In this document: in pieces, positions 1 through 64,000 of the stretch | How the letters are laid out: each line of letters starts with the position of its first letter | Position numbering within the stretch: the first letter of the stretch is position 1 | Assembly (NCBI RefSeq): GCF_017301615.1 | Contig: NZ_CP059066.1 | Location: 310,001 to 374,000, forward strand | Source: Koleobacter methoxysyntrophicus | GTDB lineage: Bacteria > Bacillota > Thermosediminibacteria > Koleobacterales > Koleobacteraceae | Reading direction: 5' to 3' | DNA: 64,000 bases | Notes under the pieces: model-generated | The model's database searches: none | What the model was told of the DNA's origin: nothing | The model's input: only the letters and a program-made list of their open reading frames with translations | Position numbers and translations under genes: made by a program

Positions 1-555
1 CCTGCTTATTTTTACGTAAAGCCCTAATATTTTTTCTACAGGTTTATTTTCATCTTCTATAAGTTCCTTTAATTTTAATGAAGCGGCATTTAGCAATGCT
101 CCCTTCCAGGTACTTCCCCTTACCATCGGGGCTTTCCAAACCTTATCTTTTAGTACAGGATTATCTATTATGTAAAAGTCATCATCATCCCTTGAGAAAT
201 AAGGTAATAGGAGTTTAAATTTACACCAGATGCCGAAGGAGCCGGGTATAAGAGTTTTAGTGTAATTTTTGAATTTATCAACATCGTCAAAAATATTGCA
301 GATTCGTTGCAGGTCTCCATTTGTATTATTGATTTCCCAGTTCCTTTTATGCTGGTCTTTAAACCATGTTAAAGGGATTTCTTTAACCTTCATTTTAGTA
401 TTTATATAACTATCTGCAATAAAAGGAAAAAGCTTTGGGATTTCAGCTTTATCTTCAATTTTTTCTTCGTTCAGAGCATATTTCATTGCATTCTTTAAAA
501 AATGAAATGCATCGTTATCACCTTTTAAGTCTTCTCTTATTACTTCATAGTACAT
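1..555 (-). CDS. RAMP-superfamily CRISPR (Cmr-type) protein, 3' part beyond window
   Basis: An open frame starts at an ATG at 553-555 and runs without a stop to the left edge, giving about 185 residues of an incomplete protein. Near residues 150-160 it has a Gly-Ser-Thr-Trp-Lys-Gly-Ala-Leu stretch, which matches the G-S/T-x-K-G-x-L/F loop of RAMP (Cas7-like) CRISPR proteins. The start overlaps the end of cmr1 by 11 bases, so the two are translationally coupled in one type III operon. In canonical III-B operons cmr1 is often followed by cas10/cmr2, but this N-terminus does not look like Cas10 (no HD or palm start). It is more likely a Cas7-group backbone subunit. The exact Cmr number cannot be assigned from the fragment. 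Confidence 0.7.
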   Translation of the reverse strand, partial: MYYEVIREDLKGDNDAFHFLKNAMKYALNEEKIEDKAEIPKLFPFIADSYINTKMKVKEIPLTWFKDQHKRNWEINNTNGDLQRICNIFDDVDKFKNYTKTLIPGSFGIWCKFKLLLPYFSRDDDDFYIIDNPVLKDKVWKAPMVRGSTWKGALLNAASLKLKELIEDENKPVEKILGLYVKISR

Positions 556-1615
556 TTTTAACACTCCCATCATTATTTTTAAATTTATCTTTTAAGAATA
601 CTAAAGAAATAAAACCGTATTCATATCCCTTATCAATTTTATTTATCCAAGGGATTATTTTTGTGGCATTGGGTCCTTTTATACCTTTGTATTCATCACG
701 TTTAATTGAACCGAATATATAATGGCGTTTTTGGCTGCTATTATTGAAAGATACTCGTTTCTCACTCTTTAATCCTATTAAAGTCTTAACAATCTCATTA
801 AGCTCACGTATATCTGCTATTTCACTATTTTCATCTTTTTTGTATAAACCTATTTTCCCGCAATTAAATAGTTCTTCTATTGTTTCACATTCCTTCACAG
901 CATTTTTTATATCAATGTTCTGCAGCCCGAAATCTTCAAAATTAAACTCGTTATATTTAGAAATATCGATATCCGACCCAGAAAACTTCACTCTTCCATA
1001 ACCCAGGTTATTTTTCCCACCAATCAAGCCGTATTTTTGAATAAAATTAAGCAGTGGATATAAAATTTTTCGTAATATACCTTCTTCCTCTACTGTAAAC
1101 TCAATGCAGACTTCGCCCCAAAAGTACGGCAATCCGAAAAACCAAGCGTGAATTTTATTTCCCTCAGTTTCTCTTATACTTTTAAATTCACTTCTTTTAC
1201 ACGTCTTCCACTCATTTTTTTCACTTCGTTTTTTATAAATTACCTCAGGAATTTTAAGGGGATTTTCATCACTAACATCAGTGCTGTTTATCTTCACATT
1301 GAATAAACCCTTATACCCATTGCATCCAAAGATTTGGGAAGGCAGTGATATTTTTCTGCTTAAGGCTTTTCTTCTGGCTTGTCTAACAGGAATACCTTTT
1401 TTAACTAATTTTTCAACTTCCTCTGCAAATTCTTTAGCATTTATTTTTTCGGTTTTGTAATCCCCCACTTTAATACCTACTGCATAACAGTAAACCTCAA
1501 ACCAAAATCTCAAGGCTCCTAAGAACGATTGAGGTTTTATTTCTTTATTTTCCGTCCATGCATCACCCGTCCACAAAGGCGTAACTGTTTTAAGATTAAT
1601 AGCTGTATTATGCAT
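545..1615 (-). CDS. cmr1: Type III-B CRISPR RAMP protein Cmr1
   Basis: This is a 356-residue protein of the Cmr1 family, a Cas7-like subunit that caps the Cmr RNA-targeting complex near the 3' end of the crRNA. The N-terminus carries the typical Leu-Lys-Thr-Val-Thr-Pro-Leu-Trp-Thr-Gly motif. It is followed by a Pro-x-Ser-Phe-x-Gly-Ala-Leu-Arg-Phe-Trp-Phe-Glu segment (RAMP G-loop and Cmr1 signature). A glycine-rich Gly-Gly-Lys-Asn-Asn-Leu-Gly-Tyr-Gly loop lies in the second RAMP fold near residue 200. The frame is open 72 bases further upstream, but the ATG at 1615 has an AGGGGGTG ribosome site 5 bases before it and matches the family start. It is the first gene of a minus-strand operon that continues past the left edge. 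No array or cas1/cas2 is nearby. Confidence 0.88.
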   Translation of the reverse strand: MHNTAINLKTVTPLWTGDAWTENKEIKPQSFLGALRFWFEVYCYAVGIKVGDYKTEKINAKEFAEEVEKLVKKGIPVRQARRKALSRKISLPSQIFGCNGYKGLFNVKINSTDVSDENPLKIPEVIYKKRSEKNEWKTCKRSEFKSIRETEGNKIHAWFFGLPYFWGEVCIEFTVEEEGILRKILYPLLNFIQKYGLIGGKNNLGYGRVKFSGSDIDISKYNEFNFEDFGLQNIDIKNAVKECETIEELFNCGKIGLYKKDENSEIADIRELNEIVKTLIGLKSEKRVSFNNSSQKRHYIFGSIKRDEYKGIKGPNATKIIPWINKIDKGYEYGFISLVFLKDKFKNNDGSVKNVL

Positions 1616-1788
1616 TTGGGCACCCCCTGACATTTCAATCTTACAAACACTGCCAAAAATTAAACCACTTTCACAATTATATGACAATTTATATAAATTA
1701 TTCTACATTTTTACCTAAATTCCTGCAGAAAATATAAAATAATCCTATTAAGGTAAAAAATACCCATATACAATTCTTTTGTTTAAAC

Positions 1789-1813
1789 TAAAAAAAAACG
1801 GCTATCAGCCGTT
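1789..1813 (-). terminator. Rho-independent terminator
   Basis: Read on the minus strand, a 7-bp stem (AACGGCT / AGCCGTT) with a 3-base loop is followed by a run of eight T. It lies 130 bases past the stop of the pRiA4b-like gene and separates that gene from cmr1. The rest of the 1616-1944 interval is AT-rich and shows no gene. Confidence 0.75.
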
Positions 1814-1944
1814 TCTAATATTAATATAAGCAGCTTTATCCTTTGTAAAATTTTCGAGGTCTCCTAATTCATTTTTTTTAATCTTAGACCGCTTCTTAAT
1901 TTACTTCCTGGTGGCGGCTGCCATATTTTATTGATTGCGAAAAT

Positions 1945-2970
1945 TTATCGTTTATACATCTCTCTCAGTGCCTGATTAACTTCCTCAAGGTCAAACTCCT
2001 CTGGATCAAATTCGCCGCCCAGCCACTCAATGAACATCTCGTATTCCTCATGTTCAGGGTTATCGACTATCTCAAGCAGGTGATAATATCCCGGTATGCC
2101 TCCGCAGTCCTCGGGCGGACATGCCCTTTTGCCTTTTATGCATACGGGATAAGAAACCCCTTCTTCAGGTTCTAAAATTTTCTCAAGGAGCAGTTGGTGT
2201 TCCCAATCATCACCGAAATCATAGGTATAGATGCATTTCTCTTTTTCTGCTTCGAAAAAGGAATTAATTGTCGTTTCTCTTGAATTAAAGGTTTCTCCCC
2301 ATTCAAAAAATCCGTCTTCTTCATCAGAATCCGAAATTGTTATTTGATCCCATCCCTTGCCAAAAGTAAAAGAATACAAATGATAACCGCACCACCCCAT
2401 TACTGTCTGAATGATTCTGTGCAGTTCTTCGAAAGTGATATCGGATTTAACCTGAATCCTCCTCCAGATAGGCGGTCTTATTCCTTTAAGGGTAATTTTG
2501 AACTGATATATTTTATTACTGTTAGCAGCAGTCTTCCCCTTATTATGCTCCTTTTTATTTTTAGAATTTTTCAGACTACTTAGAACCTCTTTATAATGTT
2601 TCCCAAGAGCAGCGGCAATTCGCTCTAATTCGTTTCCGCTTAGTGGCTCGGGCTGTTGGGGTTTATTCTGCTTCTTAATCTCGTCTTTTTCATGCTTTGC
2701 TGCTATACCCAGCAGGTCTTGAAGCAGCTGTTTCCCTTTCTTCAGCTTGTCCGCGTCAGAGGCCTGAAGCAGCAAACTGTTATTTTCCAAAATTATTGTG
2801 CCAAGGATTGCTTCCTCTAAGAATTCTTCTTTAAATGGTATATCAGAATACAGCAAAAATGTATATCTCTTATCTTTATTATTCTTATAGTTCAGTCGGA
2901 TAACTGATGATGATTCTAAAATCTTTTTGATAAACTTCCAATTCTTAACGGAATATAGAGCCGTACACAT
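1945..2970 (-). CDS. Plasmid pRiA4b ORF-3 family protein
   Basis: The protein has 341 residues. The C-terminal half (from about residue 160) is a clear pRiA4b ORF-3 / IS1096 TnpR-like domain. It contains Pro-Pro-Ile-Trp-Arg-Arg-Ile near its start, the Tyr-Asp-Phe-Gly-Asp-Asp-Trp-Glu-His core motif, and an Ala-Cys-Pro-Pro-Glu-Asp-Cys-Gly-Gly cysteine motif. The N-terminal 150 residues are less conserved, with a Lys/Gln/Glu-rich linker around residues 95-150. The start at 2970 is chosen because AGGAGG sits 9 bases before it; the TTG six codons further upstream overlaps that site. The biochemical function of this family is not established. It has its own terminator, so it is probably transcribed separately from the cmr genes that follow. 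Confidence 0.8.
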   Translation of the reverse strand: MCTALYSVKNWKFIKKILESSSVIRLNYKNNKDKRYTFLLYSDIPFKEEFLEEAILGTIILENNSLLLQASDADKLKKGKQLLQDLLGIAAKHEKDEIKKQNKPQQPEPLSGNELERIAAALGKHYKEVLSSLKNSKNKKEHNKGKTAANSNKIYQFKITLKGIRPPIWRRIQVKSDITFEELHRIIQTVMGWCGYHLYSFTFGKGWDQITISDSDEEDGFFEWGETFNSRETTINSFFEAEKEKCIYTYDFGDDWEHQLLLEKILEPEEGVSYPVCIKGKRACPPEDCGGIPGYYHLLEIVDNPEHEEYEMFIEWLGGEFDPEEFDLEEVNQALREMYKR

Positions 2971-3014
2971 TTTACGTTTCCTCCTCAAATTATATATTTT
3001 TTATATCGTCTTTC

Positions 3015-3911
3015 TCATACCGCTTCTTCTGCCGTTTTTAATTTTATAAACAGGTAACATTCTGCAGAATTTATTTGAATAACACCGGAGGCTGTATCCT
3101 CATTTAAGGAAATAGCCCCTTTGGACCCATCCGGGCCTTCCAGCTTTAAATTATCATGTCTATAGGCATAGAAATCGACGGCAGGTATTTTATTTCCTTC
3201 AGGCTGTGATACCTGTTAAAATAGCTTATGATGGCAATTATCTCTCTTTTGTCTTGTGCGGATAAATCCCGGGTTGGCCTCACTATGGTGCCGTTCTGAA
3301 TCATGCCGTTTCTATCCAAAATACTCTCAAACCTCAGGTTTTGGCTGTACTTTGAAATGGAATAACAGCTCCATGGGCCTATAACAGACAAAAGCGATAT
3401 AACAGCTATAGAGGCGGCAAGCACTACATTCCTAGGCTTTTTCGCAAAGATAAAATAAAGCATCGCACCGGTCACCCAGAGCCCAACAAGTATAACAAAG
3501 TACCTGCTCTCGGTTACCCCATAGGCAATGACCCTTTTTCCCATGGATATGAACATCATCACTAAGAGGGGAAGTATAAGCACCGGGAAAAATGAGGTAA
3601 ATGCCTTTGTAGTACAGCACAAGCCCAACAGACGCTGCGATATAAATGGCTGACCTTATACCTTTTTTTAGGGCCGGCACTCTTTCGAAAAATACCTTTA
3701 TGCTGAGAAATACCGGGACACCCAGTGCCAAAACCATGACAGTCCGCAAAATCATTTCCTCTGTCTCTCTATCGTAATAGGGCTTCATGTGAACCAGGAA
3801 TATAGCTACTGACACAGCAGCAGCCATCAGTATTGCTTCAGGGAAACGCTTTATGCTCAAAATAAACTTGGTAACAATATTTCTGCAGAATTCAATAGTT
3901 CTTGTTTTCAC
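3015..3911 (-). pseudogene. Decayed DUF4153-type membrane protein gene
   Basis: Three minus-strand frames together make a recognisable but broken DUF4153 family membrane protein. The first segment (from a GTG at 3911, RBS GAGGTG) reads about 110 residues with several hydrophobic segments. Near 3585 the homology jumps to another frame, which carries the Gly-Lys-Arg-Val-Ile-Ala-Tyr-Gly-Val-Thr-Glu-Ser-Arg-Tyr segment and the Ile-Gly-Pro-Trp-Ser block. Near 3185 it jumps again to a third frame ending at 3015-3017. Joined, these give about 290 residues, while family members are usually near 550-650. A large internal piece is therefore gone, in addition to the two frameshifts. No single frame is likely to give a working protein. 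Confidence 0.75.
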
Positions 3912-4069
3912 AGCAGCACCTCGCAGTATTTTATTTATAGAGAATATTCCTATTTATTGTATTCTACGCCACCACCAATAATACCTCCATCAAGTGAAAA
4001 AACTAGGGAATTTTTTTGTTTTATAAAATAACATGAAATATCTTGCAGATTTGAAATGTTGTATTTTAT

Positions 4070-4246
4070 TTAGATCAGCCAGCCATAATCCTGGCGGCAA
4101 TCCAGTATACAGTCTATATAAACCGTGTCACCCTTGATTTGGTAGATGGGCAAATACCGCTTATTCACAAGCAGTTTTCTATATTTAGATGATACCTTTT
4201 GACAGCAAGCAAAAAAACTGCTGTTTACCTTAACATAAAATCTGAC
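4070..4246 (-). pseudogene. ParE/RelE-type toxin remnant
   Basis: A 58-codon frame ends at a stop at 4070-4072. Its last 40 residues match the C-terminus of ParE/RelE-type toxins: Lys-Tyr-Arg-Lys-Leu-Leu-Val-Asn, then Tyr-Gln-Ile-Lys-Gly-Asp-Thr-Val-Tyr-Ile, then Asp-Cys-Arg-Gln-Asp-Tyr. The N-terminal half is missing: the frame is closed by a stop just upstream, no plausible start is visible, and no antitoxin gene lies beside it. It is probably a dead remnant, next to the intact hicAB pair. The rest of 3912-4300 is AT-rich without other recognisable content. Confidence 0.6.
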
Positions 4247-4303
4247 TTAAACAAAACATTCAGCCTCCTTATGATAAAAACTACAATATTCTTATATGCT
4301 CTA

Positions 4304-4332
4304 TTGACACGTCTTATAAGACGTGTTATAAT
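4304..4332 (+). promoter_or_regulatory. hicAB promoter with palindromic operator in its spacer
   Basis: A consensus TTGACA (4304-4309) and TATAAT (4327-4332) are separated by exactly 17 bases. A perfect 20-bp palindrome (4307-4326) fills the spacer and the last half of the -35 box. A repressor bound here would block RNA polymerase. HicB-type antitoxins usually repress their own operon, so HicB with its C-terminal DNA-binding domain is the likely ligand. Confidence 0.85.
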
Positions 4333-4356
4333 GTAATCGTTAGGAGGAGAAAGTAA

Positions 4357-4548
4357 GTGAAATCTTACTCGTCAAGAGAAGTAATTAAAATACTCGAACA
4401 AAACGGGTGGTACTTAAAAAGAATAGTTGGAGACCACTACCAATACACAGACGGACACAGGTTGATAACAACCAAGCATCCAGTCAAGGATTTAGGAATA
4501 AAAAACTTAAAAAGCATTGAAAAACAAACAGGGATTAAATTCAATTAA
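4357..4548 (+). CDS. hicA: HicA family mRNA interferase toxin
   Basis: The protein has 63 residues, the full usual length for HicA toxins, which have a double-stranded-RNA-binding-like fold and cleave RNA independently of the ribosome. The Ser-Ser-Arg-Glu-Val-Ile-Lys-Ile-Leu-Glu start, the Gly-Trp segment, and Gly-Asp-His-Tyr-Gln-Tyr with the likely catalytic His27 are all present. So is the C-terminal Thr-Lys-His-Pro-Val-Lys-Asp-Leu-Gly segment. The start is a GTG, 9 bases after AGGAGG. hicB follows 40 bases downstream, in the common toxin-first order. The gene looks intact. Confidence 0.92.
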   Translation: MKSYSSREVIKILEQNGWYLKRIVGDHYQYTDGHRLITTKHPVKDLGIKNLKSIEKQTGIKFN

Positions 4549-4588
4549 TTCCTGACTTTCCCCTGAAAACCTAAAAGGAGGTATCATC

Positions 4589-4999
4589 ATGAAAAAGGAT
4601 ATTTATGTTTTCCCGGCTATTTTAACTCAATATGAAGATAATATCGGCATTACATTCCCCGATTTACCCGGTTGCGTGTCAAATGCCAAAAATATGGATG
4701 AGGCCGTTAAAAACGCGAAAGAAGCTTTAGCACTTCATCTGTTCGGCATGGAGGAAGATGGCATTGATATTCCATCTCCTTCACCTATTGTTGGTCTTAA
4801 ATTAGATTCAAACGAAATTCCATTACTGGTTGAAGTTTATATGCCTTTATACCGGAATGCTATAGAATCTGCAACGGTTAAAACAACCGTAACTATGCCA
4901 CAGTGGTTAAAAACTTTAGCTGAAAAAAAGAATGTTAATTTCTCTCAATTGCTTCAATCAGCATTAAAAGAGCATCTGGGCATCCAGGACAGGCCATAA
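4589..4999 (+). CDS. hicB: HicB family antitoxin
   Basis: The protein has 136 residues in two parts. Residues 1-60 are the HicB partial RNase H-like fold, with Pro-Asp-Leu-Pro-Gly-Cys followed by Ala...Ala-Lys-Glu-Ala-Leu. Residues 95-136 look like a ribbon-helix-helix DNA-binding domain (Thr-Val-Thr-Met-Pro-Gln-Trp-Leu, then a helix-turn-helix-like stretch). The first part would bind and neutralise HicA; the second would bind the palindrome in the operon promoter. An AAAGGAGG ribosome site precedes the ATG. Confidence 0.92.
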   Translation: MKKDIYVFPAILTQYEDNIGITFPDLPGCVSNAKNMDEAVKNAKEALALHLFGMEEDGIDIPSPSPIVGLKLDSNEIPLLVEVYMPLYRNAIESATVKTTVTMPQWLKTLAEKKNVNFSQLLQSALKEHLGIQDRP

Positions 5000-5012
5000 A
5001 AAGCCTGTATTT

Positions 5013-5245
5013 TTTGTGTGCTTGAACCCCCCAGAGGTGGGGGATTCTGTTTAAACACGAGAACGTTATACACGCACTCTAGTTGGGACGTTTTATCGCC
5101 CCCCCTGTCCGCATCAGATTGGTAGCCACATTTTATGCATTTAAACCAGCCTTGGGCCTTACGATTATACCGGAAAGCATTCCCGCACTTCGGACAGGTC
5201 TTGGAGGTCTCCTTGGGGTCGACGTAGATTACGGCTTTAAACTAT
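5013..5245 (-). mobile_element. IS200/IS605-type element remnant (TnpB zinc ribbon and right end)
   Basis: On the minus strand, about 50 codons from 5242 encode the C-terminal zinc ribbon of a TnpB protein. Visible are Tyr-Val-Asp-Pro-Lys-Glu-Thr-Ser-Lys-Thr, Cys-Pro-Lys-Cys-Gly-Asn, then Cys-Ile-Lys-Cys-Gly-Tyr-Gln-Ser-Asp-Ala-Asp. The rest of tnpB is absent; the fragment stops just before the Nudix gene's ribosome site. After the Ser-Asp-Ala-Asp motif the reading becomes degenerate. A GC-rich imperfect hairpin (CCCCC...GGGGG, near 5030-5050) resembles the right-end hairpin of these elements. It is a dead fragment left from an old insertion. Confidence 0.8.
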
Positions 5246-5273
5246 GTATTTTTTTCTAATGGGAGGAATTATA

Positions 5274-5714
5274 GTGGAACTAAAAGTAGCCGCAAAGGCG
5301 GTAATAATAAAGAACAATAGGGCTCTGGTTATTACACGATCCCGGGAGGAAATGGATAACGGAGAATTCGAAGGTATAGAAATCATAGACCTGCCCGGAG
5401 GTATCATAGAACCAGAGGAAAGAGTCGAAGTGGGCCTGCAAAGGGAAGTTATGGAAGAAACAGGGCTCAGGGTTGAAATAATCAAGCCTGTACTGGTGTC
5501 AGACCACTTTGCCCCGAACCTTCATATAGTGGGAATCCTGTTTCTCTGCCGTTATGCAGATGGCCGGGTAAAACTGGGTCCTGAGCATGATGGCTACTAT
5601 TGGGTAACGGTGGATGAACTAAAAAAAATGGACAGCTCTTCCTGGGCTGTACACAGAGTAGAACTGGCCTTCAAGGAATATAGAAACTTTATGCGGACTT
5701 TCACCACCACCTAG
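5274..5714 (+). CDS. Nudix hydrolase
   Basis: The protein has 146 residues with a complete Nudix box, Gly-Gly-x5-Glu-x7-Arg-Glu-x2-Glu-Glu-x-Gly, at about residues 43-65. Nudix enzymes hydrolyse nucleoside diphosphates linked to another moiety; the substrate cannot be told from the sequence. The GTG start at 5274 is chosen for the GGGAGG site 7 bases upstream. The in-frame ATG 30 bases earlier has no such site and lies against the TnpB remnant. The gene stands alone between that remnant and a terminator shared with the converging cas3. Confidence 0.88.
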   Translation: MELKVAAKAVIIKNNRALVITRSREEMDNGEFEGIEIIDLPGGIIEPEERVEVGLQREVMEETGLRVEIIKPVLVSDHFAPNLHIVGILFLCRYADGRVKLGPEHDGYYWVTVDELKKMDSSSWAVHRVELAFKEYRNFMRTFTTT

Positions 5715-5742
5715 CTATTGCCCATGCCGGGCGCACGTTTAT

Positions 5743-5775
5743 AAACCCTGCAGTTTTCCGCTGCAGGGTTTTAAT
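5743..5775. terminator. Bidirectional terminator between Nudix gene and cas3
   Basis: An 11-bp perfect stem (AAACCCTGCAG / CTGCAGGGTTT) with a 7-base loop has A-rich and T-rich flanks. It lies between the stop of the plus-strand Nudix gene and the stop of the minus-strand cas3, and can serve both. Confidence 0.8.
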
Positions 5776-8013
5776 TTATAGAAACAAAGGACCTTGATCC
5801 TCTTTTAAAAACGCTCCTAGGTTCCTATCATATTTTAAATCACAGAATAACAAGCCATCCTCCATTCTCGCATATTTTCTGGCAAACCAGTAAGGAATCT
5901 TAACTTCATACCATTTACGTTCTCCTGCAGGCAGTGATTTTACTTCATTATAGAAGCATAACGGTATGACTGATATGGTTTCATATCTGGAAAGGCGTGT
6001 TTTTTCAAGCTCATCTTCTGTCAGGCGGTTATCAAGAATGCAAAGTCGATTTTTTTGACAAACATGAAATTGATCTCGTGCCTGCTGAAAGGCTTCTGAA
6101 AGCCTTATATCATAATCATCATATACCTCCTCGATGACATCTAACAGGTCTTTTTCCTTCATGTTCCGGGGGCTTTTGTTAAACGTTCGAAATGTCCTTT
6201 CAAGCAGTTCTTTATCATTTAAAGGATTGTAAATTCTCTCGGATTTGTGCCCCGCTTTATAAATTATTACACGACTATCCCTTTTGGGGTCTCTATATCT
6301 GTTTACTCGGCCGGCCCGCTGCACAATGGCATCGGGTGGAGCGCATTCCGTAAAGAGCCAATCAAAATCAATATCCAGGGAAACCTCAACGATTTGCGTA
6401 GCTATTACAAACCTAGCATTATCTATGTTTTTTTCTATCTCTTTCCTGTCCTTTAAAATAAACCTTGAGTGTAAACAAACAGGGTTAAAAACCTTGAATT
6501 TCTCTGTAAGCTGCTGACACTTGTCTACTGTATTAACGACTACCAGCACTTTATGCTCGGACAGAACTGCTTGCTCAATTTCATTATATGCCTCGTCAAT
6601 GAAATAGGGTTTCACCCAATATGTGCTTCTTTGTTCATTCAGAAGTTCTGTATCTTTGATTACAGCCGCATCGTCTAGACATTCCTTCAGCAAGTCTATT
6701 AAATAGCATGGCATTGATGCACTCATTAACAAAAAGCGGGCACCTAATTCTGCATAATGCTTAATAGATGAAAATATCAGCCCCATCGTCCAACCATCAT
6801 AAGCGTGGATTTCATCCATTATTATTACCGCATTGGCAGCATTTATTTCCTTTACAGCCCAGTGCTCGGAATTAAAACCTGTGTTTAATAACTGGTCTAT
6901 CGTCGCTACAGTTACAGGTCTTATAAAGGCCCTGTCGAAAAGCATATTTCTCGTGGATGTGACCTCTTTTTCGAACTCCATTTTTTCTTCTTCCTCACGA
7001 AACATTAAATTAGAAGAAGAATGGGTTAGGCCAACTCGTTCACTCCCAAAAATCTCTGCTAACCTCAACCACATACTATTGGCAGTTGCCATAGTAGGCA
7101 GCAGATAGATAATCTTTGAACTACCTAAATCCTTTGAATTGTTCAATGCCCACAACAAAGAGGCTTCAGTTTTGCCGCTTCCAGTTGGGGCAATAACAAT
7201 CAGATTCCCTCTGTAAGAACCTACCGATTTTTGGAATTCCCTAAGGCCATTAAATATAATACCTTTTTCCATGCATCTAGTTTTTATGTTACTTATAATA
7301 TCTTCCGGTGTGTTTTCTACACTATAATCTACCGATATACCTGCAGAACCGTACCAATCGGCATAATGTAAAATTCCCTTCATAAGGCTGTATACCACTC
7401 TAATTTTCCGCGGGTTTTCTCTTTGGATAAATTTAGGAAGCAAACTTATAGTTTTAATCAAGTATTTTAAGCCATTTACATTTATAAGCCTCTCCTCATC
7501 CAACTCTGGAAAGGGGTAATTTTCAAGAGAAAATATTTCTTCGGCAGTCTGTAAGGCTTCTTTAATTCCATTTTTACAGAAATTCGGAAGTTTTGATAAT
7601 TTTTCTCTCTCGAAAGCAGTTAAATCTGTATCCAGTCTCCTGTGATGACTTGCTACAGCAAACAATTCAAAAGGAAAGGTAATATCCCTGTTCTCATTAA
7701 TTTTATTAAGAGCTGCGAGGATAAATGCGATAGATGCCAGTTCATGTCTGTAGTTTTTTCGATAGTCAACCTTTTTATTATGTTTTTTCGCTTCCATAAT
7801 ACTTTGAAAAGGCTCTATCATTTTGCCGATATCGTGTAAAACTACCGTAAGTAATGACCCCTGAAGAAAATCTTCTTCTGTAAAAGAAAAGATAGAGGCA
7901 AGCCTACAAATTAGTTTTTTCTTATATTTCACAACTTCTTTCCATGCATGGTAGACCGCCTCTACATGCTCTCTATAGGATTGATCCGGTTTTGCGTAAA
8001 ATATCATCTTCAT
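5776..8013 (-). CDS. cas3: CRISPR-associated nuclease-helicase Cas3 (HD plus DExH)
   Basis: The protein has 745 residues and is the single-chain Cas3 recruited by Cascade to unwind and degrade target DNA. The N-terminal HD nuclease shows His16, His60-Asp61, His90 and His123-His124. The helicase has Walker A Pro-Thr-Gly-Ser-Gly-Lys-Thr (276-282), a DEIH box (400-403), Ser-Ala-Ser-Met-Pro (motif III) and Gln-Arg-Ala-Gly-Arg-Val-Asn-Arg (motif VI). All catalytic residues that can be recognised are intact. The start codon overlaps the cas5 stop in an ATGA, so the gene is translationally coupled as the last gene of the cas operon. A terminator follows at once. Confidence 0.96.
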   Translation of the reverse strand: MKMIFYAKPDQSYREHVEAVYHAWKEVVKYKKKLICRLASIFSFTEEDFLQGSLLTVVLHDIGKMIEPFQSIMEAKKHNKKVDYRKNYRHELASIAFILAALNKINENRDITFPFELFAVASHHRRLDTDLTAFEREKLSKLPNFCKNGIKEALQTAEEIFSLENYPFPELDEERLINVNGLKYLIKTISLLPKFIQRENPRKIRVVYSLMKGILHYADWYGSAGISVDYSVENTPEDIISNIKTRCMEKGIIFNGLREFQKSVGSYRGNLIVIAPTGSGKTEASLLWALNNSKDLGSSKIIYLLPTMATANSMWLRLAEIFGSERVGLTHSSSNLMFREEEEKMEFEKEVTSTRNMLFDRAFIRPVTVATIDQLLNTGFNSEHWAVKEINAANAVIIMDEIHAYDGWTMGLIFSSIKHYAELGARFLLMSASMPCYLIDLLKECLDDAAVIKDTELLNEQRSTYWVKPYFIDEAYNEIEQAVLSEHKVLVVVNTVDKCQQLTEKFKVFNPVCLHSRFILKDRKEIEKNIDNARFVIATQIVEVSLDIDFDWLFTECAPPDAIVQRAGRVNRYRDPKRDSRVIIYKAGHKSERIYNPLNDKELLERTFRTFNKSPRNMKEKDLLDVIEEVYDDYDIRLSEAFQQARDQFHVCQKNRLCILDNRLTEDELEKTRLSRYETISVIPLCFYNEVKSLPAGERKWYEVKIPYWFARKYARMEDGLLFCDLKYDRNLGAFLKEDQGPLFL

Positions 8014-8717
8014 AATAATCCTACCGCCTTATCTCCTATTAATAATCCATTTATCGGTTTTTTTAATTTTACCGGGACATCTACAAAGGTAAATAACTGC
8101 CTTTTTCTTACACGCCGTTCATTTCCATTAAATTCAAAATCTGTAGGTAACAGATAAACACGGGGCATGTATATGTTCTGCAGCAAAGGTAATTCTTCTA
8201 TTTTAATGTCGGACTCGTAGTTGCTCCCATGGTCCCCTGCCAGCACGGTATAAGAAAAGCGGTAATAGGGCTGAATTTCCTGTTCTTTTGCAGGCGAAAT
8301 ATATTTGACTTTGAGGAGGTCATCACTATTTCCTGCTGTCAGTGCATATTTAGGGTTAGTAAATGCCTCCCTTATGTATTGAACTGCTTTTTCATCTTCA
8401 GCGGCAAAAACCAATATCAGTGACAGGTCATATAAAAATTCCCTAACCAAAACAGCAGAAATTGTTTCACTTGCCTTTATCTTTTCATATTTCCATAAAT
8501 CCCTAAAAACCCCGCTATGGGTCCCCATTACACCAAAATGAACCTTATTTGCCTTCGCAAACTCCAGGGCTTCTTCCAGTGATAAGCCGACAGCCGCACC
8601 CATCATTCCGGTTATAGTGGTAACAGGAGGTAAGGGCAGGGTTTGCTGGAAGGTATGAGCTTCCGGCAAACGGAAAGAAGCGGTAGGTGCATAAGCCTCA
8701 AGAAAAAAGTAATACAT
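8010..8717 (-). CDS. cas5: Type I-B Cascade subunit Cas5
   Basis: The protein has 235 residues and belongs to the RAMP superfamily Cas5, of the form found in I-B (Tneap-type) operons. The N-terminus shows the Cas5 pattern: an aromatic-rich first strand, Ala-Ser-Phe-Arg, and the Pro-Pro-x-Thr-x2-Thr-Gly-Met-Met-Gly-Ala motif. Cas5 caps the 5' handle of the crRNA and joins the large subunit to the Cas7 backbone. The ATG has AGGTGAG upstream. The spacing to cas7 is 8 bases, and the end overlaps cas3. Confidence 0.92.
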   Translation of the reverse strand: MYYFFLEAYAPTASFRLPEAHTFQQTLPLPPVTTITGMMGAAVGLSLEEALEFAKANKVHFGVMGTHSGVFRDLWKYEKIKASETISAVLVREFLYDLSLILVFAAEDEKAVQYIREAFTNPKYALTAGNSDDLLKVKYISPAKEQEIQPYYRFSYTVLAGDHGSNYESDIKIEELPLLQNIYMPRVYLLPTDFEFNGNERRVRKRQLFTFVDVPVKLKKPINGLLIGDKAVGLL

Positions 8718-8725
8718 AATCTCAC

Positions 8726-9616
8726 CTATTTCATTTTATAATAGTCTGATATCCATCTTTCCATTGTTTTAAAAGCCTCTCCTATGCTCACCACATCTTC
8801 GGGTATATTGGGAAACATCTCCTTTTTTGCTCCTATTACACTATCAATGATTTCCTGCTGGTAATCCTTCAAGGTTTCCTGAATTAAGCCGAAATCAATA
8901 CCTTTTTCAGTTGCAATAACGGTTTCAAGAAAAATCGGGTTCTTAACCCTCATAAGGGCTGCTGCTACAAACTTAGGAGAGATATCCGCCAGAAAGCGGG
9001 TCTGTCTGCCTGTAGACCAAAGGTTTTTTATGGCCTTAAGGAGTGCATTAACCCTTTCTGCTTTCTTATCAGGTTCTAAATCTTTCTTAAAACCTTCACC
9101 ACACCCCACACGGTCAAGTTCTACCAGTATGGTCCCTCGATAAATGCCGGAATGAATCTCGGTTTCAAAAATATTTGGAGTCCCCCCTGCCTCTACACCC
9201 ATATAATTGGTTCCAAAATCCAGGTCACCGCTGTACCGGTCAAAGGAAATAAGAGGAGAAACCCTGACGGGAGATGTCCTTTTATTAGCACTACCTTTGG
9301 CTCCCTCTTCTCCCTTTTCGGTTCCCATAAAACCGAAGAGGTCGTCATCTATGAAATCATCGGGGTTTTGCTTGGTAGTGGCAGCACCCTTTTCAATTTT
9401 AGCCGCTACTCCTTCAGATAGCTCCCATCCCATGGTTGCCAGCTGTTCCCTTAAAGCCCTTCTTATCCATTGAGAAGAACCATAGGGGAATTGTTCAACA
9501 CCACGGGTTATCTTTTTTATGCTGGATATATTATCGGCTTCTTTATCAGACCCGTTTAAACTGGAAATAGAGGTCTTGGTTAAGTAAGTGATAGTCAGTG
9601 CTTTCGCATCCTTCAT
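8726..9616 (-). CDS. cas7: Type I-B Cascade backbone subunit Cas7 (Cst2/DevR family)
   Basis: The protein has 296 residues and matches the Cst2/DevR branch of Cas7. It opens with Leu-Thr-Ile-Thr-Tyr-Leu-Thr-Lys-Thr-Ser-Ile-Ser-Ser-Leu-Asn-Gly, then an Arg-Gly-Val-Glu-Gln-Phe-Pro-Tyr-Gly-Ser-Ser segment. A central Arg-Val-Ser-Pro-Leu-Ile-Ser follows a charged Asp/Gly-rich linker at about 80-115. A Thr-Gly-Arg-Gln-Thr-Arg-Phe segment lies near residue 205. Cas7 polymerises along the crRNA spacer. A strong GAGGAG site precedes the ATG. Confidence 0.93.
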   Translation of the reverse strand: MKDAKALTITYLTKTSISSLNGSDKEADNISSIKKITRGVEQFPYGSSQWIRRALREQLATMGWELSEGVAAKIEKGAATTKQNPDDFIDDDLFGFMGTEKGEEGAKGSANKRTSPVRVSPLISFDRYSGDLDFGTNYMGVEAGGTPNIFETEIHSGIYRGTILVELDRVGCGEGFKKDLEPDKKAERVNALLKAIKNLWSTGRQTRFLADISPKFVAAALMRVKNPIFLETVIATEKGIDFGLIQETLKDYQQEIIDSVIGAKKEMFPNIPEDVVSIGEAFKTMERWISDYYKMK

Positions 9617-9652
9617 AATACCATCTCCTCGCTAGTAATTTTGTGAATGTCT

Positions 9653-11386
9653 TTAATCTTTTTCATCTTTTTTAGGGTTAACCGCATAGTAATAGCTGTT
9701 CAATGCAGCGATCATACAGAACTGTTTAAATTCCGAGAAATTCTCGTGGGTGAGTTTTCCCTCATATAAATCTGAAGGCAAAACAAAATTGCTGCCCAAT
9801 TTAAACTGCAAACGGTTCAGCTGCTCTAAAAAATCCACCATAGTTCGGGTTTTTCTCAAAGCGTAAAGGTCACCCTTTTTACCGTTCTCGCTCTTTCCCA
9901 CAGCCATCCCTATTATGCGCCCAAGTCTTACGGCCGCATCTTGCTCCTCTTTAAACAATGGTTCACCTTCTTTCAATGTATTTTCATAGACCAGCAGCAT
10001 ATCCAAAAGGGGTTTAAAGCCGGCAAGGTCTGCATGGTATACATGCTTTTCTACTAGGTCCAAAATAGACCTTTTCGAAAGGATTCGCTCCAATACCCTG
10101 TTTCGGGTCATGGATTTTGCTTCATTTGATGATTCAGTGTAATCCAATAAAAACGGCAGGATGCTCTTCATCCTGTATCCTGTTTCGGTCTCGAGCTTTT
10201 CAATCAACCTGAAAAAATAGACGGTATCCTTAAAAGGCCATGCAGACTTTACAGGCACGGAGTTCTTCTCTTTCTGGGCATGAATTACATAGAACTCAAC
10301 AGGTGCTTTATTAATTGTCAGGTCGTACATTGTTTCCAGGTCAAGCTGAATTTCATCCCCTTCTTCCTCCCGGGCATATTTGCGGATTAACAATTTGTCA
10401 TAGAGGGTATAAAGAAAAGCGAAGGTTATTTCGAAGATATGCTGAAAGTAAGGCCCAAGGGGGTGGTTGAAGTTTTTGTAGAGATTTGGATCATCATATT
10501 TTATCTCCTGCAAAAGGTCATAAGTATCCACCATCTTTTCGAGAGAATTTGAATATGGCAAAAATGCAAACAGATGGTTTCCCTGATACATGTAAAACCC
10601 GCTGACGGGAACGAATTTTCCTAAAAGAGAACACTTCCAGCAAACCTTTTCAGGTTTTCCTGCATTGGAATTAAAAGAAAGGAGGCCGCTGGAACCGGTG
10701 ATAAGGGGAAAAACCGTTTGATTTGCCTCTTCTAATTGGCTTGATGGCTGTCCGCATAGATAGCAATTTCCTTTGTTTTTACTAGATTTTAGTTCTATTT
10801 TCATTTTTGGCATTACAGCATTAGGGCCATTCAGGAGCAGTCCTGAAGTAGTCACATCAATACCGTGTTCATCCAGAAACTTGTCCATCCGTTCCTGTAA
10901 ATGGGCATATTCTTTGGGAAGAACGCCTCTCTTTCTTTTTACCTGTTTTCCTCCAAATTCGATTTTTTTCTCATACTTTTTCTCCCATTTGACCATGCCC
11001 TCTGTGGGTCTGGGGGCTTTGTTGTAAATAACCTCTGCAATACCCATAGATTTGCGTTTAGGGAAACTTACAAACTGGTCTTTTTCTTCATCGTAATAAA
11101 AGTTATAAGAACTCAGGTCATCCTTCTGCTTCTTAGTCGATAAATTATAATAATTTTCCGTCATATAGTTGTATGCAGTCGTCAATACCCGTTCTATTTC
11201 ATCTAAAGGGCCTGACAATACCAGTTGAGCATCATCTGTACGGACCGTAACCTGCCCGGTATCAATAGATCCTAACGTTTTGATAAGCCCAACCAGACCG
11301 GAATCAAGCCAAAAATGCCCGTGTTTATTAAAGGAAATCTCTCCTTCTTTCCCTTTTCGCAATGATTTAGTATTCAGTTTTTCCAC
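9653..11386 (-). CDS. cas8b1: Type I-B Cascade large subunit Cas8 (Cst1 type)
   Basis: The protein has about 577 residues and occupies the large-subunit position between cas6 and cas7. It carries a Cst1-like zinc-binding insert: Cys-Tyr-Leu-Cys-Gly and Cys-Trp-Lys-Cys, with cysteines near residues 208, 211, 249 and 252. The large subunit recognises the PAM and recruits Cas3. The frame is open from a GTG at 11395, but that codon is part of the GGGGAGG site itself. The GTG at 11386, 8 bases after the site, is the better start. The gene overlaps the 3' end of cas6. The family is divergent, so the subtype name rests mainly on the zinc motif and the neighbours. Confidence 0.9.
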   Translation of the reverse strand: MEKLNTKSLRKGKEGEISFNKHGHFWLDSGLVGLIKTLGSIDTGQVTVRTDDAQLVLSGPLDEIERVLTTAYNYMTENYYNLSTKKQKDDLSSYNFYYDEEKDQFVSFPKRKSMGIAEVIYNKAPRPTEGMVKWEKKYEKKIEFGGKQVKRKRGVLPKEYAHLQERMDKFLDEHGIDVTTSGLLLNGPNAVMPKMKIELKSSKNKGNCYLCGQPSSQLEEANQTVFPLITGSSGLLSFNSNAGKPEKVCWKCSLLGKFVPVSGFYMYQGNHLFAFLPYSNSLEKMVDTYDLLQEIKYDDPNLYKNFNHPLGPYFQHIFEITFAFLYTLYDKLLIRKYAREEEGDEIQLDLETMYDLTINKAPVEFYVIHAQKEKNSVPVKSAWPFKDTVYFFRLIEKLETETGYRMKSILPFLLDYTESSNEAKSMTRNRVLERILSKRSILDLVEKHVYHADLAGFKPLLDMLLVYENTLKEGEPLFKEEQDAAVRLGRIIGMAVGKSENGKKGDLYALRKTRTMVDFLEQLNRLQFKLGSNFVLPSDLYEGKLTHENFSEFKQFCMIAALNSYYYAVNPKKDEKD

Positions 11387-12149
11387 ATTTCTCACCTCCC
11401 CTCGCTTCTAATACTTCCATACAGCCGAATCCCTGGCTGTTCTTGCTTCCTAGGCCGCAGTCAATAGCAATTTGAAGGAGCTGTGGATGTCCTTTTAGCA
11501 AAAATTTTCCTGAATATCCTTTTATAATAAAGTTTTTATACTGGGTTATATTCATTTCATATTTTCCCAACCTTCTAATAAATACGTTCCCATCGGGAGG
11601 CTCTTCTTTGTGCAAGGCTTGATATTTCCGCTTAAGGTTATCGGAAATTAATCGACAGTAGTCCGGTTCACCGGGACTAAAATAGCAGGTAAATTTACCG
11701 CCTTCGGGCTTAATAAAAGTGCTGTAAACCACAACAGGAGAAAGGGTTTGCATTACAACCTGTTCCCTTTTAATATTTACCCTCTTTGCGAACATCCTTT
11801 CTATTTCAGTATCTACTTCTCCTAGCCTCATAAATCCCCTGGTGAGCAAAGTGTTCACTAATGATTGACAAAACTCATCGATTGGTGAAGAGATAATCAG
11901 CTTCATTCCTTCCTGAAAGCAAATTCTTTTATTCCTTCGGTCTAATCGAAATCTCCCCCCAAGTCGTGAAAAACAAAACATTTTAAAGCTTCTATCCCCT
12001 GCTAAAAAACCATGGTTATGCAGAAATTCTGCCAGCTCACTGCTTATAGAATTATAAATGGCTGATTGCAGTATATAGTTATAGCCTATAGGTAGTTCTA
12101 TTGGATTTTTCCCTGCTTTAAAATGGATTTCAATTTGAATCTTTCTCAC
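11367..12149 (-). CDS. cas6: CRISPR pre-crRNA endoribonuclease Cas6
   Basis: The protein has 260 residues, with the Cas6 double RAMP fold. The C-terminal glycine-rich loop Gly-Leu-Gly-Ser-Lys-Asn-Ser-Gln-Gly-Phe-Gly-Cys is unmistakable. His44 and His46 in the Phe-Leu-His-Asn-His-Gly segment are candidates for the catalytic histidine. Cas6 cuts the repeat RNA to release crRNAs; the array it serves is not in this window. It is the first gene of the operon, 98 bases after the WYL regulator gene. That gap has a TTGACA (12231-12236) and a TATAAT (12202-12207) on the minus strand. Their spacing is 23, so the promoter is uncertain or needs an activator. Confidence 0.95.
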   Translation of the reverse strand: MRKIQIEIHFKAGKNPIELPIGYNYILQSAIYNSISSELAEFLHNHGFLAGDRSFKMFCFSRLGGRFRLDRRNKRICFQEGMKLIISSPIDEFCQSLVNTLLTRGFMRLGEVDTEIERMFAKRVNIKREQVVMQTLSPVVVYSTFIKPEGGKFTCYFSPGEPDYCRLISDNLKRKYQALHKEEPPDGNVFIRRLGKYEMNITQYKNFIIKGYSGKFLLKGHPQLLQIAIDCGLGSKNSQGFGCMEVLEARGGEKCGKTEY

Positions 12150-12247
12150 CCCATTTTCTAACTTATATGAAATTTATTTTTCAGAAATTGTCCTAAGTAA
12201 TATTATAAAAAATGAATACGGAACTATATATGTCAAAATTAAAATTA

Positions 12248-13216
12248 TTATATGAATTCCTTCATTTTTCCCAACTCATCTTTAACTCTGTTTTTCAATG
12301 AGGGAGGTTCGATTATTGTTACACTGCTTCCCATACCTAGAATCCAGCTTACTATTTCCGGAAGACCTCGCATAGTAGCTTCAAAAAGGATAGATTTATC
12401 GTCCTCATTAAACTTAATTCTTTGATTCTCTACCCATATCCTCTCACTTATTATTACAGACATAGGATACCTTATTTTTAGCTTTATCTTAAGCTCTTCA
12501 TCATTAAAAATCCCGATATTGTTTTTCATAAAATCCTTTAAGCTGAAATTGTCGGGAGGTTCAAAATTCTCCGGCAGTATTTCGTATTTTTTTATTCGCG
12601 ATAATTTAAACTCACGTATTTCTTTCCGCAACTGACAATACCCTACAAAGTACCAGAAACCCTTATACATAAATTTTGCATAGGGGCACACTATCCTTTC
12701 TTTTAGCCCGGATTCCAAAGAAAAATACTCTATATATATTTTCCTTCTTGAAACTATTGCGGCATTTATATCTATATACTTTTTCTTTTCTTTTTCGATG
12801 TTTATATTAGGTTTAGAATCCTTTATCATATAATCCGATTCCGCTTTTGTTATATCATTTACATTAACTTTTAATGCGGCATTTATTTTATCTAAGGCTT
12901 CATCATATTCTTTCATAAACATGAAACTGTTATCTTTTATTAATTGTTCCCTGGCCATTAAAAGGGCAGCGTGTTCTTCTTTATTTAGTTTTAAATGGAA
13001 AGCAAAACAATCGTCTTCCAGGGAATAGCCCCCATTAATTCCAAAAGCAGAAGTTAAATATATACCGGCTTGTTCCAAATCATCTCTGTATTTTCTTATC
13101 ATCCTTTCATTAACTTCTAATTCTTCCGCCAGCTCTCTTACCTTCATTTTTCCCCTGCTCTGGAGAAGGATAAGCATTTTTAAAATATTAGCTAATTTGC
13201 TCATAAATGCATACAT
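12248..13216 (-). CDS. HTH-WYL domain transcriptional regulator
   Basis: The protein has 322 residues. Residues 5-60 form a winged helix-turn-helix of the HTH_11 type, with Lys-Val-Arg-Glu-Leu-Ala-Glu-Glu-Leu-Glu-Val-Asn-Glu-Arg. Residues about 145-225 are a WYL domain, with Ile-Glu-Tyr-Phe-Ser and Trp-Tyr-Phe-Val-Gly-Tyr-Cys in the ligand site. A WCX-like C-terminal region follows. WYL regulators are often linked to CRISPR and other defence loci and may sense nucleic acid or nucleotide ligands. Its position directly upstream of cas6 on the same strand suggests it controls the cas operon. The start could be the ATG at 13216 (AAGGA upstream) or the one at 13204. Confidence 0.88.
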   Translation of the reverse strand: MYAFMSKLANILKMLILLQSRGKMKVRELAEELEVNERMIRKYRDDLEQAGIYLTSAFGINGGYSLEDDCFAFHLKLNKEEHAALLMAREQLIKDNSFMFMKEYDEALDKINAALKVNVNDITKAESDYMIKDSKPNINIEKEKKKYIDINAAIVSRRKIYIEYFSLESGLKERIVCPYAKFMYKGFWYFVGYCQLRKEIREFKLSRIKKYEILPENFEPPDNFSLKDFMKNNIGIFNDEELKIKLKIRYPMSVIISERIWVENQRIKFNEDDKSILFEATMRGLPEIVSWILGMGSSVTIIEPPSLKNRVKDELGKMKEFI

Positions 13217-13317
13217 CTCCGATCCTTAATATATTTTCATCTTTAATATTCGATATAAAATGTTATAAATCCTTCCAAAAAAGGCAAAATGTATATAAAA
13301 TAAAAATTGAACCCATC

Positions 13318-14103
13318 TTAAACTTTTTGTACTTTCCTCAGATTCCTTTTTAAAAAGGCCATAGCATTTTTATATTGGGCCGTTATAATTCCGCATATAT
13401 CCTCACCATCAAGGTATTCTTTCCCTTCAACTTCATTTCCTATAAAAGCAACAGCTTTAATTATAAACTGGGGTCTAACCCTTGCCGGTTCTTTTCCAAA
13501 AAGCAGCAATCCGGCCAATGTAAGATGACCATCTTTCATTAATTTCAAATTGGTTAACAGCCTTTCTGTAGGGATAGAACTTCCTTCAAACGAAACCCCA
13601 TATTCCTTTTCATAAAAATCCCTAAAAGCAAACATATCTAAGTCTTCTATAGAAGTATTCGGCACCACCAGTTCATCGGCATACATACTGCCTGAAGCCT
13701 GCGTCAACCTTCTGAGTTCTTCCCTTGAAGCCCGTCTCTTATCTGCCCCTACCTTTATCCAATAATCGGTTCCATTTGCAGCATAAGGTTTGTTCTCACC
13801 ACGTGGAACTTTTATGGCTACAATAAGCTTCTCATCACAAATTATATTTTCTGTGATAACATCTATAGGAGGAACAACATTATGAGATGCAGCATTAGAA
13901 ATTAATTGGTTCAATCTATTTATATCATCAATACCGACTAACTCGCCCGAATCTGTAACTCCTACAAGTATAATTCCTCCCTCTGTGTTGGCAAAGGCAC
14001 ACATTTCGGCTGCTAAAGAATTAGGGCTGTCTATTTTACTTTTAAATTGGGTTTTAGAATCTTCGCCTTTTTTAATTATTTTGTGGAGTTCCTTGAGGTT
14101 CAT
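13318..14103 (-). pseudogene. AlbA_2 (Schlafen-like) domain protein, C-terminally truncated
   Basis: The 261 codons contain an intact N-terminal AlbA_2 / divergent AAA-4 domain: Ser-Lys-Thr-Gln-Phe-Lys near residue 16, Ala-Asn-Thr-Glu-Gly-Gly-x4-Val-Gly-Val near 38-50, and the Arg-Ala-Ser-Arg-Glu-Glu-Leu segment near 125. Full-length proteins of this kind usually have about 400-480 residues, with a C-terminal ATP-dependent-helicase RecG-like and winged-helix part. Here the frame stops right after the central domain, and no continuation was recognised in the 100 bases before the WYL gene. It is either a truncated pseudogene or a shortened protein. Such proteins occur in regulatory and defence contexts; the role here is unknown. 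Confidence 0.6.
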
Positions 14104-14372
14104 AATATCACTCCAAACTTAAAGAGGAAATTCCATAATTTTGTATTAACATAAATAAGCAAAAATGCAATAATATAAACAGATAAAGATGAAACAGTTT
14201 CAAGATTAGGGTAGTTTTTTAGTAAAAATATTTCAGGTTGATTTCAGCAGTAATTAGAAATAAAATATAATCATAGAAGATTTTAAATAGAATATTTTAA
14301 AGGACGTACGTAACAGCTACCTTATTCCCGACAATACTTGACAAAACATAACAAATATAATACCATAAACTT

Positions 14373-15044
14373 ATGAAACTATTAACCATAAGCAAAGCGG
14401 CAAAGAAATTAGGTGTACATCCGAACAGCCTGCGCAACTGGGAGAAGCAGGGCCTGATCAAGCCAGTCCGTTTACCTAGCGGCCAGCGCCGGTATTCCAT
14501 GGACGAACTCAACAGGCTTTTGCAATCCGGCCAACTGGATGCCGGGCAGAAAGACGTCGTTCTGTACGCCCGAGTGTCTACCAAAAAGCAGGCCGACGCG
14601 GGAAACCTGGATCGCCAGATAGAGCGGCTGCGGCAGTACGCCCGTGAAAACGGTTTTACCGTTAAGGCCGAATTCACCGATGTTGCTTCCGGCTTAAATC
14701 AGAAGCGTCGCGGTTTAGCGAACGTGCTCAAGCTGGCCGAGCGGGGTGAATACAAGAAGCTCATCATCGAATATCCTGACCGGCTGGCCAGGTTTGGGTA
14801 TTCATACATTGAGCGGCACCTGCACTACTGCGGGGTAGAGGTAATTGCTACAGCCGAGAAAGAGCCGGAAGACGCGCAGTCAGAACTGGTTAGGGACTTA
14901 TTGGCGATAATCACGTCTTTTTCGGCACGGCTGTATGGCGCAAGGGGTGGCAAGAAAGTCAGGCAGGGTTTTAGGGAACTGATAGCGGGGGTGTCTCAAG
15001 ATGAAGAAAGGGAAAAAGGGCAAAAAGAAGTTAAACGATACTGA
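14373..15044 (+). CDS. tnpA: IS607-family TnpA serine recombinase (resolvase)
   Basis: The protein has 223 residues. Residues 1-52 are a MerR-like helix-turn-helix (Leu-Thr-Ile-Ser-Lys-Ala-Ala-Lys-Lys-Leu-Gly-Val-His-Pro, then Gly-Gln-Arg-Arg-Tyr-Ser). Residues 60-200 are the serine recombinase catalytic domain, with Tyr-Ala-Arg-Val-Ser-Thr (nucleophile Ser69), Asp-Arg-Gln and Tyr-Pro-Asp-Arg-Leu-Ala-Arg-Phe-Gly. This N-terminal DNA-binding order is typical of IS607 transposases. The enzyme is full length with all recognised catalytic residues, so the element may still move. Its 3' end overlaps the next gene by 44 bases in another frame. Confidence 0.95.
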   Translation: MKLLTISKAAKKLGVHPNSLRNWEKQGLIKPVRLPSGQRRYSMDELNRLLQSGQLDAGQKDVVLYARVSTKKQADAGNLDRQIERLRQYARENGFTVKAEFTDVASGLNQKRRGLANVLKLAERGEYKKLIIEYPDRLARFGYSYIERHLHYCGVEVIATAEKEPEDAQSELVRDLLAIITSFSARLYGARGGKKVRQGFRELIAGVSQDEEREKGQKEVKRY

Positions 15045-16710
15045 TAACAGGATAAGCTACACCGTATGCGGCGAGTTTTTCCCGGAAGCTTACCCCGCTT
15101 TCCGCTCTCGAAAGTGGAGCCATGGGATGGAGGACCCATTAGACACCGAGATGCGGCTGTTCTGCTCCTGCACCCGCTGGGCATTTAACCGGCTGCAGGA
15201 AAACAAATCACGGGAAGAGCTGAAGAAGCAGGCCCAGCAGGTATTCGGCCTAAACTCCCGCTGCTCTGATGACGCCATACTGAAGGCCAAAGCAGTAATC
15301 GAATCTCAAAAAGAGCTTCTGAAGCTAGAAATCGAAGATACAGAAGCAAAGCTTGCCCATGCCAGAAAGAAACTCGGCCGGGCAGAAAAACATTTGGACG
15401 AAGCCATTAAGAAAAACAACCTGGTAAAAATCGAGAAATTCAAGCGCACCGTGCACGGCCGCAAGGCCAGAGTGAAAAAGCTAGCAGATAAGCTGGCCGA
15501 CCTGCAGGCTCACCAGCACAACGGCACCATACCAGCAGTAGTTTTTGGCGGGCGTTCTTTATGGAAGAGAGTCTGCAAGGGTAGAGCTACAAGAGAAGAA
15601 TGGCGGCAGGCCCGGCAGGACAGATTATACAGCCGCGGCGATGAGACCAAAGGCGGCAATCCAAACATCAAGATAAGCTATCAGAACGGAGATTTCCGCC
15701 TCTCAGTGGCCATTTCTCATCTATCCGAACAAAAAGGCACGGACATCAAAGGCAGGCCAGTAATGACCAGAGCGCCCCGTGTAACGGGCAAGCTCTGGCT
15801 GCCTGACAAGCACCGGTTGAAGGTCCTGGAGCTGCTCTCATCCGGTGCACCCTACACCGTAGAGCTGATCAAAGGCAGGGACAGCCGGTACAGAGTGCAC
15901 ATCACTTTTGCCGATGCAGCGCCCGACTTAGTAACTAATCCCAACCTGGGCTGCCTGGGTATGGACACCAACCCCGACGGAGTGGCCTTAGCCAACGTAG
16001 GATACACCGGCCAACCCGAGCCCTGGCCGGAGGGTTTCGAGGCACCCTACCCGAAGGCTTTACACAAATTCAACGGAGAGTTCCAGGTAACGGTGCACCC
16101 CAATGGTTTTTTATACATCAAAATACCGGAGCTGGCCTACAGCCGCGGGTACCGGCGCGCCTACCTAATCGGTGTTTCAGCTAAAGTAGTGGTGGACATA
16201 GCCAAAACTTTAGGCAAACCCATCGCTTTAGAAAAGCTGGACTTCGGCAAAGACCGGCTGGACACCAATAAAGAATTCAACCGCATGGCGGCCAACTTCC
16301 CGTTCAAGAAGATGGTTGAAGCCGTCATCCGCAGGGCATTCAAAGAAGGCGTCGGTGTAAAACCTGTTTGGCCGGCACACACGTCCACTATAGGCTATTA
16401 CAAGTACATGGACCGTTACGGCATAGTCATCCATCACGCCGCAGCACTGGTAATAGCCCGGCGGGCGATAGGTTTCAGAGAGCGTATTACCAACGAATTA
16501 AGACAGAAAGTCCAGGTACTTAAAGAGAAGCTGAACCAAAAAGCAAATTCCTTACCTGGGGAAGGAAAAGGGATGACCCGAAAGGTGAAGCAGCTCTTCA
16601 AGCGGCTGGACAGAAAGATTCCTATACAAAACGGGCTGACCCGTTTTCAGCAGGAATCATTTTATTCCGTCTGGCATGACTTGAAGCAGCTTGCATTGCT
16701 GAATAGGTGA
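15001..16710 (+). CDS. TnpB-related protein lacking zinc ribbon and third RuvC Asp
   Basis: The protein has 569 residues and lies in the tnpB position of the IS607 element. It belongs to the group annotated as IS200/IS605-family accessory TnpB-related proteins. RuvC-I is visible as Gly-Met-Asp322-Thr-Asn-Pro-Asp-Gly and RuvC-II as Ala-Leu-Glu411-Lys-Leu-Asp-Phe. The C-terminal block Thr-Ser-Thr-Ile-Gly-Tyr...Tyr-Gly then reads Ile-His-His-Ala-Ala-Ala-Leu-Val-Ile-Ala-Arg-Arg (from 477). Histidines stand there where canonical TnpB has the RuvC-III Asp, and no Cys-x2-Cys zinc ribbon is found. Residues 95-172 form a long charged coiled coil. Canonical TnpB is about 370-450 residues. It could be a nuclease with a rearranged site or a catalytically changed RNA-guided binder. 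GGGGGTG precedes the ATG. Confidence 0.82.
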   Translation: MKKGKKGKKKLNDTDNRISYTVCGEFFPEAYPAFRSRKWSHGMEDPLDTEMRLFCSCTRWAFNRLQENKSREELKKQAQQVFGLNSRCSDDAILKAKAVIESQKELLKLEIEDTEAKLAHARKKLGRAEKHLDEAIKKNNLVKIEKFKRTVHGRKARVKKLADKLADLQAHQHNGTIPAVVFGGRSLWKRVCKGRATREEWRQARQDRLYSRGDETKGGNPNIKISYQNGDFRLSVAISHLSEQKGTDIKGRPVMTRAPRVTGKLWLPDKHRLKVLELLSSGAPYTVELIKGRDSRYRVHITFADAAPDLVTNPNLGCLGMDTNPDGVALANVGYTGQPEPWPEGFEAPYPKALHKFNGEFQVTVHPNGFLYIKIPELAYSRGYRRAYLIGVSAKVVVDIAKTLGKPIALEKLDFGKDRLDTNKEFNRMAANFPFKKMVEAVIRRAFKEGVGVKPVWPAHTSTIGYYKYMDRYGIVIHHAAALVIARRAIGFRERITNELRQKVQVLKEKLNQKANSLPGEGKGMTRKVKQLFKRLDRKIPIQNGLTRFQQESFYSVWHDLKQLALLNR

Positions 16711-16925
16711 CCCCGTTTAGCCGGAGTTCGGACAAACCGGTAGGCCGCATCTAACAGATTGCGTAGAGGCGTCCTTCATAAGACCGCTCAAAAGGATAAC
16801 ACAGGACGGAAGCCCGGTGGGGTTCATTCGCCCCGAGTGGTTTCCCGCAAGCCCGCGTCTTGTGCCCATTGAGCGCAGTTCTCCCGTCCGGGTGGGACTC
16901 CCGGGGCCGAGGTCTCCCTGTCACC
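16707..16925 (+). ncRNA. Candidate omega-RNA-like structured RNA of the IS607 element
   Basis: This is a non-coding GC-rich segment of about 219 bases right after, and touching, the stop codon of the TnpB-related gene. Its first six bases GGTGAC (16707-16712) are complementary to its last six GTCACC (16920-16925), giving a possible closing helix. Inside are GGGG/CCCC (16819-16822 with 16831-16834, 8-base loop), CCGG/CCGG (16721-16724 with 16737-16740) and a long-range GGACGG/CCGTCC pairing (16804-16809 with 16884-16889). Guide RNAs of TnpB are usually made from this exact place, the 3' end of tnpB and the element's right end, with the guide lying just outside. Transcription and folding are inferred, not shown. 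Confidence 0.5.
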
Positions 16926-17048
16926 CCAGAAAAAATTTTTATTTTTAATGGAAATGGAGGTGTAAGGCCTGGTCATGGGGAGGCCGCTTAACAAGGAATG
17001 ATATAATGTGTCAGGAATTGTTAAGTTTTTTGAACCAGGTTTTCACTT

Positions 17049-17915
17049 ATGAAGACTGTTATTATCGCGGATTCGTGCAGTGACCTTCCCCTCAATTACG
17101 TAGAAGAGCAAAACATCCCGATTGTGCATTTCCCTTTTAATTTCAAAGGGAAAGAATATCATGATGATTTCGGGAAGACCCTGTCTTACAAGGAGTTTTA
17201 TGATGCAGTAAGGGCCGGTGAAATGCCTACTACATCTCAGGTCAATGTCCAGACATTTATCGATATATTCAAAGGCTTTGTAAAAGAAGGGCACTCCGTG
17301 ATCTACATGGCATTTTCTTCTGCTTTAAGCGGTACATACAGCAATGCAGTTCTAGCCAGGAATATACTTATTGAGGAATATCCCGATGCAGATATCACGG
17401 TCATCGATACAAAAAGCGCATCCCTGGGAGAAGGGCTGCTGGTATACTATGCTATCGATATGCTGAAAAAAGGAGCCCAAAAGCAGGAAATCATCGATTG
17501 GGTAGAAAACAACAAACTGCGGTTGAACCACTGGTTTACCGTTGAAGACCTGGGACACTTAAAAAGAGGGGGAAGGTTATCGGGAGCCGCTGCTTTTATA
17601 GGAACCGTCCTGAGTATAAAGCCCGTCCTGCATATAGATGATGAAGGCCGGCTGATCCCCGTCTTAAAGACAAGGGGCAGGAAGAATTCTCTGAATACTT
17701 TAGCGGACATGCTGGAAGAGAGGATAGTTGAACCCGAAAAACAGGTTATCGCCATAAGCCACGGTGATTGCCTCGATGATGCCCTTTATCTGAAAGAATT
17801 GGTTTTGGGAAAGGTAAAAGTTAAAGATTTGATCATCAATAACATTGGTCCGGTTATAGGGAGTCATTCAGGCCCGGGAACCGTTGCCCTGTTTTTTTTA
17901 GGGGAACACCGTTGA
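17049..17915 (+). CDS. DegV family fatty-acid-binding protein
   Basis: The protein has 288 residues, full length for the DegV family. These proteins bind a fatty acid in a cleft between two alpha/beta domains, and some (FakB) hand it to the kinase FakA for phosphorylation. Visible signatures are Ile-Ile-Ala-Asp-Ser-Cys-Ser-Asp-Leu-Pro at the start, Pro-Thr-Thr-Ser-Gln-Val, Phe-Ser-Ser-Ala-Leu-Ser-Gly-Thr-Tyr and Leu-Gly-His-Leu-Lys-Arg-Gly-Gly-Arg-Leu-Ser. An extended -10 element (TG-A-TATAAT at 16999-17007) lies 42 bases before the ATG. The ribosome site is weak. The 147 bases that follow hold no recognisable gene. Confidence 0.9.
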   Translation: MKTVIIADSCSDLPLNYVEEQNIPIVHFPFNFKGKEYHDDFGKTLSYKEFYDAVRAGEMPTTSQVNVQTFIDIFKGFVKEGHSVIYMAFSSALSGTYSNAVLARNILIEEYPDADITVIDTKSASLGEGLLVYYAIDMLKKGAQKQEIIDWVENNKLRLNHWFTVEDLGHLKRGGRLSGAAAFIGTVLSIKPVLHIDDEGRLIPVLKTRGRKNSLNTLADMLEERIVEPEKQVIAISHGDCLDDALYLKELVLGKVKVKDLIINNIGPVIGSHSGPGTVALFFLGEHR

Positions 17916-18074
17916 GAAAAGGATTCTAGTAAAAACCAGCCGCCCTTCTGGCACCTGTGATATTCCCAATTCAACTACCTTGAAAGGTCTGGACGGCAGG
18001 GGGCGCAAACGTTAAAACCAGACTGAACGGCTTATTACTCTGATAGATAAATCAGTGAAAGGTTGTATCTCTTG

Positions 18075-18611
18075 ATGAGAATAGGAGCTAAAATAAGGAA
18101 GCTTAGAATAGACAAAAAAATGAGTATTGAAGAATTATCTAAAAAAACGGGGCTCAGCACGGGGGCTATCAGCCAGATCGAAAGGGATATTGTCGGTCTT
18201 TCGGTAGAGTCCCTGTGGAAAATCGCCAGGGCTTTAGATACCCCAATATCCTATTTTTTTGATGAGCCGTCAGGGGGAACAGTGATAAGGAAAAACAGCA
18301 GGAGGGAGATGAAACTCCCTGAATCTAATGTAACTTACCAGCTCCTTTCACCTACCGGCAATAAGCTGATAGAGTTCCTCTTAATTGAAATAGAACCGGG
18401 GGTATGCAGCAATTACGAGTTAATTAACCACGAAGGGGAAGAATGCGGGTATATCATAAAGGGGAAACTGCTGGTTAAACTGGGGGATGAAGAATATTAC
18501 CTTGAAGAAGGGGACAGCATATATTATAACAGTTCCATCCCCCACAGGTTTATTAATGTGGGAGATGAAACATGCATTTCTATCTGGGCTATGACACCAC
18601 CCAGTTTTTAA
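18075..18611 (+). CDS. XRE-family regulator with C-terminal cupin domain
   Basis: The protein has 178 residues. Residues 2-58 form an XRE helix-turn-helix (Ile-Gly-Ala-Lys-Ile-Arg-Lys-Leu-Arg, then Leu-Ser-Thr-Gly-Ala-Ile-Ser-Gln-Ile-Glu-Arg). Residues about 100-175 form a cupin_2 barrel, with Glu-Gly-Glu-Glu-Cys-Gly-Tyr-Ile-Ile-Lys-Gly-Lys and Ile-Pro-His-Arg-Phe. Regulators of this build (PuuR/SinR-cupin type) often control amine or amino-acid use and bind a small ligand in the cupin. The ATG at 18075 is preferred over two upstream TTG codons. It converges on the dipeptidase gene with a 4-base overlap, and may regulate that gene and the broken permease next to it. Confidence 0.88.
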   Translation: MRIGAKIRKLRIDKKMSIEELSKKTGLSTGAISQIERDIVGLSVESLWKIARALDTPISYFFDEPSGGTVIRKNSRREMKLPESNVTYQLLSPTGNKLIEFLLIEIEPGVCSNYELINHEGEECGYIIKGKLLVKLGDEEYYLEEGDSIYYNSSIPHRFINVGDETCISIWAMTPPSF

Positions 18612-19576
18612 TGCAGGACTGCTTTTGCGACCCTGAGGAAGTTTCCCCTTGCAATTTTAAATATATCCCTTTGGTGATATCCTCTTTTATCTAAAGCTTC
18701 GAGGAGGCGGTTCGAATCCTCCGCTTTTTCAAGACCTGCCGTCCTTTTGCTCCCGTTGCAGAAATCTTCTATTACTTCTTTTTTAAAGTAATCGATATAA
18801 TCGAAACCGAGGGATATGTAATCGACTCCCACAAGGGAGGCAATATAATCTATATGGTCAATTAGAGCCTCTATGCAGGGAGAGTGATTACTTATAAACT
18901 CATGCCACGCATTTATGCCAATGACACCCCCTCTTTCCGCAATGGCCTTAATCTGTTCATCTTTTAGATTCCTGGGATGGGGGCAGAGTTTAAAAACATT
19001 AGAGTGGGATGCGATAAACGGTCGGGCAGTGTTCTCATACACATCCCAGAAACTCTTCTCGCTCAGGTGGGACACATCAATTATCATACCAAGTTCTTCC
19101 ATCCTGCGGACAGCTGATACCCCTAGAGGTGTCAGCCCTTTTTTGGGGTATCGGGTCGAATAGCTGGTAGCCAGAATACTGTCGTAATTCCATGTCAGCC
19201 CTATATGCCTCACCCCGAGTCTGTAAAGCAGATTGAGAGCAGTCAGGTTTTTATCGGCGGTATAAAACCCTTCTACGCCGAGGATTACGGCGATTTTCCC
19301 CGATTTTTCACCTCTAAGTATATCATCATATTTTTCAACAACCACTATATCGTCCTTGTTTTCTTCGGCCTCGGCAGCAAAAGCCCCCAGTATTTCTATA
19401 GTCCTTTTGTAGGGCTTTTTTCGATATTCGGGTTCAATCCATACCACCATTATTACCCCGGAAATACCCCCTTTTTTCAACTTAGGGAGATGAAAATCCT
19501 TTAATACATTTTCTGCCCCTTGCTGTCTCATTTGTGTAATGTGTGTGAGCATATCGGAGTGTAAATCTATAATCAT
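18608..19576 (-). CDS. Membrane dipeptidase family (peptidase M19) enzyme
   Basis: The protein has 322 residues and belongs to the zinc-dependent renal-dipeptidase-like family M19, which cleaves dipeptides, some with D-residues. Metal-site motifs are Asp-Leu-His-Ser-Asp-Met near the start, Val-Glu-Gly-Phe-Tyr, Asp-Val-Ser-His-Leu-Ser, and Ala-Ser-His-Ser-Asn. There is no signal peptide, so it acts in the cytoplasm. The ATG at 19576 has AAAGGGG 8 bases upstream; 13 more codons are open before it but lack a site. It is preceded on the same strand, 65 bases away, by a decayed DUF819 permease gene. The pair probably once took up and cleaved a peptide or similar substrate. Confidence 0.9.
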   Translation of the reverse strand: MIIDLHSDMLTHITQMRQQGAENVLKDFHLPKLKKGGISGVIMVVWIEPEYRKKPYKRTIEILGAFAAEAEENKDDIVVVEKYDDILRGEKSGKIAVILGVEGFYTADKNLTALNLLYRLGVRHIGLTWNYDSILATSYSTRYPKKGLTPLGVSAVRRMEELGMIIDVSHLSEKSFWDVYENTARPFIASHSNVFKLCPHPRNLKDEQIKAIAERGGVIGINAWHEFISNHSPCIEALIDHIDYIASLVGVDYISLGFDYIDYFKKEVIEDFCNGSKRTAGLEKAEDSNRLLEALDKRGYHQRDIFKIARGNFLRVAKAVLH

Positions 19577-19640
19577 TACTACGGCCCCTTTCTTCAAATT
19601 GCCGGCGGTAATCACCGCCGGCTCATTAGCAGCACTTCCT

Positions 19641-20113
19641 TTACATGAGGAGATTTCCTACAAGTATTCCGAAATAGTTTCCGATTACATAACCCCAAAC
19701 ACCGATAAGGACAGAAGGAAGAACCAGTTCGTTCCATCCTTTGGCAATCGCCATAGCAGCAGCTGTAGTAGGACCTCCTATATTGGCATTTGAAGCAACT
19801 AACAGCTCCTCAAGGTGGAATTTGAATAATTTTCCTAAAATTAGGGTTACCAGTAGATTTACTACCACCATAATAATGCAGAAAACAAGAAGCAGAGGGC
19901 TCCTCTTAATAATTAATTCTATTGATGCCGGAACACCTATAACGACAAAGAACAGATAGATCAAAAAGGTCCCTAATTCTTCTGAGCCCTTGATTCCATT
20001 AAAGAATTTCGGAAAGCCCATTTGTAATTCTGCTCCAGGTAGATGCTGACAGCTGCCCAGCCGATAAGAAACATCCATAAAATCCATGTGTCATCAGGTT
20101 TAATCAATGACAT
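19641..20113 (-). pseudogene. DUF819 family membrane protein gene with internal deletion
   Basis: The gene begins well, with AAAGGAGGG and an ATG at 20113. It encodes the typical DUF819 N-terminus (Leu-Ile-Lys-Pro-Asp-Asp-Thr-Trp, then Leu-Ile-Gly-Trp-Ala-Ala-Val-Ser-Ile-Tyr-Leu-Glu-Gln). After about 35 codons, near 20008, homology moves to another frame with the family's C-terminal third. There the Ala-Asn-Ile-Gly-Gly-Pro-Thr-Thr-Ala-Ala-Ala-Met-Ala motif and the final Gly-Asn-Tyr-Phe-Gly are present. About 150 codons in total remain of the usual 380-400, so the middle has been deleted with a frameshift. The product cannot be a complete permease. Confidence 0.8.
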
Positions 20114-20180
20114 TATATTGATCCCTCCTTTAAAGTTTTATTATTTTAATAATTCTTCATTATATTGAAAAATCCTTCTA

Positions 20181-20225
20181 ATTTTATATAGAATTTTTTT
20201 GCTTTTTATATAGAATTTTTTTTGC
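20181..20225. repeat. Two tandem copies of a 22-bp AT-rich unit
   Basis: A unit of about 22 bases (T-run, ATATAGAA, T-run, GC) occurs twice in direct tandem at 20181-20202 and 20203-20225. It lies in the gap between the DUF819 pseudogene and the germination operon. It could be a simple replication-slippage duplication or a protein-binding repeat. The remainder of the gap is AT-rich. Confidence 0.7.
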
Positions 20226-20334
20226 TGTGGCTGCCTGCCTCCAGAACTAAATGAATATAAAATATTACCCAAAATTTATATTATAGCTATATAAAACAAT
20301 GGATACTGGGTATACTAAAAAAGGTGAAAAAGGT

Positions 20335-21900
20335 ATGCTGAAAAAAATAGGAAAAAGAAACTCAAAACAAAATCAAAACAGCTGCAGCAGTATTGAAGAA
20401 GAGGAACTTATACCAAAAAACATTGAAGCAGTAAAATCGAAGCTTGGAGATATATTCTCCGAATGCGACGATTTTATTCTTCGTGAAATTGTATGCGGGG
20501 AAAAAGGGTCTATCCGTATGCTGGTAGCATATATAGACGGTTTCGTTGACAAAAGGGTATTAAATCAGGATGTAATCCGCCCGATCCTCGACTATTTCTC
20601 GAACAAAAAAACGGGTAAAAGAGACCGCATATATGAAATCCTTAAACAAAGTATTATAAACAACAATGATATAAAAGAAGCTGAAAGCATGCAGCATGCG
20701 GTAAACAGTATTGTATCGGGCGAGGCTTTACTTTTTATTGACGGCAAGAGCAGTGCACTGGTTATCGGTGTCAAAGCGCCGCAGGGCAGGCAGGTGGAAG
20801 AACCTGATACTGAGGTTTCCTTACGGGGGTCAAGAGAAGGTTTTGTGGAAAACCTGCTTACTAACACCACGCTCCTGCGTAAGAGAATCAAAAACCCTAA
20901 CCTGAAGTTTGAAATGATACAGATGGGGGAACAGACCAGAACCGATATTTGTATCTGTTATATTAAGGGGATTGCCAACGAAGAGATCGTCCGGGAAGTG
21001 CGCGACAGGCTGAAAAGAATCAAAACAGATGCTATCCTTGACTCCGGGTACATTGAACAGTTTATTTCAGACAGTCGTTTTTCCATTTTCCCCACTGTAG
21101 GGAGCAGCGAAAAATGCGACAAACTGGCGGGGAAACTCCTGGAAGGAAGGATTGCAATATTTTGTGATGGAACGCCATATGTCCTAACAGTGCCTTATCT
21201 TTTTATTGAGTCCCTGCAAGCTTCCGATGACTATTATGAACATGCCTGCTTTGCAACCTTGATGCGCCTTTTACGTCTGCTTGCACTGCTTACATCGCTT
21301 TTGCTTCAAGGGCTTTATGTGGCGCTGACCGCTTTTCACCACACGGTAATCCCGTTCAAGTTAATGATTACTGTGGCGGCTTCAAGGCAGGGTATACCCT
21401 TTTCTCCTTTTGGGGAAGCTATTTTAATGTTAATAACATTTGAACTGCTCCGCGAAGCAGGTGTACGCATGCCAAGACCTGTTGGGCAGGCATTGAGTAT
21501 TGTAGGCGCCATTGTGCTTGGAGAAGCTGCGGTTGCTGCCGGGCTTGCCAGTACCCCTCTGATTGTAACAACCGCCATAACAGCGATATGCAGTTTTGTT
21601 GTGCCTCCGCTTATCAGAGCAACCATGATACTGCGTTTCGTGTTTTTAGCAGCGGCAAACTTTTTAGGCTTTTTGGGAGTGGCTTTTGTATTTATAGCTG
21701 TTTTTATACACCTTTGCAGGCTGCGTTCATTTGGTGTACCCTACATGGCACCGTTTTCACCGCTTATAGTCTCCGACCTTAAGGATTCCGTGGTTGTAGT
21801 ACCCATCTGGGCAATGATTACCAGGCCAAAAATACTGTGGCAGGAAGAAAATTCGGGTGCAGCAGAAATGAAGCGTCAGGATGTGAAATTAAAAAGGTGA
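20335..21900 (+). CDS. gerKA: Spore germinant receptor subunit A (GerA/GerKA family)
   Basis: The protein has 521 residues and belongs to the GerA family. An N-terminal cytoplasmic region of about 290 residues is followed by 4-6 membrane spans, including Pro-Phe-Lys-Leu-Met and Met-Pro-Arg-Pro-Val-Gly-Gln-Ala-Leu-Ser, and a short charged tail. With the B and C subunits it forms the inner-spore-membrane receptor that senses germinants. The ATG at 20335 has AAAGGTG upstream. The in-frame ATG 36 bases earlier has no ribosome site. A weak candidate forespore (sigma-G-like) promoter is TGAATA at 20252 and TATATTA at 20277, but the 19-base spacer is long. The stop overlaps the start of gerC. Confidence 0.92.
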   Translation: MLKKIGKRNSKQNQNSCSSIEEEELIPKNIEAVKSKLGDIFSECDDFILREIVCGEKGSIRMLVAYIDGFVDKRVLNQDVIRPILDYFSNKKTGKRDRIYEILKQSIINNNDIKEAESMQHAVNSIVSGEALLFIDGKSSALVIGVKAPQGRQVEEPDTEVSLRGSREGFVENLLTNTTLLRKRIKNPNLKFEMIQMGEQTRTDICICYIKGIANEEIVREVRDRLKRIKTDAILDSGYIEQFISDSRFSIFPTVGSSEKCDKLAGKLLEGRIAIFCDGTPYVLTVPYLFIESLQASDDYYEHACFATLMRLLRLLALLTSLLLQGLYVALTAFHHTVIPFKLMITVAASRQGIPFSPFGEAILMLITFELLREAGVRMPRPVGQALSIVGAIVLGEAAVAAGLASTPLIVTTAITAICSFVVPPLIRATMILRFVFLAAANFLGFLGVAFVFIAVFIHLCRLRSFGVPYMAPFSPLIVSDLKDSVVVVPIWAMITRPKILWQEENSGAAEMKRQDVKLKR

Positions 21901-23087
21901 ACAGGATAAAAAATGCATTGAAAGCCATTATGGTTATTGCTGTATTATGCATGCCGATTGCTGCTTTAGCCGGATGCTGGAATAATAGGGATTTGACGGA
22001 CATTAACATCGTAACTGCATTGGGAATAGATAAAACAGAAGACGGCAGGATACTACTTGCTGTTCAGATAGCAGAACCTGCTGCAGTTCAAGCTGCGGCT
22101 TCCGGGAAGGGTAAAGGTGGCTCCACACAGGCAAAGCCTGTAATTGTTGTAACTCATGAGGGGGAAACCGTATTTGACGCTTTGAGGGGGATGCTGGCAA
22201 AAGTTGACAAAAAGCTGTTTCTCAGCACTTCACAAGTATTAATTCTGGGAGAAAGACTTGCAGAGGAAGGGCTTTTTGAAGCAATAGACTTCTTGCAGCG
22301 CGATCATGAAGTGAATTACAAAATGGCTGTCCTGGTTGCAAAAGGGGCTGCACCAAAGGAGATTCTTGAAATAGAGACTGACATGGATCCAATTTCGGCC
22401 GTGTATATTAAGGATACGGCAGAGAATACTGTATCAAGGGCTAAAGCAAAAAGAACAATCCTGATTGATCTGATAAAAGAAATGTCTGATAAGGGAAAAC
22501 AGCCTGTTATCGGACAAATTACAAAAGTCGATGAGAAGATGGTTAATACGGAGGGAGCGGCAGTTTTTAAAGATGGGAAACTCAAAGGATGGCTGGATCC
22601 AAATGAAACACGGGGGTATTTGTTTGCAACAGGTAAGGTGCAGAGCACTATCGTTAATATTCCTGCAGAAGACGGAAATAACGGGAAAATATCGATGGAG
22701 GTGGTGCGGTCTGATGGGAAAGCCGGTGTAAAATTTAAAAGCGGTGAGCCGTCTTTATTAACAATCAAGGTTACTCTGGAGGCGAATATCGGAGAATACA
22801 GCGGGATTGAAGGTATGCTTTCTCCTGAAAAGCTACACGCTTTGGAGCACGCTTTGGAACAGGAGATAAAAGGAGAAATAGGATCGGTATTTAAACTTGC
22901 ACAACAGGAGTTTTCAAGTGATATATTCGGTTTTGGCACACAGGTGCATAAGTATCATTTACAGTATTGGAAAAAGGTTAAGGATAATTGGGATGATGTT
23001 TTCAGTAGGCTTCCTGTGGATATTGAAGTGGATGCCAAAATAAGGCGGACAGGAATTATTAAAGACCCTATCAGGAAAGGCGGGTGA
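21897..23087 (+). CDS. gerKC: Spore germinant receptor lipoprotein subunit C (GerC/GerKC family)
   Basis: The protein has 396 residues from a GTG at 21897 that overlaps the gerA stop (GTGA). The signal peptide ends in a lipobox Leu-Ala-Gly-Cys, followed by Trp-Asn-Asn-Arg-Asp-Leu, the standard start of mature Ger(x)C lipoproteins. Leu-Gly-Ile-Asp-Lys and a Lys/Gly-rich loop follow, then the GerC C-terminal domain. Twenty codons are open upstream of the chosen GTG but would put residues in front of the signal peptide. The lipoprotein sits on the outer face of the inner spore membrane and completes the A-B-C receptor. Confidence 0.92.
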   Translation: MNRIKNALKAIMVIAVLCMPIAALAGCWNNRDLTDINIVTALGIDKTEDGRILLAVQIAEPAAVQAAASGKGKGGSTQAKPVIVVTHEGETVFDALRGMLAKVDKKLFLSTSQVLILGERLAEEGLFEAIDFLQRDHEVNYKMAVLVAKGAAPKEILEIETDMDPISAVYIKDTAENTVSRAKAKRTILIDLIKEMSDKGKQPVIGQITKVDEKMVNTEGAAVFKDGKLKGWLDPNETRGYLFATGKVQSTIVNIPAEDGNNGKISMEVVRSDGKAGVKFKSGEPSLLTIKVTLEANIGEYSGIEGMLSPEKLHALEHALEQEIKGEIGSVFKLAQQEFSSDIFGFGTQVHKYHLQYWKKVKDNWDDVFSRLPVDIEVDAKIRRTGIIKDPIRKGG

Positions 23088-23091
23088 AGCT

Positions 23092-23304
23092 ATGGCAATA
23101 ATCGCTGCGGTATTTACAATACTGGTTCTTTTTGACCTGCCGAGATTTTTAAAAAATAAGGAGCCGGCAAAGGTTATAATTATATATGCTTTTTTTATTT
23201 CCACAAGTTTAGTTATAAGTATGCTTTTAGCGGCGGGCAAAAGACCTCCCAGCCCTGCCGAATGGATAGAATGGATATTGAAAACAATTGGAGTGATAAA
23301 GTGA
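23092..23304 (+). CDS. Small membrane protein of the germination operon
   Basis: The protein has 70 residues with two hydrophobic segments (about 2-15 and 26-46) and a short tail. An AGGCGGGTG-like ribosome site precedes the ATG. It starts 4 bases after gerC and its end overlaps the gerB start, so it is transcribed and translated with the receptor. Small two-span proteins (D-type subunits) occur in several ger operons and can modulate receptor function. This one could be such a subunit, but its sequence alone does not prove it. Confidence 0.7.
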   Translation: MAIIAAVFTILVLFDLPRFLKNKEPAKVIIIYAFFISTSLVISMLLAAGKRPPSPAEWIEWILKTIGVIK

Positions 23305-24389
23305 CGGAAAAAGCCAAAATATCAAGTATTCAGTTATTTATGATCTTTATAGGTTTCCTTCATGGAAGTTCGGTTATTTTAAGCCCGGCGGCAAGCGCCA
23401 AAAATGATGCCTGGCTGGCGATCATTTTTGGGGGGCTTGGAGGGGCTTTGCTCATATGTATGTATGTGGCTATTGCCCTGTTGAACCCTTCAAAGACACT
23501 GGTTCAGATATTACAATCCAGATTTGGCACATTTATCGGAAATGCAGTGGCTATCCTTTATATATGGTATTTCATTCACCTCGCTTCTCTGGTATTAAGG
23601 AATTTTGGAGAATTTATTGTTACTGTGACATTCCCTGAAACCCCCATAGTTGTTACTATCGGTATTTTTGCTGCCCTGGTGTTATATGCAGTAAACAGCG
23701 GGATAGAGGTGATGAGCAGGTTAGGGGAATTGTTTGTTCCCTTTATGCTTTTTTCTACTGTTATTGTAATGAGCTTATCACTGATAACTACACAGGATTT
23801 TACGGCTTTTTTGCCGCTGTTGGAAAACGGTATAAAACCTGTTATTGATGCAGCTTTTGGACTCATGTCATTCCCTTATGGAGAAACCGTTGTTTTTTTA
23901 ATGGTTTTTCCACACTTAAACAGTAAAGGTAAGCTAAAAGGTGTTATAGCTTTATCAACCGGCACATATATGATAATGAGCCTTTTTATCTTTTTCAGGT
24001 GTATAGCCGTAATGGGGGCCGACCTTTTTTATCGTGTTACTTTTTCCCCTCATTTAATTGCATTACTGATACCTGAAGTAAATATGGAATCACTAATAGA
24101 TGTAAACCTACTGATAGGCGGAGGAATAAAAATTTCCATTTGTATCTATGCAGCGGCAAAGGCTTTAAGCCAAGTCTTTGGAATCAGTGACTACAGAAAG
24201 ATGACAACAGCAATAACGGTTTTTTGTGTCGTCCTGTCGATTTGGGTTTATGAAAACATATTAGAGATGTTTGACTGGGCACAAAAAGTTTGGCCTTTTT
24301 ATTCCATCCCATTCCAAGTGTTTATTCCTCTTATACTTTTGGTTTTGTCATTAAAGAGCAGAAAAAAACAGTTAAGTTCTGACTCTTAA
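23301..24389 (+). CDS. gerKB: Spore germinant receptor permease-like subunit B (GerB/GerKB family)
   Basis: The protein has 362 residues with about ten hydrophobic spans, of the endospore germination permease family, distant relatives of amino-acid/polyamine transporters. The Ile-Ser-Ser-Ile-Gln-Leu-Phe-Met-Ile-Phe start and the Pro-Ala-Ala-Ser-Ala-Lys segment in the first unwound helix are typical. The B subunit is thought to hold the germinant site. The GTG at 23301 has GGAG 7 bases upstream and overlaps the end of the small ORF. The last gene of the operon, it converges on purD with a 74-base gap in which no convincing terminator is visible. Confidence 0.92.
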   Translation: MTEKAKISSIQLFMIFIGFLHGSSVILSPAASAKNDAWLAIIFGGLGGALLICMYVAIALLNPSKTLVQILQSRFGTFIGNAVAILYIWYFIHLASLVLRNFGEFIVTVTFPETPIVVTIGIFAALVLYAVNSGIEVMSRLGELFVPFMLFSTVIVMSLSLITTQDFTAFLPLLENGIKPVIDAAFGLMSFPYGETVVFLMVFPHLNSKGKLKGVIALSTGTYMIMSLFIFFRCIAVMGADLFYRVTFSPHLIALLIPEVNMESLIDVNLLIGGGIKISICIYAAAKALSQVFGISDYRKMTTAITVFCVVLSIWVYENILEMFDWAQKVWPFYSIPFQVFIPLILLVLSLKSRKKQLSSDS

Positions 24390-24463
24390 AATTTTAATTT
24401 GCAGGAACACGTAGGTTCCGGCAGGGCCGGCCAGCAAGATGCAGGTATACAGAAGGGGTTGCC

Positions 24464-25723
24464 CTATTTCCTGCCGATATCCTTCCTATAGTGGGCCCCC
24501 TTAAAGGAGATTTTCTCTACGCCTTTGTATACCAGGCGGGCAGCAGAATCAAGGCTGTCTCCAAGGGCTGTAACCCCAAGGACCCTGCCTCCAGCCGTTA
24601 CGATGCTGTCACCCTCTTTAGCGGTGCCTGCATGGAATACGGTGATCCCCTCTATTTTTTCTGCTTCCTCTATCCCGCTAATTTTAAAGCCCTTTTCGTA
24701 TTTCCGAGGATACCCCCCCGAAGCCATGATTACGCATACGGCCTTTTTGTCCTTCCATCTGATTTCGGCCTCATCCAGTCTGCTGTCAATAACGGCCTGC
24801 ATTACCGGCACCAGATCGCTCTCAAGCAGAGGAAGCACTACCTGGGTTTCCGGGTCTCCGAACCGGCAGTTGAATTCCAGAACCTTCGGGCCCTTCGATG
24901 TAATCATAAGCCCCGCATACAGGACCCCTTTATAAGGGCGGTTTTCCCTTTTCATAGCATCGATGGTCTTTTTCAGGATTTCCTTTTCGACGACCCGGGC
25001 AATGTTCGGGGTATAAACGGGGCTCGGAGCAAAGGCCCCCATTCCGCCGGTATTGGGGCCCCTGTCATTATCATAAACCCGTTTGTGGTCCTGGGCACTC
25101 ACCATCGGGATTATGGTATTTCCGTCGGTAAAGGCCAGGATGGATACCTCGGGGCCTTCTAAATATTCCTCCACAACGATCCTGTCCCCGGCCCTGCCGA
25201 ATTCCCTGTCCCTCATAATCCTCTTAACCCCGTCCAGGGCTTCATCCTCGGTCAAAGCAACGATAACCCCTTTCCCGGCCGCAAGGCCGTCGGCTTTTAC
25301 GACCACTGGAGCCCCTTTATCTTTTATGTACTCCCCGGCTTCTATCGGGTCATTGAAAACCCTGTAGTGAGCCGTCGGTATACCGTATCTTTCCATCAGT
25401 TCTTTCGCAAATACCTTGCTTCCTTCGATTTCCGCCGCTTTTTTTGAAGGACCGAACACCTTAAGCCCTCTCTTTTCGAATTCATCAACAATCCCCAGTG
25501 TCAGCGGTGCTTCCGGGCCTACTACGGTCAAATCGATTTTTTCATTTAATGCGAATTCTGCAAGGGCCTCAATATTTTCTGCAGGTATGTTGATGCATAC
25601 GGCAATCCTTTCTATACCTGCATTTCCGGGAGCACAGTAGATTTCTTTAACCAGGGGGCTTTGTTTTATCTTCCATACCAGGGTATGTTCCCTTCCTCCG
25701 CCCCCGACTACCATCACCTTCAT
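24464..25723 (-). CDS. purD: Phosphoribosylamine-glycine ligase
   Basis: The protein has 419 residues, the usual length. This ATP-grasp enzyme joins phosphoribosylamine and glycine (step 2 of IMP synthesis). The N-terminal Val-Met-Val-Val-Gly-Gly-Gly-Gly-Arg-Glu-His, Gly-Pro-Glu-Ala-Pro-Leu, Lys-Ala-Asp-Gly-Leu-Ala-Ala-Gly-Lys-Gly-Val and Asn-Thr-Gly-Gly-Met-Gly-Ala motifs are all present. It is the last gene of the purine operon. A 153-base gap with no recognisable gene separates it from purH. TAAGGAG precedes the ATG. Confidence 0.97.
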   Translation of the reverse strand: MKVMVVGGGGREHTLVWKIKQSPLVKEIYCAPGNAGIERIAVCINIPAENIEALAEFALNEKIDLTVVGPEAPLTLGIVDEFEKRGLKVFGPSKKAAEIEGSKVFAKELMERYGIPTAHYRVFNDPIEAGEYIKDKGAPVVVKADGLAAGKGVIVALTEDEALDGVKRIMRDREFGRAGDRIVVEEYLEGPEVSILAFTDGNTIIPMVSAQDHKRVYDNDRGPNTGGMGAFAPSPVYTPNIARVVEKEILKKTIDAMKRENRPYKGVLYAGLMITSKGPKVLEFNCRFGDPETQVVLPLLESDLVPVMQAVIDSRLDEAEIRWKDKKAVCVIMASGGYPRKYEKGFKISGIEEAEKIEGITVFHAGTAKEGDSIVTAGGRVLGVTALGDSLDSAARLVYKGVEKISFKGAHYRKDIGRK

Positions 25724-25876
25724 ATTCTTTCACTCCTTAAAATGGTATGCCCTTCGCTTTGTTCAAAGGATTTATCCTATTTTCTGACTTTGTAATTGTA
25801 AACATTGTACATTATATCCAGTATGATTACTCAAGCCGTATCCTGCATCAGCATTTAACCTAAAAAAACAGATAAG

Positions 25877-27424
25877 TCAGTGTTTAAAATGCCTGATCCC
25901 CGTAAATACCATGGCAATGTCGGCCTCATTGGCGGCTTTGATGGATTCTTCGTCCTTCACGGAACCGCCGGGCTGAATAATTGCCGTAATCCCTGCTTCG
26001 GCTGCTGCTTTGACCACATCGGGGAAGGGGAAGAAGGCATCGGATGCCATAACTGAACCTCTGGCCCTGTCTTTCGCCTGCCTTATGGCGTTTTCTGCTG
26101 CCCATATCCGGCTTACCTGACCTGGGCCTATTCCTACGGTCTGTTCATCTCTTGCGAGTACGATTGCATTGGATTTAGCATGTTTAACCACTTTCCACGC
26201 AAAAATCAGGTCTTCAAGCTCCTCTGCCGTGGGCTTACGCTTTGTTACCACCCTTATGGTTTCGGTATTCATATCGACCTCATCTGCATCCTGAAGGAGC
26301 AGCCCCCCCCTGACGCGTTTCATATCCATGGTTCCTTCGGGTTTGTACGGTAAGGCTAATTCTTCCATTTTAAGGACCCTTATGTTCTTCTTCTCCCGAA
26401 GTATCTCCAGGGCCTCTTCCTGATAATCCGGGGCTATGACTATCTCTATAAATATGTTGTTTATTTCCCGAGCAATCCCGACATCAACCGTCCTGTTTAT
26501 GGCGAATATCCCTCCGAAAATGGACACAGGGTCTGCTTCAAAGGCCTTTTTGTATGCCTCATATATGCTGTTTGCAGAACCCACACCGCACGGGTTTGCG
26601 TGTTTTACCCCTACTACGGTAGGCTTGGAAAATTCCCTGACAATCTCGACAGCGGCATTGGCATCATTAATATTATTGAATGAAAGTTCCTTCCCGTGGA
26701 GCTGCTGTGCAAGTGCAATGCTCCCTTCTACGGGTACAACTTCCCTGTAGAAGGCCGCCTTTTGGTGGGGATTTTCGCCGTATCTCAGGTCCTGAACCTT
26801 TTCCATGGTTATGGTTACAGTTTCCGGGAAGGGCCGGGCTCCTGTTTTTTTCCTCAGATAATCCGCAATAAGGGTATCGTAGTGGCTGGTATGTTCAAAG
26901 ACTTCAAGGGCCAATTTAAGTTTGGTTTCCCTTGAAATATCACACTTTTCTTTTAACTCCTCTAATATACTGCCGTACCTGTCGGGATTGACCACAACGA
27001 CCACATCCTGAAAGTTCTTGGCAGCAGCCCTTATCATGGTGGGGCCGCCGATATCTATGTTTTCAATTGCTTCATCAAATGTAACCCCTTCTTTAAGAAT
27101 AGTATTTTTAAAGGGATATAGGTTTATTACAACCATATCTATAGGTTTGATATTCATCTCATTCAGCTGTTTCATATGTTCCCTGTTGTTCCTCACTGCC
27201 AGTATCCCGCCGTGAATCAGCGGGTGTAGGGTTTTTACCCGTCCGTCAAGTATTTCAGGAAAGCCGGTAATTTCAGAAACCTGGATAACGTTTACCCCTG
27301 CTTCTTTTAGAACCTTTGCCGTTCCACCGGTTGAAATTATCTCTACACCCAGTTCCGCAAGACCCCTGGCGAATTCTACAATCCCTCTCTTATCGGAAAC
27401 GCTGAGCAGCGCCCGTTTAATCAC
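25877..27424 (-). CDS. purH: Bifunctional AICAR transformylase / IMP cyclohydrolase
   Basis: The protein has 515 residues and catalyses the last two steps to IMP. Residues 1-145 form the MGS-like cyclohydrolase domain (Leu-Leu-Ser-Val-Ser-Asp-Lys, Ser-Thr-Gly-Gly-Thr, Gly-Arg-Val-Lys-Thr-Leu-His-Pro). The rest is the transformylase, with Arg-Tyr-Gly-Glu-Asn-Pro-His-Gln and the catalytic-site Lys-His-Ala-Asn-Pro-Cys-Gly. The C-terminal Gln-Pro-Gly-Gly-Ser and Arg-His-Phe-x-His end are complete. It lies between purN (37 bases upstream) and purD. Confidence 0.97.
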
Positions 27425-27461
27425 AGTACACCACCTCTTGATAAATTTTTTGTCAATATGA

Positions 27462-28091
27462 CTATCCCCTTAAAATCCTAACCCTTCTGCCCTCTATCTT
27501 GAGCCTGCCTTCACTGTACAGCCTTACAGCTTCGGGATACAGCCTGTGTTCAACCTTTAAGACCCTCTCTGCTAAGGAATCCACGGTATCGTCATCAAGG
27601 ACAGGCACAGCCTCCTGCAGGATTATGGGGCCCGTATCGGTCCCTTCATCGACAAAATGCACCGTTGCCCCCGTAACCTTTACCCCGTATTCCAGGACGG
27701 CTTCATGGACCCTTCTGCCGTAAAAACCCTTACCGCAGAAGGCGGGGATCAGGGCAGGGTGAATGTTCATTATCCTGTTCCTGAACTCCGATACAAAGCC
27801 GGGGGAAAGCACCGTCATAAAACCGGCCAGCAGGACCAGTTCAACACCGTAACCTTTGAGGACCTTTATCATTTCCCCTTCATATCCCTCCCGGGTCGTA
27901 AAATCCCTTCTTCCTATGTATATACCAGGAATCCCGTATTTTTGGGCCCTTTTCAGGGCATAGGCCTCGGGATTGCTGGATATGACTACCCTGACCTCTC
28001 CCCGGGTTTTACCCTGTTCTATCGAATCGATTACCGCCTGGAGGTTGGTCCCTCCTCCTGATACCAGAACACCCAGTTTAAGCCTTCCCAA
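27462..28091 (-). CDS. purN: Phosphoribosylglycinamide formyltransferase (folate-dependent)
   Basis: The protein has 209 residues and transfers a formyl group from 10-formyltetrahydrofolate to GAR (step 3). Visible are Val-Ser-Gly-Gly-Gly-Thr-Asn-Leu-Gln for phosphate binding, the catalytic Asn and His in Asn-Ile-His-Pro-Ala-Leu-Ile-Pro, and the catalytic Asp in the [10 protein letters not shown] segment. The purM stop lies 15 bases before its start, so the genes are read together. Confidence 0.96.
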
Positions 28092-28106
28092 AATCTTCTA
28101 CCCCCC

Positions 28107-29144
28107 CTAAATCACCTTTACTTCCCCGTTTCCATCAACCACTTCACCGATTATACAGGCCTTTTCACCTTTGGTTTTCAATAGGCTGACGAGTTTATCC
28201 CCTTCATAGGGTGATGTTATTAATACCAGGCCGATACCCATATTAAAAGTGCTGAACATCTCTCTTTCGTCCACATCTCCCGTCTTCTGAATCAAATGGA
28301 ATACGGGCGGCACCTCCCAGGAGCTTCTTCTTACTATTATATCCCTGCCCTTTGGCAATACCCTGGGCAGGTTTTCAAAGAACCCTCCACCGGTGATGTG
28401 GGCTATCCCCTTTATTTCAAAATTTTCTATAAGTTCCAGAACCGTCCCGGCATAAATCCGGGTGGGTTTTAAAAGCTCCTCCCCTAAAGTGCAGCCCAGC
28501 TCGGGAATGTAATCCCCTGTGGAGATTTTGGCCATACCGAAGAATATCTTTCTTACCATGGAGAAGCCGTTGCTGTGGAGCCCCGATGAAGGGAGGCCTA
28601 TCACTATATCCCCTGGCCGTATACTGCTTCCATCTATAATTCTGTCTCTATCTACAACCCCTACGGCAAATCCGGCAATATCGTATTCTCCATCCGGGTA
28701 AAACCCGGGCATCTCGGCCGTTTCCCCTCCTATAAGGGAGCATCCCGCTTCCCTGCATCCCCGGGCTACCCCTTCTACTATAAGGGCAGCCTTTTCGGGA
28801 AGGAGCCTGCCGCAGGCTATATAATCCAGGAAGAAAAGGGGTTCTGCCCCTGAGCATATTATGTCATTTACGCACATGGCCACACAGTCGATACCGACGG
28901 TATCGTGCTTATCCATCATAAAGGCAATCTTCAGCTTGGTACCTACCCCATCGGTTCCCGAAACCAGGACGGGTTTTTTGAACCTTTCTACATCCAGGGA
29001 AAAAAGACCGCCGAAGCCACCTATATCCGTCAGGACCTCTTTTCTGAAGGTGCTCTTTACATGCTGCTGCATGAGTTTTACAGCCTCATAACCTGCCTTT
29101 ATATCCACACCTGAATCCCTGTAGGTGACGGGTTTTTTATTCAC
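28107..29144 (-). CDS. purM: Phosphoribosylformylglycinamidine cyclo-ligase (AIR synthetase)
   Basis: The protein has 345 residues and closes the imidazole ring (step 5). It has the N-terminal Thr-Tyr-Arg-Asp-Ser-Gly-Val-Asp segment, Ser-Gly-Thr-Asp-Gly-Val-Gly-Thr-Lys in the ATP site, Gly-Gly-Glu-Thr-Ala-Glu-Met-Pro-Gly, and His-Ile-Thr-Gly-Gly-Gly near residue 250. A 163-base gap separates it from purF upstream; that gap contains a short duplication of the purF 3' end. Confidence 0.97.
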
Positions 29145-29237
29145 CTTTAATTTCCTCCCGTAATCAGTATTAAATACGACTATCGACTATCCAGTTAGCT
29201 CAGGGACAATTAAATGGCATCCCTACACTTGCTGGTT

Positions 29238-29323
29238 TCTAAGTCTTAAATTTCTCAAAGCTTTATCTCTATAAGCGGGCAACCGCATGGGTGCCGTTTT
29301 CTCAGTCTTAATATTTCTCAAAG
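29238..29323. repeat. Imperfect 23-bp direct repeat duplicating the purF 3' end
   Basis: Copies at 29238-29260 and 29301-29323 share most positions (the block AGTCTTAA...TTTCTCAAAG). The right-hand copy contains the purF stop and last codons, and the left-hand copy lies in the purF-purM gap. Between them a GGCA/TGCC stem could form. It looks like a small local duplication. Confidence 0.65.
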
Positions 29324-30747
29324 AGGTATTTATCCCCTTCCTTTGGAACATCCATGGGATATCTGCCGCTGAAACAGGCGGTACAGAAATCCTCGGCGGA
29401 AAGCCCCGTTGATTTTATCAGCCCTTCAAGGCTCAGGTAACCCAGGCTGTCGGCTTTGATGAATTCCCGTATCTCGGCTGCGGAATGAGTCGCCCCTATG
29501 AGTTCTTTCCTGGAGGACGTATCGATCCCGAAGTAGCATGAATGGGTAACCCGGGGGGAGCTGACCCTTACGTGAACTTCTTTTGCCCCAGCCTCCTTAA
29601 GCATCTGAACTATCTGGCCGCTGGTGGTTCCCCTTACTATAGAGTCATCAACCATAACGAGGCGTTTACCCTTAATCACCGCTTTCAGGGCATTTAGTTT
29701 CAGCCTGACCCCCAGTTCCCTGGACTGCTGGCTCGGTTTTATGAAGGTCCTTCCTATATACCTGTTCTTGATCAGGCCGTGGCTGTATGGGATTCCCGAT
29801 CCTTCGGCAAATCCGATGGCCGAAACGGTGCCGGAGTCCGGCACCCCTATGACCAGGTCGGCTTCAGCCGGGTGTTCCCTGGCAAGCTGTCTGCCGGCTT
29901 CCAGCCTTGCCATGTGGACGCTGGATCCTTCAAGGACGCTGTCGGGCCGAGCAAAATATACGAATTCAAAGATGCACAGGGCCTTTCGGGCACCGCTCTC
30001 GATGAACAGGGAATTGATACCGCTTTTATCTATAACCACTATCTCACCGGGGCTCACGTCCCTTACGAATTGGGCGCCGATGGTATCGAAAGCACAGGTT
30101 TCCGATGCCAGGACATAGCAGCCGTCAAGGGCACCTATAGAAAGGGGTCTTATACCGTTGGGGTCCCTTACTCCGATGAGTTTATCATTGGTCATAATAA
30201 CCAGGGCATAAGCCCCCTTAACCTGTTCCAGAGCCTTTTTAACGGCGTCCTCTATGGAGTCCTGCTGCAGTCGGGCAATGAGGTTGGCAACAACCTCGCT
30301 GTCAATGGTGGTCTGGAAGACGGTTCCCTGTTTTTCCAGCCCGTCCCTTATTTCACAGGCATTTATCAGGTTGCCGTTGTGGGCCAGGGCCATAGAACCC
30401 CTGTGGTACCGGACCACCAGAGGCTGGGCATTGGCGAGGGTGCTGGAGCCGGTGGTAGAATACCGCACATGCCCTGAAGCTATCTTCCCCTTCAGGGCAT
30501 CAAAGTTAGTGTCGCTGAAGACCTCGGAGACCAGCCCCATCCCTTTGTGAACCGATATACCCCTGCCGTGGGATACGGCAATACCGGCACTCTCCTGGCC
30601 CCTGTGCTGAAGGGCAAAAAGGGCGAAATACGTTATGCGTGCAAGGTCTATATCCCTGTCATGGGGATTGAATATCCCGAAAACGCCGCATGCTTCTTTT
30701 AATTTCTCATCTACAATTCCATAATTGAATCCAGCTGTCTGCTCCAT
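29308..30747 (-). CDS. purF: Amidophosphoribosyltransferase
   Basis: The protein has about 479 residues and makes phosphoribosylamine from PRPP and glutamine, the committed step. A short propeptide precedes Cys20 in Ala-Cys-Gly-Val-Phe-Gly-Ile, which becomes the N-terminal nucleophile after processing. The glutaminase part has Gln-His-Arg-Gly-Gln-Glu-Ser-Ala-Gly. The PRPP site [12 protein letters not shown] lies near residue 360. Two ATGs overlap the end of purL; the one at 30747 is preferred for its upstream GGAAGAG, but this is not certain. Confidence 0.96.
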
Positions 30748-32930
30748 ATCTCTTCCATCTCCCATACTTTCAGATTTATCAGGTTCACGGTTCCCCTATC
30801 CCTAACAACGTTTATGACAAAATCCTCATCGGTTACCCATCCTATGACTTTAACGGGAGCCTGCCTGTCTCCGGCTATTTTCTCGAGCATGTGGAGGTTT
30901 TCTTTGGCAAGGCTGACGATGACCCTTGACTGGGTTTCGCCGAAAAGGAGGACATCATCCCTCAGGCCCTCCCCTTCCAGCTCTACTCTGGCACCTTTTT
31001 TCCCCGATATACAGGATTCGGCAAGGGCTACAGCCAGCCCTCCCTCGCTGGTATCATGGGCCGAATTGATTATACCTAAGGAAATGCATTCAAGACAGGT
31101 CTCCTGCACCTTTTTCTCCATTTCCAGGTCTACCCGGGGCGGTTTTCCCTTCTCAAGGCCGAATCGCACTTTCAGGTATTCGCTGCCTCCGATATCATCC
31201 CCGTTTTGTCCTATCAGGACTATGAGGTCTCCGGTATTCTTGAAACCCTGGGTAGTAACCCTGTCTATGTTTTCGATAAGGCCGACCATTCCCACTACCG
31301 GTGTGGGGTAAATGGCGCTGCCCTTCGTTTCGTTGTAGAAGCTGACATTACCGCTTATAACGGGGGTGTTGAGGGCACGGCAGGCTTCGCTCATACCGTC
31401 TACGCATTTCTCGAACTGCCAGTATATCCCCGGCTTTTCCGGGTTGCCGAAGTTCAGGCAGTCGGTAACGGCTAGGGGTTTTGCACCGCTGCACACAAGG
31501 TTCCGGGCCGCTTCGGCAACGGCTGCCTTACCGCCTTCAAAGGGGTCAAGGTAACAGTACCGCCCGTTGCAGTCCGCTGTCAGGGCTATTGCTTTCCCCG
31601 TTCCCTTAATCCGGAGCACTGCAGCATCGGAACCCGGGAGGACTATTGTATCGGTCCTGACCATATGGTCATACTGGCTGTATACCCATTCCCTGGAGCA
31701 GATATTGGGGGATGCCAGTAGTTCCTTCAGGACGTCATTAAAGTCAGAAGGCACGGGCAGTTCCGCCGGGTCCAGCTTATTAGCTTCTTTCAGGTAAGCC
31801 GGTTCTTGGGACGGCCGTTTCACAACGGGAGCTCCCTCAGCCAGGAGCAGAGCAGGGACCTCAGCCACCTTTACACCGTTATCCAGTACCCTTAACATGC
31901 CGTCATCGGTAACCCTTCCTATATTAACGGCATTTAAGTCCCATCTCTTGAAAATCTCCTGAACCTCCTTTTCCCTCCCCCTTTCTACGATAACCAGCAT
32001 CCTTTCCTGGGATTCGGAGAGCATAACCTCATAAGGGGTCATCCCCTCTTCCCTCCGCGGGACGAGGGCTACATCCAGTTCTATACCGGTCCCTGCCCTG
32101 GCCGCCGTTTCACAGGATGATGATGTAAGCCCGGCTGCTCCAAGGTCCTGGATTCCCACTACCGCCCCCGTCTGTAAAAGCTCAAGACACGCCTCTAAAA
32201 GGAGCTTCTCCATAAAGGGGTCTCCTACCTGAACGGCGGGCCTCTTCTCCTCGGAATCCTCGCTCAGTTCCTCGGAAGCAAAACTGGCTCCGTGAATACC
32301 GTCCCTTCCCGTTGTGGAACCTACCAGCATCACGGAATTGCCCACACCGCAGGCCTTCCCCTTTACAATCCGGTCATGCTGCACTATACCCACACACATG
32401 GCATTTACGAGGGGGTTTCCCGCATATGAACGGGCAAAATACACCTCGCCCCCGATGGTGGGAATCCCGACGCAGTTGCCGTAACCGGCGATTCCCGAAA
32501 CGACCCCACTGAATAAGTACTTAACCCTGGGGCTGTCTAATTCCCCGAATCTTAAGGAATTAAGCAGTGCAACGGGTCTTGCCCCCATGGTGAAGATATC
32601 CCTTATAATGCCGCCCACACCGGTAGCAGCACCCTGATAAGGTTCTATTGCCGACGGGTGGTTGTGGCTTTCTATCTTCATTACCACCGCCAAATTATCC
32701 CCTATATCGACAATTCCCGCATTTTCCCCCGGGCCCTGAAGAACACGTTCACCATCTGTAGGAAACCGCTTCAGAACGGGTTTGGAATTCTTGTAGCTGC
32801 AGTGTTCTGACCACATCACACCGAACATCCCCAGTTCCACATAATTAGGCTCCCTACCCAGTGCCTTTTTTATTTCATTGTATTCCTGTTCGGTTAAACC
32901 CATTTCCTTCCATGCTTCCCTATCTGCCAA
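30711..32930 (-). CDS. purL: FGAM synthase subunit PurL (small form)
   Basis: The protein has 739 residues, the Bacillus-type PurL that works as a complex with PurQ and PurS to convert FGAR to FGAM (step 4). It shows two repeated AIR-synthase-like halves. Motifs include Glu-Ser-His-Asn-His-Pro-Ser-Ala-Ile near residue 90, Gly-Val-Gly-Gly-Ile-Ile-Arg-Asp and Asp-Leu-Gly-Ala-Ala-Gly-Leu. The glutaminase and PurS-like parts of the long proteobacterial enzyme are absent, which agrees with separate purQ and purS genes. The start is probably a TTG at 32930, with a G-rich ribosome site inside purQ. Confidence 0.97.
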
Positions 32931-33636
32931 CAGAACCCCCCCCTTCCAGGTACCTGACTATAGATTCGAAAATCAGCCTTCCATGGGAGGAACCCAGGAT
33001 CTCCTCCGAACAGCGCTCCGGATGGGGCATCATCCCGAGGACATTTCCCCTTTTGTTGCAGATACCTGCAATGTTTTCAATAGAACCGTTGGGATTTGCC
33101 TCTCGAACGGCCCTTCCTTCTTCATCACAGTATCTGAAAACAATCTGGTTGTTTTCCTCGAGTTCTTTTAACATGTCATCAGGCACATAGTAATTCCCAT
33201 CCCCGTGGGCAATAGGTATCCTGAGGACCTGACCTTGAAAACATTGGCCTGTAAAGGGCGTGCGGGCATTCTCCACCTTTATATGGGTGTAAAAACACCT
33301 GAACTTCAGGCTGTCATTTTTTATCATAGCACCGGGGAGAAGGCCTGCCTCAAGGAGGACCTGGAACCCGTTGCATATACCCAAAACCAGTTTGCCCCTT
33401 TCGGCAAATTCTATTATCCCTTCCATAACCGGTGAAAAGCGGGCAATGGCCCCTACCCTGAGGTAGTCCCCGTAAGAAAAACCGCCCGGCAGTATTATAC
33501 AGTCATATTTATTGAAATCTTCCAGTCTGTCTTTATGCCACAAATAATCCACTTCTTTATTCATAACGTCTTTCACCACATGGTAGCAGTCAATATCACA
33601 GTTGGACCCCGGGAAAACCACAACTCCGAATCTCAT
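32920..33636 (-). CDS. purQ: FGAM synthase glutaminase subunit PurQ
   Basis: The protein has 238 residues and is a class I glutamine amidotransferase that feeds ammonia to PurL. The nucleophile Cys lies in Gly-Ile-Cys-Asn-Gly-Phe-Gln, and Pro-Gly-Gly-Phe-Ser-Tyr-Gly-Asp marks the substrate site. The catalytic His and Glu lie in Met-Met-Pro-His-Pro-Glu-Arg near residue 215. It overlaps purL by 11 bases and purS by 4. Confidence 0.97.
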
Positions 33637-33890
33637 CTCTTTTGAACCTCCGTTATCTCAAAGGTATAATCCTCTATCACGGGATTTGCCAGCAGCTTAT
33701 CACACATCATCCTTACCTTTTCCGAAGCTTCGGTTATGTCGCTGTCCTCTAATATCAGCTCTATGTTTTTCCCTATCCTTACATCATTGACCCCTTCAAA
33801 ACCGAGGGAGGTCAATGCCCCTTTGACCGCTTTGCCCTGGGGGTCCAGGACGCTCTTTTTTAATTTCACACATACCCTTGCCAGCAGCAT
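33633..33890 (-). CDS. purS: FGAM synthase subunit PurS
   Basis: The protein has 85 residues, the usual size of this small subunit that bridges PurL and PurQ. Typical stretches are Leu-Asp-Pro-Gln-Gly-Lys-Ala-Val and Val-Arg-Ile-Gly-Lys, and the [11 protein letters not shown] end is complete. GGAGG precedes the ATG, and the purC stop ends 2 bases before the gene. Confidence 0.95.
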
Positions 33891-33891
33891 G

Positions 33892-34599
33892 TCAATTACC
33901 TCCAGTCAAGCGCTTTAACACTTCTCTATATGCCTCCTCAACATTGCCGAGGTCCCTGCGGAACCGGTCCTTATCCAGCTTCTCCCTGGTATCGGCATCC
34001 CAGAACCTGCACGTATCCGGTGAAATCTCATCGGCCAAAATGACCCTGCCCTTATACCGGCCGAATTCCAGCTTAAAGTCCACCAGTTCTATATTCCTTG
34101 GCTTTAAGTATTCCACCAGGATGCTGTTCACCTTCAGGGCAATATCCTCTATGACCTTCATTTCTTCCTCTGAAGCAAGCCCCAGCGCATAGATGTGGTA
34201 GTGGTTGATCATAGGGTCCCCCAGCTCATCGCTTTTATAGCAGAACTCCAGAACGGGCCGTTTCATCGGGGTGCCCTCTTCAAGGCCCAGGCGCTTGGCC
34301 AGGCTCCCCGCAGCGATGTTCCGCACGATAACCTCTACAGGGATTATTTCCACGGCCTTTACCAGCATCTCCCTGTCATTCAGCAGTTTTTCGAAATGGG
34401 TAGGGATGCCATGTTTTTCCAGCATTTCGAAGAAGTGGGCCGATATCCTGTTGTTCAATATCCCTTTGTCGTGGATGGTTCCCTTCTTTTTCCCATCAAA
34501 GGCAGTAGCATCATCTTTGAATTCAACGATATATTTATCACTATCATCGGTAGCATAAACCCTTTTTGCCTTGCCTTCGTATTTCATTTCCCTTTTCAC
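33892..34599 (-). CDS. purC: SAICAR synthetase
   Basis: The protein has 235 residues and joins aspartate to CAIR (step 7). The Tyr-Glu-Gly-Lys-Ala-Lys-Arg-Val-Tyr start, the Asp-Asp-Ala-Thr-Ala-Phe segment, Arg-Asn-Ile-Ala-Ala-Gly-Ser and Val-Asp-Phe-Lys-Leu-Glu-Phe-Gly motifs are complete. The start is a GTG overlapping the purE stop, with GAGGTG upstream; an ATG four codons later is possible. Confidence 0.97.
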
Positions 34600-35099
34600 A
34601 GCTTTTTCACCTCTTCTTTGATTTTTTTATCCTTCTCTTCTACCTTTTCGGCCATTTTCCTCCTGTATTCCTTCATTTTTTCCCTCAGAGAAGGGTCGGT
34701 CCCGCCTAAAATCTGGAGGGCGAGGAGTCCGGCATTTTTGGCCCCATCTATCGCTACAGCGGCCACGGGAATCCCCGGAGGCATCTGGACAATGGAAAGA
34801 AGGGAATCAAGGCCGTCCAGAGTAGATGATTTGATGGGGACGCCGATTACAGGAAGGACCGTTAGTGCAGCCAGCACCCCGGGCAGGTGTGCGGCCTTCC
34901 CCGCCCCGGCGATTATAACCTTAATGCCCCTTTCTTCTGCCTTCCGGGCATATTCCAGTGCCTTATCCGGTGTCCTGTGGGCCGATATCACCGAAACCTC
35001 GAAACCTACACCGAATTCCTTCAGCACCCCGGCTGCTTCCTTCATAACGGGGAAATCGGAATCACTTCCCATCACAATCCCAACCAGAGGTTTTTCCAT
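34596..35099 (-). CDS. purE: 5-(carboxyamino)imidazole ribonucleotide mutase PurE
   Basis: The protein has 167 residues and has the Val-Met-Gly-Ser-Asp-Ser-Asp substrate loop, Ser-Ala-His-Arg-Thr-Pro with the catalytic His, and [10 protein letters not shown]. It carries out step 6. Class I PurE needs the ATP-dependent enzyme PurK, but no purK gene is in the operon; purK may lie elsewhere, or the enzyme may use CO2 directly. The C-terminus has a Lys/Glu-rich tail of about 25 residues. It is the first biosynthetic gene after the permease. Confidence 0.95.
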
Positions 35100-35127
35100 A
35101 AAATATCAGCCTCCCTATGTTAAATTA

Positions 35128-35160
35128 ACCCAGGCAGAGAATCTACCTGGGTATTTTTTT
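35128..35160. terminator. Terminator-like hairpin between the permease gene and purE
   Basis: An 8-bp stem (AACCCAGG / CCTGGGT-type) with a loop of about 10 bases is followed on the plus strand by seven T. On the minus strand, in which the operon is read, its tail is TTAATTTAA rather than a T-run. It may therefore act as a partial attenuator for pur expression, as an mRNA 3' boundary for the permease, or as a block to antisense transcription. Confidence 0.55.
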
Positions 35161-35164
35161 AGAA

Positions 35165-36559
35165 TTACCCTGCAAGGGTTGCAAACCTGAGGATGAATAA
35201 AAATGCAAGAATATATATTATCGGATGGACCTCCCTGGCACGACCGGAAATCACCTTTACCAGAGGGTAGAAAACCAGACCTGCGGCAATACCGTTAGCT
35301 ATACTGTACGAAAAGGGCATAATAACTATGGTCATGAAAGCAGGCAGGGCTTCGCTGAAATCGGAAAAATCTATTTCCCTGACGGCTCCCATCATCAGGA
35401 CCCCTACGATTATCAACGCAGGAGCCGTAGCCGCTGCCGGCACGAGGCCCGCTACCGGGGCTAAAAACAGAGAAGCTAAAAACAAAAGCGATACCACAAC
35501 GGATGTAAGCCCAGTCTTACCTCCCTCCATTATCCCGGCGGCACTCTCTATATAGGTGGTTACGGTGCTTGTCCCCAGCAGGGCACCGGCACTGGTCCCT
35601 ACGGCATCAGCCATAAGCGCCTTGTTGATGCGGGGAAGCCTCCCCTCCTTGTCCAGCATCCCGGCCTTTGCCCCCGTACCTACAAGGGTTCCCAGAGTAT
35701 CGAAGAGGTCTACATATGTGAAAGCCAGTACCACGCCCAGAAAACCGATGACGGCATCCAAAATGCCTGCCCCTCCTGACAGGTTGAAAAGCTCTTTAAA
35801 GTCCAGCTTCATAAAGGTCGGTGTCAGGCTGGGCGGCAGGCTTACGGGAGTAAACCCTTCAGGGATAGATACTATCCCCGCCGGAATCCCCAGAAGAGTC
35901 GTAATAATGATCCCGAGCAATATAGCCCCCTTAACCTTTCTTGCCATCAGGATACCCGTTATAGCAAGACCCATAAGGGCCAGGAGGGTATGGGGTTCGG
36001 TAAGGTTCCCCAACCCTATGATGGTCGCAGGGTCAGACACAACAATACCGGCATTGGAAAAACCTATCAGGGCAATAAACAGGCCGATACCCGCACTTAC
36101 CGCATTTTTTAGGGAAAGGGGGATGGCGTTGACTATTGCTTCCCTTATCCCCGTTATCGTTATTATTATGAAAACTATCCCCGAAACGAAAACTGCACCC
36201 AGGGCCGACTGCCATGAATACCCCATTTTAATTACAACGGTAAACGTGAAAAAGGCATTTAACCCCATTCCGGGTGCAAGGGCAAAGGGATAATTTGCAT
36301 ACAGCCCCATAATCAGGGTTGCCAGGGCAGAAGACAGGACCGTTGCTACCATTACTGCCCCTACTACAGGGTCGTTAAAGGCATTGTAGGCCAGTGCATC
36401 GTCCCCCAGTGCCCCTGCCGAGTTCATCCCTGCCATTCTCAATATGTTCGGATTTACAAATATGATGTAGGCCATGGTTATAAAGGTGGTAAAACCGGCT
36501 ATTACTTCCGTTCTTAAAGTTGTGTTGTTTCCCTTGAGCCTAAATAGTTTCTCCAGCAT
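35165..36559 (-). CDS. pbuG: NCS2 family purine permease (AzgA/PbuG type)
   Basis: The protein has 464 residues with about 12-14 membrane spans. It belongs to the AzgA/PbuG branch that imports hypoxanthine, guanine or adenine with protons. Typical motifs are Glu-Val-Ile-Ala-Gly-Phe-Thr-Thr-Phe near residue 18, Gly-Met-Gly-Leu-Asn-Ala-Phe-Phe, and Asp-Leu-Phe-Asp-Thr-Leu-Gly-Thr-Leu-Val-Gly. It is the first gene after the guanine riboswitch and has AAAGGGGG before the ATG. Placing a purine importer under the same switch as synthesis lets guanine turn off both supply routes. Confidence 0.93.
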   Translation of the reverse strand: MLEKLFRLKGNNTTLRTEVIAGFTTFITMAYIIFVNPNILRMAGMNSAGALGDDALAYNAFNDPVVGAVMVATVLSSALATLIMGLYANYPFALAPGMGLNAFFTFTVVIKMGYSWQSALGAVFVSGIVFIIITITGIREAIVNAIPLSLKNAVSAGIGLFIALIGFSNAGIVVSDPATIIGLGNLTEPHTLLALMGLAITGILMARKVKGAILLGIIITTLLGIPAGIVSIPEGFTPVSLPPSLTPTFMKLDFKELFNLSGGAGILDAVIGFLGVVLAFTYVDLFDTLGTLVGTGAKAGMLDKEGRLPRINKALMADAVGTSAGALLGTSTVTTYIESAAGIMEGGKTGLTSVVVSLLFLASLFLAPVAGLVPAAATAPALIIVGVLMMGAVREIDFSDFSEALPAFMTIVIMPFSYSIANGIAAGLVFYPLVKVISGRAREVHPIIYILAFLFILRFATLAG

Positions 36560-36620
36560 TATTATCCCCCTTTATACGTTTTTTAATAAAAACTTTACTC
36601 CTGCCCCCCCTTTCACAGAG

Positions 36621-36766
36621 AATTAAAACAAAATAGGCCGGATAGTCCCACCTGAAATACAGGGAAACCATCCGGCTTACAATCTGGATGCATTTCACCT
36701 TATAGTCAGGTAATTTAAGGTTACCTGGTAGAAACTATCGAGCCATATTCCCGATATTATATAAGG
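36621..36766 (-). promoter_or_regulatory. Guanine-type purine riboswitch with terminator
   Basis: On the minus strand the aptamer (36766 down to 36698) has P1 CCTTATA/TATAAGG. It also has the conserved TATAAT start, the ATATGG of the P2 side, GTTTCTACC in the three-way junction, and a P3 stem CCAGGTAA/TTACCTG. In the junction GACTATA the specificity base (position 74) is C, as in guanine/hypoxanthine switches rather than adenine ones. Downstream, GCCGGAT/ATCCGGC forms a terminator stem (36637-36676) followed by a T-rich tail (36621-36635). Guanine binding should stop transcription of the permease and the pur operon. Confidence 0.93.
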
Positions 36767-36805
36767 TTTTAAGATGCAGTTATACATTATATTTCTTACA
36801 AGACA

Positions 36806-36834
36806 ATAGTAACAGAATAACCAACCGGTGTCAA
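36806..36834 (-). promoter_or_regulatory. Promoter of the permease-pur operon
   Basis: On the minus strand, TTGACA (36834-36829) and TACTAT (36811-36806) are separated by 17 bases. It lies about 40 bases before the riboswitch aptamer. The interval 36840-37074 beyond it is very AT-rich and includes a perfect TTATTATT-GT-AATAATAA inverted repeat (36949-36966); nothing else is recognised there. Confidence 0.8.
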
Positions 36835-37074
36835 GATAAATTACGAACATTTTTAGCGAATTTCGAAAAAATATCCGAGTTTTTACCGCTGAAATTTAGG
36901 AATTTATTAGGATAAAGCTGACAAAACAAAAAATTATTAACAAAAAAATTATTATTGTAATAATAAGATGTAATAACAAAGAGGAAAATTAACCCTAAGA
37001 ATAGAATAACAATTGAAGAACCAAAATACCAAAACGATTCTGGAATTTATTTATAAGATTTAAGGTGATTTAAT

Positions 37075-37689
37075 ATGGATATAAATCGTATAAAACAAAA
37101 AATAGCTGAAAGGAAACCGAAACCTGAAATGCACAACAGCCTTTTTTCCGTGTTCCTTCCGCTCATTCATACAGACAAAGGCTGTAATATATTGTTTGAA
37201 ATAAGGTCGCAGAGTTTGGACAAACAGCCGGGTGAAATCTGTTTTCCCGGCGGCGGGATAGAAGAAGGGGAAACTGCCCTCGATTCAGCAGTGAGAGAAA
37301 CCTGTGAGGAATTGAACGTCCCCTTAAATAGAATTGAGGTCTTCGGCCCCCTGGATTATGTAATCACGCCCTACAATATTGTAATATACCCCTTTGCCGG
37401 TCGATTAGAGGTCACTGACACGGCCAAGATAGAATTTAACAGAGAAGAGGTATCTGATATATTTACCGTTCCCCTCGATTATCTCTTAAAGTGCCGGCCC
37501 CTCGTTCACTACGTAGATGTGAAAACGGTTCCCGGAGAGGACTTCCCTTTTTCATTGGTCCAAAACGGTAGAGAATACAACTGGAGAACGGGCCGTTATC
37601 CCGTATTCTTTTACAAGTATAAGGATTTCATCATATGGGGCCTTACGGCAAGGATTTTAAAAAATTTCCTTGATATTATAAGATGTTAA
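37075..37689 (+). CDS. Nudix hydrolase, CoA pyrophosphatase type
   Basis: The protein has 204 residues and resembles the NudL/YeaB group that splits coenzyme A and its derivatives. Before the Nudix box is the group's Gln-Pro-Gly-Glu-Ile-Cys-Phe-Pro-Gly-Gly. The box itself, Gly-Gly-x5-Glu-x7-Arg-Glu-x2-Glu-Glu, is complete at about residues 60-82. AAGGTG precedes the ATG. Its last 33 bases overlap the 3' end of the opposing PIN toxin gene. Confidence 0.88.
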   Translation: MDINRIKQKIAERKPKPEMHNSLFSVFLPLIHTDKGCNILFEIRSQSLDKQPGEICFPGGGIEEGETALDSAVRETCEELNVPLNRIEVFGPLDYVITPYNIVIYPFAGRLEVTDTAKIEFNREEVSDIFTVPLDYLLKCRPLVHYVDVKTVPGEDFPFSLVQNGREYNWRTGRYPVFFYKYKDFIIWGLTARILKNFLDIIRC

Positions 37690-38097
37690 TAAATCCACGA
37701 ATTCCCCGGCTGTTACTATTTTTACACTGCTGTATTCTTTTAACTTGAGCAAGTGCTTGTCACCAGATACAATAAACTTGCACCTTCCTGCCAGAGCACA
37801 TTCCAGAAAAATATTGTCTTTTGGGTCTTCTTTAATTGCATTTATTTTTTGCTGTGGAGCTGCCAGGATTACCTGGTCAAGAGATAAAAGTTTGTCCAGC
37901 AAATCTAATCTTTCTTCTACACTACCCAAAATCGAAAACCTGTCTCTTATTAATACAGCACCGTATTCTTTGATAACTTCACTGCTTACTGTAGGTTTAA
38001 ATTTGTCTGAAACCCAGAAATCAAGCACTTTTGCAGGAAAACTTTTACTACTGATAAGTCCGGAAATTAAAACATTTGTATCAATTACTGCTCGCAT
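37657..38097 (-). CDS. PIN-domain ribonuclease toxin
   Basis: The protein has 146 residues and is a PilT N-terminus (PIN) protein of the putative toxin COG1569 type. Acidic residues for metal binding are visible in Val-Ile-Asp-Thr-Asn-Val-Leu (Asp6), the Glu in the central helix, Asp-Pro-Lys-Asp-Asn near residue 91, and Ser-Gly-Asp-Lys-His near residue 112. It overlaps the upstream Phd/YefM-like antitoxin gene by 13 bases. The pair forms a type II toxin-antitoxin module (VapBC-like) that would cleave RNA when the antitoxin is lost. Confidence 0.88.
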   Translation of the reverse strand: MRAVIDTNVLISGLISSKSFPAKVLDFWVSDKFKPTVSSEVIKEYGAVLIRDRFSILGSVEERLDLLDKLLSLDQVILAAPQQKINAIKEDPKDNIFLECALAGRCKFIVSGDKHLLKLKEYSSVKIVTAGEFVDLLTSYNIKEIF

Positions 38098-38366
38098 TTT
38101 CGTGTTTCCTCTATCTCTTTTTGTACATCAGCTTCAGAAAGGCCAGCTTTTTCGGCTCTGTCTCTGAATTTATCCAGGGTTTGAGCAACCTCTAACCTTT
38201 TGGCCTTCTGGGCCAGGGCTTTCAGTTCATTGTACATGGAATAGCCAATTATAACTCCTTTAGGTTCTGAACGAGAAGACACAATTAGAACTTCTCCTTT
38301 TTCTGCTTTTTCCAGATACTCACCCAGTTTAGGTCTTATTTTGTCGATCCCAACAATTTTTTCCAT
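38085..38366 (-). CDS. Phd/YefM-type antitoxin
   Basis: The protein has 93 residues with the Phd/YefM N-terminal fold, starting Val-Gly-Ile-Asp-Lys-Ile-Arg-Pro-Lys-Leu-Gly-Glu-Tyr-Leu. It then has Val-Leu-Ile-Val-Ser-Ser-Arg-Ser-Glu-Pro-Lys-Gly-Val-Ile. The acidic C-terminal part should wrap the toxin. The ATG at 38366 follows AGGAGGTG by 6 bases; eight open codons upstream include that site and are not expected to be translated. Confidence 0.85.
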   Translation of the reverse strand: MEKIVGIDKIRPKLGEYLEKAEKGEVLIVSSRSEPKGVIIGYSMYNELKALAQKAKRLEVAQTLDKFRDRAEKAGLSEADVQKEIEETRKCEQ

Positions 38367-38420
38367 TTCGCCACCTCCTGGATCATTCAAAAATTGATTT
38401 TAAAATTAATCTTTAAATAT

Positions 38421-38449
38421 ATTATAAACTATATTTCAACAAATATCAA
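38421..38449 (-). promoter_or_regulatory. Promoter of the PIN toxin-antitoxin operon
   Basis: On the minus strand, TTGATA (38449-38444) and TATAAT (38426-38421) with a 17-base spacer lie about 55 bases before the antitoxin start. Confidence 0.7.
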
Positions 38450-38583
38450 TAACTGGAGGAGGTTTATCTAAATAAAAAGCTATATGCTGCACCCGCAACT
38501 GCGTGTTAGCACGAGATAAAAGCAGATTTTTATAAAAATTAGTCTTTTTACAGTAAAATCAAATTAGAAATTATTAACTTAAA

Positions 38584-38608
38584 AGCCGCAGCTCTGAAAA
38601 CTGCGGCT
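38584..38608 (-). terminator. htrA terminator
   Basis: On the minus strand an 8-bp stem AGCCGCAG / CTGCGGCT with a 9-base loop begins at the htrA stop codon and is followed by TTTT. The stretch 38450-38583 beyond it shows no gene. Confidence 0.8.
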
Positions 38609-39782
38609 AATTGCTTCCAGGTTTTTCTTCCAGGGTTACCGTAACGTATTTCGTAACACCCCTGCTGTGGACGAGGAGGACGTGTTTCCGGCCTACCTGG
38701 GAGTTTTTAATTATGTTTACCACATCGTCGGGGGTTTTTATACTCTTCTTATCTATTTCAATTATTATGTCCCCGCGTTTTAAACCGGCTTTATCGGCCG
38801 GACCCTCTGGAGCCACATAGCTTATAACGGCCCCCTCCGTTCCTTCGTATTCAAGGATCTCTGCCAGGTCTTTTGTTACCTCCTGGAGAATAACTCCCAT
38901 CCATGGCCGTACCACCTTGCCCTTGGATATAAGCTCTTCAAGGACCTCTTTAACGGTAGAAGAAGGTATGGCAAAGCCTATTCCCTGAGCAGCGGCATTT
39001 ATAGCCGTATTGATGCCTATTACCTCTCCCTTTAAATTCAAAAGCGGCCCACCGCTGTTGCCGGGATTAATGGCGGCATCCGTCTGGAGCAGGTCCTTAT
39101 ACACCCTATCCTGAATCTCCACGGGCCTTCCCTTAGCACTCAATACCCCTACCGTTACGGTATGGTCAAGGCCGTACGGGTTTCCGATGGCTATAACCCA
39201 TTCTCCGACCTGAGCATCCTCCGACTCCCCCAGTTTTAAAACGGGAAGGTCATCGGGGGCATCTATCTTAATAACCGCCAGGTCCAGTTCATAATCGGAA
39301 CCGATTACCTCAGCTTTAAAATCCTGGTCATACCCTGCAACGGTTACCTTTATTTCCTGGGCTCCGTGGATTACATGTTCATTGGTCAAAATATAACCAT
39401 CCTTTCGGAAGATAAAACCGGTGCCCAGGCCCCTGCTGACCCTAGGCCCCAAATCAAATCCGAAGTCCCTGCCGAAAAACTCTCTGAAGAAGGGATCATC
39501 GAAAAATGGGTTATACCGCACACTTTCCGTTTTAGTTATCGTATTAATGTTAACAACAGCAGGACCGGCTTTTTTAACTATCTGGGTTATATCAGCAGAA
39601 ATAACATTTTGAGGAGGTGCGAAATCACTTTGATTTTCTAGATACTCTGTCTCAGCCTTTGTGGCTCCCGGGTTTATAAGGCTATTGTATGCGGCATACC
39701 CTCCTAAAACAAATACTGCACCCATCAGAAAACTAATAACCATCAGATTCAAAATCCTCTTCTTTTTGAACAGCCTAAACAT
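38607..39782 (-). CDS. htrA: HtrA/DegP-like membrane-anchored serine protease (S1C)
   Basis: The protein has 391 residues. An N-terminal transmembrane anchor (about 12-33) holds it on the outer face of the membrane. The trypsin-like domain (about 60-270) has the triad His136 (Thr-Asn-Glu-His-Val), Asp167 (Leu-Asp-Leu-Ala-Val) and Ser243 (Gly-Asn-Ser-Gly-Gly-Pro). One PDZ domain occupies about 295-385. Such proteases degrade or refold misfolded secreted proteins. It is a single-gene unit with AGGGGG before the ATG and its own terminator. Confidence 0.95.
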   Translation of the reverse strand: MFRLFKKKRILNLMVISFLMGAVFVLGGYAAYNSLINPGATKAETEYLENQSDFAPPQNVISADITQIVKKAGPAVVNINTITKTESVRYNPFFDDPFFREFFGRDFGFDLGPRVSRGLGTGFIFRKDGYILTNEHVIHGAQEIKVTVAGYDQDFKAEVIGSDYELDLAVIKIDAPDDLPVLKLGESEDAQVGEWVIAIGNPYGLDHTVTVGVLSAKGRPVEIQDRVYKDLLQTDAAINPGNSGGPLLNLKGEVIGINTAINAAAQGIGFAIPSSTVKEVLEELISKGKVVRPWMGVILQEVTKDLAEILEYEGTEGAVISYVAPEGPADKAGLKRGDIIIEIDKKSIKTPDDVVNIIKNSQVGRKHVLLVHSRGVTKYVTVTLEEKPGSN

Positions 39783-39937
39783 CTACTACCCCCTCCTATC
39801 CTATACAGCATTTTTCATAGATTCATTATTTATTATATCATAAAATGAGAAATCTTTCTAATTCAAGGCAGTATTTAGAATTTTTCCGTTCTAAGTCTCA
39901 AAATCGGCAAAAATTTTGGCAAATTTAATTATTTTAT

Positions 39938-40426
39938 TCATATCCGGACATAAGTAATGCTGTTTTTACACCATTTCAGATACTCCTCAAAGTCACCGTA
40001 AGAAATGGTTACTGTGGCGGTGTTTACATTGGGATGGAAACTGACCTCACCGGAATCTGCAAGGTCTTTGTCGATAACTACTTCTACTTCTTTTTCGGAG
40101 TCATTTATTAAACCGAAAGGGGAAACGGAGCCGGGTTTCAGGCCAAGGTATTTTTGAAGCCTTTTTTCCGAAGCAAAGCTCAATTTGCCGCTGCCGATCT
40201 GTTCTGCAAGTTTTCGCAGGTCCGCCTTTTTGGTATGTTCCAATATGACAAGATAGTGCTTATCCCCCTTTTGGTTTCGGACAAAAAGGTTTTTACACAT
40301 CGAATCGGGCAAATTCAGACTTTTCATCTCCTCAATGGTATATACCGGGGGATGTTCATATCTTGTGTAGGGTATGTTTAATTCTGCAAGGACGCCATAA
40401 ACCTTTTTTTCTTCCTGTGTGATCAT
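39938..40426 (-). CDS. Prolyl-tRNA editing (ProX/YbaK-like) deacylase
   Basis: The protein has 162 residues and belongs to the YbaK/aminoacyl-tRNA-synthetase-associated domain family. The opening Tyr-Thr-Arg-Tyr-Glu-His-Pro-Pro-Val-Tyr-Thr and the Cys-Lys-Asn-Leu-Phe-Val-Arg-Asn-Gln-Lys segment match the free-standing ProXp-ala/PrdX-type enzymes that hydrolyse Ala-tRNA-Pro. Gly-Ser-Val-Ser-Pro-Phe-Gly-Leu-Ile-Asn and His-Pro-Asn-Val-Asn-Thr-Ala-Thr also match. It is a monocistronic gene without a recognised partner. Confidence 0.9.
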   Translation of the reverse strand: MITQEEKKVYGVLAELNIPYTRYEHPPVYTIEEMKSLNLPDSMCKNLFVRNQKGDKHYLVILEHTKKADLRKLAEQIGSGKLSFASEKRLQKYLGLKPGSVSPFGLINDSEKEVEVVIDKDLADSGEVSFHPNVNTATVTISYGDFEEYLKWCKNSITYVRI

Positions 40427-40621
40427 TTAAAAATTCCCCACTTTCGTTTATAAATAGTTACCTTAATTTTACCACTTCTTCTTTAAACTTCAAAGGGGAA
40501 AAATTCGCGCGAAGCACGATTCGGAGAACGCGTTAGCTTTGTTGTCAGGCTGCAATTTATTCGACCGAACTTGTTGTTTTCTGAGTAAAGTATACAGCCA
40601 TTTTGTTTGATTTGTTTAATA

Positions 40622-40650
40622 TTTACAATTGATTCAAAAATTGATAAAAT
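40622..40650 (+). promoter_or_regulatory. Promoter upstream of the nucleotidyltransferase module
   Basis: TTTACA (40622-40627) and TAAAAT (40645-40650) are separated by 17 bases. The gap 40427-40788 otherwise holds AT-rich sequence with a short GC-rich patch (40505-40540). A frame through 40660-40861 could encode a basic peptide, but it lacks a good ribosome site and matches nothing I recognise. Confidence 0.5.
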
Positions 40651-40788
40651 AGAGCTGAAAAGGTTGTTGTTGTTGTTTAGGAAAGCAAAACTGATATGTA
40701 GTCAAAACTTAAGAGCATATGCAGGAATAGCTAAAGAAGAAGGGGAAGGGATTCTAACAGAAGAAATTAGTGGAGTTGAGGTGGTATT

Positions 40789-41052
40789 ATGCTGGTCGAA
40801 ACAACTATTAATGCTCAAACGAAAAATTATCTTAAAGAGGAAGAGCTTGCAAGGTTTATAAAAAACATGAATTTTGATCCTGAATATAAAATTCAAATAT
40901 ATAATTTTTTCACCGATGTTCATCCACAAGATATAATGAGATTTATCATTAATTACGGCATTTCTGAAATGGTTTTGAAAAGGTATTATGATGATTATGT
41001 AAAGGATTATTATCCCAATAAAAAATTTGAGGAGATGTTCACTTATGACTGA
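40789..41052 (+). CDS. Small helical protein, likely antitoxin partner
   Basis: The protein has 87 residues, rich in Tyr, Lys, Glu and Asp, predicted mostly helical. It ends in the nucleotidyltransferase gene with an 8-base overlap (ATGACTGA). GAGGTGG lies 6 bases before the ATG. I do not recognise the family. The tight coupling to an AbiEii-like nucleotidyltransferase makes it the probable antitoxin or regulatory partner, because these toxins are normally preceded by a small cognate gene. It is not the usual AbiEi winged-helix type. Confidence 0.65.
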   Translation: MLVETTINAQTKNYLKEEELARFIKNMNFDPEYKIQIYNFFTDVHPQDIMRFIINYGISEMVLKRYYDDYVKDYYPNKKFEEMFTYD

Positions 41053-41671
41053 AAGATGGGCAGTCTTATTTAAAAAAGCCCTTAAAATTTTAGAAAAAGC
41101 AGGTATATCAAGAGAAGAATGGTCTTTCGGCGGCGGGAGTGCTCTTACAATGTATTATAAACATAGGGAAAGTTTTGATATTGATATTTTTTTAAGTGAT
41201 GTACAGTATCTATTATTATTGACACCACGTTTAAATTATATAAGTGATATAAGGGATTATACCGAAATGTCGAATTTTGTTAAGTTAAAAATGGAAGAAG
41301 GGGAGATAGATTTTATACTAGCCCCCCACTTAACTAAAGACTGGTATGTTCTAAAAGAATTATATAGTGAGGTTGTTCAGATCGAAACCCCATGGGAGAT
41401 TATTGTTAAAAAACTTTTTTACCGCCCGGAAAGTTTAAAAATAAGGGATATAATTGATACAGCCATTGTCTTAAAAAATGAGCGCCGAAAGATGCGGGAA
41501 CAAAGACATATTCTTGTTCCGAAATATGATATTTTGAATGCAAGGTGGGGAAAACTAAAGGAGCTGTATAAAACAGAAGTAGGAAATCTAATAATTTATG
41601 ACAAGGAAATTGCAGAAATAGCCCCGGTTATATTTAACGATTTCTTGTTAGAAATAAGGGCTTCCTATTAA
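41045..41671 (+). CDS. AbiEii/AbiGii-type nucleotidyltransferase (toxin)
   Basis: The protein has 208 residues. The polymerase-beta-like active site is visible as Phe-Gly-Gly-Gly-Ser-Ala-Leu-Thr and, 18 residues later, Phe-Asp-Ile-Asp-Ile-Phe with its two aspartates. A third acidic site may be Glu-Ile-Asp-Phe near residue 91. Pro-Trp-Glu-Ile-Ile-Val-Lys-Lys-Leu is the family's helical motif. Such proteins act as toxins by adding nucleotides to tRNA or other acceptors, and some abort phage infection. The ATG at 41045 overlaps the preceding small gene. Together they form a probable two-gene defence module. Confidence 0.82.
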   Translation: MTERWAVLFKKALKILEKAGISREEWSFGGGSALTMYYKHRESFDIDIFLSDVQYLLLLTPRLNYISDIRDYTEMSNFVKLKMEEGEIDFILAPHLTKDWYVLKELYSEVVQIETPWEIIVKKLFYRPESLKIRDIIDTAIVLKNERRKMREQRHILVPKYDILNARWGKLKELYKTEVGNLIIYDKEIAEIAPVIFNDFLLEIRASY

Positions 41672-41784
41672 TATTTCTTATACAAAAACTTAGCTTAAGT
41701 TGTATGTTGAAAAGAAATTTTGGAGAAAATCTTCACCAGATAAAACCTTTTGAGCAGTTAAGCTAAACTAAGGAGGGTATTATA

Positions 41785-43107
41785 ATGAACCAAAAATTTA
41801 GGGTAAATGCACTCAGGATAGCTTGTATGTTACTGTGTCTTCTGCTAATTAGTGTAAGCGGATGTGTCAAAGAGCAGAATCGGGAACAGGAGCAAGAGAA
41901 AACACCCCCTTCGGAGGAATTAACAAGGCTTTTGCCTGAAAAAACCGGATTTACTTGGGTTTACAGCGGTTTTGCCGAATACGGCCATGAAATGAAGCTA
42001 GAGTCAATAACCCCAACTGATACAACAGTTCATTTTAAGTTAAATGGAAATGTGTACGATGCTTCAGGAGGAGAAGCCCCAGGAGATTACAGTCTCAGGG
42101 TGGAATATCAAGTGACATCAGAATCAATAATAATGCACAAGGCAGCAGAAAGAATGATGGATAATTTTTCAAAACTCGTACTTATCCGTCTTCCCCTTCG
42201 AGAGGGCACCCAATGGGAACAAAAGGCCGTGCATAAAGACGGCAAAGAGTACCACTTGGTCTGCACCATACAGAAAGTGGAGGACCATGATGAAGGAAAA
42301 GTTTATACAGTGGTATATAAAGATAGGGACAGTGACTTCTATGAAAAAAGGCAGCTCCAAGAAGGCTGGGGTGTTATCTCTTTTGAAACTATATGGCAGA
42401 GCCCTGAAGGCCCTGTCACCATCGGTTATTACCTTTACAGGGAAGCATCGGGCTATCCCGGGAAAACAGCCCTGAAAGCCTTTTTACCTCCCCTTGGGGA
42501 ACAGCTTCGATATTTCGGCCTGGCTGAATATGCCCACGAGGGGCAGCTGGTAAAAGTCAGCGAGGATCAGGATAAAGCCGTTTATCAGTTCAATGGTAAC
42601 TTTCAGGATGGTTCAGGAATACCGGGAGAGTTCAAAGTCCAATATCTCTTTGATTACAAGAAAGGCACTATTCAGGAAAAAGTGGTTGAGAACACCCGCA
42701 GCAGTAAGGAAGAAGTAAATTCAAAATTACACCATCCAGTAATTTTAAAACTTCCCCTCGAAGTAGGCAACACATGGCAGCAGGAGATAACCTTCGAGGG
42801 AGAAAAAAAGACCATGACCGGCACAATTGTGAGTATTGCCTATGAGGGGCGAACCTTTTACAGTCAGATGAAAAACGTTCATCCTGTAGTGACCGTCCGA
42901 TATAGGGTTGAAGATGCCCCTGGTTATTTTCAGAATATGTATGTAGAAGAAAGGAAGTTTCAAAAAGGGCGCGGAATGATAAGTTTTTCCAATTTGATGA
43001 AAGGAGCCCTTGATATAAAAGACATGAATGATGTTTACCAGATAGAACAGGCAATCATAAACCACATGTTTGGCTACAGTCTTGTTAGGGATACCGAACG
43101 ACGGTGA
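41785..43107 (+). CDS. Secreted lipoprotein with two repeated domains
   Basis: The protein has 440 residues. The signal peptide ends in a lipobox Ser-Val-Ser-Gly-Cys near residue 27, followed by a charged Glu/Gln linker. Two similar domains follow. Both begin with a Leu-Pro segment, then Tyr...Gly-(Phe/Leu)-Ala-Glu-Tyr-(Gly/Ala)-His-Glu, then Phe-Asn/Leu-Asn-Gly-Asn and Asp-(Ala/Gly)-Ser-Gly. Each then has a Leu-Lys-Leu-Pro-Leu or Ile-Arg-Leu-Pro-Leu stretch ending in Gly-x-x-Trp-(Glu/Gln)-Gln. The repeat is at about 50-225 and 230-410. The function is unknown; it is anchored to the outer face of the membrane. A strong AAGGAGGG site precedes the ATG, and the gene stands alone. Confidence 0.8.
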   Translation: MNQKFRVNALRIACMLLCLLLISVSGCVKEQNREQEQEKTPPSEELTRLLPEKTGFTWVYSGFAEYGHEMKLESITPTDTTVHFKLNGNVYDASGGEAPGDYSLRVEYQVTSESIIMHKAAERMMDNFSKLVLIRLPLREGTQWEQKAVHKDGKEYHLVCTIQKVEDHDEGKVYTVVYKDRDSDFYEKRQLQEGWGVISFETIWQSPEGPVTIGYYLYREASGYPGKTALKAFLPPLGEQLRYFGLAEYAHEGQLVKVSEDQDKAVYQFNGNFQDGSGIPGEFKVQYLFDYKKGTIQEKVVENTRSSKEEVNSKLHHPVILKLPLEVGNTWQQEITFEGEKKTMTGTIVSIAYEGRTFYSQMKNVHPVVTVRYRVEDAPGYFQNMYVEERKFQKGRGMISFSNLMKGALDIKDMNDVYQIEQAIINHMFGYSLVRDTERR

Positions 43108-43177
43108 CAGAAAAAGCCGACTTTTAAACTAGCCTTTAATTGTGATCTGAGGGGAAGTTGAAACTTTTCTTTATACC

Positions 43178-43297
43178 ATGATTAATTCCATTTCTGCATT
43201 TGTCAGCTTCAAACCCAAAAAGGGGACTGTCCATGCATTGGTAGGAGAAAATGGAGCAGGGAAATCTACCTTAGGAAAGATAACTATTAAATCTTAA
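43178..43297 (+). pseudogene. Fragment of an ABC transporter ATPase gene
   Basis: A 39-codon frame encodes Lys-Pro-Lys-Lys-Gly-Thr-Val-His-Ala-Leu-Val and then the Walker A motif Gly-Glu-Asn-Gly-Ala-Gly-Lys-Ser-Thr-Leu. It ends in a stop 8 codons later. The sequence resembles the first Walker A region of sugar-type (RbsA/MglA-like) ATPases. Nothing else of the gene is found nearby, so this is a leftover fragment. The remaining 43108-43454 interval holds no other recognisable gene. Confidence 0.7.
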
Positions 43298-43454
43298 TTT
43301 TTCAAATTGTATATGAAAACCTGATTATCCTTCATTTTTCTTAAATTTCTTTTAATTTTACCATATTTAAAATTTACAATCAAAATGACTAGGTCAAATA
43401 AAAAATTAAGACTCGTTAAAACTCGCATGCATATCTTACATTTCATCCTTACTG

Positions 43455-44360
43455 TCATATTTTTACGCCGATCCCGATTCCCTCAAAACAATCCTTGATA
43501 TGATTCAGCCTTTCCGCGTCCGGGGCACTGCAGGCGGGCATTTTATACTCCCTGCCGAGCCTTGAGTATTTCTCACTCACGTCGTGGAAGGGCAGTAGGT
43601 CAATCCGTCTTATATCTTTCAATGACGCTACAAACTCCAAAAGGCCTCCAATGTTTCTTTCAGTATCGGTGATTCCCGGGATTACGGGGAAGCGCAAAAT
43701 CACGTCGCCGCCCCTCCCCGTATCCGCCAGCATCCGCAGATTCTCCTTGATCTGCACGTTTGAAACCCCTATATATTTCCTGTGCTCTTCGTCATCGGCC
43801 AGTTTCAGGTCAAAAAGGAAAAGATCTACGTAATCCAGCACCGATGATAAAACCTCCACGGGGGCGTAACCTGATGTATCCAGCACGGTATGCAGGAATC
43901 TTTTCTTGCATTCCTTCAAGGCTTCTTTCAAAAACCGGTGCTGCGAAAGCGGCTCCCCGCCTGAGAAGGTTACACCGCCTCCTGAATTATCATAAAGCAG
44001 TATGTCCTTTTCAAGCTCCTGCATGAGTTCTTCTACGGTAATCATCCTGCCGACCAGCTTCAGAGCACCGGTCGGGCAGGCTTCGGAACAGATCCCACAG
44101 GCGGTGCATTTTTGTCGATCTATATGATGCATACCGCTTTCAAAAGTAACTGCACCGGTCGGGCAAATACCGGCACAGGTCCGGCACTCAATACATTTAT
44201 ATGTGAAAAACATGACCTCGCTTGCACAAGAAATGCCCTCGGGATTATGACACCACCAGCACCGGAGGGGACACCCCTTTAGGAATACGGTGGTCCTTAT
44301 TCCCGGACCGTCGTGGACCGCAAATCGTTTTATATCGAATATCAATCCGCTGTTGACCAT
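43455..44360 (-). CDS. Glycyl radical enzyme activase (radical SAM)
   Basis: The protein has 301 residues. The radical SAM cluster motif Cys-x3-Cys-x2-Cys is at Cys30, Cys34 and Cys37. Two inserted 4Fe-4S ferredoxin clusters (Cys56/59/62/66 and Cys85/88/91/95) mark it as the activase type used by dehydratase and lyase glycyl radical enzymes rather than by pyruvate formate-lyase. Gly-Gly-Gly-Val-Thr-Phe-Ser-Gly-Gly-Glu-Pro binds SAM. It abstracts hydrogen from the Gly of its partner, which is encoded immediately upstream (34 bases). Confidence 0.95.
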   Translation of the reverse strand: MVNSGLIFDIKRFAVHDGPGIRTTVFLKGCPLRCWWCHNPEGISCASEVMFFTYKCIECRTCAGICPTGAVTFESGMHHIDRQKCTACGICSEACPTGALKLVGRMITVEELMQELEKDILLYDNSGGGVTFSGGEPLSQHRFLKEALKECKKRFLHTVLDTSGYAPVEVLSSVLDYVDLFLFDLKLADDEEHRKYIGVSNVQIKENLRMLADTGRGGDVILRFPVIPGITDTERNIGGLLEFVASLKDIRRIDLLPFHDVSEKYSRLGREYKMPACSAPDAERLNHIKDCFEGIGIGVKI

Positions 44361-44394
44361 TTAAACGCCTCCATCTCAATTTAACCCCACAATG

Positions 44395-46836
44395 TTAAAT
44401 CTCTTCGTGGCCGGTCCTGGCAATTATCTCCTCCTGTAATCCTTTGGGCAGGTTTACGAAGTAATCGCTGTATCCGGCAACCCTTACCATCAGGTCCTGA
44501 AAATCGGCAGGGCGCTTCTGCGCCTCGCGGAGCAGGTCAGCACTGACGACGTTGAACTGGACGTGATGCCCTCCCATATTGAAAAAGGCCTTTATTAACT
44601 TTGCCAGTTTTTTTATGTTTTCATCACCCTCTAGCAGGTCGGGAGTAAGCTTCTGATTGAGCAGGGCCCCGCCGGTTTTATCCCAGTCGCACTTGGACAC
44701 CGACCTGAACACTGCAGCTATTCCCTTCCTGTCGCTCCCCTGGACCGGTGAGACACCTTCCGAAACCGGCATTCCCGCTTTTCTCCCATCCGGCGTCGCC
44801 CCGGTGACTTTGCCGAAATACACATGCACCGTAGTAGGCAGGAAGTAAGCCCTTTTAGCGGCTTTCCTAACCGGAGACGGCGGGTAGCTTTCGATTATCT
44901 TTACCGTTATATCCACGATATTTTTCGCTATTTCATCCGCATAATCATCGTCTTCTCCGTACCTGGGCGTCTTATTTAGAATTATCTGCCCCAATATTCC
45001 GTGTTTTCCTTCAAAGTTCTGCCTTAGGGCTTCAAGAAGCTCACCCATTGTTACTGTCTTCTTATCAAAAACGTGGTATCTCACCGAACTCAAACTGAAC
45101 GCCACGGTACCCAAGCCTACCAGCTGGACGTACTGGGTGTTGTACCTCGCCCCTCCGGAATTGTAATCTCTCGCCTTTTTTACGCAGTCATCGATCCACA
45201 GGGACATAAAAGGGACTGGCAACTGCTCTGCATAGATCTCCTCGATAATGTCATTTCCCTTCATCTTTATATCCATAAAGTGCTTTACCTGTTTAACAAA
45301 TGCCCCATAAAGGTCATCAAAGCTCTTGAATCCAACCGGATCTCCTGTTTCAATGCCCAGTTTCTTTCCGCTTTGCGGATCTATGCCGTTATTGAAGGTG
45401 ATTTCGAGAATTTTGGGCAGGTTGAAATATCCGGTCAGGATATAGGCTTCTTTACCGAAAGCCCCGGACTCCACGCAGCCGCTGACCCCCGAAGTGCGGG
45501 CGTCTTCGAGGTTTTTGCCCTGTCTCAGCATTTTTACTACGACTCCGTCGAAGTTGAAAAACGGCGGTTCTCCGAATCCGGGAGCAGCGACTTTCAAAGC
45601 CTTTATTAGAAGGCGTTCGGGATTTTTATCACTTACCATTACGGCTGTATTCGGCTGCAGAGTTCTCATTTCATCGAGTACTTCCAGGATCATGTAGGAG
45701 ACCTCGTTCACACCGTCGGAACCGTCCTCTGTCAGCCCTCCCACATTGATCTTTGTAAAGTCGTTGTACGTAAAACTTTCTTCAGCTGTTACGCCGACTT
45801 TTGGAACTGCAGGCTGGTTATTGAACTTAATCCAGAAGGCCTGAAGAAGTTCTTTGGCCTTTTCTCGTGTGAGCCTTCCTTCCGCCACTTCCTTTTTGTA
45901 GAAGGGATATAGATGCTGGTCTATGCGGCCGGGGTTAAAAGAATCCCACGGATTTGTCTCATACACAATACCCACGTGAACAAACCAGTAGTGCTGCAGG
46001 GCTTCCCAGAAAGTCTCCGGAGCACGGGCCGGAACTTTACGGCATATCCGGGCAATCTCTTTGATTTCTTGTTTCCTCACCGGGTTTTCTTCTTCCCCGG
46101 CCATCTTATCGAGTTTTTCGGCATAACGTTCGGCATAAATCAGGATAGCATCTGCCGCAATATCCATCGCCTTGAGCTCTTCCATCTTACCGCTGTATTC
46201 GGGGTCCTCAGGTTTAAGCCCCTCGATTTTCCTTTTAATTTCCTCTTTTATATCCAGAATCCCCTTTTTGAATATCCTGTCCCCGCCGGCTGTATGGCCG
46301 GGTGCCCTCTGCTCCATAAATTCGGTCCAAACACCTGCTTCGTAAGCATCCAGCCACTCCTGAGGCAGGCTTTCAAAGACGGCTTCCCTTACGGTCCTGC
46401 CCTTCCAGTAGGGGATTAACTCATCCGAGTATAATTTCCTGGTGTTTTCGTCAACTCTGTAGGGCATGTTCTCCCTTGAGTCGAGAATTTCCAGGTCCCT
46501 CATGCTGTGAGTGCAGATCTCCGGATAGGTGGGGACCTCCTGGGGCCCGGTACCCCTCAAGCCCACGATCAGCTGGCCGTCTTCGACGGGCAGGCTCACG
46601 CGCTCCATCAAATACTTAAACGCCAGGGCCCGCCGTACCGGGACGGACTTACCTTCGGCAGCCCCGCTTTTATAAAATTCGGTGATTAGCCGGGCCCTCT
46701 CTCCGGATATTTTGACTTCGGCCTTCACACTTTCCTCTCTGAGCCCTGCAATCCTTTCATTTATCGGTCTTACGGCAGCCCTTCTTTTCTTTATTTCTTT
46801 TTCAATAACAGCTTCTTGTTCAAAACAAAAGGACAT
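44395..46836 (-). CDS. Glycyl radical enzyme (dehydratase/lyase class, possibly HypD-like)
   Basis: The protein has 813 residues. The C-terminal radical site is Arg-Val-Ala-Gly788-Tyr-Ser. The thiyl cysteine lies in Ser-Gly-Cys454-Val-Glu456-Ser-Gly; the Cys-x-Glu pair separates it from pyruvate formate-lyase, which has Cys-Cys, and is shared by dehydratases and C-C, C-N or C-S lyases. The wider sequence (Gly-Lys-Glu-Ala-Tyr-Ile-Leu-Thr-Gly-Tyr after the Cys) suggests trans-4-hydroxyproline dehydratase or a near relative, but the substrate-pocket residues cannot be checked here. No proC, microcompartment or thiolytic gene lies alongside. The gene is expected to run from the -24/-12 promoter at 46969-46983. 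Confidence 0.92.
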   Translation of the reverse strand: MSFCFEQEAVIEKEIKKRRAAVRPINERIAGLREESVKAEVKISGERARLITEFYKSGAAEGKSVPVRRALAFKYLMERVSLPVEDGQLIVGLRGTGPQEVPTYPEICTHSMRDLEILDSRENMPYRVDENTRKLYSDELIPYWKGRTVREAVFESLPQEWLDAYEAGVWTEFMEQRAPGHTAGGDRIFKKGILDIKEEIKRKIEGLKPEDPEYSGKMEELKAMDIAADAILIYAERYAEKLDKMAGEEENPVRKQEIKEIARICRKVPARAPETFWEALQHYWFVHVGIVYETNPWDSFNPGRIDQHLYPFYKKEVAEGRLTREKAKELLQAFWIKFNNQPAVPKVGVTAEESFTYNDFTKINVGGLTEDGSDGVNEVSYMILEVLDEMRTLQPNTAVMVSDKNPERLLIKALKVAAPGFGEPPFFNFDGVVVKMLRQGKNLEDARTSGVSGCVESGAFGKEAYILTGYFNLPKILEITFNNGIDPQSGKKLGIETGDPVGFKSFDDLYGAFVKQVKHFMDIKMKGNDIIEEIYAEQLPVPFMSLWIDDCVKKARDYNSGGARYNTQYVQLVGLGTVAFSLSSVRYHVFDKKTVTMGELLEALRQNFEGKHGILGQIILNKTPRYGEDDDYADEIAKNIVDITVKIIESYPPSPVRKAAKRAYFLPTTVHVYFGKVTGATPDGRKAGMPVSEGVSPVQGSDRKGIAAVFRSVSKCDWDKTGGALLNQKLTPDLLEGDENIKKLAKLIKAFFNMGGHHVQFNVVSADLLREAQKRPADFQDLMVRVAGYSDYFVNLPKGLQEEIIARTGHEEI

Positions 46837-46968
46837 ATTCTTACCCTCCCATATATTTCACTTAGTTTATTGGCCACTTTATTTTCTTCAAATCCTTATT
46901 TGACATAATCAGGTTGTTAACTGTCAGTTTTCTTCCAATCGTTTGATTATAATTATAAAAAAATTTAC

Positions 46969-46983
46969 GCAAATATCATGCCA
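46969..46983 (-). promoter_or_regulatory. Sigma-54 (-24/-12) promoter of the glycyl radical operon
   Basis: On the minus strand the sequence TGGCATGATATTTGC has GG and GC elements exactly 12 bases apart (consensus TGGCAC-N5-TTGC). It lies about 130 bases before the glycyl radical enzyme start. The neighbouring gene encodes a sigma-54 activator, which supports the assignment. Confidence 0.75.
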
Positions 46984-47045
46984 TTAATTGCAAAGGGTTT
47001 CTTATTGCTTATAAGCTTTGCTCAGTTTAGTTTAAAAGTCATTAT

Positions 47046-47108
47046 AAAAAAAAATGTCCCATTTTAAAGACGCTTTTTATAGATGCTTTGTCTCTTTTTC
47101 GGGACATT
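47046..47108 (-). terminator. Terminator of the sigma-54 activator gene
   Basis: On the minus strand an 8-bp outer stem AATGTCCC / GGGACATT encloses an inner AAAGAGAC / GTCTTT-type stem and is followed by a run of seven T. It lies 38 bases past the activator stop. Confidence 0.7.
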
Positions 47109-47145
47109 GTCTTTAATTTAATTTATCAAGCAGATAAATATATAG

Positions 47146-48576
47146 TTATTCAGCTATGATTTTTTTAGTAAGCCCGTATTTTTTTATTTTATTGTGCAGG
47201 GTCTGCCTCGGCACTTTTAGCAGCCGGGCTGCCTCGGCAAAATTTCCGTTGGCCTCATTTATTGCTTTTAGAATCAGGTTTTTTTCAAAATTGTCAACTG
47301 CTTTTTTCAGCGGCTGGAAATTTGAATTGGACCGGGGAGGCTGAACCTCTTTTTGGGGTAAGAAATAATTATGGTTTTCTTGCGGTAAGTGCTTTACCTC
47401 TATAATATCTCCTTCTATAAAATTCATAATGCTTTCAATAGTTGATTTTAATTCCCTCACATTCCCGGGCCATCTATAGTTTACAAATATTTTCATAGCC
47501 TCCGGTGAAACACCTTTCACATTTTTCCCAAGCTTCTTATTATAGCACTCAATGAAATATTCAACAAGCAGAGGGATATCTTCCTTTCTTTCCCTCAGCG
47601 GGGGAATTGTCAGAGATATAACATTTAATCTGTAGAATAAATCTTCCCTCAAAAGCCCCCTTTCAACGGCCTTCTGAGGCGGTTCGTTGGTGGAGGCGAT
47701 AACCCTCACGTCGACGACGGTAGTTTTTACACCCCCCACCCTTCTTATGACACCGTCCTGGAGGACCCTTAGGAGTTTTGCCTGGAGCTCTGTATCCATA
47801 GAGTTAATTTCGTCTAAAAAGAGCGTGCCGCCGTCGGCCAGTTCGAAAAGCCCCGGCCTGTCCCTGGCTCCGGTAAAGCTGCCGGCGGTAGTGCCGAAAA
47901 GGATGCCTTCCAGCAGAGTCTTCGGCAGAGCCGCACAGTTCTGTGCTATGAACGGCTTATTCCTCCTTTGAAGGCTAGCGTTGTGAATAGCTTGAACAAA
48001 CAGTTCCTTTCCTGTTCCCGTTTCACCGTACACAAGAACCGGGGAAGGGCTTTCCGCTACCTTTTTTGCCTTCTCTATCAGTTCACTGATGGCATGGCTT
48101 TTTCCTATTATATCACCAAAGGTATAAATCGCTCTGCAGTCACCATAATTCCGCTCATTGGAAGCTTTCTTGTAAAGCTCCTTCTGCAGCGAGACGATCT
48201 TTTCCGACAGTTCTCTTACGGTGGACAATTCCCTGTAAAGTTCAAAGGCCCCCTCTATTTTTCCGTCGTTTATCAGCGGCATTGTAGACGTAAGGGTTGT
48301 AACCCTCTCGCCCTTAAAATTGCTGTAGGTTTGGACGTAATCAACCAGCGGCTTGCCGGTCCTCAGGACGCGGTAAAATGTGCTGGTTTCTGTTGTCAGG
48401 TCAGGGAATATTTCCAGGATGTTTTTACCTACAGCCTCCCCAGCGTTTATTCCCGCTATCTGGGTTACAGGTTCGTTGTAGAATATCACATTCGCTTTTT
48501 TGTCCACCACCAGAATCCCCTGCTTTAAATGGGTCAGCATGGACTCGAAGAGGAATTTATAGTCAACCTGGGTCAT
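47146..48576 (-). CDS. Sigma-54-dependent activator with PAS domain (glycyl radical operon)
   Basis: The protein has 476 residues. A PAS sensor is at about 8-125. The AAA+ domain is at about 155-385 with Walker A Gly-Glu-Thr-Gly-Thr-Gly-Lys-Glu (184-191) and the arginine finger region. A Fis-type helix-turn-helix is at about 435-470. The sigma-54 contact loop reads Gly-Ser-Phe-Thr-Gly-Ala (232-237) instead of the usual Gly-Ala-Phe-Thr-Gly-Ala. It is divided from the glycyl radical gene by 309 bases holding its terminator and the -24/-12 promoter. It very likely senses the substrate through PAS and turns that operon on. GGGGGGAGG precedes the ATG. Confidence 0.92.
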   Translation of the reverse strand: MTQVDYKFLFESMLTHLKQGILVVDKKANVIFYNEPVTQIAGINAGEAVGKNILEIFPDLTTETSTFYRVLRTGKPLVDYVQTYSNFKGERVTTLTSTMPLINDGKIEGAFELYRELSTVRELSEKIVSLQKELYKKASNERNYGDCRAIYTFGDIIGKSHAISELIEKAKKVAESPSPVLVYGETGTGKELFVQAIHNASLQRRNKPFIAQNCAALPKTLLEGILFGTTAGSFTGARDRPGLFELADGGTLFLDEINSMDTELQAKLLRVLQDGVIRRVGGVKTTVVDVRVIASTNEPPQKAVERGLLREDLFYRLNVISLTIPPLRERKEDIPLLVEYFIECYNKKLGKNVKGVSPEAMKIFVNYRWPGNVRELKSTIESIMNFIEGDIIEVKHLPQENHNYFLPQKEVQPPRSNSNFQPLKKAVDNFEKNLILKAINEANGNFAEAARLLKVPRQTLHNKIKKYGLTKKIIAE

Positions 48577-48610
48577 TACAACCTCCCCCCTGTAAAAAAA
48601 ATAGCCCTAG

Positions 48611-48856
48611 CTAATAACCCAAAAGGGAAACTTTATTTATATATACCTTTTTATCGTTTCCACAAAAAGGGCAGTATATAAGGTGAAGACACCTATCTTT
48701 TTTAACATTCCCCATTTCATCCTTTAATTCCACATAGGGGCTGTACGGGTCAAAATATTCATCGATGGACCCTCCATCCTCCATCTTCATCCCACAATAG
48801 GGGCATATTTCACAGACATCTATAATCCCGTTACAGAGGGGACATCCTTTTTCCAT
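48611..48856 (-). CDS. Small zinc-ribbon-like protein
   Basis: The protein has 81 residues with three paired cysteine motifs: Cys-Pro-Leu-Cys (5-8), Cys-Pro-Tyr-Cys (18-21) and Cys-Pro-Phe-Cys (62-65). It also has a Cys-Leu-His. It probably binds one or two zinc ions. A ribosome site (AAGGAGAAG-like) precedes the ATG. It lies 34 bases upstream of the sigma-54 activator on the same strand and may share its transcript. The function is not recognised. Confidence 0.65.
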   Translation of the reverse strand: MEKGCPLCNGIIDVCEICPYCGMKMEDGGSIDEYFDPYSPYVELKDEMGNVKKDRCLHLIYCPFCGNDKKVYINKVSLLGY

Positions 48857-48891
48857 TTCTTTTCTTCTCCTTAGCAGCTTATCTTCTGTTC

Positions 48892-49116
48892 CTATTTCTT
48901 GTTTTCCGGTCCCCTTTCGGGGTCAATTACAATTCTCCTGCCGCGGTCATCATTCACTTCCTCCCACCGATTTCGGGATTTTGTCGTCAGGTTGTTCGGC
49001 GGGGTTTTATAGGGATTTTTCCTCCTGATATCCCCCGTAAGATTATCGGGATGGGATTCACTGTCATCTACCATATCACCTTTATGGGTAAATCTGTTCC
49101 TTTGCTTTTCATCCAT
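48892..49116 (-). CDS. Small hydrophilic hypothetical protein
   Basis: The protein has 74 residues, very rich in Asp, Glu, Lys, Arg and Asn and without hydrophobic core segments, so it is probably disordered. A strong AAAGGAGGT ribosome site lies before the ATG, which supports translation. No family is recognised. It precedes the zinc-ribbon gene by 35 bases on the same strand. Confidence 0.55.
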   Translation of the reverse strand: MDEKQRNRFTHKGDMVDDSESHPDNLTGDIRRKNPYKTPPNNLTTKSRNRWEEVNDDRGRRIVIDPERGPENKK

Positions 49117-49256
49117 AGAACTTACCTCCTTTTTATCGGCTGTTTTTTTACACTGAGTATATTATTCCCTATAATCTCCGAAAATTATAAGGAATTCCAC
49201 TATTTTCAACCTCACTTTGGCCTTTTCCAGGTAACTTTTTGCCAGGGTTACATTGG

Positions 49257-49746
49257 TCAAATGTCAAACACCTCACCATATTTATAGTCGGGTTTCAGGA
49301 CCCAGTGCCACTTATCGCCGTCAGAAATCTTTTTTGCTCCTAACCTTTTTAGTTTCAAAGATAGGTCCTCAAGGTAGGATTTAAAGAACCCATTTTTATC
49401 GTAAAGTATTAAAGCATCGTCTATCATGTCTAGAAAAAGCAGGCTTCCCAACAGCACCTCCTCTCGTGTTTTGATCACAGGCGAAAGAGAAGTTTTTATA
49501 TCCATTTTTTTAGGTGTTCCAGCCAGGATTCGAGCAATTGTTCAACCCTTTCAAATTGACTCATCCGCTTCAGACGTCCCAACGGAAGGGCTTCTGCAAT
49601 CAGGAGGATATCTATATCCGAATCTGGCGATGGCTTCCCCCTTCCCGCGGGTCCGAAAATTGCTAAAGTTACCAGGCTTCCCCATAGACCTCCAAACAGG
49701 CTTCCAATAGCTTCTTTAGGGTCTCTTTAATGGTTTCTCTCAACAT
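49257..49746 (-). pseudogene. Frameshifted polymerase-beta-type nucleotidyltransferase gene
   Basis: Three minus-strand frames join into one nucleotidyltransferase-plus-C-terminal-domain protein of about 160 residues. The first (ATG at 49746) has 25 codons to Tyr-Gly-Glu. A shift near 49672 leads to Phe-Gly-Pro-Ala-Gly-Arg-Gly-x5-Asp-Ser-Asp-Ile-Asp, the nucleotide site, with Pro replacing the usual Ser. A second shift at an A7 run near 49506 leads to the C-terminal part, with Leu-Phe-Leu-Asp-Met and Trp-x-Leu-Lys-Pro-Asp-Tyr-Lys-x-Gly-Glu-Val-Phe. It is probably dead, unless read by slippage. Confidence 0.72.
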
Positions 49747-49802
49747 TTTAAACTCTCCTTTAAGAAAATATGCTTTCGGTTTTTCAATAAAATATTATTA
49801 TG

Positions 49803-51581
49803 TTAACTTCTTATCTGCTCGTTCTGTTCTAAAACTATCTTCTCAAAAACCTCAACCAACACGGGATCAAACTGTATCCCTGCCCTTCTTCTTAATTCCG
49901 CCAGGGCTTCGTCATTAGATAAAGCTTTGCGATAAGGCCGATCTGATGTCATGGCATCATAAGCATCTGCAATAGCCAGAATACGGCTTAAAAGGCCGAT
50001 CTCTTCTCCCTTCAGCCCCCGGGGGTATCCGCCGCCGTTCCACCATTCATGGTGCTGTCTGATAAGCTCTGCTATAGGAACCAGTACAGGAACCGAACAG
50101 GCAATGCGGTAGCCTATTTCAGGATGTTTTTTTATTTCTTCTCTTTCTTTCTCGCTCAGAACACCCGGTTTATGAAAAATATGGTCAGGTATACCTATTT
50201 TGCCTATGTCATGCATTTCAGCCAGAAGGCTCAGGTCGCTTAATTCAGCAGAAGACAATCCCAGCCTCTTTCCCAAAAGATGAGTTAATTTCTTTACGCG
50301 TTCAGCATGACTGCTTGCAAGGTGGTCTTTTTCTAAAAGCGCCACCTTCAGGATATGTACAGCAGCACGCAAGGGATCAGTTCCTCGGGCAAGCTTGTCC
50401 CGATACATTTTATCGTCTGCTTCTTTAAAAACCTCCCATAATGATTGCCCCGCTTCTTCAGCTGTTGCCATGCCCAGAGAAATACTCAATGGAAATTGCT
50501 CATGAGCATTGTTTTCTTCAATAACCCTGCGCAATCGCGAAATCACCTCTTCTGCAACTTGTTTATCTGTTCGGGGCAGTATGATAGCAAATTCATCACC
50601 ACCTATGCGCGCTACAACATCTGAAGAGCGGAATTGGTTGCGGATTACTCTGGCAAATCGCTTCAGAAGCTCATCACCCTGGCAATGTCCCATTGTATCG
50701 TTAACGATTTTCAAGCCATCCAGGTCAATCACAATTATAGTTATGGGAAAATATCGGCTTTTAGACAGGCGGCGCATTTCTTCTTCAAAATAAGTGCGGT
50801 TATAAAGATTGGTTAACTTATCATGGAAGCTTAAATATTTTATTTTTTTCTCGGCTCGTTTTTGTCTGGTAATGTCACGGGCCACAGCTACTATACACTT
50901 TTCTTTATTGAATTCTATACATCGAAGGCTGATTGAAACCGGAATTTTCCGTCCATTCTTACAGCGCCACCAATCTTCAAATATCAGACCTCCTTTAGCT
51001 TCTTGTGCCTTTCGAATTGCTTGCTTCAAGGATTTAGCTATGTCTGAAGGGATATTTAATATACCTGTTTTTACAACTTCGCTCCGGTCACAGCCCAACC
51101 ATTTGCAGGCAATCCGGTTGACATCCAGAAATCTACCTTCCTTTGCATCAATCAGGAAAATGGCATCATCTATTTGCTCCATTAAGGTGCGGAAACGTTC
51201 CAATTCCTCCGTCCGTTTGAGTTCGTTTAACAGTTCTTCTACCCGGCGTGCAAAAATAGTATAGAGACGTCTATCTCGATCAGAAAGAGGATTTGCCTGT
51301 TCCATATATAATAGCCCTAACTTGCCCCCGCGCAAATAACATAAAAAACGGTTATCTCCCTCATTTTCTATCTCTTTCCATACATCGCATTCTCTTTTAA
51401 AACCCCAGTATCCTACGCACTTCCAGTTCTCTCCGCTGCCTGTAATTAAAGCGAGTCGGCGAACCCCAAACAAGCGGGTTGATTTCTCAATTATTTCGCG
51501 CATTAAATCCTTTTCCTTTATCGGATAAGAAAAGGAAAAAATATCATACAGAATTAAAAGTTCAAACATACCAAAAGACAT
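49803..51581 (-). CDS. GAF-PAS-GGDEF-HD-GYP signalling protein
   Basis: The protein has 592 residues. The N-terminal 120 residues are GAF-like; a PAS domain follows at about 125-240. The GGDEF domain (about 250-400) has an intact Gly-Gly-Asp-Glu-Phe (327-331) and an Arg-Ser-Ser-Asp I-site 5 residues before it, so it should make cyclic di-GMP and be product-inhibited. The HD-GYP-type domain (about 405-580) has Met-His-Asp-Ile-Gly-Lys-Ile-Gly (His457-Asp458) and His-His-Glu-x3-Asn-Gly-Gly-Gly-Tyr-Pro, so it could break the dinucleotide down. Synthesis and degradation are thus joined in one protein. It follows the FIST gene by 3 bases. Confidence 0.94.
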   Translation of the reverse strand: MSFGMFELLILYDIFSFSYPIKEKDLMREIIEKSTRLFGVRRLALITGSGENWKCVGYWGFKRECDVWKEIENEGDNRFLCYLRGGKLGLLYMEQANPLSDRDRRLYTIFARRVEELLNELKRTEELERFRTLMEQIDDAIFLIDAKEGRFLDVNRIACKWLGCDRSEVVKTGILNIPSDIAKSLKQAIRKAQEAKGGLIFEDWWRCKNGRKIPVSISLRCIEFNKEKCIVAVARDITRQKRAEKKIKYLSFHDKLTNLYNRTYFEEEMRRLSKSRYFPITIIVIDLDGLKIVNDTMGHCQGDELLKRFARVIRNQFRSSDVVARIGGDEFAIILPRTDKQVAEEVISRLRRVIEENNAHEQFPLSISLGMATAEEAGQSLWEVFKEADDKMYRDKLARGTDPLRAAVHILKVALLEKDHLASSHAERVKKLTHLLGKRLGLSSAELSDLSLLAEMHDIGKIGIPDHIFHKPGVLSEKEREEIKKHPEIGYRIACSVPVLVPIAELIRQHHEWWNGGGYPRGLKGEEIGLLSRILAIADAYDAMTSDRPYRKALSNDEALAELRRRAGIQFDPVLVEVFEKIVLEQNEQIRS

Positions 51582-51584
51582 CGG

Positions 51585-52712
51585 TTACCTCCCAGCAGCT
51601 ACAATGGTAGTTTTGTTATGAAAAAAGGGGACTCCAAAAAAAGTACCTACTTCACCAAATGCAAGCATGCCGATCACAGGTGTGTCCGGGCCTGCGGCTT
51701 CTATAACCCTTTTCAATTCTTGTTCAAACTCTCTACCCATCAATAAATAGCGTGAAAAGCAGTCAAACAAAAATATTATGCCCGGCGAATTTAAGCTGCT
51801 TACCGCAGTACTAGCCGCTTTCTCTGCAGCATCAATCAGGTTTTCAATCGATCCTTCCATCAACACAGCAACAGTGTTTTGCGGAACCTCTGCAACAAAC
51901 ACTATGCTGTTATCTTCTTCAACTTCAATCGGATCACGAATAAGGAAATTCCCACCTGCAGCAGGTATACCCAAAGGATATTTCATGCTGTAGTAAGGGA
52001 AGCTCTCCCTGTTAATACCTCCCAAGCATTTGGAATAAACATCAAACGCCGGACATCCATCAATTTCATAAACCTTTTTCCCTCTTGCTTTAGTAATAAC
52101 CATTGGCTGTTCGCTAGGCTTCCAACCGTGACCTATTCCAATCTGAAAGGTAATCCCCTTTACTACGGCGCACGCAGCACCATTGCGCCTGAGCCCCTTC
52201 TCGGTGAATTGATAGGTCCTGTAAAATTTTAGATTATCCCCTGAACCTCCGCCAATGTAGGTAAAATTCGGCCCCAGAATATTGTACATCCCTTTTATGA
52301 AGTCGGAAATATTTGCGGCAAATCCATCCGGAAAAATAAATACCGTACCGGAATCAATCCCGCCGGCGCGCAGCTTCCGGCCCATTTCTTCCCCGATTTC
52401 CCATGAAGATTCAACTGTTATTTCCTGCAAACACGTTTCAGCCTTAATGCCCGGTCCGCTGATTGTACACACTCCCACACCTTTCTCCAGTATTCCATCA
52501 CGGGTGATGATTCCCGGGGTACAAAGCCCCACCAATTTGGACCTGCCGGTTACCTCCTTTACAGCCTGCAGCACCTCCTCCTGAGCATAATTCTCCGTAG
52601 TAAAAAGAAACGTAATTGCAGGCTCTCCTGACTGTTCAATGGCCTGCTCAGCCGCCAATCGCCCTGCCAGTGCCGAATCATCTTTCTGGTTGTAACCTAT
52701 CCCTGCCAGCAT
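51585..52712 (-). CDS. FIST N- and C-domain sensory protein
   Basis: The protein has 375 residues and begins Met-Leu-Ala-Gly-Ile-Gly-Tyr-Asn. FIST_N covers about 25-220 and FIST_C about 225-365; the Phe-Pro-Asp-Gly segment and Gly-Met-Leu-Ala-Phe-Gly-Glu-Val-Gly near the end are typical. FIST domains are proposed to bind small ligands such as amino acids and commonly partner with GGDEF or kinase proteins. Being 3 bases upstream of the GGDEF-HD-GYP gene, it probably supplies the input signal to it. The protein has no membrane segment. Confidence 0.9.
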   Translation of the reverse strand: MLAGIGYNQKDDSALAGRLAAEQAIEQSGEPAITFLFTTENYAQEEVLQAVKEVTGRSKLVGLCTPGIITRDGILEKGVGVCTISGPGIKAETCLQEITVESSWEIGEEMGRKLRAGGIDSGTVFIFPDGFAANISDFIKGMYNILGPNFTYIGGGSGDNLKFYRTYQFTEKGLRRNGAACAVVKGITFQIGIGHGWKPSEQPMVITKARGKKVYEIDGCPAFDVYSKCLGGINRESFPYYSMKYPLGIPAAGGNFLIRDPIEVEEDNSIVFVAEVPQNTVAVLMEGSIENLIDAAEKAASTAVSSLNSPGIIFLFDCFSRYLLMGREFEQELKRVIEAAGPDTPVIGMLAFGEVGTFFGVPFFHNKTTIVAAGR

Positions 52713-52760
52713 ACTATTTCTCCTCTTTAAACAATTTCCCCGGTCTTTATAATATTTATG

Positions 52761-52825
52761 AATTACTTCCCTGATAATAGTTTATCTTTATTTGCAGTGT
52801 ATTTCAACTCAATCTTCAAAATTTA
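52761..52825. repeat. 65-bp direct repeat, left copy
   Basis: It matches 62 of 65 bases of the copy at 62984-63048, in the same orientation. On the minus strand it ends with the codons for Asn-Phe-Glu-Asp-stop, identical to the last four residues of panD, although no panD gene is here. It lies upstream of the FIST gene and of the aconitase promoter. The two copies bracket about 10.2 kb. Confidence 0.85.
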
Positions 52826-52916
52826 CATTCTTCTGCGCATCCTTCCCTAAATAAATCTTTTGTGAAAAATTAATAAATTCAAATATATTTTTCTGCTCAA
52901 AATTTAAATTTTATTC

Positions 52917-52945
52917 TTGACATTGTTTTCAAAAACGTATAAAAT
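52917..52945 (+). promoter_or_regulatory. Aconitase operon promoter
   Basis: TTGACA (52917-52922) is followed after 17 bases by TAAAAT (52940-52945), about 66 bases before the aconitase ATG. A TATAAA two bases earlier is an alternative -10 box. No regulatory RNA is seen in the leader. Confidence 0.65.
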
Positions 52946-53010
52946 AATTATCACATACCTTATTTGTATATTGTATAATGTATAATGTATTTTTTGAAGG
53001 GGGTTTTCAT

Positions 53011-54939
53011 ATGGGTAAAAGCATAGCATACAAAATACTTGAAAAGAACCTGCTGACCGGAAATTTAAAGGCAGGGAATGAAATTTCCATAAAGGTTAAT
53101 CAGACGCTCACCCAGGATTCTACAGGCACAATGGTTTATCTTCAGCTGGAAGCTATGAAAATCAAGGATATAAAAACGGATTTGTCAGTTGCCTATATTG
53201 ACCACAATACACTGCAGACGGGATTCGAAAATGCTGATGACCATGAATTTATTAAATCCGCAGCGGCAAAATACGGAATCATTTACTCCAAGCCGGGTAA
53301 CGGGATTTGTCACCAGCTCCATTTAGAGAGATTCAGCAGGCCCGGTGATGTATTAATAGGATCTGACAGCCATACCCCTACCTGCGGCGGTGTAGGAATG
53401 CTAAGTATAGGGGCCGGAGGATTGGATGTAGCCATTGCCATGGCAAAGGGATACTACTATTTAAAGGCACCTAAAGTACTAAACATAGAACTGGTAGGAA
53501 AACTAAACCCCTGGGTTTCGGCCAAAGATATAATTTTATATATTTTAAAAACCCTCAGCGTTAAGGGCGGTACAGGTTACATAATAGAATACTCCGGTGA
53601 AGGGCTCAAGGAGCTTTCCGTTACTGACAGGGCAACAATGGCCAACATGGGAGCCGAGCTGGGAGCCACAACATCAATCTTCCCCAGCGACGAGGTAACA
53701 ATGGACTTTCTGACAAGACAGGGAAGAAAAAAGGATTTTGTACCTTTATATGCTGATAACGATGCAGTTTATGACAAAAAAATAAAAATTAACCTGGGAG
53801 ACATTAAGCCTATGACTGCCATGCCCCACAGCCCCGACAATGTTGTGGAAGTATCAAGGCTTGATAATATCAAGGTTGACCAGGTGGCTATCGGCAGCTG
53901 CACAAATTCCTCTTATACCGATTTAATGAAAGTGGCTAAAATATTAAAAGGCAGAAAGGTCCATGAAGATGTAAGTTTAATAATATCGCCGGGTTCCAGC
54001 AGCATATTGAAAATGATGTCGAAAAACGGTGCCCTTGCTGACCTTATAGAATCAGGCGCAAGAATCCTTGAAGCAGCCTGCGGCCCATGTATCGGAATGG
54101 GTCAAGCGCCTAAATCAAACGGCATTTCACTTAGAACCTTCAACAGGAATTTTAAGGGAAGGTGCGGCACAAAAAACGCTGAAGTTTACCTGGTAAGCCC
54201 CGAAACAGCTGCTGTGTCTGCAATTACCGGATATTTAACAGACCCATCAACCTTTGGCGAGATGCCTGCAGTTGAAATTCCCGAAAGATTTGATGTCTGT
54301 GGCAATTATTTCATATACCCCAAGGAAGACAGAAAAGACCTTGAAGTTGTTATGGGGCCAAATATAAAACCCTTTCCGGTTAACCGGCCTTTAAATGAAA
54401 ACCTGAAAGGCAAGGTGTTATTAAAGGTGGGCGACAACATAACCACCGATGATATAATGCCTTCGAATGCGAAACTGCTGCCTTATCGTTCAAACATACC
54501 AAAGCTTTCCGAATATTGTTTTGGAACCCTTGTAGATGATTTTCATTTGAGGGCAAAGAAAAACGGCGGAGGATTTATCATCGGAGGTGAAAACTACGGA
54601 CAGGGCTCCAGCAGGGAACATGCTGCTTTAGTCCCCCTTTATCTGGGCATTAAAGCGGTAATTGCTAAGTCGTTCGCAAGAATTCATAAGGCAAATTTAA
54701 TAAATTCAGGAATACTGCCGCTGGCATTTAAGAATAAAGAAGATTATGAACTGTTTGATGAAATGGATGATGTTGAAATGAACGGGATAATAAATGCCCT
54801 CAATCAAGGTGCGGAAATTGTTCTTATAAATAAAACGAAAAATAAAGCCGTTAAGTTAACCTTTGAAGGTTCAAAAAGGGATATCGAAATATTAAAATGC
54901 GGCGGATATTTGAACTATGCAAAATATGACAGAAATTAG
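53011..54939 (+). CDS. acn: Aconitate hydratase (short AcnA-like form)
   Basis: The protein has 642 residues and belongs to the short aconitase group of anaerobes, with homoaconitase/leuC-like architecture. The 4Fe-4S ligands are in Gly-Ser-Cys-Thr-Asn-Ser and Ala-Cys-Gly-Pro-Cys-Ile-Gly. The swivel domain carries Gly-Gly-Glu-Asn-Tyr-Gly-Gln-Gly-Ser-Ser-Arg-Glu-His. It converts citrate to isocitrate. The ATG at 53011 has a GAAGGGGG site; 11 open codons upstream reach into the promoter leader. It is the first gene of acn-idh-citrate synthase, which together yield 2-oxoglutarate. Confidence 0.95.
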   Translation: MGKSIAYKILEKNLLTGNLKAGNEISIKVNQTLTQDSTGTMVYLQLEAMKIKDIKTDLSVAYIDHNTLQTGFENADDHEFIKSAAAKYGIIYSKPGNGICHQLHLERFSRPGDVLIGSDSHTPTCGGVGMLSIGAGGLDVAIAMAKGYYYLKAPKVLNIELVGKLNPWVSAKDIILYILKTLSVKGGTGYIIEYSGEGLKELSVTDRATMANMGAELGATTSIFPSDEVTMDFLTRQGRKKDFVPLYADNDAVYDKKIKINLGDIKPMTAMPHSPDNVVEVSRLDNIKVDQVAIGSCTNSSYTDLMKVAKILKGRKVHEDVSLIISPGSSSILKMMSKNGALADLIESGARILEAACGPCIGMGQAPKSNGISLRTFNRNFKGRCGTKNAEVYLVSPETAAVSAITGYLTDPSTFGEMPAVEIPERFDVCGNYFIYPKEDRKDLEVVMGPNIKPFPVNRPLNENLKGKVLLKVGDNITTDDIMPSNAKLLPYRSNIPKLSEYCFGTLVDDFHLRAKKNGGGFIIGGENYGQGSSREHAALVPLYLGIKAVIAKSFARIHKANLINSGILPLAFKNKEDYELFDEMDDVEMNGIINALNQGAEIVLINKTKNKAVKLTFEGSKRDIEILKCGGYLNYAKYDRN

Positions 54940-54958
54940 GAAGATTGGAGGCGATAGA

Positions 54959-55987
54959 ATGTACAGTATAACGCTGATACCCGGTGACGGAATAGGGCCA
55001 GAAGTAACTCATTCAGCAAAAAGGGTAATTGAAGCTACGGGTTTGAAAATAAGTTGGGATATTGTCAATGCGGGGGCAGATGTTTATAAGGATAGAGGGG
55101 TTTTGGTTCCGGATGAGGTTTTTGAAAGCCTGGAAAAAAATAGAATTGCACTGAAGGGACCTATAACAACACCGGTAGGCTGCGGCTTCAGGAGCATAAA
55201 CGTTTTACTCAGAAAAAAATACGACCTGTTCTCAAATATAAGGCCTGTAAAGAAAATTCCAGGTATTGAAACTCCTTTTAAAGACGTTGACCTCGTTATC
55301 TTCAGAGAAAATACTGAGGACCTTTACAGCGGGATCGAAAGAAGCACTTCAGAGGATTCAGCTGAAGCCGTAAAGGTCATCACAAGAAAGGCGTCTCTTA
55401 GAATCGCCAAGAAGGCCTTTGAATATGCCGAAAAAAATAACAGGAAAAAGGTCACGGCAGTACACAAGGCTAATATAATGAAACTCACCGATGGATTGTT
55501 CCTGGACTGCGCAAGAGAGATTTCCAAAACTTATCCTGATATTGAATATGAAGAGGTAATAATAGATAATATGTGCATGCAGCTGGTCATGAACCCGTCA
55601 CGGTTTCAGGTAATCGTAACTACCAACCTGTACGGTGATATATTATCCGACTTATGTGCCGGCCTTGTCGGAGGCCTTGGGATTGTTCCAGGGGCAAATA
55701 TCGGTGAAGACATGGCAATCTTTGAAGCGGTTCACGGAAGCGCTCCGGACATTGCAGGCAAGAATATTGCTAATCCTACCGCTCTTATTCTATCAGGGGC
55801 TATGATGCTGAATTACATAGGAGAAACCGAAAAGGCGGATGCCATAGCAGATGCCGTCTCAAAGACAATCAGTGAAGGAAAATACATCACAATGGACCTC
55901 GGTGGTTCATCATCGACGTCAGATATGACCGATGCAATAATTGAAAAAATACTAGAATCAAAGCAAATAAATACTGTTTTAGTATAA
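54959..55987 (+). CDS. Isocitrate dehydrogenase (isocitrate/isopropylmalate dehydrogenase family)
   Basis: The protein has 342 residues. It shows the Pro-Gly-Asp-Gly-Ile-Gly-Pro-Glu-Val start, the Arg-Glu-Asn-Thr-Glu-Asp-Leu-Tyr-Ser-Gly substrate loop, Lys-Ala-Asn-Ile-Met-Lys and His-Gly-Ser-Ala-Pro-Asp-Ile-Ala-Gly. The short NAD-type form without long insertions, and its place between aconitase and citrate synthase, point to isocitrate rather than isopropylmalate as substrate. The cofactor is not proven by sequence alone. TTGGAGG lies before the ATG at 54959. Confidence 0.9.
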   Translation: MYSITLIPGDGIGPEVTHSAKRVIEATGLKISWDIVNAGADVYKDRGVLVPDEVFESLEKNRIALKGPITTPVGCGFRSINVLLRKKYDLFSNIRPVKKIPGIETPFKDVDLVIFRENTEDLYSGIERSTSEDSAEAVKVITRKASLRIAKKAFEYAEKNNRKKVTAVHKANIMKLTDGLFLDCAREISKTYPDIEYEEVIIDNMCMQLVMNPSRFQVIVTTNLYGDILSDLCAGLVGGLGIVPGANIGEDMAIFEAVHGSAPDIAGKNIANPTALILSGAMMLNYIGETEKADAIADAVSKTISEGKYITMDLGGSSSTSDMTDAIIEKILESKQINTVLV

Positions 55988-56070
55988 CATAGTTCTAACA
56001 CTTTTTTGGATGCTTTATATTTATTCGTTTTAGAAAAATCTTTTATAACCTTGGAAAAGAGGTGAGGGAA

Positions 56071-57462
56071 TTGTATCAAGGTTCTGATGTTTTAATCCTT
56101 AAAGATTTGGCTGAACTTGCCCAAAGAAACAATACCATAAAGGATGAGTTTTATGATGCCCATGATATTAAAAGAGGCCTGAGAAACAGCAACGGGACCG
56201 GTGTTGCGGTAGGTCTCACTGCAATAGGTTCAGTCCACGGCTATGAATTAATCGATAATAAGAAAACACCCGCAGAAGGCCGTCTGTTTTACAGGGGAAT
56301 TGACATCTATGATATTGTTAACGGTTTTCAAAAAGAAGGGCGTTATGGCTACGAAGAATGCGTATATCTACTGCTATTCGGGGAACTTCCTTCAAAAGAA
56401 CAGATGGAGAGGTTTAATAAGCTGCTTTACTGTTCGAGACAGCTTCCTACCGGTTTTATTGAAAATGCCGTTTTCAAAACCCCAAGCAGAAATCTCATGA
56501 ACATGCTTCAGCGGTGCACTTTGTTCCTTTACTCTTACGATGAAAATCCGGACGATTCAGGTGTTGAAAACCTTGTAAGGCAGAGCATAGAGCTCACAGC
56601 AAGGTTCCCGGTTATAATTTCCTATTCCTATCAGGCCAAAGCGCATTACTTTGACAAAAAAAGCCTCTTTATTCATCCTCCTCAAAAAAACCTGAGTACC
56701 GCAGAAAATATTCTGCATATGATAAGGCCTGATAATAAATATACAAAAGTAGAGGCTGAGATACTCGACCTATGCCTTGTGCTTCACGCAGAGCACGGCG
56801 GAGGGAATAACTCAACCTTTGCTGCCCGTGTAGTATCATCAAGCGAAACCGATACCTATTCAGCCGTTGCAGCAGCAGTAGGTTCACTGAAGGGGCCGAA
56901 ACATGGAAGTGCAAATATAAAGGTTCACGAAATGGTATTGAATATCAAAGAGAATGTATCAAATATTCAGGATAAAGGAAAACTAAAGGATTATTTACTA
57001 AAAATAATTAAAAAAGAAGCCTTTGATAAAAAAGGACTTATATACGGGATGGGCCATGCAGTTTATACCAGCTCAGACCCAAGGGCTCTTTTATTGAAAA
57101 AGAAGGCCTTTGAACTGGCTGTTGAAAAAGATGCATTAGATGAATTTAACTTATATAAAAATATAGAAGAATTGACAGTTGAGCTGTTTAAAGATATAAA
57201 AGGAGAAGATATTGCAATCTCAGCAAACATGGATTTATATTCAGGCCTTGTTTATGAGATGCTCGGTATTCCTCCAGAGCTTTACACACCGCTGTTTGCA
57301 GCGGCAAGGGTTGCAAGCTGGTGTGCCCATAGGATCGAGCAGATCGTCAGTGATAGAAAAATCATAAGACCTGCTTACAAATGCGTTAGCGAGAACCGAC
57401 ATTATATCCCTCTTGCAGAAAGAAAGGATATCACGAAACAAGGTTGCTGTAAAGCAGTCTAA
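56071..57462 (+). CDS. Citrate synthase
   Basis: The protein has 463 residues, a long citrate synthase of the clostridial type. The catalytic histidines are in Leu-His-Ala-Glu-His-Gly-Gly-Gly-Asn and Gly-Met-Gly-His-Ala-Val-Tyr, and the Asp in Asn-Met-Asp-Leu-Tyr-Ser-Gly. The Arg-Gly-Leu-Arg-Asn start motif and Gly-Ser-Leu-Lys-Gly-Pro-Lys-His-Gly are typical. The start is probably the TTG at 56071, 6 bases after GAGGTG; a GTG at 56062 overlaps that site. It is the last gene of the acn-idh operon and converges with the sigma-54 activator gene, 28 bases away. Confidence 0.93.
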   Translation: MYQGSDVLILKDLAELAQRNNTIKDEFYDAHDIKRGLRNSNGTGVAVGLTAIGSVHGYELIDNKKTPAEGRLFYRGIDIYDIVNGFQKEGRYGYEECVYLLLFGELPSKEQMERFNKLLYCSRQLPTGFIENAVFKTPSRNLMNMLQRCTLFLYSYDENPDDSGVENLVRQSIELTARFPVIISYSYQAKAHYFDKKSLFIHPPQKNLSTAENILHMIRPDNKYTKVEAEILDLCLVLHAEHGGGNNSTFAARVVSSSETDTYSAVAAAVGSLKGPKHGSANIKVHEMVLNIKENVSNIQDKGKLKDYLLKIIKKEAFDKKGLIYGMGHAVYTSSDPRALLLKKKAFELAVEKDALDEFNLYKNIEELTVELFKDIKGEDIAISANMDLYSGLVYEMLGIPPELYTPLFAAARVASWCAHRIEQIVSDRKIIRPAYKCVSENRHYIPLAERKDITKQGCCKAV

Positions 57463-57490
57463 ACTCAGGAAACGACCGATACAATCCATG

Positions 57491-58543
57491 TTACTTCCCA
57501 GTCCCCTTTTTCCTGTTATATTCACTGAGTTTCCTTGATATTGTTGACGGCGTAACCTTTAATACCCTTGCAGCCTTCCTGATACTCCCGTATCTTTTAA
57601 CGGCCTGAAGGATTATATTGATTTCATATTCTTCCACCATTTCTTTTAAGGACAGGCTGCCGTCATAAGCCGGATTATCGGCGTGTTTTTTTTCTAAAAA
57701 GCCGTACTTCTCCGACACGAAATTAGAATATGTCAGGTCATTTTTTGTTATTAAGTCATTAAGGGAAATCAGCACTAAACGTTCTATGGTATTTTTCAAT
57801 TCCCTTACATTGCCCGGCCACGGATAATCAATGAGTTCCTCCATTACCTCTAAAGACAGCTTCTTCTCCATGTTATACTGTTTGTTGAAATAGTCAAGAA
57901 AATACAGTGATAATATCGGTATGTCTTCCTTTCTGTCTTTTAAAAGCGGCAGCCGGATGGGGATCACATTTAACCTGAAATACAGGTCTTCTCTAAAACC
58001 GCCGCTTAAGATCATCTTTTCAAGGTTTTTGTTGGTTGCCGCTATAATCCTTATATCTGCCTTTAATTCCTTTTCCCCTCCCACCTTCAGATATTTCCCG
58101 TCCTGGAGGACCCTCAGCAGTTTTGCCTGCATGTTTAAAGACATTTCCCCCACCTCGTCGAGGAAAAGGGTCCCCGCTTCCGCTAATTCAATAACCCCCT
58201 TTTTCCCGCTTTTCGACGCGCCGGTAAAAGCCCCTGCTTCATAACCGAAAAATTCCGATTCCATAAGGTTCTCAGGTATTGCAGCACAGTTCAGTTTTAT
58301 GAAGGGGCCATTAAGCCTTTTGCTGTTGCTGTGTACGAGTTCAGCAAAGACTTCCTTCCCTACCCCCGATGCGCCGGAAATCAGCACAGGTGCCTCCGAT
58401 TTTGCAATCCTTCTAGCGAGCCCTATTATATTTTTCATATCTTTGTTAACGGTAACAACTTTGCCGACCATAAATGAAGAAAAGTCCTTAGGGGGGATTA
58501 GGCTCCCATTCTTTTTTACAGAATTCCTGTAATCAAACTCCAT
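57491..58543 (-). CDS. Sigma-54-dependent activator without a sensor domain
   Basis: The protein has 350 residues. Only a 35-residue head precedes the AAA+ domain, which has Walker A Gly-Ala-Ser-Gly-Val-Gly-Lys-Glu (57-64), an intact Gly-Ala-Phe-Thr-Gly-Ala loop (104-109) and Asp-Glu-Val-Gly. A Fis-type helix-turn-helix is at about 305-345. With no PAS or GAF input it may be regulated by level or by another protein. It lies next to an RpiR-type regulator that can bind a ligand. The likely target is the -24/-12 promoter at 59624-59639 about 1 kb away. Confidence 0.92.
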   Translation of the reverse strand: MEFDYRNSVKKNGSLIPPKDFSSFMVGKVVTVNKDMKNIIGLARRIAKSEAPVLISGASGVGKEVFAELVHSNSKRLNGPFIKLNCAAIPENLMESEFFGYEAGAFTGASKSGKKGVIELAEAGTLFLDEVGEMSLNMQAKLLRVLQDGKYLKVGGEKELKADIRIIAATNKNLEKMILSGGFREDLYFRLNVIPIRLPLLKDRKEDIPILSLYFLDYFNKQYNMEKKLSLEVMEELIDYPWPGNVRELKNTIERLVLISLNDLITKNDLTYSNFVSEKYGFLEKKHADNPAYDGSLSLKEMVEEYEINIILQAVKRYGSIRKAARVLKVTPSTISRKLSEYNRKKGTGK

Positions 58544-58567
58544 TTTTATTACGCCCCCAGCAGGTTG

Positions 58568-59437
58568 TTAAAAATAGAACCCCATGTCTTTTGCTATGTT
58601 TTCGAATTCATTCAGGTGTTTTAAAGAGGTTTCCTCATCGAGCTGGCTTACCGATATGACCAGTATGTTAACAAGGGACATGGGAACAGCAAAAAAATCG
58701 GTAAAAGAGATGGATTCACACGGGATGGTTAAAACTATATCGGATAATCTTGCTAAAGGTGACAGGTTGTTATCTGTTATGGATATAATCCGGAAATTCC
58801 TTTTTCTGAAAAACCCGAGGATTTTAATGGTCTCCTTTGGATATCTTGCGAAACCGAAGGCCATGACCAGCGCATTTCTATCAACGGTTGAAAGGTAATC
58901 AAAGTTTTCTGACCCCCCCGATATTATCTTTTTTGTCTTTTTCCCTATTCTGTTAAAGATATACTCGGCATAGATGGCAACAGGTGAAGATGCCCTTGTG
59001 CCTACTACTATAATCTCCGGTGCATCCATTATTTCTTCTATTATTGTACTGAAGGTCCGTTCATCAAAGCTATTTAAAAAATGATTCATGTTCTGCATTT
59101 CCTTATTTACAACGAGGTTCAATATACTGCTTATTTTGGGATTGATTTCCATTGATATCTGAAATCTATCGGTAGTTTTTAATTTAACCGTAATTATTTC
59201 CCTGAGGCTTTTGCGAAATTCTTCATAATCATTAAAACCTATTAGATTCAGGTACTCCATTATGACATTACTATCCATTTTAAGGACTTCCGATAATTCA
59301 TTTAATTTCATGTAGGATACCTTTTTATAATTCTTCTTTAAATATTCCGCAATAGCGATATGGTCCTTCGTGAACCTGTGATTGTTTTCCGTCAGTTTTT
59401 GCAGAAATTCCTCTTTATATCTTTCATATTTACCCAT
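58568..59437 (-). CDS. RpiR/MurR-family regulator (HTH plus SIS domain)
   Basis: The protein has 289 residues. The N-terminal HTH_6 domain is at about 15-85 and the SIS domain at about 120-260, where Val-Val-Gly-Thr-Arg-Ala-Ser-Ser and Ile-Ile-Ser-Gly-Gly-Ser mark the sugar-phosphate-type pocket. Such proteins repress or activate catabolic genes. It is read away from the alanine dehydrogenase-like gene, 259 bases off. It comes 24 bases before the sigma-54 activator gene on the same strand, so both probably form one regulatory unit. Confidence 0.88.
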   Translation of the reverse strand: MGKYERYKEEFLQKLTENNHRFTKDHIAIAEYLKKNYKKVSYMKLNELSEVLKMDSNVIMEYLNLIGFNDYEEFRKSLREIITVKLKTTDRFQISMEINPKISSILNLVVNKEMQNMNHFLNSFDERTFSTIIEEIMDAPEIIVVGTRASSPVAIYAEYIFNRIGKKTKKIISGGSENFDYLSTVDRNALVMAFGFARYPKETIKILGFFRKRNFRIISITDNNLSPLARLSDIVLTIPCESISFTDFFAVPMSLVNILVISVSQLDEETSLKHLNEFENIAKDMGFYF

Positions 59438-59534
59438 GCTATTACCCCCATATTTAAAATACCGTTTTGGTGTGCAATCTTTAATTTTGTATATTCTGCA
59501 GAACTTACTGTAATTCCTTTTTTACAGGTGAATT

Positions 59535-59552
59535 TGTTGCAAAAATGCAACA
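59535..59552. promoter_or_regulatory. Palindromic upstream activating site candidate
   Basis: A perfect 7-bp inverted repeat TGTTGCA-AAAA-TGCAACA lies 72 bases before the -24/-12 promoter. Fis-type activators bind such dyads about 80-150 bases upstream of their promoters. It is also close to the RpiR-family gene's promoter region, so that regulator is a second candidate ligand. Confidence 0.6.
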
Positions 59553-59623
59553 TGTTTTATTATTAAAACATTTACATTTCAGCCCTGACGGCTTTAAACC
59601 CCATTTTTACGGTATCTGATTTC

Positions 59624-59639
59624 TGGCATCATAATTGCT
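59624..59639 (+). promoter_or_regulatory. Sigma-54 (-24/-12) promoter of the alanine dehydrogenase-like/nhaC genes
   Basis: TGGCAT-N5-TTGCT matches the consensus TGGCAC-N5-TTGCA at nearly every position, with GG and GC 12 bases apart. The first start codon is 58 bases downstream at 59697. Confidence 0.85.
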
Positions 59640-59696
59640 AAATCTAAAAAATCAGAAGCAACAAATAAAATGATTCTTTTAGAGGGGGTAACGTTT

Positions 59697-60827
59697 TTGG
59701 TAATTAAATCTATCGGCTTTCCAAGAATGCACAAGGAAAAAGGAGAAAAGAGGGATTTTCTGCCCGAACTATTCGAAAAATTAAAAAGGTATAAGGAAAT
59801 TAACATATTCGTTGAAGAGGGCTACGGTACGGGAATGGGATATTTGCCCGAGGATTATTTACGAAAAAACCCAAACCTTAAATTTGCAGACCACAATGAA
59901 GTCTATGAAAAGGATATGATTGTTGTTTTAAGAGCCCCTGAGGATGAAGAAATACGGATGATGAAACGGGGTTCTGTGCTGTTATCAATGCTGCACTATG
60001 ATACCCGGCCTTTGAGGAACAAGCTGCTCGAGCAAAGGGGAATAATATGTTTTTCTATGGATTCGCTGACCGATGATAATAATGTGAGGATGCTGGTGAA
60101 TTACAGCGGAACCGCAAGGTCCGGTGTTAAGGTAGCCTTCAACGAATTGAGAAAAAGGATGCCGGACTTTTATTCACCGTCAAGGCGGCCGATAAATGTA
60201 ACTATTATAGGGATGGGTGCCGTCGGCCTGAATGCGGTTAAGGCCTTCGAAGAATTAAGCGATATCGAATTCTTTGACAGCAACGAGGAAGTGCCGGGTA
60301 TAATTATAAGAATGATTCCAAGAAACATAACTAAAGATAAAAAATTACTGGCCCCTTTACTGAAGGAAACCGATATTCTGGTAGATGCGAGTAAAAGGCC
60401 AGACCCATCGGAAATAATCATACCCAACAGGCTCATATCCCTTTTGCCCCAGCATGCAATTATACTAGACCTCTCTGCAGACCCTTACAATGACAGGATC
60501 AGCCCGATGCAGGTCAAAGGCATCGAAGGCATTCCTACGGGAACTCTGGACAAATATGTTATAGAGCCCGATGATGAGTTGTACAATACCATACCCGAAG
60601 GTGTAAATTCAGAAAATAGACGGGTGGTTGTAAGCTGTAATGCATGGCCGGGGGTTGATCCGGCAGAATGTATGGCAATTTACGGCGAACAGATTCTGCC
60701 CTTTTTACAGGTACTGCTGGAAAAAGACCCCCTTTCCTTGGATATTAACAGCGATAACCTGTACGAAAGGGCCCTTGTGAGGGGAAGTCTGGATTATTTT
60801 TGCCATTATTTTTCAAGTCGGAGGTGA
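59697..60827 (+). CDS. Alanine dehydrogenase/PNT-like dehydrogenase
   Basis: The protein has 376 residues. The first 130 resemble the AlaDH/PNT N-terminal domain (Val-Ile-Lys-Ser-Ile-Gly-Phe-Pro-Arg, then Gly-Glu-Lys-Arg, and Leu-His-Tyr-Asp-Thr-Arg-Pro near residue 100). A Rossmann fold (Val-Thr-Ile-Ile-Gly-Met-Gly-Ala-Val-Gly) binds NAD near residue 165. It differs enough from true alanine dehydrogenases that the substrate is uncertain; an amino-acid or opine-type oxidation is likely. The TTG at 59697 is chosen for its upstream GAGGGGG and the family-like N-terminus. It is followed by an antiporter gene in the same sigma-54 transcript. Confidence 0.8.
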   Translation: MVIKSIGFPRMHKEKGEKRDFLPELFEKLKRYKEINIFVEEGYGTGMGYLPEDYLRKNPNLKFADHNEVYEKDMIVVLRAPEDEEIRMMKRGSVLLSMLHYDTRPLRNKLLEQRGIICFSMDSLTDDNNVRMLVNYSGTARSGVKVAFNELRKRMPDFYSPSRRPINVTIIGMGAVGLNAVKAFEELSDIEFFDSNEEVPGIIIRMIPRNITKDKKLLAPLLKETDILVDASKRPDPSEIIIPNRLISLLPQHAIILDLSADPYNDRISPMQVKGIEGIPTGTLDKYVIEPDDELYNTIPEGVNSENRRVVVSCNAWPGVDPAECMAIYGEQILPFLQVLLEKDPLSLDINSDNLYERALVRGSLDYFCHYFSSRR

Positions 60828-60905
60828 TAGGATTGACTTAAACAAAGTGGTATATTTATTTGTAGTTGAAGCAGGGAATTTTCTAAGTTTAAAGGAGGTA
60901 TATAA

Positions 60906-62450
60906 ATGGAAAATTACGGATTTCTATCGATTCTTCCGCCTTTACTGGCAATAATCCTCTCAGTAATAACAAAAAATGTAGTTATCTCCCTCTTTCTGGG
61001 TATAATGGTCGGTACCACAGTACTATGTGGTGGTAACCTCTTTAACGGTTTTTACGTGTTTATAAAGGATTACGTATTCGTGCAGGTTGCTGATTCATAT
61101 AATGCTCAATCATTAACAAACATGCTTATAATAGGGGCCTTCGTCGCTATCATTACCCAATCCGGTGGTGCTGTGGCTTTTGCTAAGAAGGTTTCCAAGT
61201 GGATCAATACCAAGGCCAAAGCAGAGGTTGCAATGTGGTTAGGCGGTTTGTTTATCTGGTTTTCCGACTCTGCCAATGCCCTTCTTGTGGGCCCCGTCTT
61301 TCAGTCAATCGGCGATAGGCTCAGGGTCTCAAGGGAAAAATTTGCTTATATTCTAGATTCAACAGCTTCCCCCATCTGTTCCCTTGTGCCGATAATAAGC
61401 TGGGGGGTATATATAATGGGATTAATAAATAAGGAGCTGGAAGCCCTGGGAATCACCAACATGACAAGCTGGGATGTCTTTGTAAAAGCGGTTCCTTACC
61501 AGTTTTACAGTATATTAACCCTTTTCATGTGCGGTTATGTTGCCTTTACCCAGTTTGACTACGGTCCTATGCTGCAAGCTCAAATGAGGGCCGAATCAGG
61601 AAAACTCTTAAGAGATGGTGCTGTCCCCTTAAGAAGCACTAGACAGGTCGAACTTCCTGAAGGGGTAGAACCCAAGATGATTACAATGGTGCTTCCTCTG
61701 TTAGCTATGCTGGCAGTTATGTTCTTCATATTTATCCGAAACGGTTTCCCCTTCCAGCCTTTAAAGGGGCCCATTATAAGGGTGGGAATCGCCTGCGGCT
61801 TTCTGACAGGAGCATTTATCTGCATATTCCTATCTATTAGATACGGCATAATGGATTTTAAAAAGGCTCAGGACACCTTGTTCGAAGGAATGACCGGTAT
61901 GGTGTACCTGATGGTTGTAATGATCTTTGCATGGTCACTGGGCAGTTTATGTAAAACTTTGGGAACAGCAAATTATATCATTGAAACAACAAAAGGGTTC
62001 TTAAACCCTTCACTGCTCCCCGTAATAGTATTTACCGTCGGAGCCCTTATGTCCCTTGCTACGGGATCGTCATGGGGACCCTATGCCATACTTATGCCGA
62101 TAGCTATTCCTATGTCTATTAATATGGGGGCACCACTATTCGTAACAGTTGCTTCGGTCATAAGCGGCGGTCTGTTCGGCGACCACTGCTCTCCCCTATC
62201 TGACACGACCCTCCTGGCATCAATGGGAGCAGCATCTGACCATATAGACCATTTTAGAACCCAGTTTCCTTATGCAGTTACCGTAGCAGTTATTGCAGGG
62301 ATACTTTTCGCAATAGCCGGTTTCTCGGAAAGCTTTATAATTATAATTCCGGGTGCGGCAGCTCTGGCAGCAGTAGTTTATTTCCTTCATAAACAGGCAA
62401 TTAAGAATTATGAAAACGGGATTAATTCCAAAAAAATTACAGCATCTTAA
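60906..62450 (+). CDS. NhaC-family Na+/H+ antiporter or amino-acid exchanger
   Basis: The protein has 514 residues with about 11-12 membrane spans. NhaC family motifs include Phe-Ser-Asp-Ser-Ala-Asn-Ala-Leu, Leu-Asp-Ser-Thr-Ala-Ser-Pro-Ile-Cys-Ser-Leu-Val-Pro near residue 155, and Gly-Asp-His-Cys-Ser-Pro-Leu-Ser-Asp-Thr-Thr-Leu-Leu in a late helix. Members exchange Na+ for H+, and some exchange organic or amino acids such as malate/lactate. The dehydrogenase gene upstream hints that this one imports its substrate. AAAGGAGG precedes the ATG. Confidence 0.9.
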   Translation: MENYGFLSILPPLLAIILSVITKNVVISLFLGIMVGTTVLCGGNLFNGFYVFIKDYVFVQVADSYNAQSLTNMLIIGAFVAIITQSGGAVAFAKKVSKWINTKAKAEVAMWLGGLFIWFSDSANALLVGPVFQSIGDRLRVSREKFAYILDSTASPICSLVPIISWGVYIMGLINKELEALGITNMTSWDVFVKAVPYQFYSILTLFMCGYVAFTQFDYGPMLQAQMRAESGKLLRDGAVPLRSTRQVELPEGVEPKMITMVLPLLAMLAVMFFIFIRNGFPFQPLKGPIIRVGIACGFLTGAFICIFLSIRYGIMDFKKAQDTLFEGMTGMVYLMVVMIFAWSLGSLCKTLGTANYIIETTKGFLNPSLLPVIVFTVGALMSLATGSSWGPYAILMPIAIPMSINMGAPLFVTVASVISGGLFGDHCSPLSDTTLLASMGAASDHIDHFRTQFPYAVTVAVIAGILFAIAGFSESFIIIIPGAAALAAVVYFLHKQAIKNYENGINSKKITAS

Positions 62451-62484
62451 AAAATGAAAAAACCAGACTGCATAATGAACAATG

Positions 62485-62523
62485 AACGGGAAGACCTCCG
62501 CTCTATGCGGAAGCCTTCCCGTT
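62485..62523. terminator. Bidirectional terminator after the antiporter gene
   Basis: A stem AACGGGAAG / CTTCCCGTT with a further internal CCGC/GCGG pairing is followed by TTTTGTATTACTTTTTT on the plus strand. It ends the sigma-54 transcript and, in the other direction, could end the nucleotidyltransferase gene. Confidence 0.8.
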
Positions 62524-62548
62524 TTGTATTACTTTTTTCTTTATTGTT

Positions 62549-62962
62549 TTACTCCCTTTCCAGTCTCTTTAATGCCTGTTCATGATACATATCATAGAAG
62601 GGCTTCATATCAAAAAAAATCCTTCGGCTATTGACTTCAAATTTAACCCTTCTATGGACATTTTTATCTATTAAGAGCTTCTTGTTCAGCATAACCTGTC
62701 GGACAAAATATATATCCGCTTCTTCAAGGTCAATTACATCAGCTTCTGTCCCCAGCATTTCTTCAAGTTCGCCGGCAATCTCTAATTTTCTCTCAAATCT
62801 CTCCAATAACGGCATTCCTTCAGAAAATAGCACAGCAATATCAACATCGCTGCTTCTACGGTTTTTTCCTTTAGCTACTGAACCAAAGAGATATACTATT
62901 TCAATGTCATCTTGATCAGAAAAATAGGCTGTTAATTTTTTAATTAGCAGGTCCTTATCCAT
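62549..62962 (-). CDS. MNT-type minimal nucleotidyltransferase (MntA-like)
   Basis: The protein has 137 residues. The active site is Leu-Phe-Gly-Ser-Val-Ala-Lys-Gly-x5-Ser-Asp-Val-Asp-Ile-Ala, intact. In HEPN-MNT toxin-antitoxin modules the MNT protein AMPylates and silences a HEPN RNase (HepT). No HEPN gene lies on either side here, so this is an orphan or its partner is elsewhere. It lies inside the repeat-bounded block, next to the right repeat. Confidence 0.85.
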   Translation of the reverse strand: MDKDLLIKKLTAYFSDQDDIEIVYLFGSVAKGKNRRSSDVDIAVLFSEGMPLLERFERKLEIAGELEEMLGTEADVIDLEEADIYFVRQVMLNKKLLIDKNVHRRVKFEVNSRRIFFDMKPFYDMYHEQALKRLERE

Positions 62963-62983
62963 AGTTTCTCACCCGTATTCTTA

Positions 62984-63048
62984 AATTACTTCCATAATAA
63001 TAGTTTATCTTTATTTGCAGTATATTTCAACTCAATCTTCAAAATTTA
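62984..63048. repeat. 65-bp direct repeat, right copy (covers panD 3' end)
   Basis: This is the partner of 52761-52825 with three mismatches. It includes the last four codons and stop of panD (63032-63046), so panD is probably the original home of the sequence and the left copy its duplicate. Confidence 0.85.
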
Positions 63049-63409
63049 GATCCTCTGAACAATCTACGGGATTATTCCTTTTATCGACAAAAACAACAAT
63101 AGGCTTGTGCCCCTTTGCCTCCGCGTTTTCCATAATGCAGTAGGAAATGATGATTACCTCATCTCCTTTTTGCACTAAGCGGGCTGCTGCACCGTTTAAA
63201 CATATAGTTCCGCTGCCTCTTTCCCCTGGTATCACATAGGTTTCAAACCTGGCACCGTTGTTATTGTTGACTACCTGCACCTTTTCATTCGGAAGGATAT
63301 CCGCCCTTTCCATGAGCGCTTCATCTATGGTTATGCTCCCCATATACTTCAGGTTGGCATCGGTGACAACGGCCCTATGGATTTTGGATTTCATCATTGT
63401 CCTCAACAC
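63032..63409 (-). CDS. panD: Aspartate 1-decarboxylase
   Basis: The protein has 125 residues and is a pyruvoyl enzyme that makes beta-alanine for pantothenate. The self-cleavage site is Gly24-Ser25 in Tyr-Met-Gly-Ser-Ile-Thr-Ile-Asp. Lys9, His11, Tyr22 and Asn72-type residues around the site are kept, and the start [10 protein letters not shown] is canonical. The start is a GTG at 63409, 7 bases after GGAGGG and 3 bases after the panC stop. Its final codons lie in the right-hand 65-bp repeat. Confidence 0.95.
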
Positions 63410-63412
63410 AGG

Positions 63413-64000
63413 TCAACCCTCCCACAGTATATTATCTATCAGCCTGGTTTTGCCTATAAAAGCAGCAACAGCTATCATTGCCCCTTTTTCAATGTTTATT
63501 ATCTCCTTCAGGGTCTCGGGATGGCAGATGTACACATACTGCAAACGGGCCAGCGGTTCTTTTTCAAATTCTTTTTCAATGCTCTCTATGACGGTTTTGG
63601 CAGACCTTACCCCGCCGTCCAAGAGATTCTCCCCTTTTTTCAAGGCTCTGTAAAGGACCAGAGCTGCCTCTCTTTCTTCGCTATTCAGGTATACGTTTCT
63701 TGAGCTCATAGCAAGGCCGTCCTCTTCCCTTACTACGGGCCCTACAATTATTTCCACAGGAAGATTCAGGTCCTTTACCATCTTCTTTATAACGGCTGCC
63801 TGCTGGGCATCTTTTTGCCCGAAAACGGCTATATCGGGCTGAACGATATTGAACAGTTTCATAACCACCGTGGCAACTCCGGTGAAATGCCCCGGCCTGT
63901 AAGCCCCACACATAACTTCGGTTAAACCCTTTACCTCTACTGTGGCGAGCTGCTCTTCAGGATACATCTCCTCCACATCCGGAGCAAAAACAAGGTCAAC
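63413..64000 (-). CDS. panC: Pantothenate synthetase, N-terminal part beyond window
   Basis: About 196 C-terminal residues of PanC are inside the window; the frame stays open to the right edge. Visible are Leu-Thr-Glu-Val-Met-Cys-Gly-Ala-Tyr-Arg-Pro-Gly-His-Phe-x-Gly-Val-Ala-Thr-Val, Phe-Gly-Gln-Lys-Asp-Ala-Gln-Gln and Met-Ser-Ser-Arg-Asn-Val-Tyr-Leu, which bind pantoate and ATP. It condenses pantoate with the beta-alanine made by PanD. The panB gene probably lies further right. Confidence 0.95.
   Translation of the reverse strand, partial: VDLVFAPDVEEMYPEEQLATVEVKGLTEVMCGAYRPGHFTGVATVVMKLFNIVQPDIAVFGQKDAQQAAVIKKMVKDLNLPVEIIVGPVVREEDGLAMSSRNVYLNSEEREAALVLYRALKKGENLLDGGVRSAKTVIESIEKEFEKEPLARLQYVYICHPETLKEIINIEKGAMIAVAAFIGKTRLIDNILWEG

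Follow-up and report, generated by a model that had tools for sequence, protein, structure and literature searches.

An IS607-family element with a zinc-ribbon-less Asp-Glu-His TnpB at a Shine-Dalgarno site in Koleobacter methoxysyntrophicus

Genes, ends and right-end RNA of the element

In the window, that is, the whole stretch of 64,000 nucleotides of Koleobacter methoxysyntrophicus DNA that was analysed, an IS607-family element carries two overlapping open reading frames, tnpA and tnpB, and a structured RNA at its right end (Table 1). The element is present once in its own genome, and its ends were set by comparison of multiple copies. This comparison puts the right end at position 17039, whereas the end near 16930 given by the initial annotation falls within the element, which is thus larger than had been stated and includes the right-end RNA. 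The 223-residue TnpA, a serine recombinase with an N-terminal helix-turn-helix, matches the NCBIfam profile for IS607 TnpA (NF033518, 1e-59), confirming the family assignment made earlier, and the Pfam domains Resolvase (1.6e-23) and MerR (1e-13), and its catalytic motif YARVSTKKQ is undamaged. Multi-copy ends and exact empty sites further revealed exchange at GG, with neither terminal inverted repeats nor target duplication, again in keeping with IS607. The right exchange GG lies at 17038-17039, and the last two bases of the left target remnant form the left exchange dinucleotide, the first of which, at 14305, carries a G-to-C change in the window copy.

Table 1. Coordinates in the window of the element, its genes and the sites discussed in the text.
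Feature	Position	Strand	Basis
Left target remnant GGACG (family consensus GGAGG)	14302..14306	+	Left ends of copies and empty site
IS607-family element	14307..17039	+	Right end TTTTTTGAACCAGG constant between copies, flanks beyond wholly different
tnpA, serine recombinase (IS607) with a MerR-like HTH at the N-terminus	14373..15044	+	Profile matches and catalytic motif
tnpB, zinc-ribbon-less, Asp322/Glu411/His478	15001..16710	+	Open reading frame, profiles, alignment, fold matches
Long helical hairpin in the REC region, an insertion of residues 86-174	15256..15522	+	AlphaFold2; gap in Asp-type rows of the alignment
Asp322, RuvC-I catalytic Asp	15964..15966	+	145/145 relatives
Asp326, RuvC-I hairpin, candidate compensating acid	15976..15978	+	Conserved in His-type proteins only
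Glu411, RuvC-II catalytic Glu, canonical place at end of strand 4	16231..16233	+	144/145 relatives, one gap
His478 at the RuvC-III Asp position, start of last RuvC helix	16432..16434	+	Alignment of relatives; helix 477-489
Right-end RNA (reRNA/omega RNA) scaffold, ~330 nt	16706..17039	+	Covariation in a 47-sequence alignment
CCUGGU, 5' arm of terminal reRNA helix	16968..16973	+	Base pairing to 17034-17039 in 46 or more of the 47 aligned sequences
ACCAGG, 3' arm of terminal helix and right element end	17034..17039	+	Covariation and multi-copy ends
Putative guide, first ~20 nt past the right end	17040..17059	+	Right-end boundary; guide use by analogy with published IS607 TnpBs

TnpB, a protein of 569 residues, is recognized by the NCBIfam profiles NF040570 (7.8e-15), TIGR01765 (3.1e-9) and TIGR01766 (1.1e-7), partly under their cut-offs, and has no Pfam match at gathering level, a sign of its strong divergence. 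Its RuvC-I motif reads DTNPD and its RuvC-III block reads IHHAAALVIARR. The reading made from the initial annotation, with Asp322 of RuvC-I and Glu411 of RuvC-II in place, a histidine in the RuvC-III block, no Cys-x2-Cys ribbon and a long coiled coil, was borne out on each of these points: the CxxC...CxxC pattern is absent, and the coiled coil corresponds to a helical hairpin predicted by AlphaFold2, with helices at residues 86-137 and 141-174 (pLDDT ~86-95). In this model, computed with 28 homologs (pLDDT 78.6, pTM 0.64), D322 lies in strand 318-324 (strand 1), E411 closes strand 408-411 (strand 4), H478 opens the last RuvC helix, and helix 461-473 takes the place of the zinc ribbon, so that the predicted placement of the three residues is that of TnpB and Cas12. 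A fold search with the model returned Cas12 proteins (Cas12f, Cas12m, CasX) as all of the best 12 PDB matches and the TnpB structure 8exa at rank 19, global TM-scores being low; a sequence search of solved structures gave nothing useful. Together, profiles and fold matches identify a RuvC fold homologous to that of TnpB and Cas12, in which the third residue of the Asp-Glu-Asp triad is His, and which lacks the C-terminal zinc ribbon present in many TnpBs, not all.

The right-end RNA starts at the tnpB stop codon and ends at the element terminus, as a structured RNA of a TnpB element does at its boundary. In the alignment of 47 sequences it forms 58 pairs, 25 of them with compensatory changes in both partners; pairing holds in 96.1% of cells, compared with 31-52% in controls in which the partners were slid, and none of 500 shuffles equalled the alignment on any measure. 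The terminal helix reaches to the final base of the element, so the scaffold includes the exchange GG, an arrangement also reported for a different IS607 reRNA (PMC10711439). Searches of the window at E <= 1 and of five relatives at E <= 0.5 returned no Rfam family, the RAGATH-18 motif included. The putative guide covers the start codon, at 17049, of a downstream gene of the DegV family (Pfam).

A nearby type I-B CRISPR operon is complete, with its own Cas3, Cas5, Cas7 and Cas6, and no CRISPR repeats were found in positions 1-6000 of the window.

Histidine at the third RuvC position among zinc-less TnpBs

The usual description of TnpB and Cas12 has them requiring Asp-Glu-Asp, and the TnpB census of Altae-Tran in 2023 reportedly described rearranged catalytic sites. 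In all, 145 non-redundant zinc-less TnpBs were compared, 138 of which can be scored at position 478, the residue being missing in 7 truncated open reading frames. His occupies the position in 110 of the 138, Asp in 25 and another residue in 3, while D322 and N324 are invariant in all 145 relatives, and D322 and E411 across all 110 proteins with His (His-types). The RuvC-III block of the proteins with Asp (Asp-types), KDVAAAYVIARR, aligns without gaps to HHAAALVIARR. The earlier statement that the RuvC-III Asp is gone thus holds for the residue itself, but the block is not decayed: in gapless register, Asp has been replaced by His throughout a lineage.

His478 is fixed in the 110 His-type relatives, as far as ~25-35% identity. 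Of 399 genomes from the phylum, 34 contain relatives with 60-81% identity, often in multiple copies, a count that takes in some genomes having only 30-40% identical relatives; the genera with relatives include Desulfofundulus, Moorella, Carboxydocella, Thermovorax, Fervidicola and Symbiobacterium. In a maximum-likelihood tree computed without the columns in question, the His-types form essentially one ancient clade, and at least two changes between Asp and His occurred in the whole tree. His478 is encoded by CAC in 79 of the His-types and by CAT in the other 31, and dN/dS values of 0.09-0.24 indicate purifying selection; the pattern is one of maintained function rather than decay. Since His is fixed in 110 relatives, the case of a lone mutant, which the initial annotation had left standing, is excluded, and a pseudogene is rejected on the same fixation and selection. 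Among viruses, a scan with the protein only found no relative, and profile scans gave 6 and 18 loci.

No CxxC pair or zinc ribbon was found in any of the 145 family members, whether His- or Asp-type, and a hidden ribbon was therefore rejected. As it is missing in both types, the ribbon was lost earlier than, or independently of, the change to His; its loss appears to be the older event and is common to the Asp-type relatives. The latter correspond to the NCBI 'IS200/IS605 family accessory protein TnpB-related' (TIGR01765/TIGR01766) and occur, for example, on Thermus plasmids and in multi-copy elements of Bacillota. They share with the window protein a RuvC domain that is homologous throughout, the lack of a ribbon, the ACCAGG right end and a GGAGG target at start codons, but differ from it in the RuvC-III Asp, in having His or Asn at position 327 and not Asp326, and in a RuvC-I hairpin longer by two residues; the nearest of them also lack the long helical hairpin.

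Other TnpB-related proteins were also compared. The ISFba1 system (PMC11061315) belongs to the same family, with TnpB following a serine TnpA and a right-end RNA, the RAGATH-18 reRNA, running to the boundary. Its TnpB, however, has ~390 aa and a D-E-D centre (D194/E290/D371), whereas the window TnpB has 569 aa and D-E-H, lacks a zinc ribbon, carries the long helical hairpin and is accompanied by an reRNA for which Rfam gave no match. Pro-Fanzor and Fanzor-type TnpBs (PMC10711439) likewise come from IS607 TnpB lineages and have an unusual RuvC centre, but in Fanzors the RuvC-II Glu has moved to six residues before the zinc finger and RuvC-I reads DPG. The window protein has DxNPD (DTNPD) at RuvC-I, a canonical and invariant Glu411, no zinc finger and an altered RuvC-III, and both a Fanzor or pro-Fanzor identity and a Glu shifted as in Fanzor were rejected. 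Cas12m and TldR are RNA-guided, TnpB-derived proteins with a non-canonical RuvC, and Cas12m has a coiled-coil insertion in REC; they are domesticated or CRISPR-linked, in contrast to the window gene, which lies in a complete IS607 element. TldR, with its inactivated RuvC and non-transposon neighbours, was rejected because D322 and E411 are intact and tnpA is present, and a type V CRISPR effector (Cas12) because tnpB is part of the element and the nearby operon is of type I-B.

Insertion into Shine-Dalgarno sequences

Comparison of the insertion sites demonstrates a consistent target. At 56 of 67 distinct right ends (84%), a start codon follows at a distance of 4-13 nt, open reading frames of 60 aa or more being considered. 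The same spacing was found at 13.8% of 15,610 background GG sites (p 3e-37) and at 20.6% of 452 background GGAGG sites, sampled in ~165 kb of DNA from the window and flanks (p 7e-24). On the left, 62 of ~68 flanks end in GGAGG, and the DNA upstream is variable; exceptions such as GGTGG and GAAGG, which occur inside one genome, show that these bases derive from the target. An empty site supports this directly, as the joined flanks of an insertion in genome G121 are identical to genome G279 at 405 of 405 bases, the intact site reading AAAATTGGAGGTCTACGTTATGG; further, less exact empty sites were found for G121, G384 and G365. The insertion target is therefore GGAGG, a Shine-Dalgarno sequence, of which the left remnant is what remains, and it is probably also the TAM (the target-adjacent motif of TnpB). 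The window element lies 9 nt ahead of the DegV-family start codon. No description of such a landing rule was found in the literature searched.

Asp-type and distant His-type elements have the same ends and the same GGAGG target, so the rule is older than His, and the change from Asp to His left the lifestyle of these elements unaltered. For IS607 TnpA, a preference for no more than (G)GG has been published (PMC6188088), and 23 IS607 TnpBs cut at a G/A-rich TAM, AGGAG or GAGGG, that resembles the GGAGG found here (PMC11061315). The bases beyond (G)GG are thus those that a TnpB TAM would impose; the GGAGG rule could also belong to the TnpA of these elements rather than to TnpB.

Possible activity of the Asp-Glu-His protein

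The reading that we favour, with a probability of roughly 0.6, is that this TnpB is a functional endonuclease, guided by RNA and built on a D322/E411/H478 centre, in which His478 may be a metal ligand, and that it uses the Shine-Dalgarno sequence as TAM, whereby the element is retained or homes. In such a cycle, TnpA would exchange a circular form of the element at the GG within the GGAGG of a Shine-Dalgarno site, and the tnpB transcript would read through the right end to give an reRNA closing on the terminal ACCAGG, with the start of the neighbouring gene as its guide. The ribonucleoprotein, once TnpB had bound this reRNA, would recognize GGAGG together with a guide match, that is, the empty allele only, since the occupied right junction reads CCAGG and not GGAGG. 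It would then cut the empty allele, and repair from the occupied copy would restore the element.

Several observations favour an active nuclease besides this logic of the empty allele. Among contig loci with full context, intact TnpB occurs without TnpA at 16 and with it at 11, and TnpA without intact TnpB at 1, one genome dominating the TnpA-less copies; a Carboxydocella genome holds ~17 copies with intact TnpB and, in those tested, at most a remnant of tnpA. RuvC of Thermus and Deinococcus provides a precedent for the D-E-H centre: it shares the RNase H fold and the position on the helix, its third active-site residue is His, and the enzyme is active, with H143D raising activity (PMC3834835), which suggests that the D-E-H enzyme is probably slower; it differs in being a Holliday-junction resolvase that takes no RNA guide. 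Cas12m2, finally, a non-cutting protein, is changed at RuvC-I and RuvC-II (H-D-D), whereas the window TnpB is changed at RuvC-III only. Of the suggestion in the initial annotation that the protein might be RNA-guided, with altered or absent nuclease activity, kinship with RNA-guided TnpBs and an altered RuvC centre stand, and the invariance of D322, N324 and E411 argues against loss of activity; a mere DNA binder or recombinase helper is disfavoured by the RNA and GGAGG rule shared with the Asp-types and by intact TnpB outlasting TnpA. Loss of nuclease activity is the less likely case, and we prefer an active, perhaps attenuated, nuclease.

All of the sequence evidence would fit equally a ribonucleoprotein that only binds. 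A nuclease-dead, RNA-guided protein at GGAGG-flanked gene starts could block transcription of the empty allele or help TnpA, in the manner of TldR and Cas12m, and we consider it unlikely. Replacement of the third Asp by Ala (D371A) abolishes cutting by ISFba1 TnpB (PMC11061315), Cas12m proteins bind without cutting even when they have D-E-D (PMC11013384), and Cas12m2, too, has a coiled-coil REC insertion (PMC10442227), Cas12m being among the best fold matches of the model. However, D322 and E411 are invariant in the His-types, whereas Cas12m2 has lost the first Asp and the Glu (PMC10442227); the elements are still mobile and follow the insertion rule of their D-E-D relatives; and a TAM missing at the occupied site would leave such a binder no target in its own host.

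A permuted active centre, in which Asp326 would provide the third acid while His478 served as a general base or a second ligand, mirrored in the Asp-types by His or Asn at 327 and Asp at RuvC-III, seems to us distinctly improbable. The only acids conserved in the His-types are D322, D326, E411 and E494, and D326 alone of these is free in the Asp-types: position 326 is Asp or Glu in 106 of 110 His-types and Asp in 3 of 25 Asp-types, in which position 327 is His in 20 and Asn in 4. D326 is thus the only candidate for a compensating acid; Asp471, which had been put forward as a stand-in, falls in a column of E/K/R/Q that is not conserved. Against the permuted centre, six His-types lack Asp326, two of these having Glu, the residue may merely shape the hairpin, and, with just two independent D/H events on the tree, the coupling of H478 to D326 is suggestive and a sign test uninformative. 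Neutral decay, in which TnpB would be a degenerating passenger and the His and the lost ribbon loss-of-function mutations, could draw on the single copy in this genome and its left exchange dinucleotide CG in place of GG, but is refuted by the fixation of His in a deep clade, the low dN/dS, the intact reading frame and the compensatory changes in the reRNA.

We tentatively raise the further possibility of an old lineage that homes to Shine-Dalgarno sites, in which the ribosome-binding site itself is the TAM, the guide is always taken from the start of the host gene and almost any gene start could serve as a home, and in which one clade was rebuilt on Asp-Glu-His with a compensating Asp326, giving a slower or nicking enzyme that would limit damage at gene starts.

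Our findings set the retention of His at the third position, over deep time and in elements that are still mobile, against the Asp-Glu-Asp requirement. Natural D-E-H and D-E-D pairs with one target rule and one reRNA plan offer a clean test of the third residue, addressing whether such enzymes cut, nick or only bind, which metal they prefer and whether they cleave in trans. The Shine-Dalgarno rule would tie the TAM of a nuclease to translation starts and predicts TAM and guide without experiment. A cutting TnpB would put the element back into empty alleles; one that only binds would find no site in its own host.

RuvC-I and RuvC-III residues

When the RuvC-I hairpin of the window TnpB was compared with that of its relatives, the zinc-less proteins with His at the RuvC-III position (His-types) were found to carry the RuvC-I motif DxNPD, and those with Asp at that position (Asp-types) the motif DxNAxPxH/N. 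The distribution of Asp and His across the hairpin and RuvC-III is mirror-like between the two types.

Features and their coordinates
Feature	Record	Coordinates	Strand	Remarks
RuvC-I hairpin	window	15964-15981		
Type I-B CRISPR-Cas operon	window	5776-12149	minus	Cas3, Cas5, Cas7, unassigned 580-aa ORF, Cas6
iscB, then His-type zinc-less TnpB	Ammonifex degensii plasmid pADEG01 (locus L226)	1035-3910		gap 15 nt
32%-identical relative	Klebsiella pneumoniae plasmid record NZ_CP061967.1 (match H2)	3300-4604		21.8 kb, unannotated

Left junction and neighbourhood of the window element

The element (14302-17039), present as a single copy in its own genome, has GGACG in place of GGAGG at its left junction. 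Its exchange dinucleotides therefore differ, left CG versus right GG. Excision of this copy may be impossible. The CRISPR-Cas operon lies immediately to its left; no CRISPR repeats were found within window positions 1-6000.

Relatives in other hosts and copies without TnpA

Klebsiella pneumoniae is a surprising host outside the thermophilic Bacillota, and the plasmid record is possibly contamination. TnpB-family relatives akin to the zinc-less family also occur in Thermus phages Lalka8, Lalka27a, Lalka27b, and phiLo (H31-H34). On pADEG01, two distinct RNA-guided nuclease families adjoin, with no TnpA annotated within the displayed stretch. The Carboxydocella thermautotrophica genome CP028514 (L083-L121) contains about 17 copies consisting of TnpB plus reRNA, without intact tnpA, which occupy different Shine-Dalgarno sites; these tnpA-deficient copies are presumably mobilised in trans.
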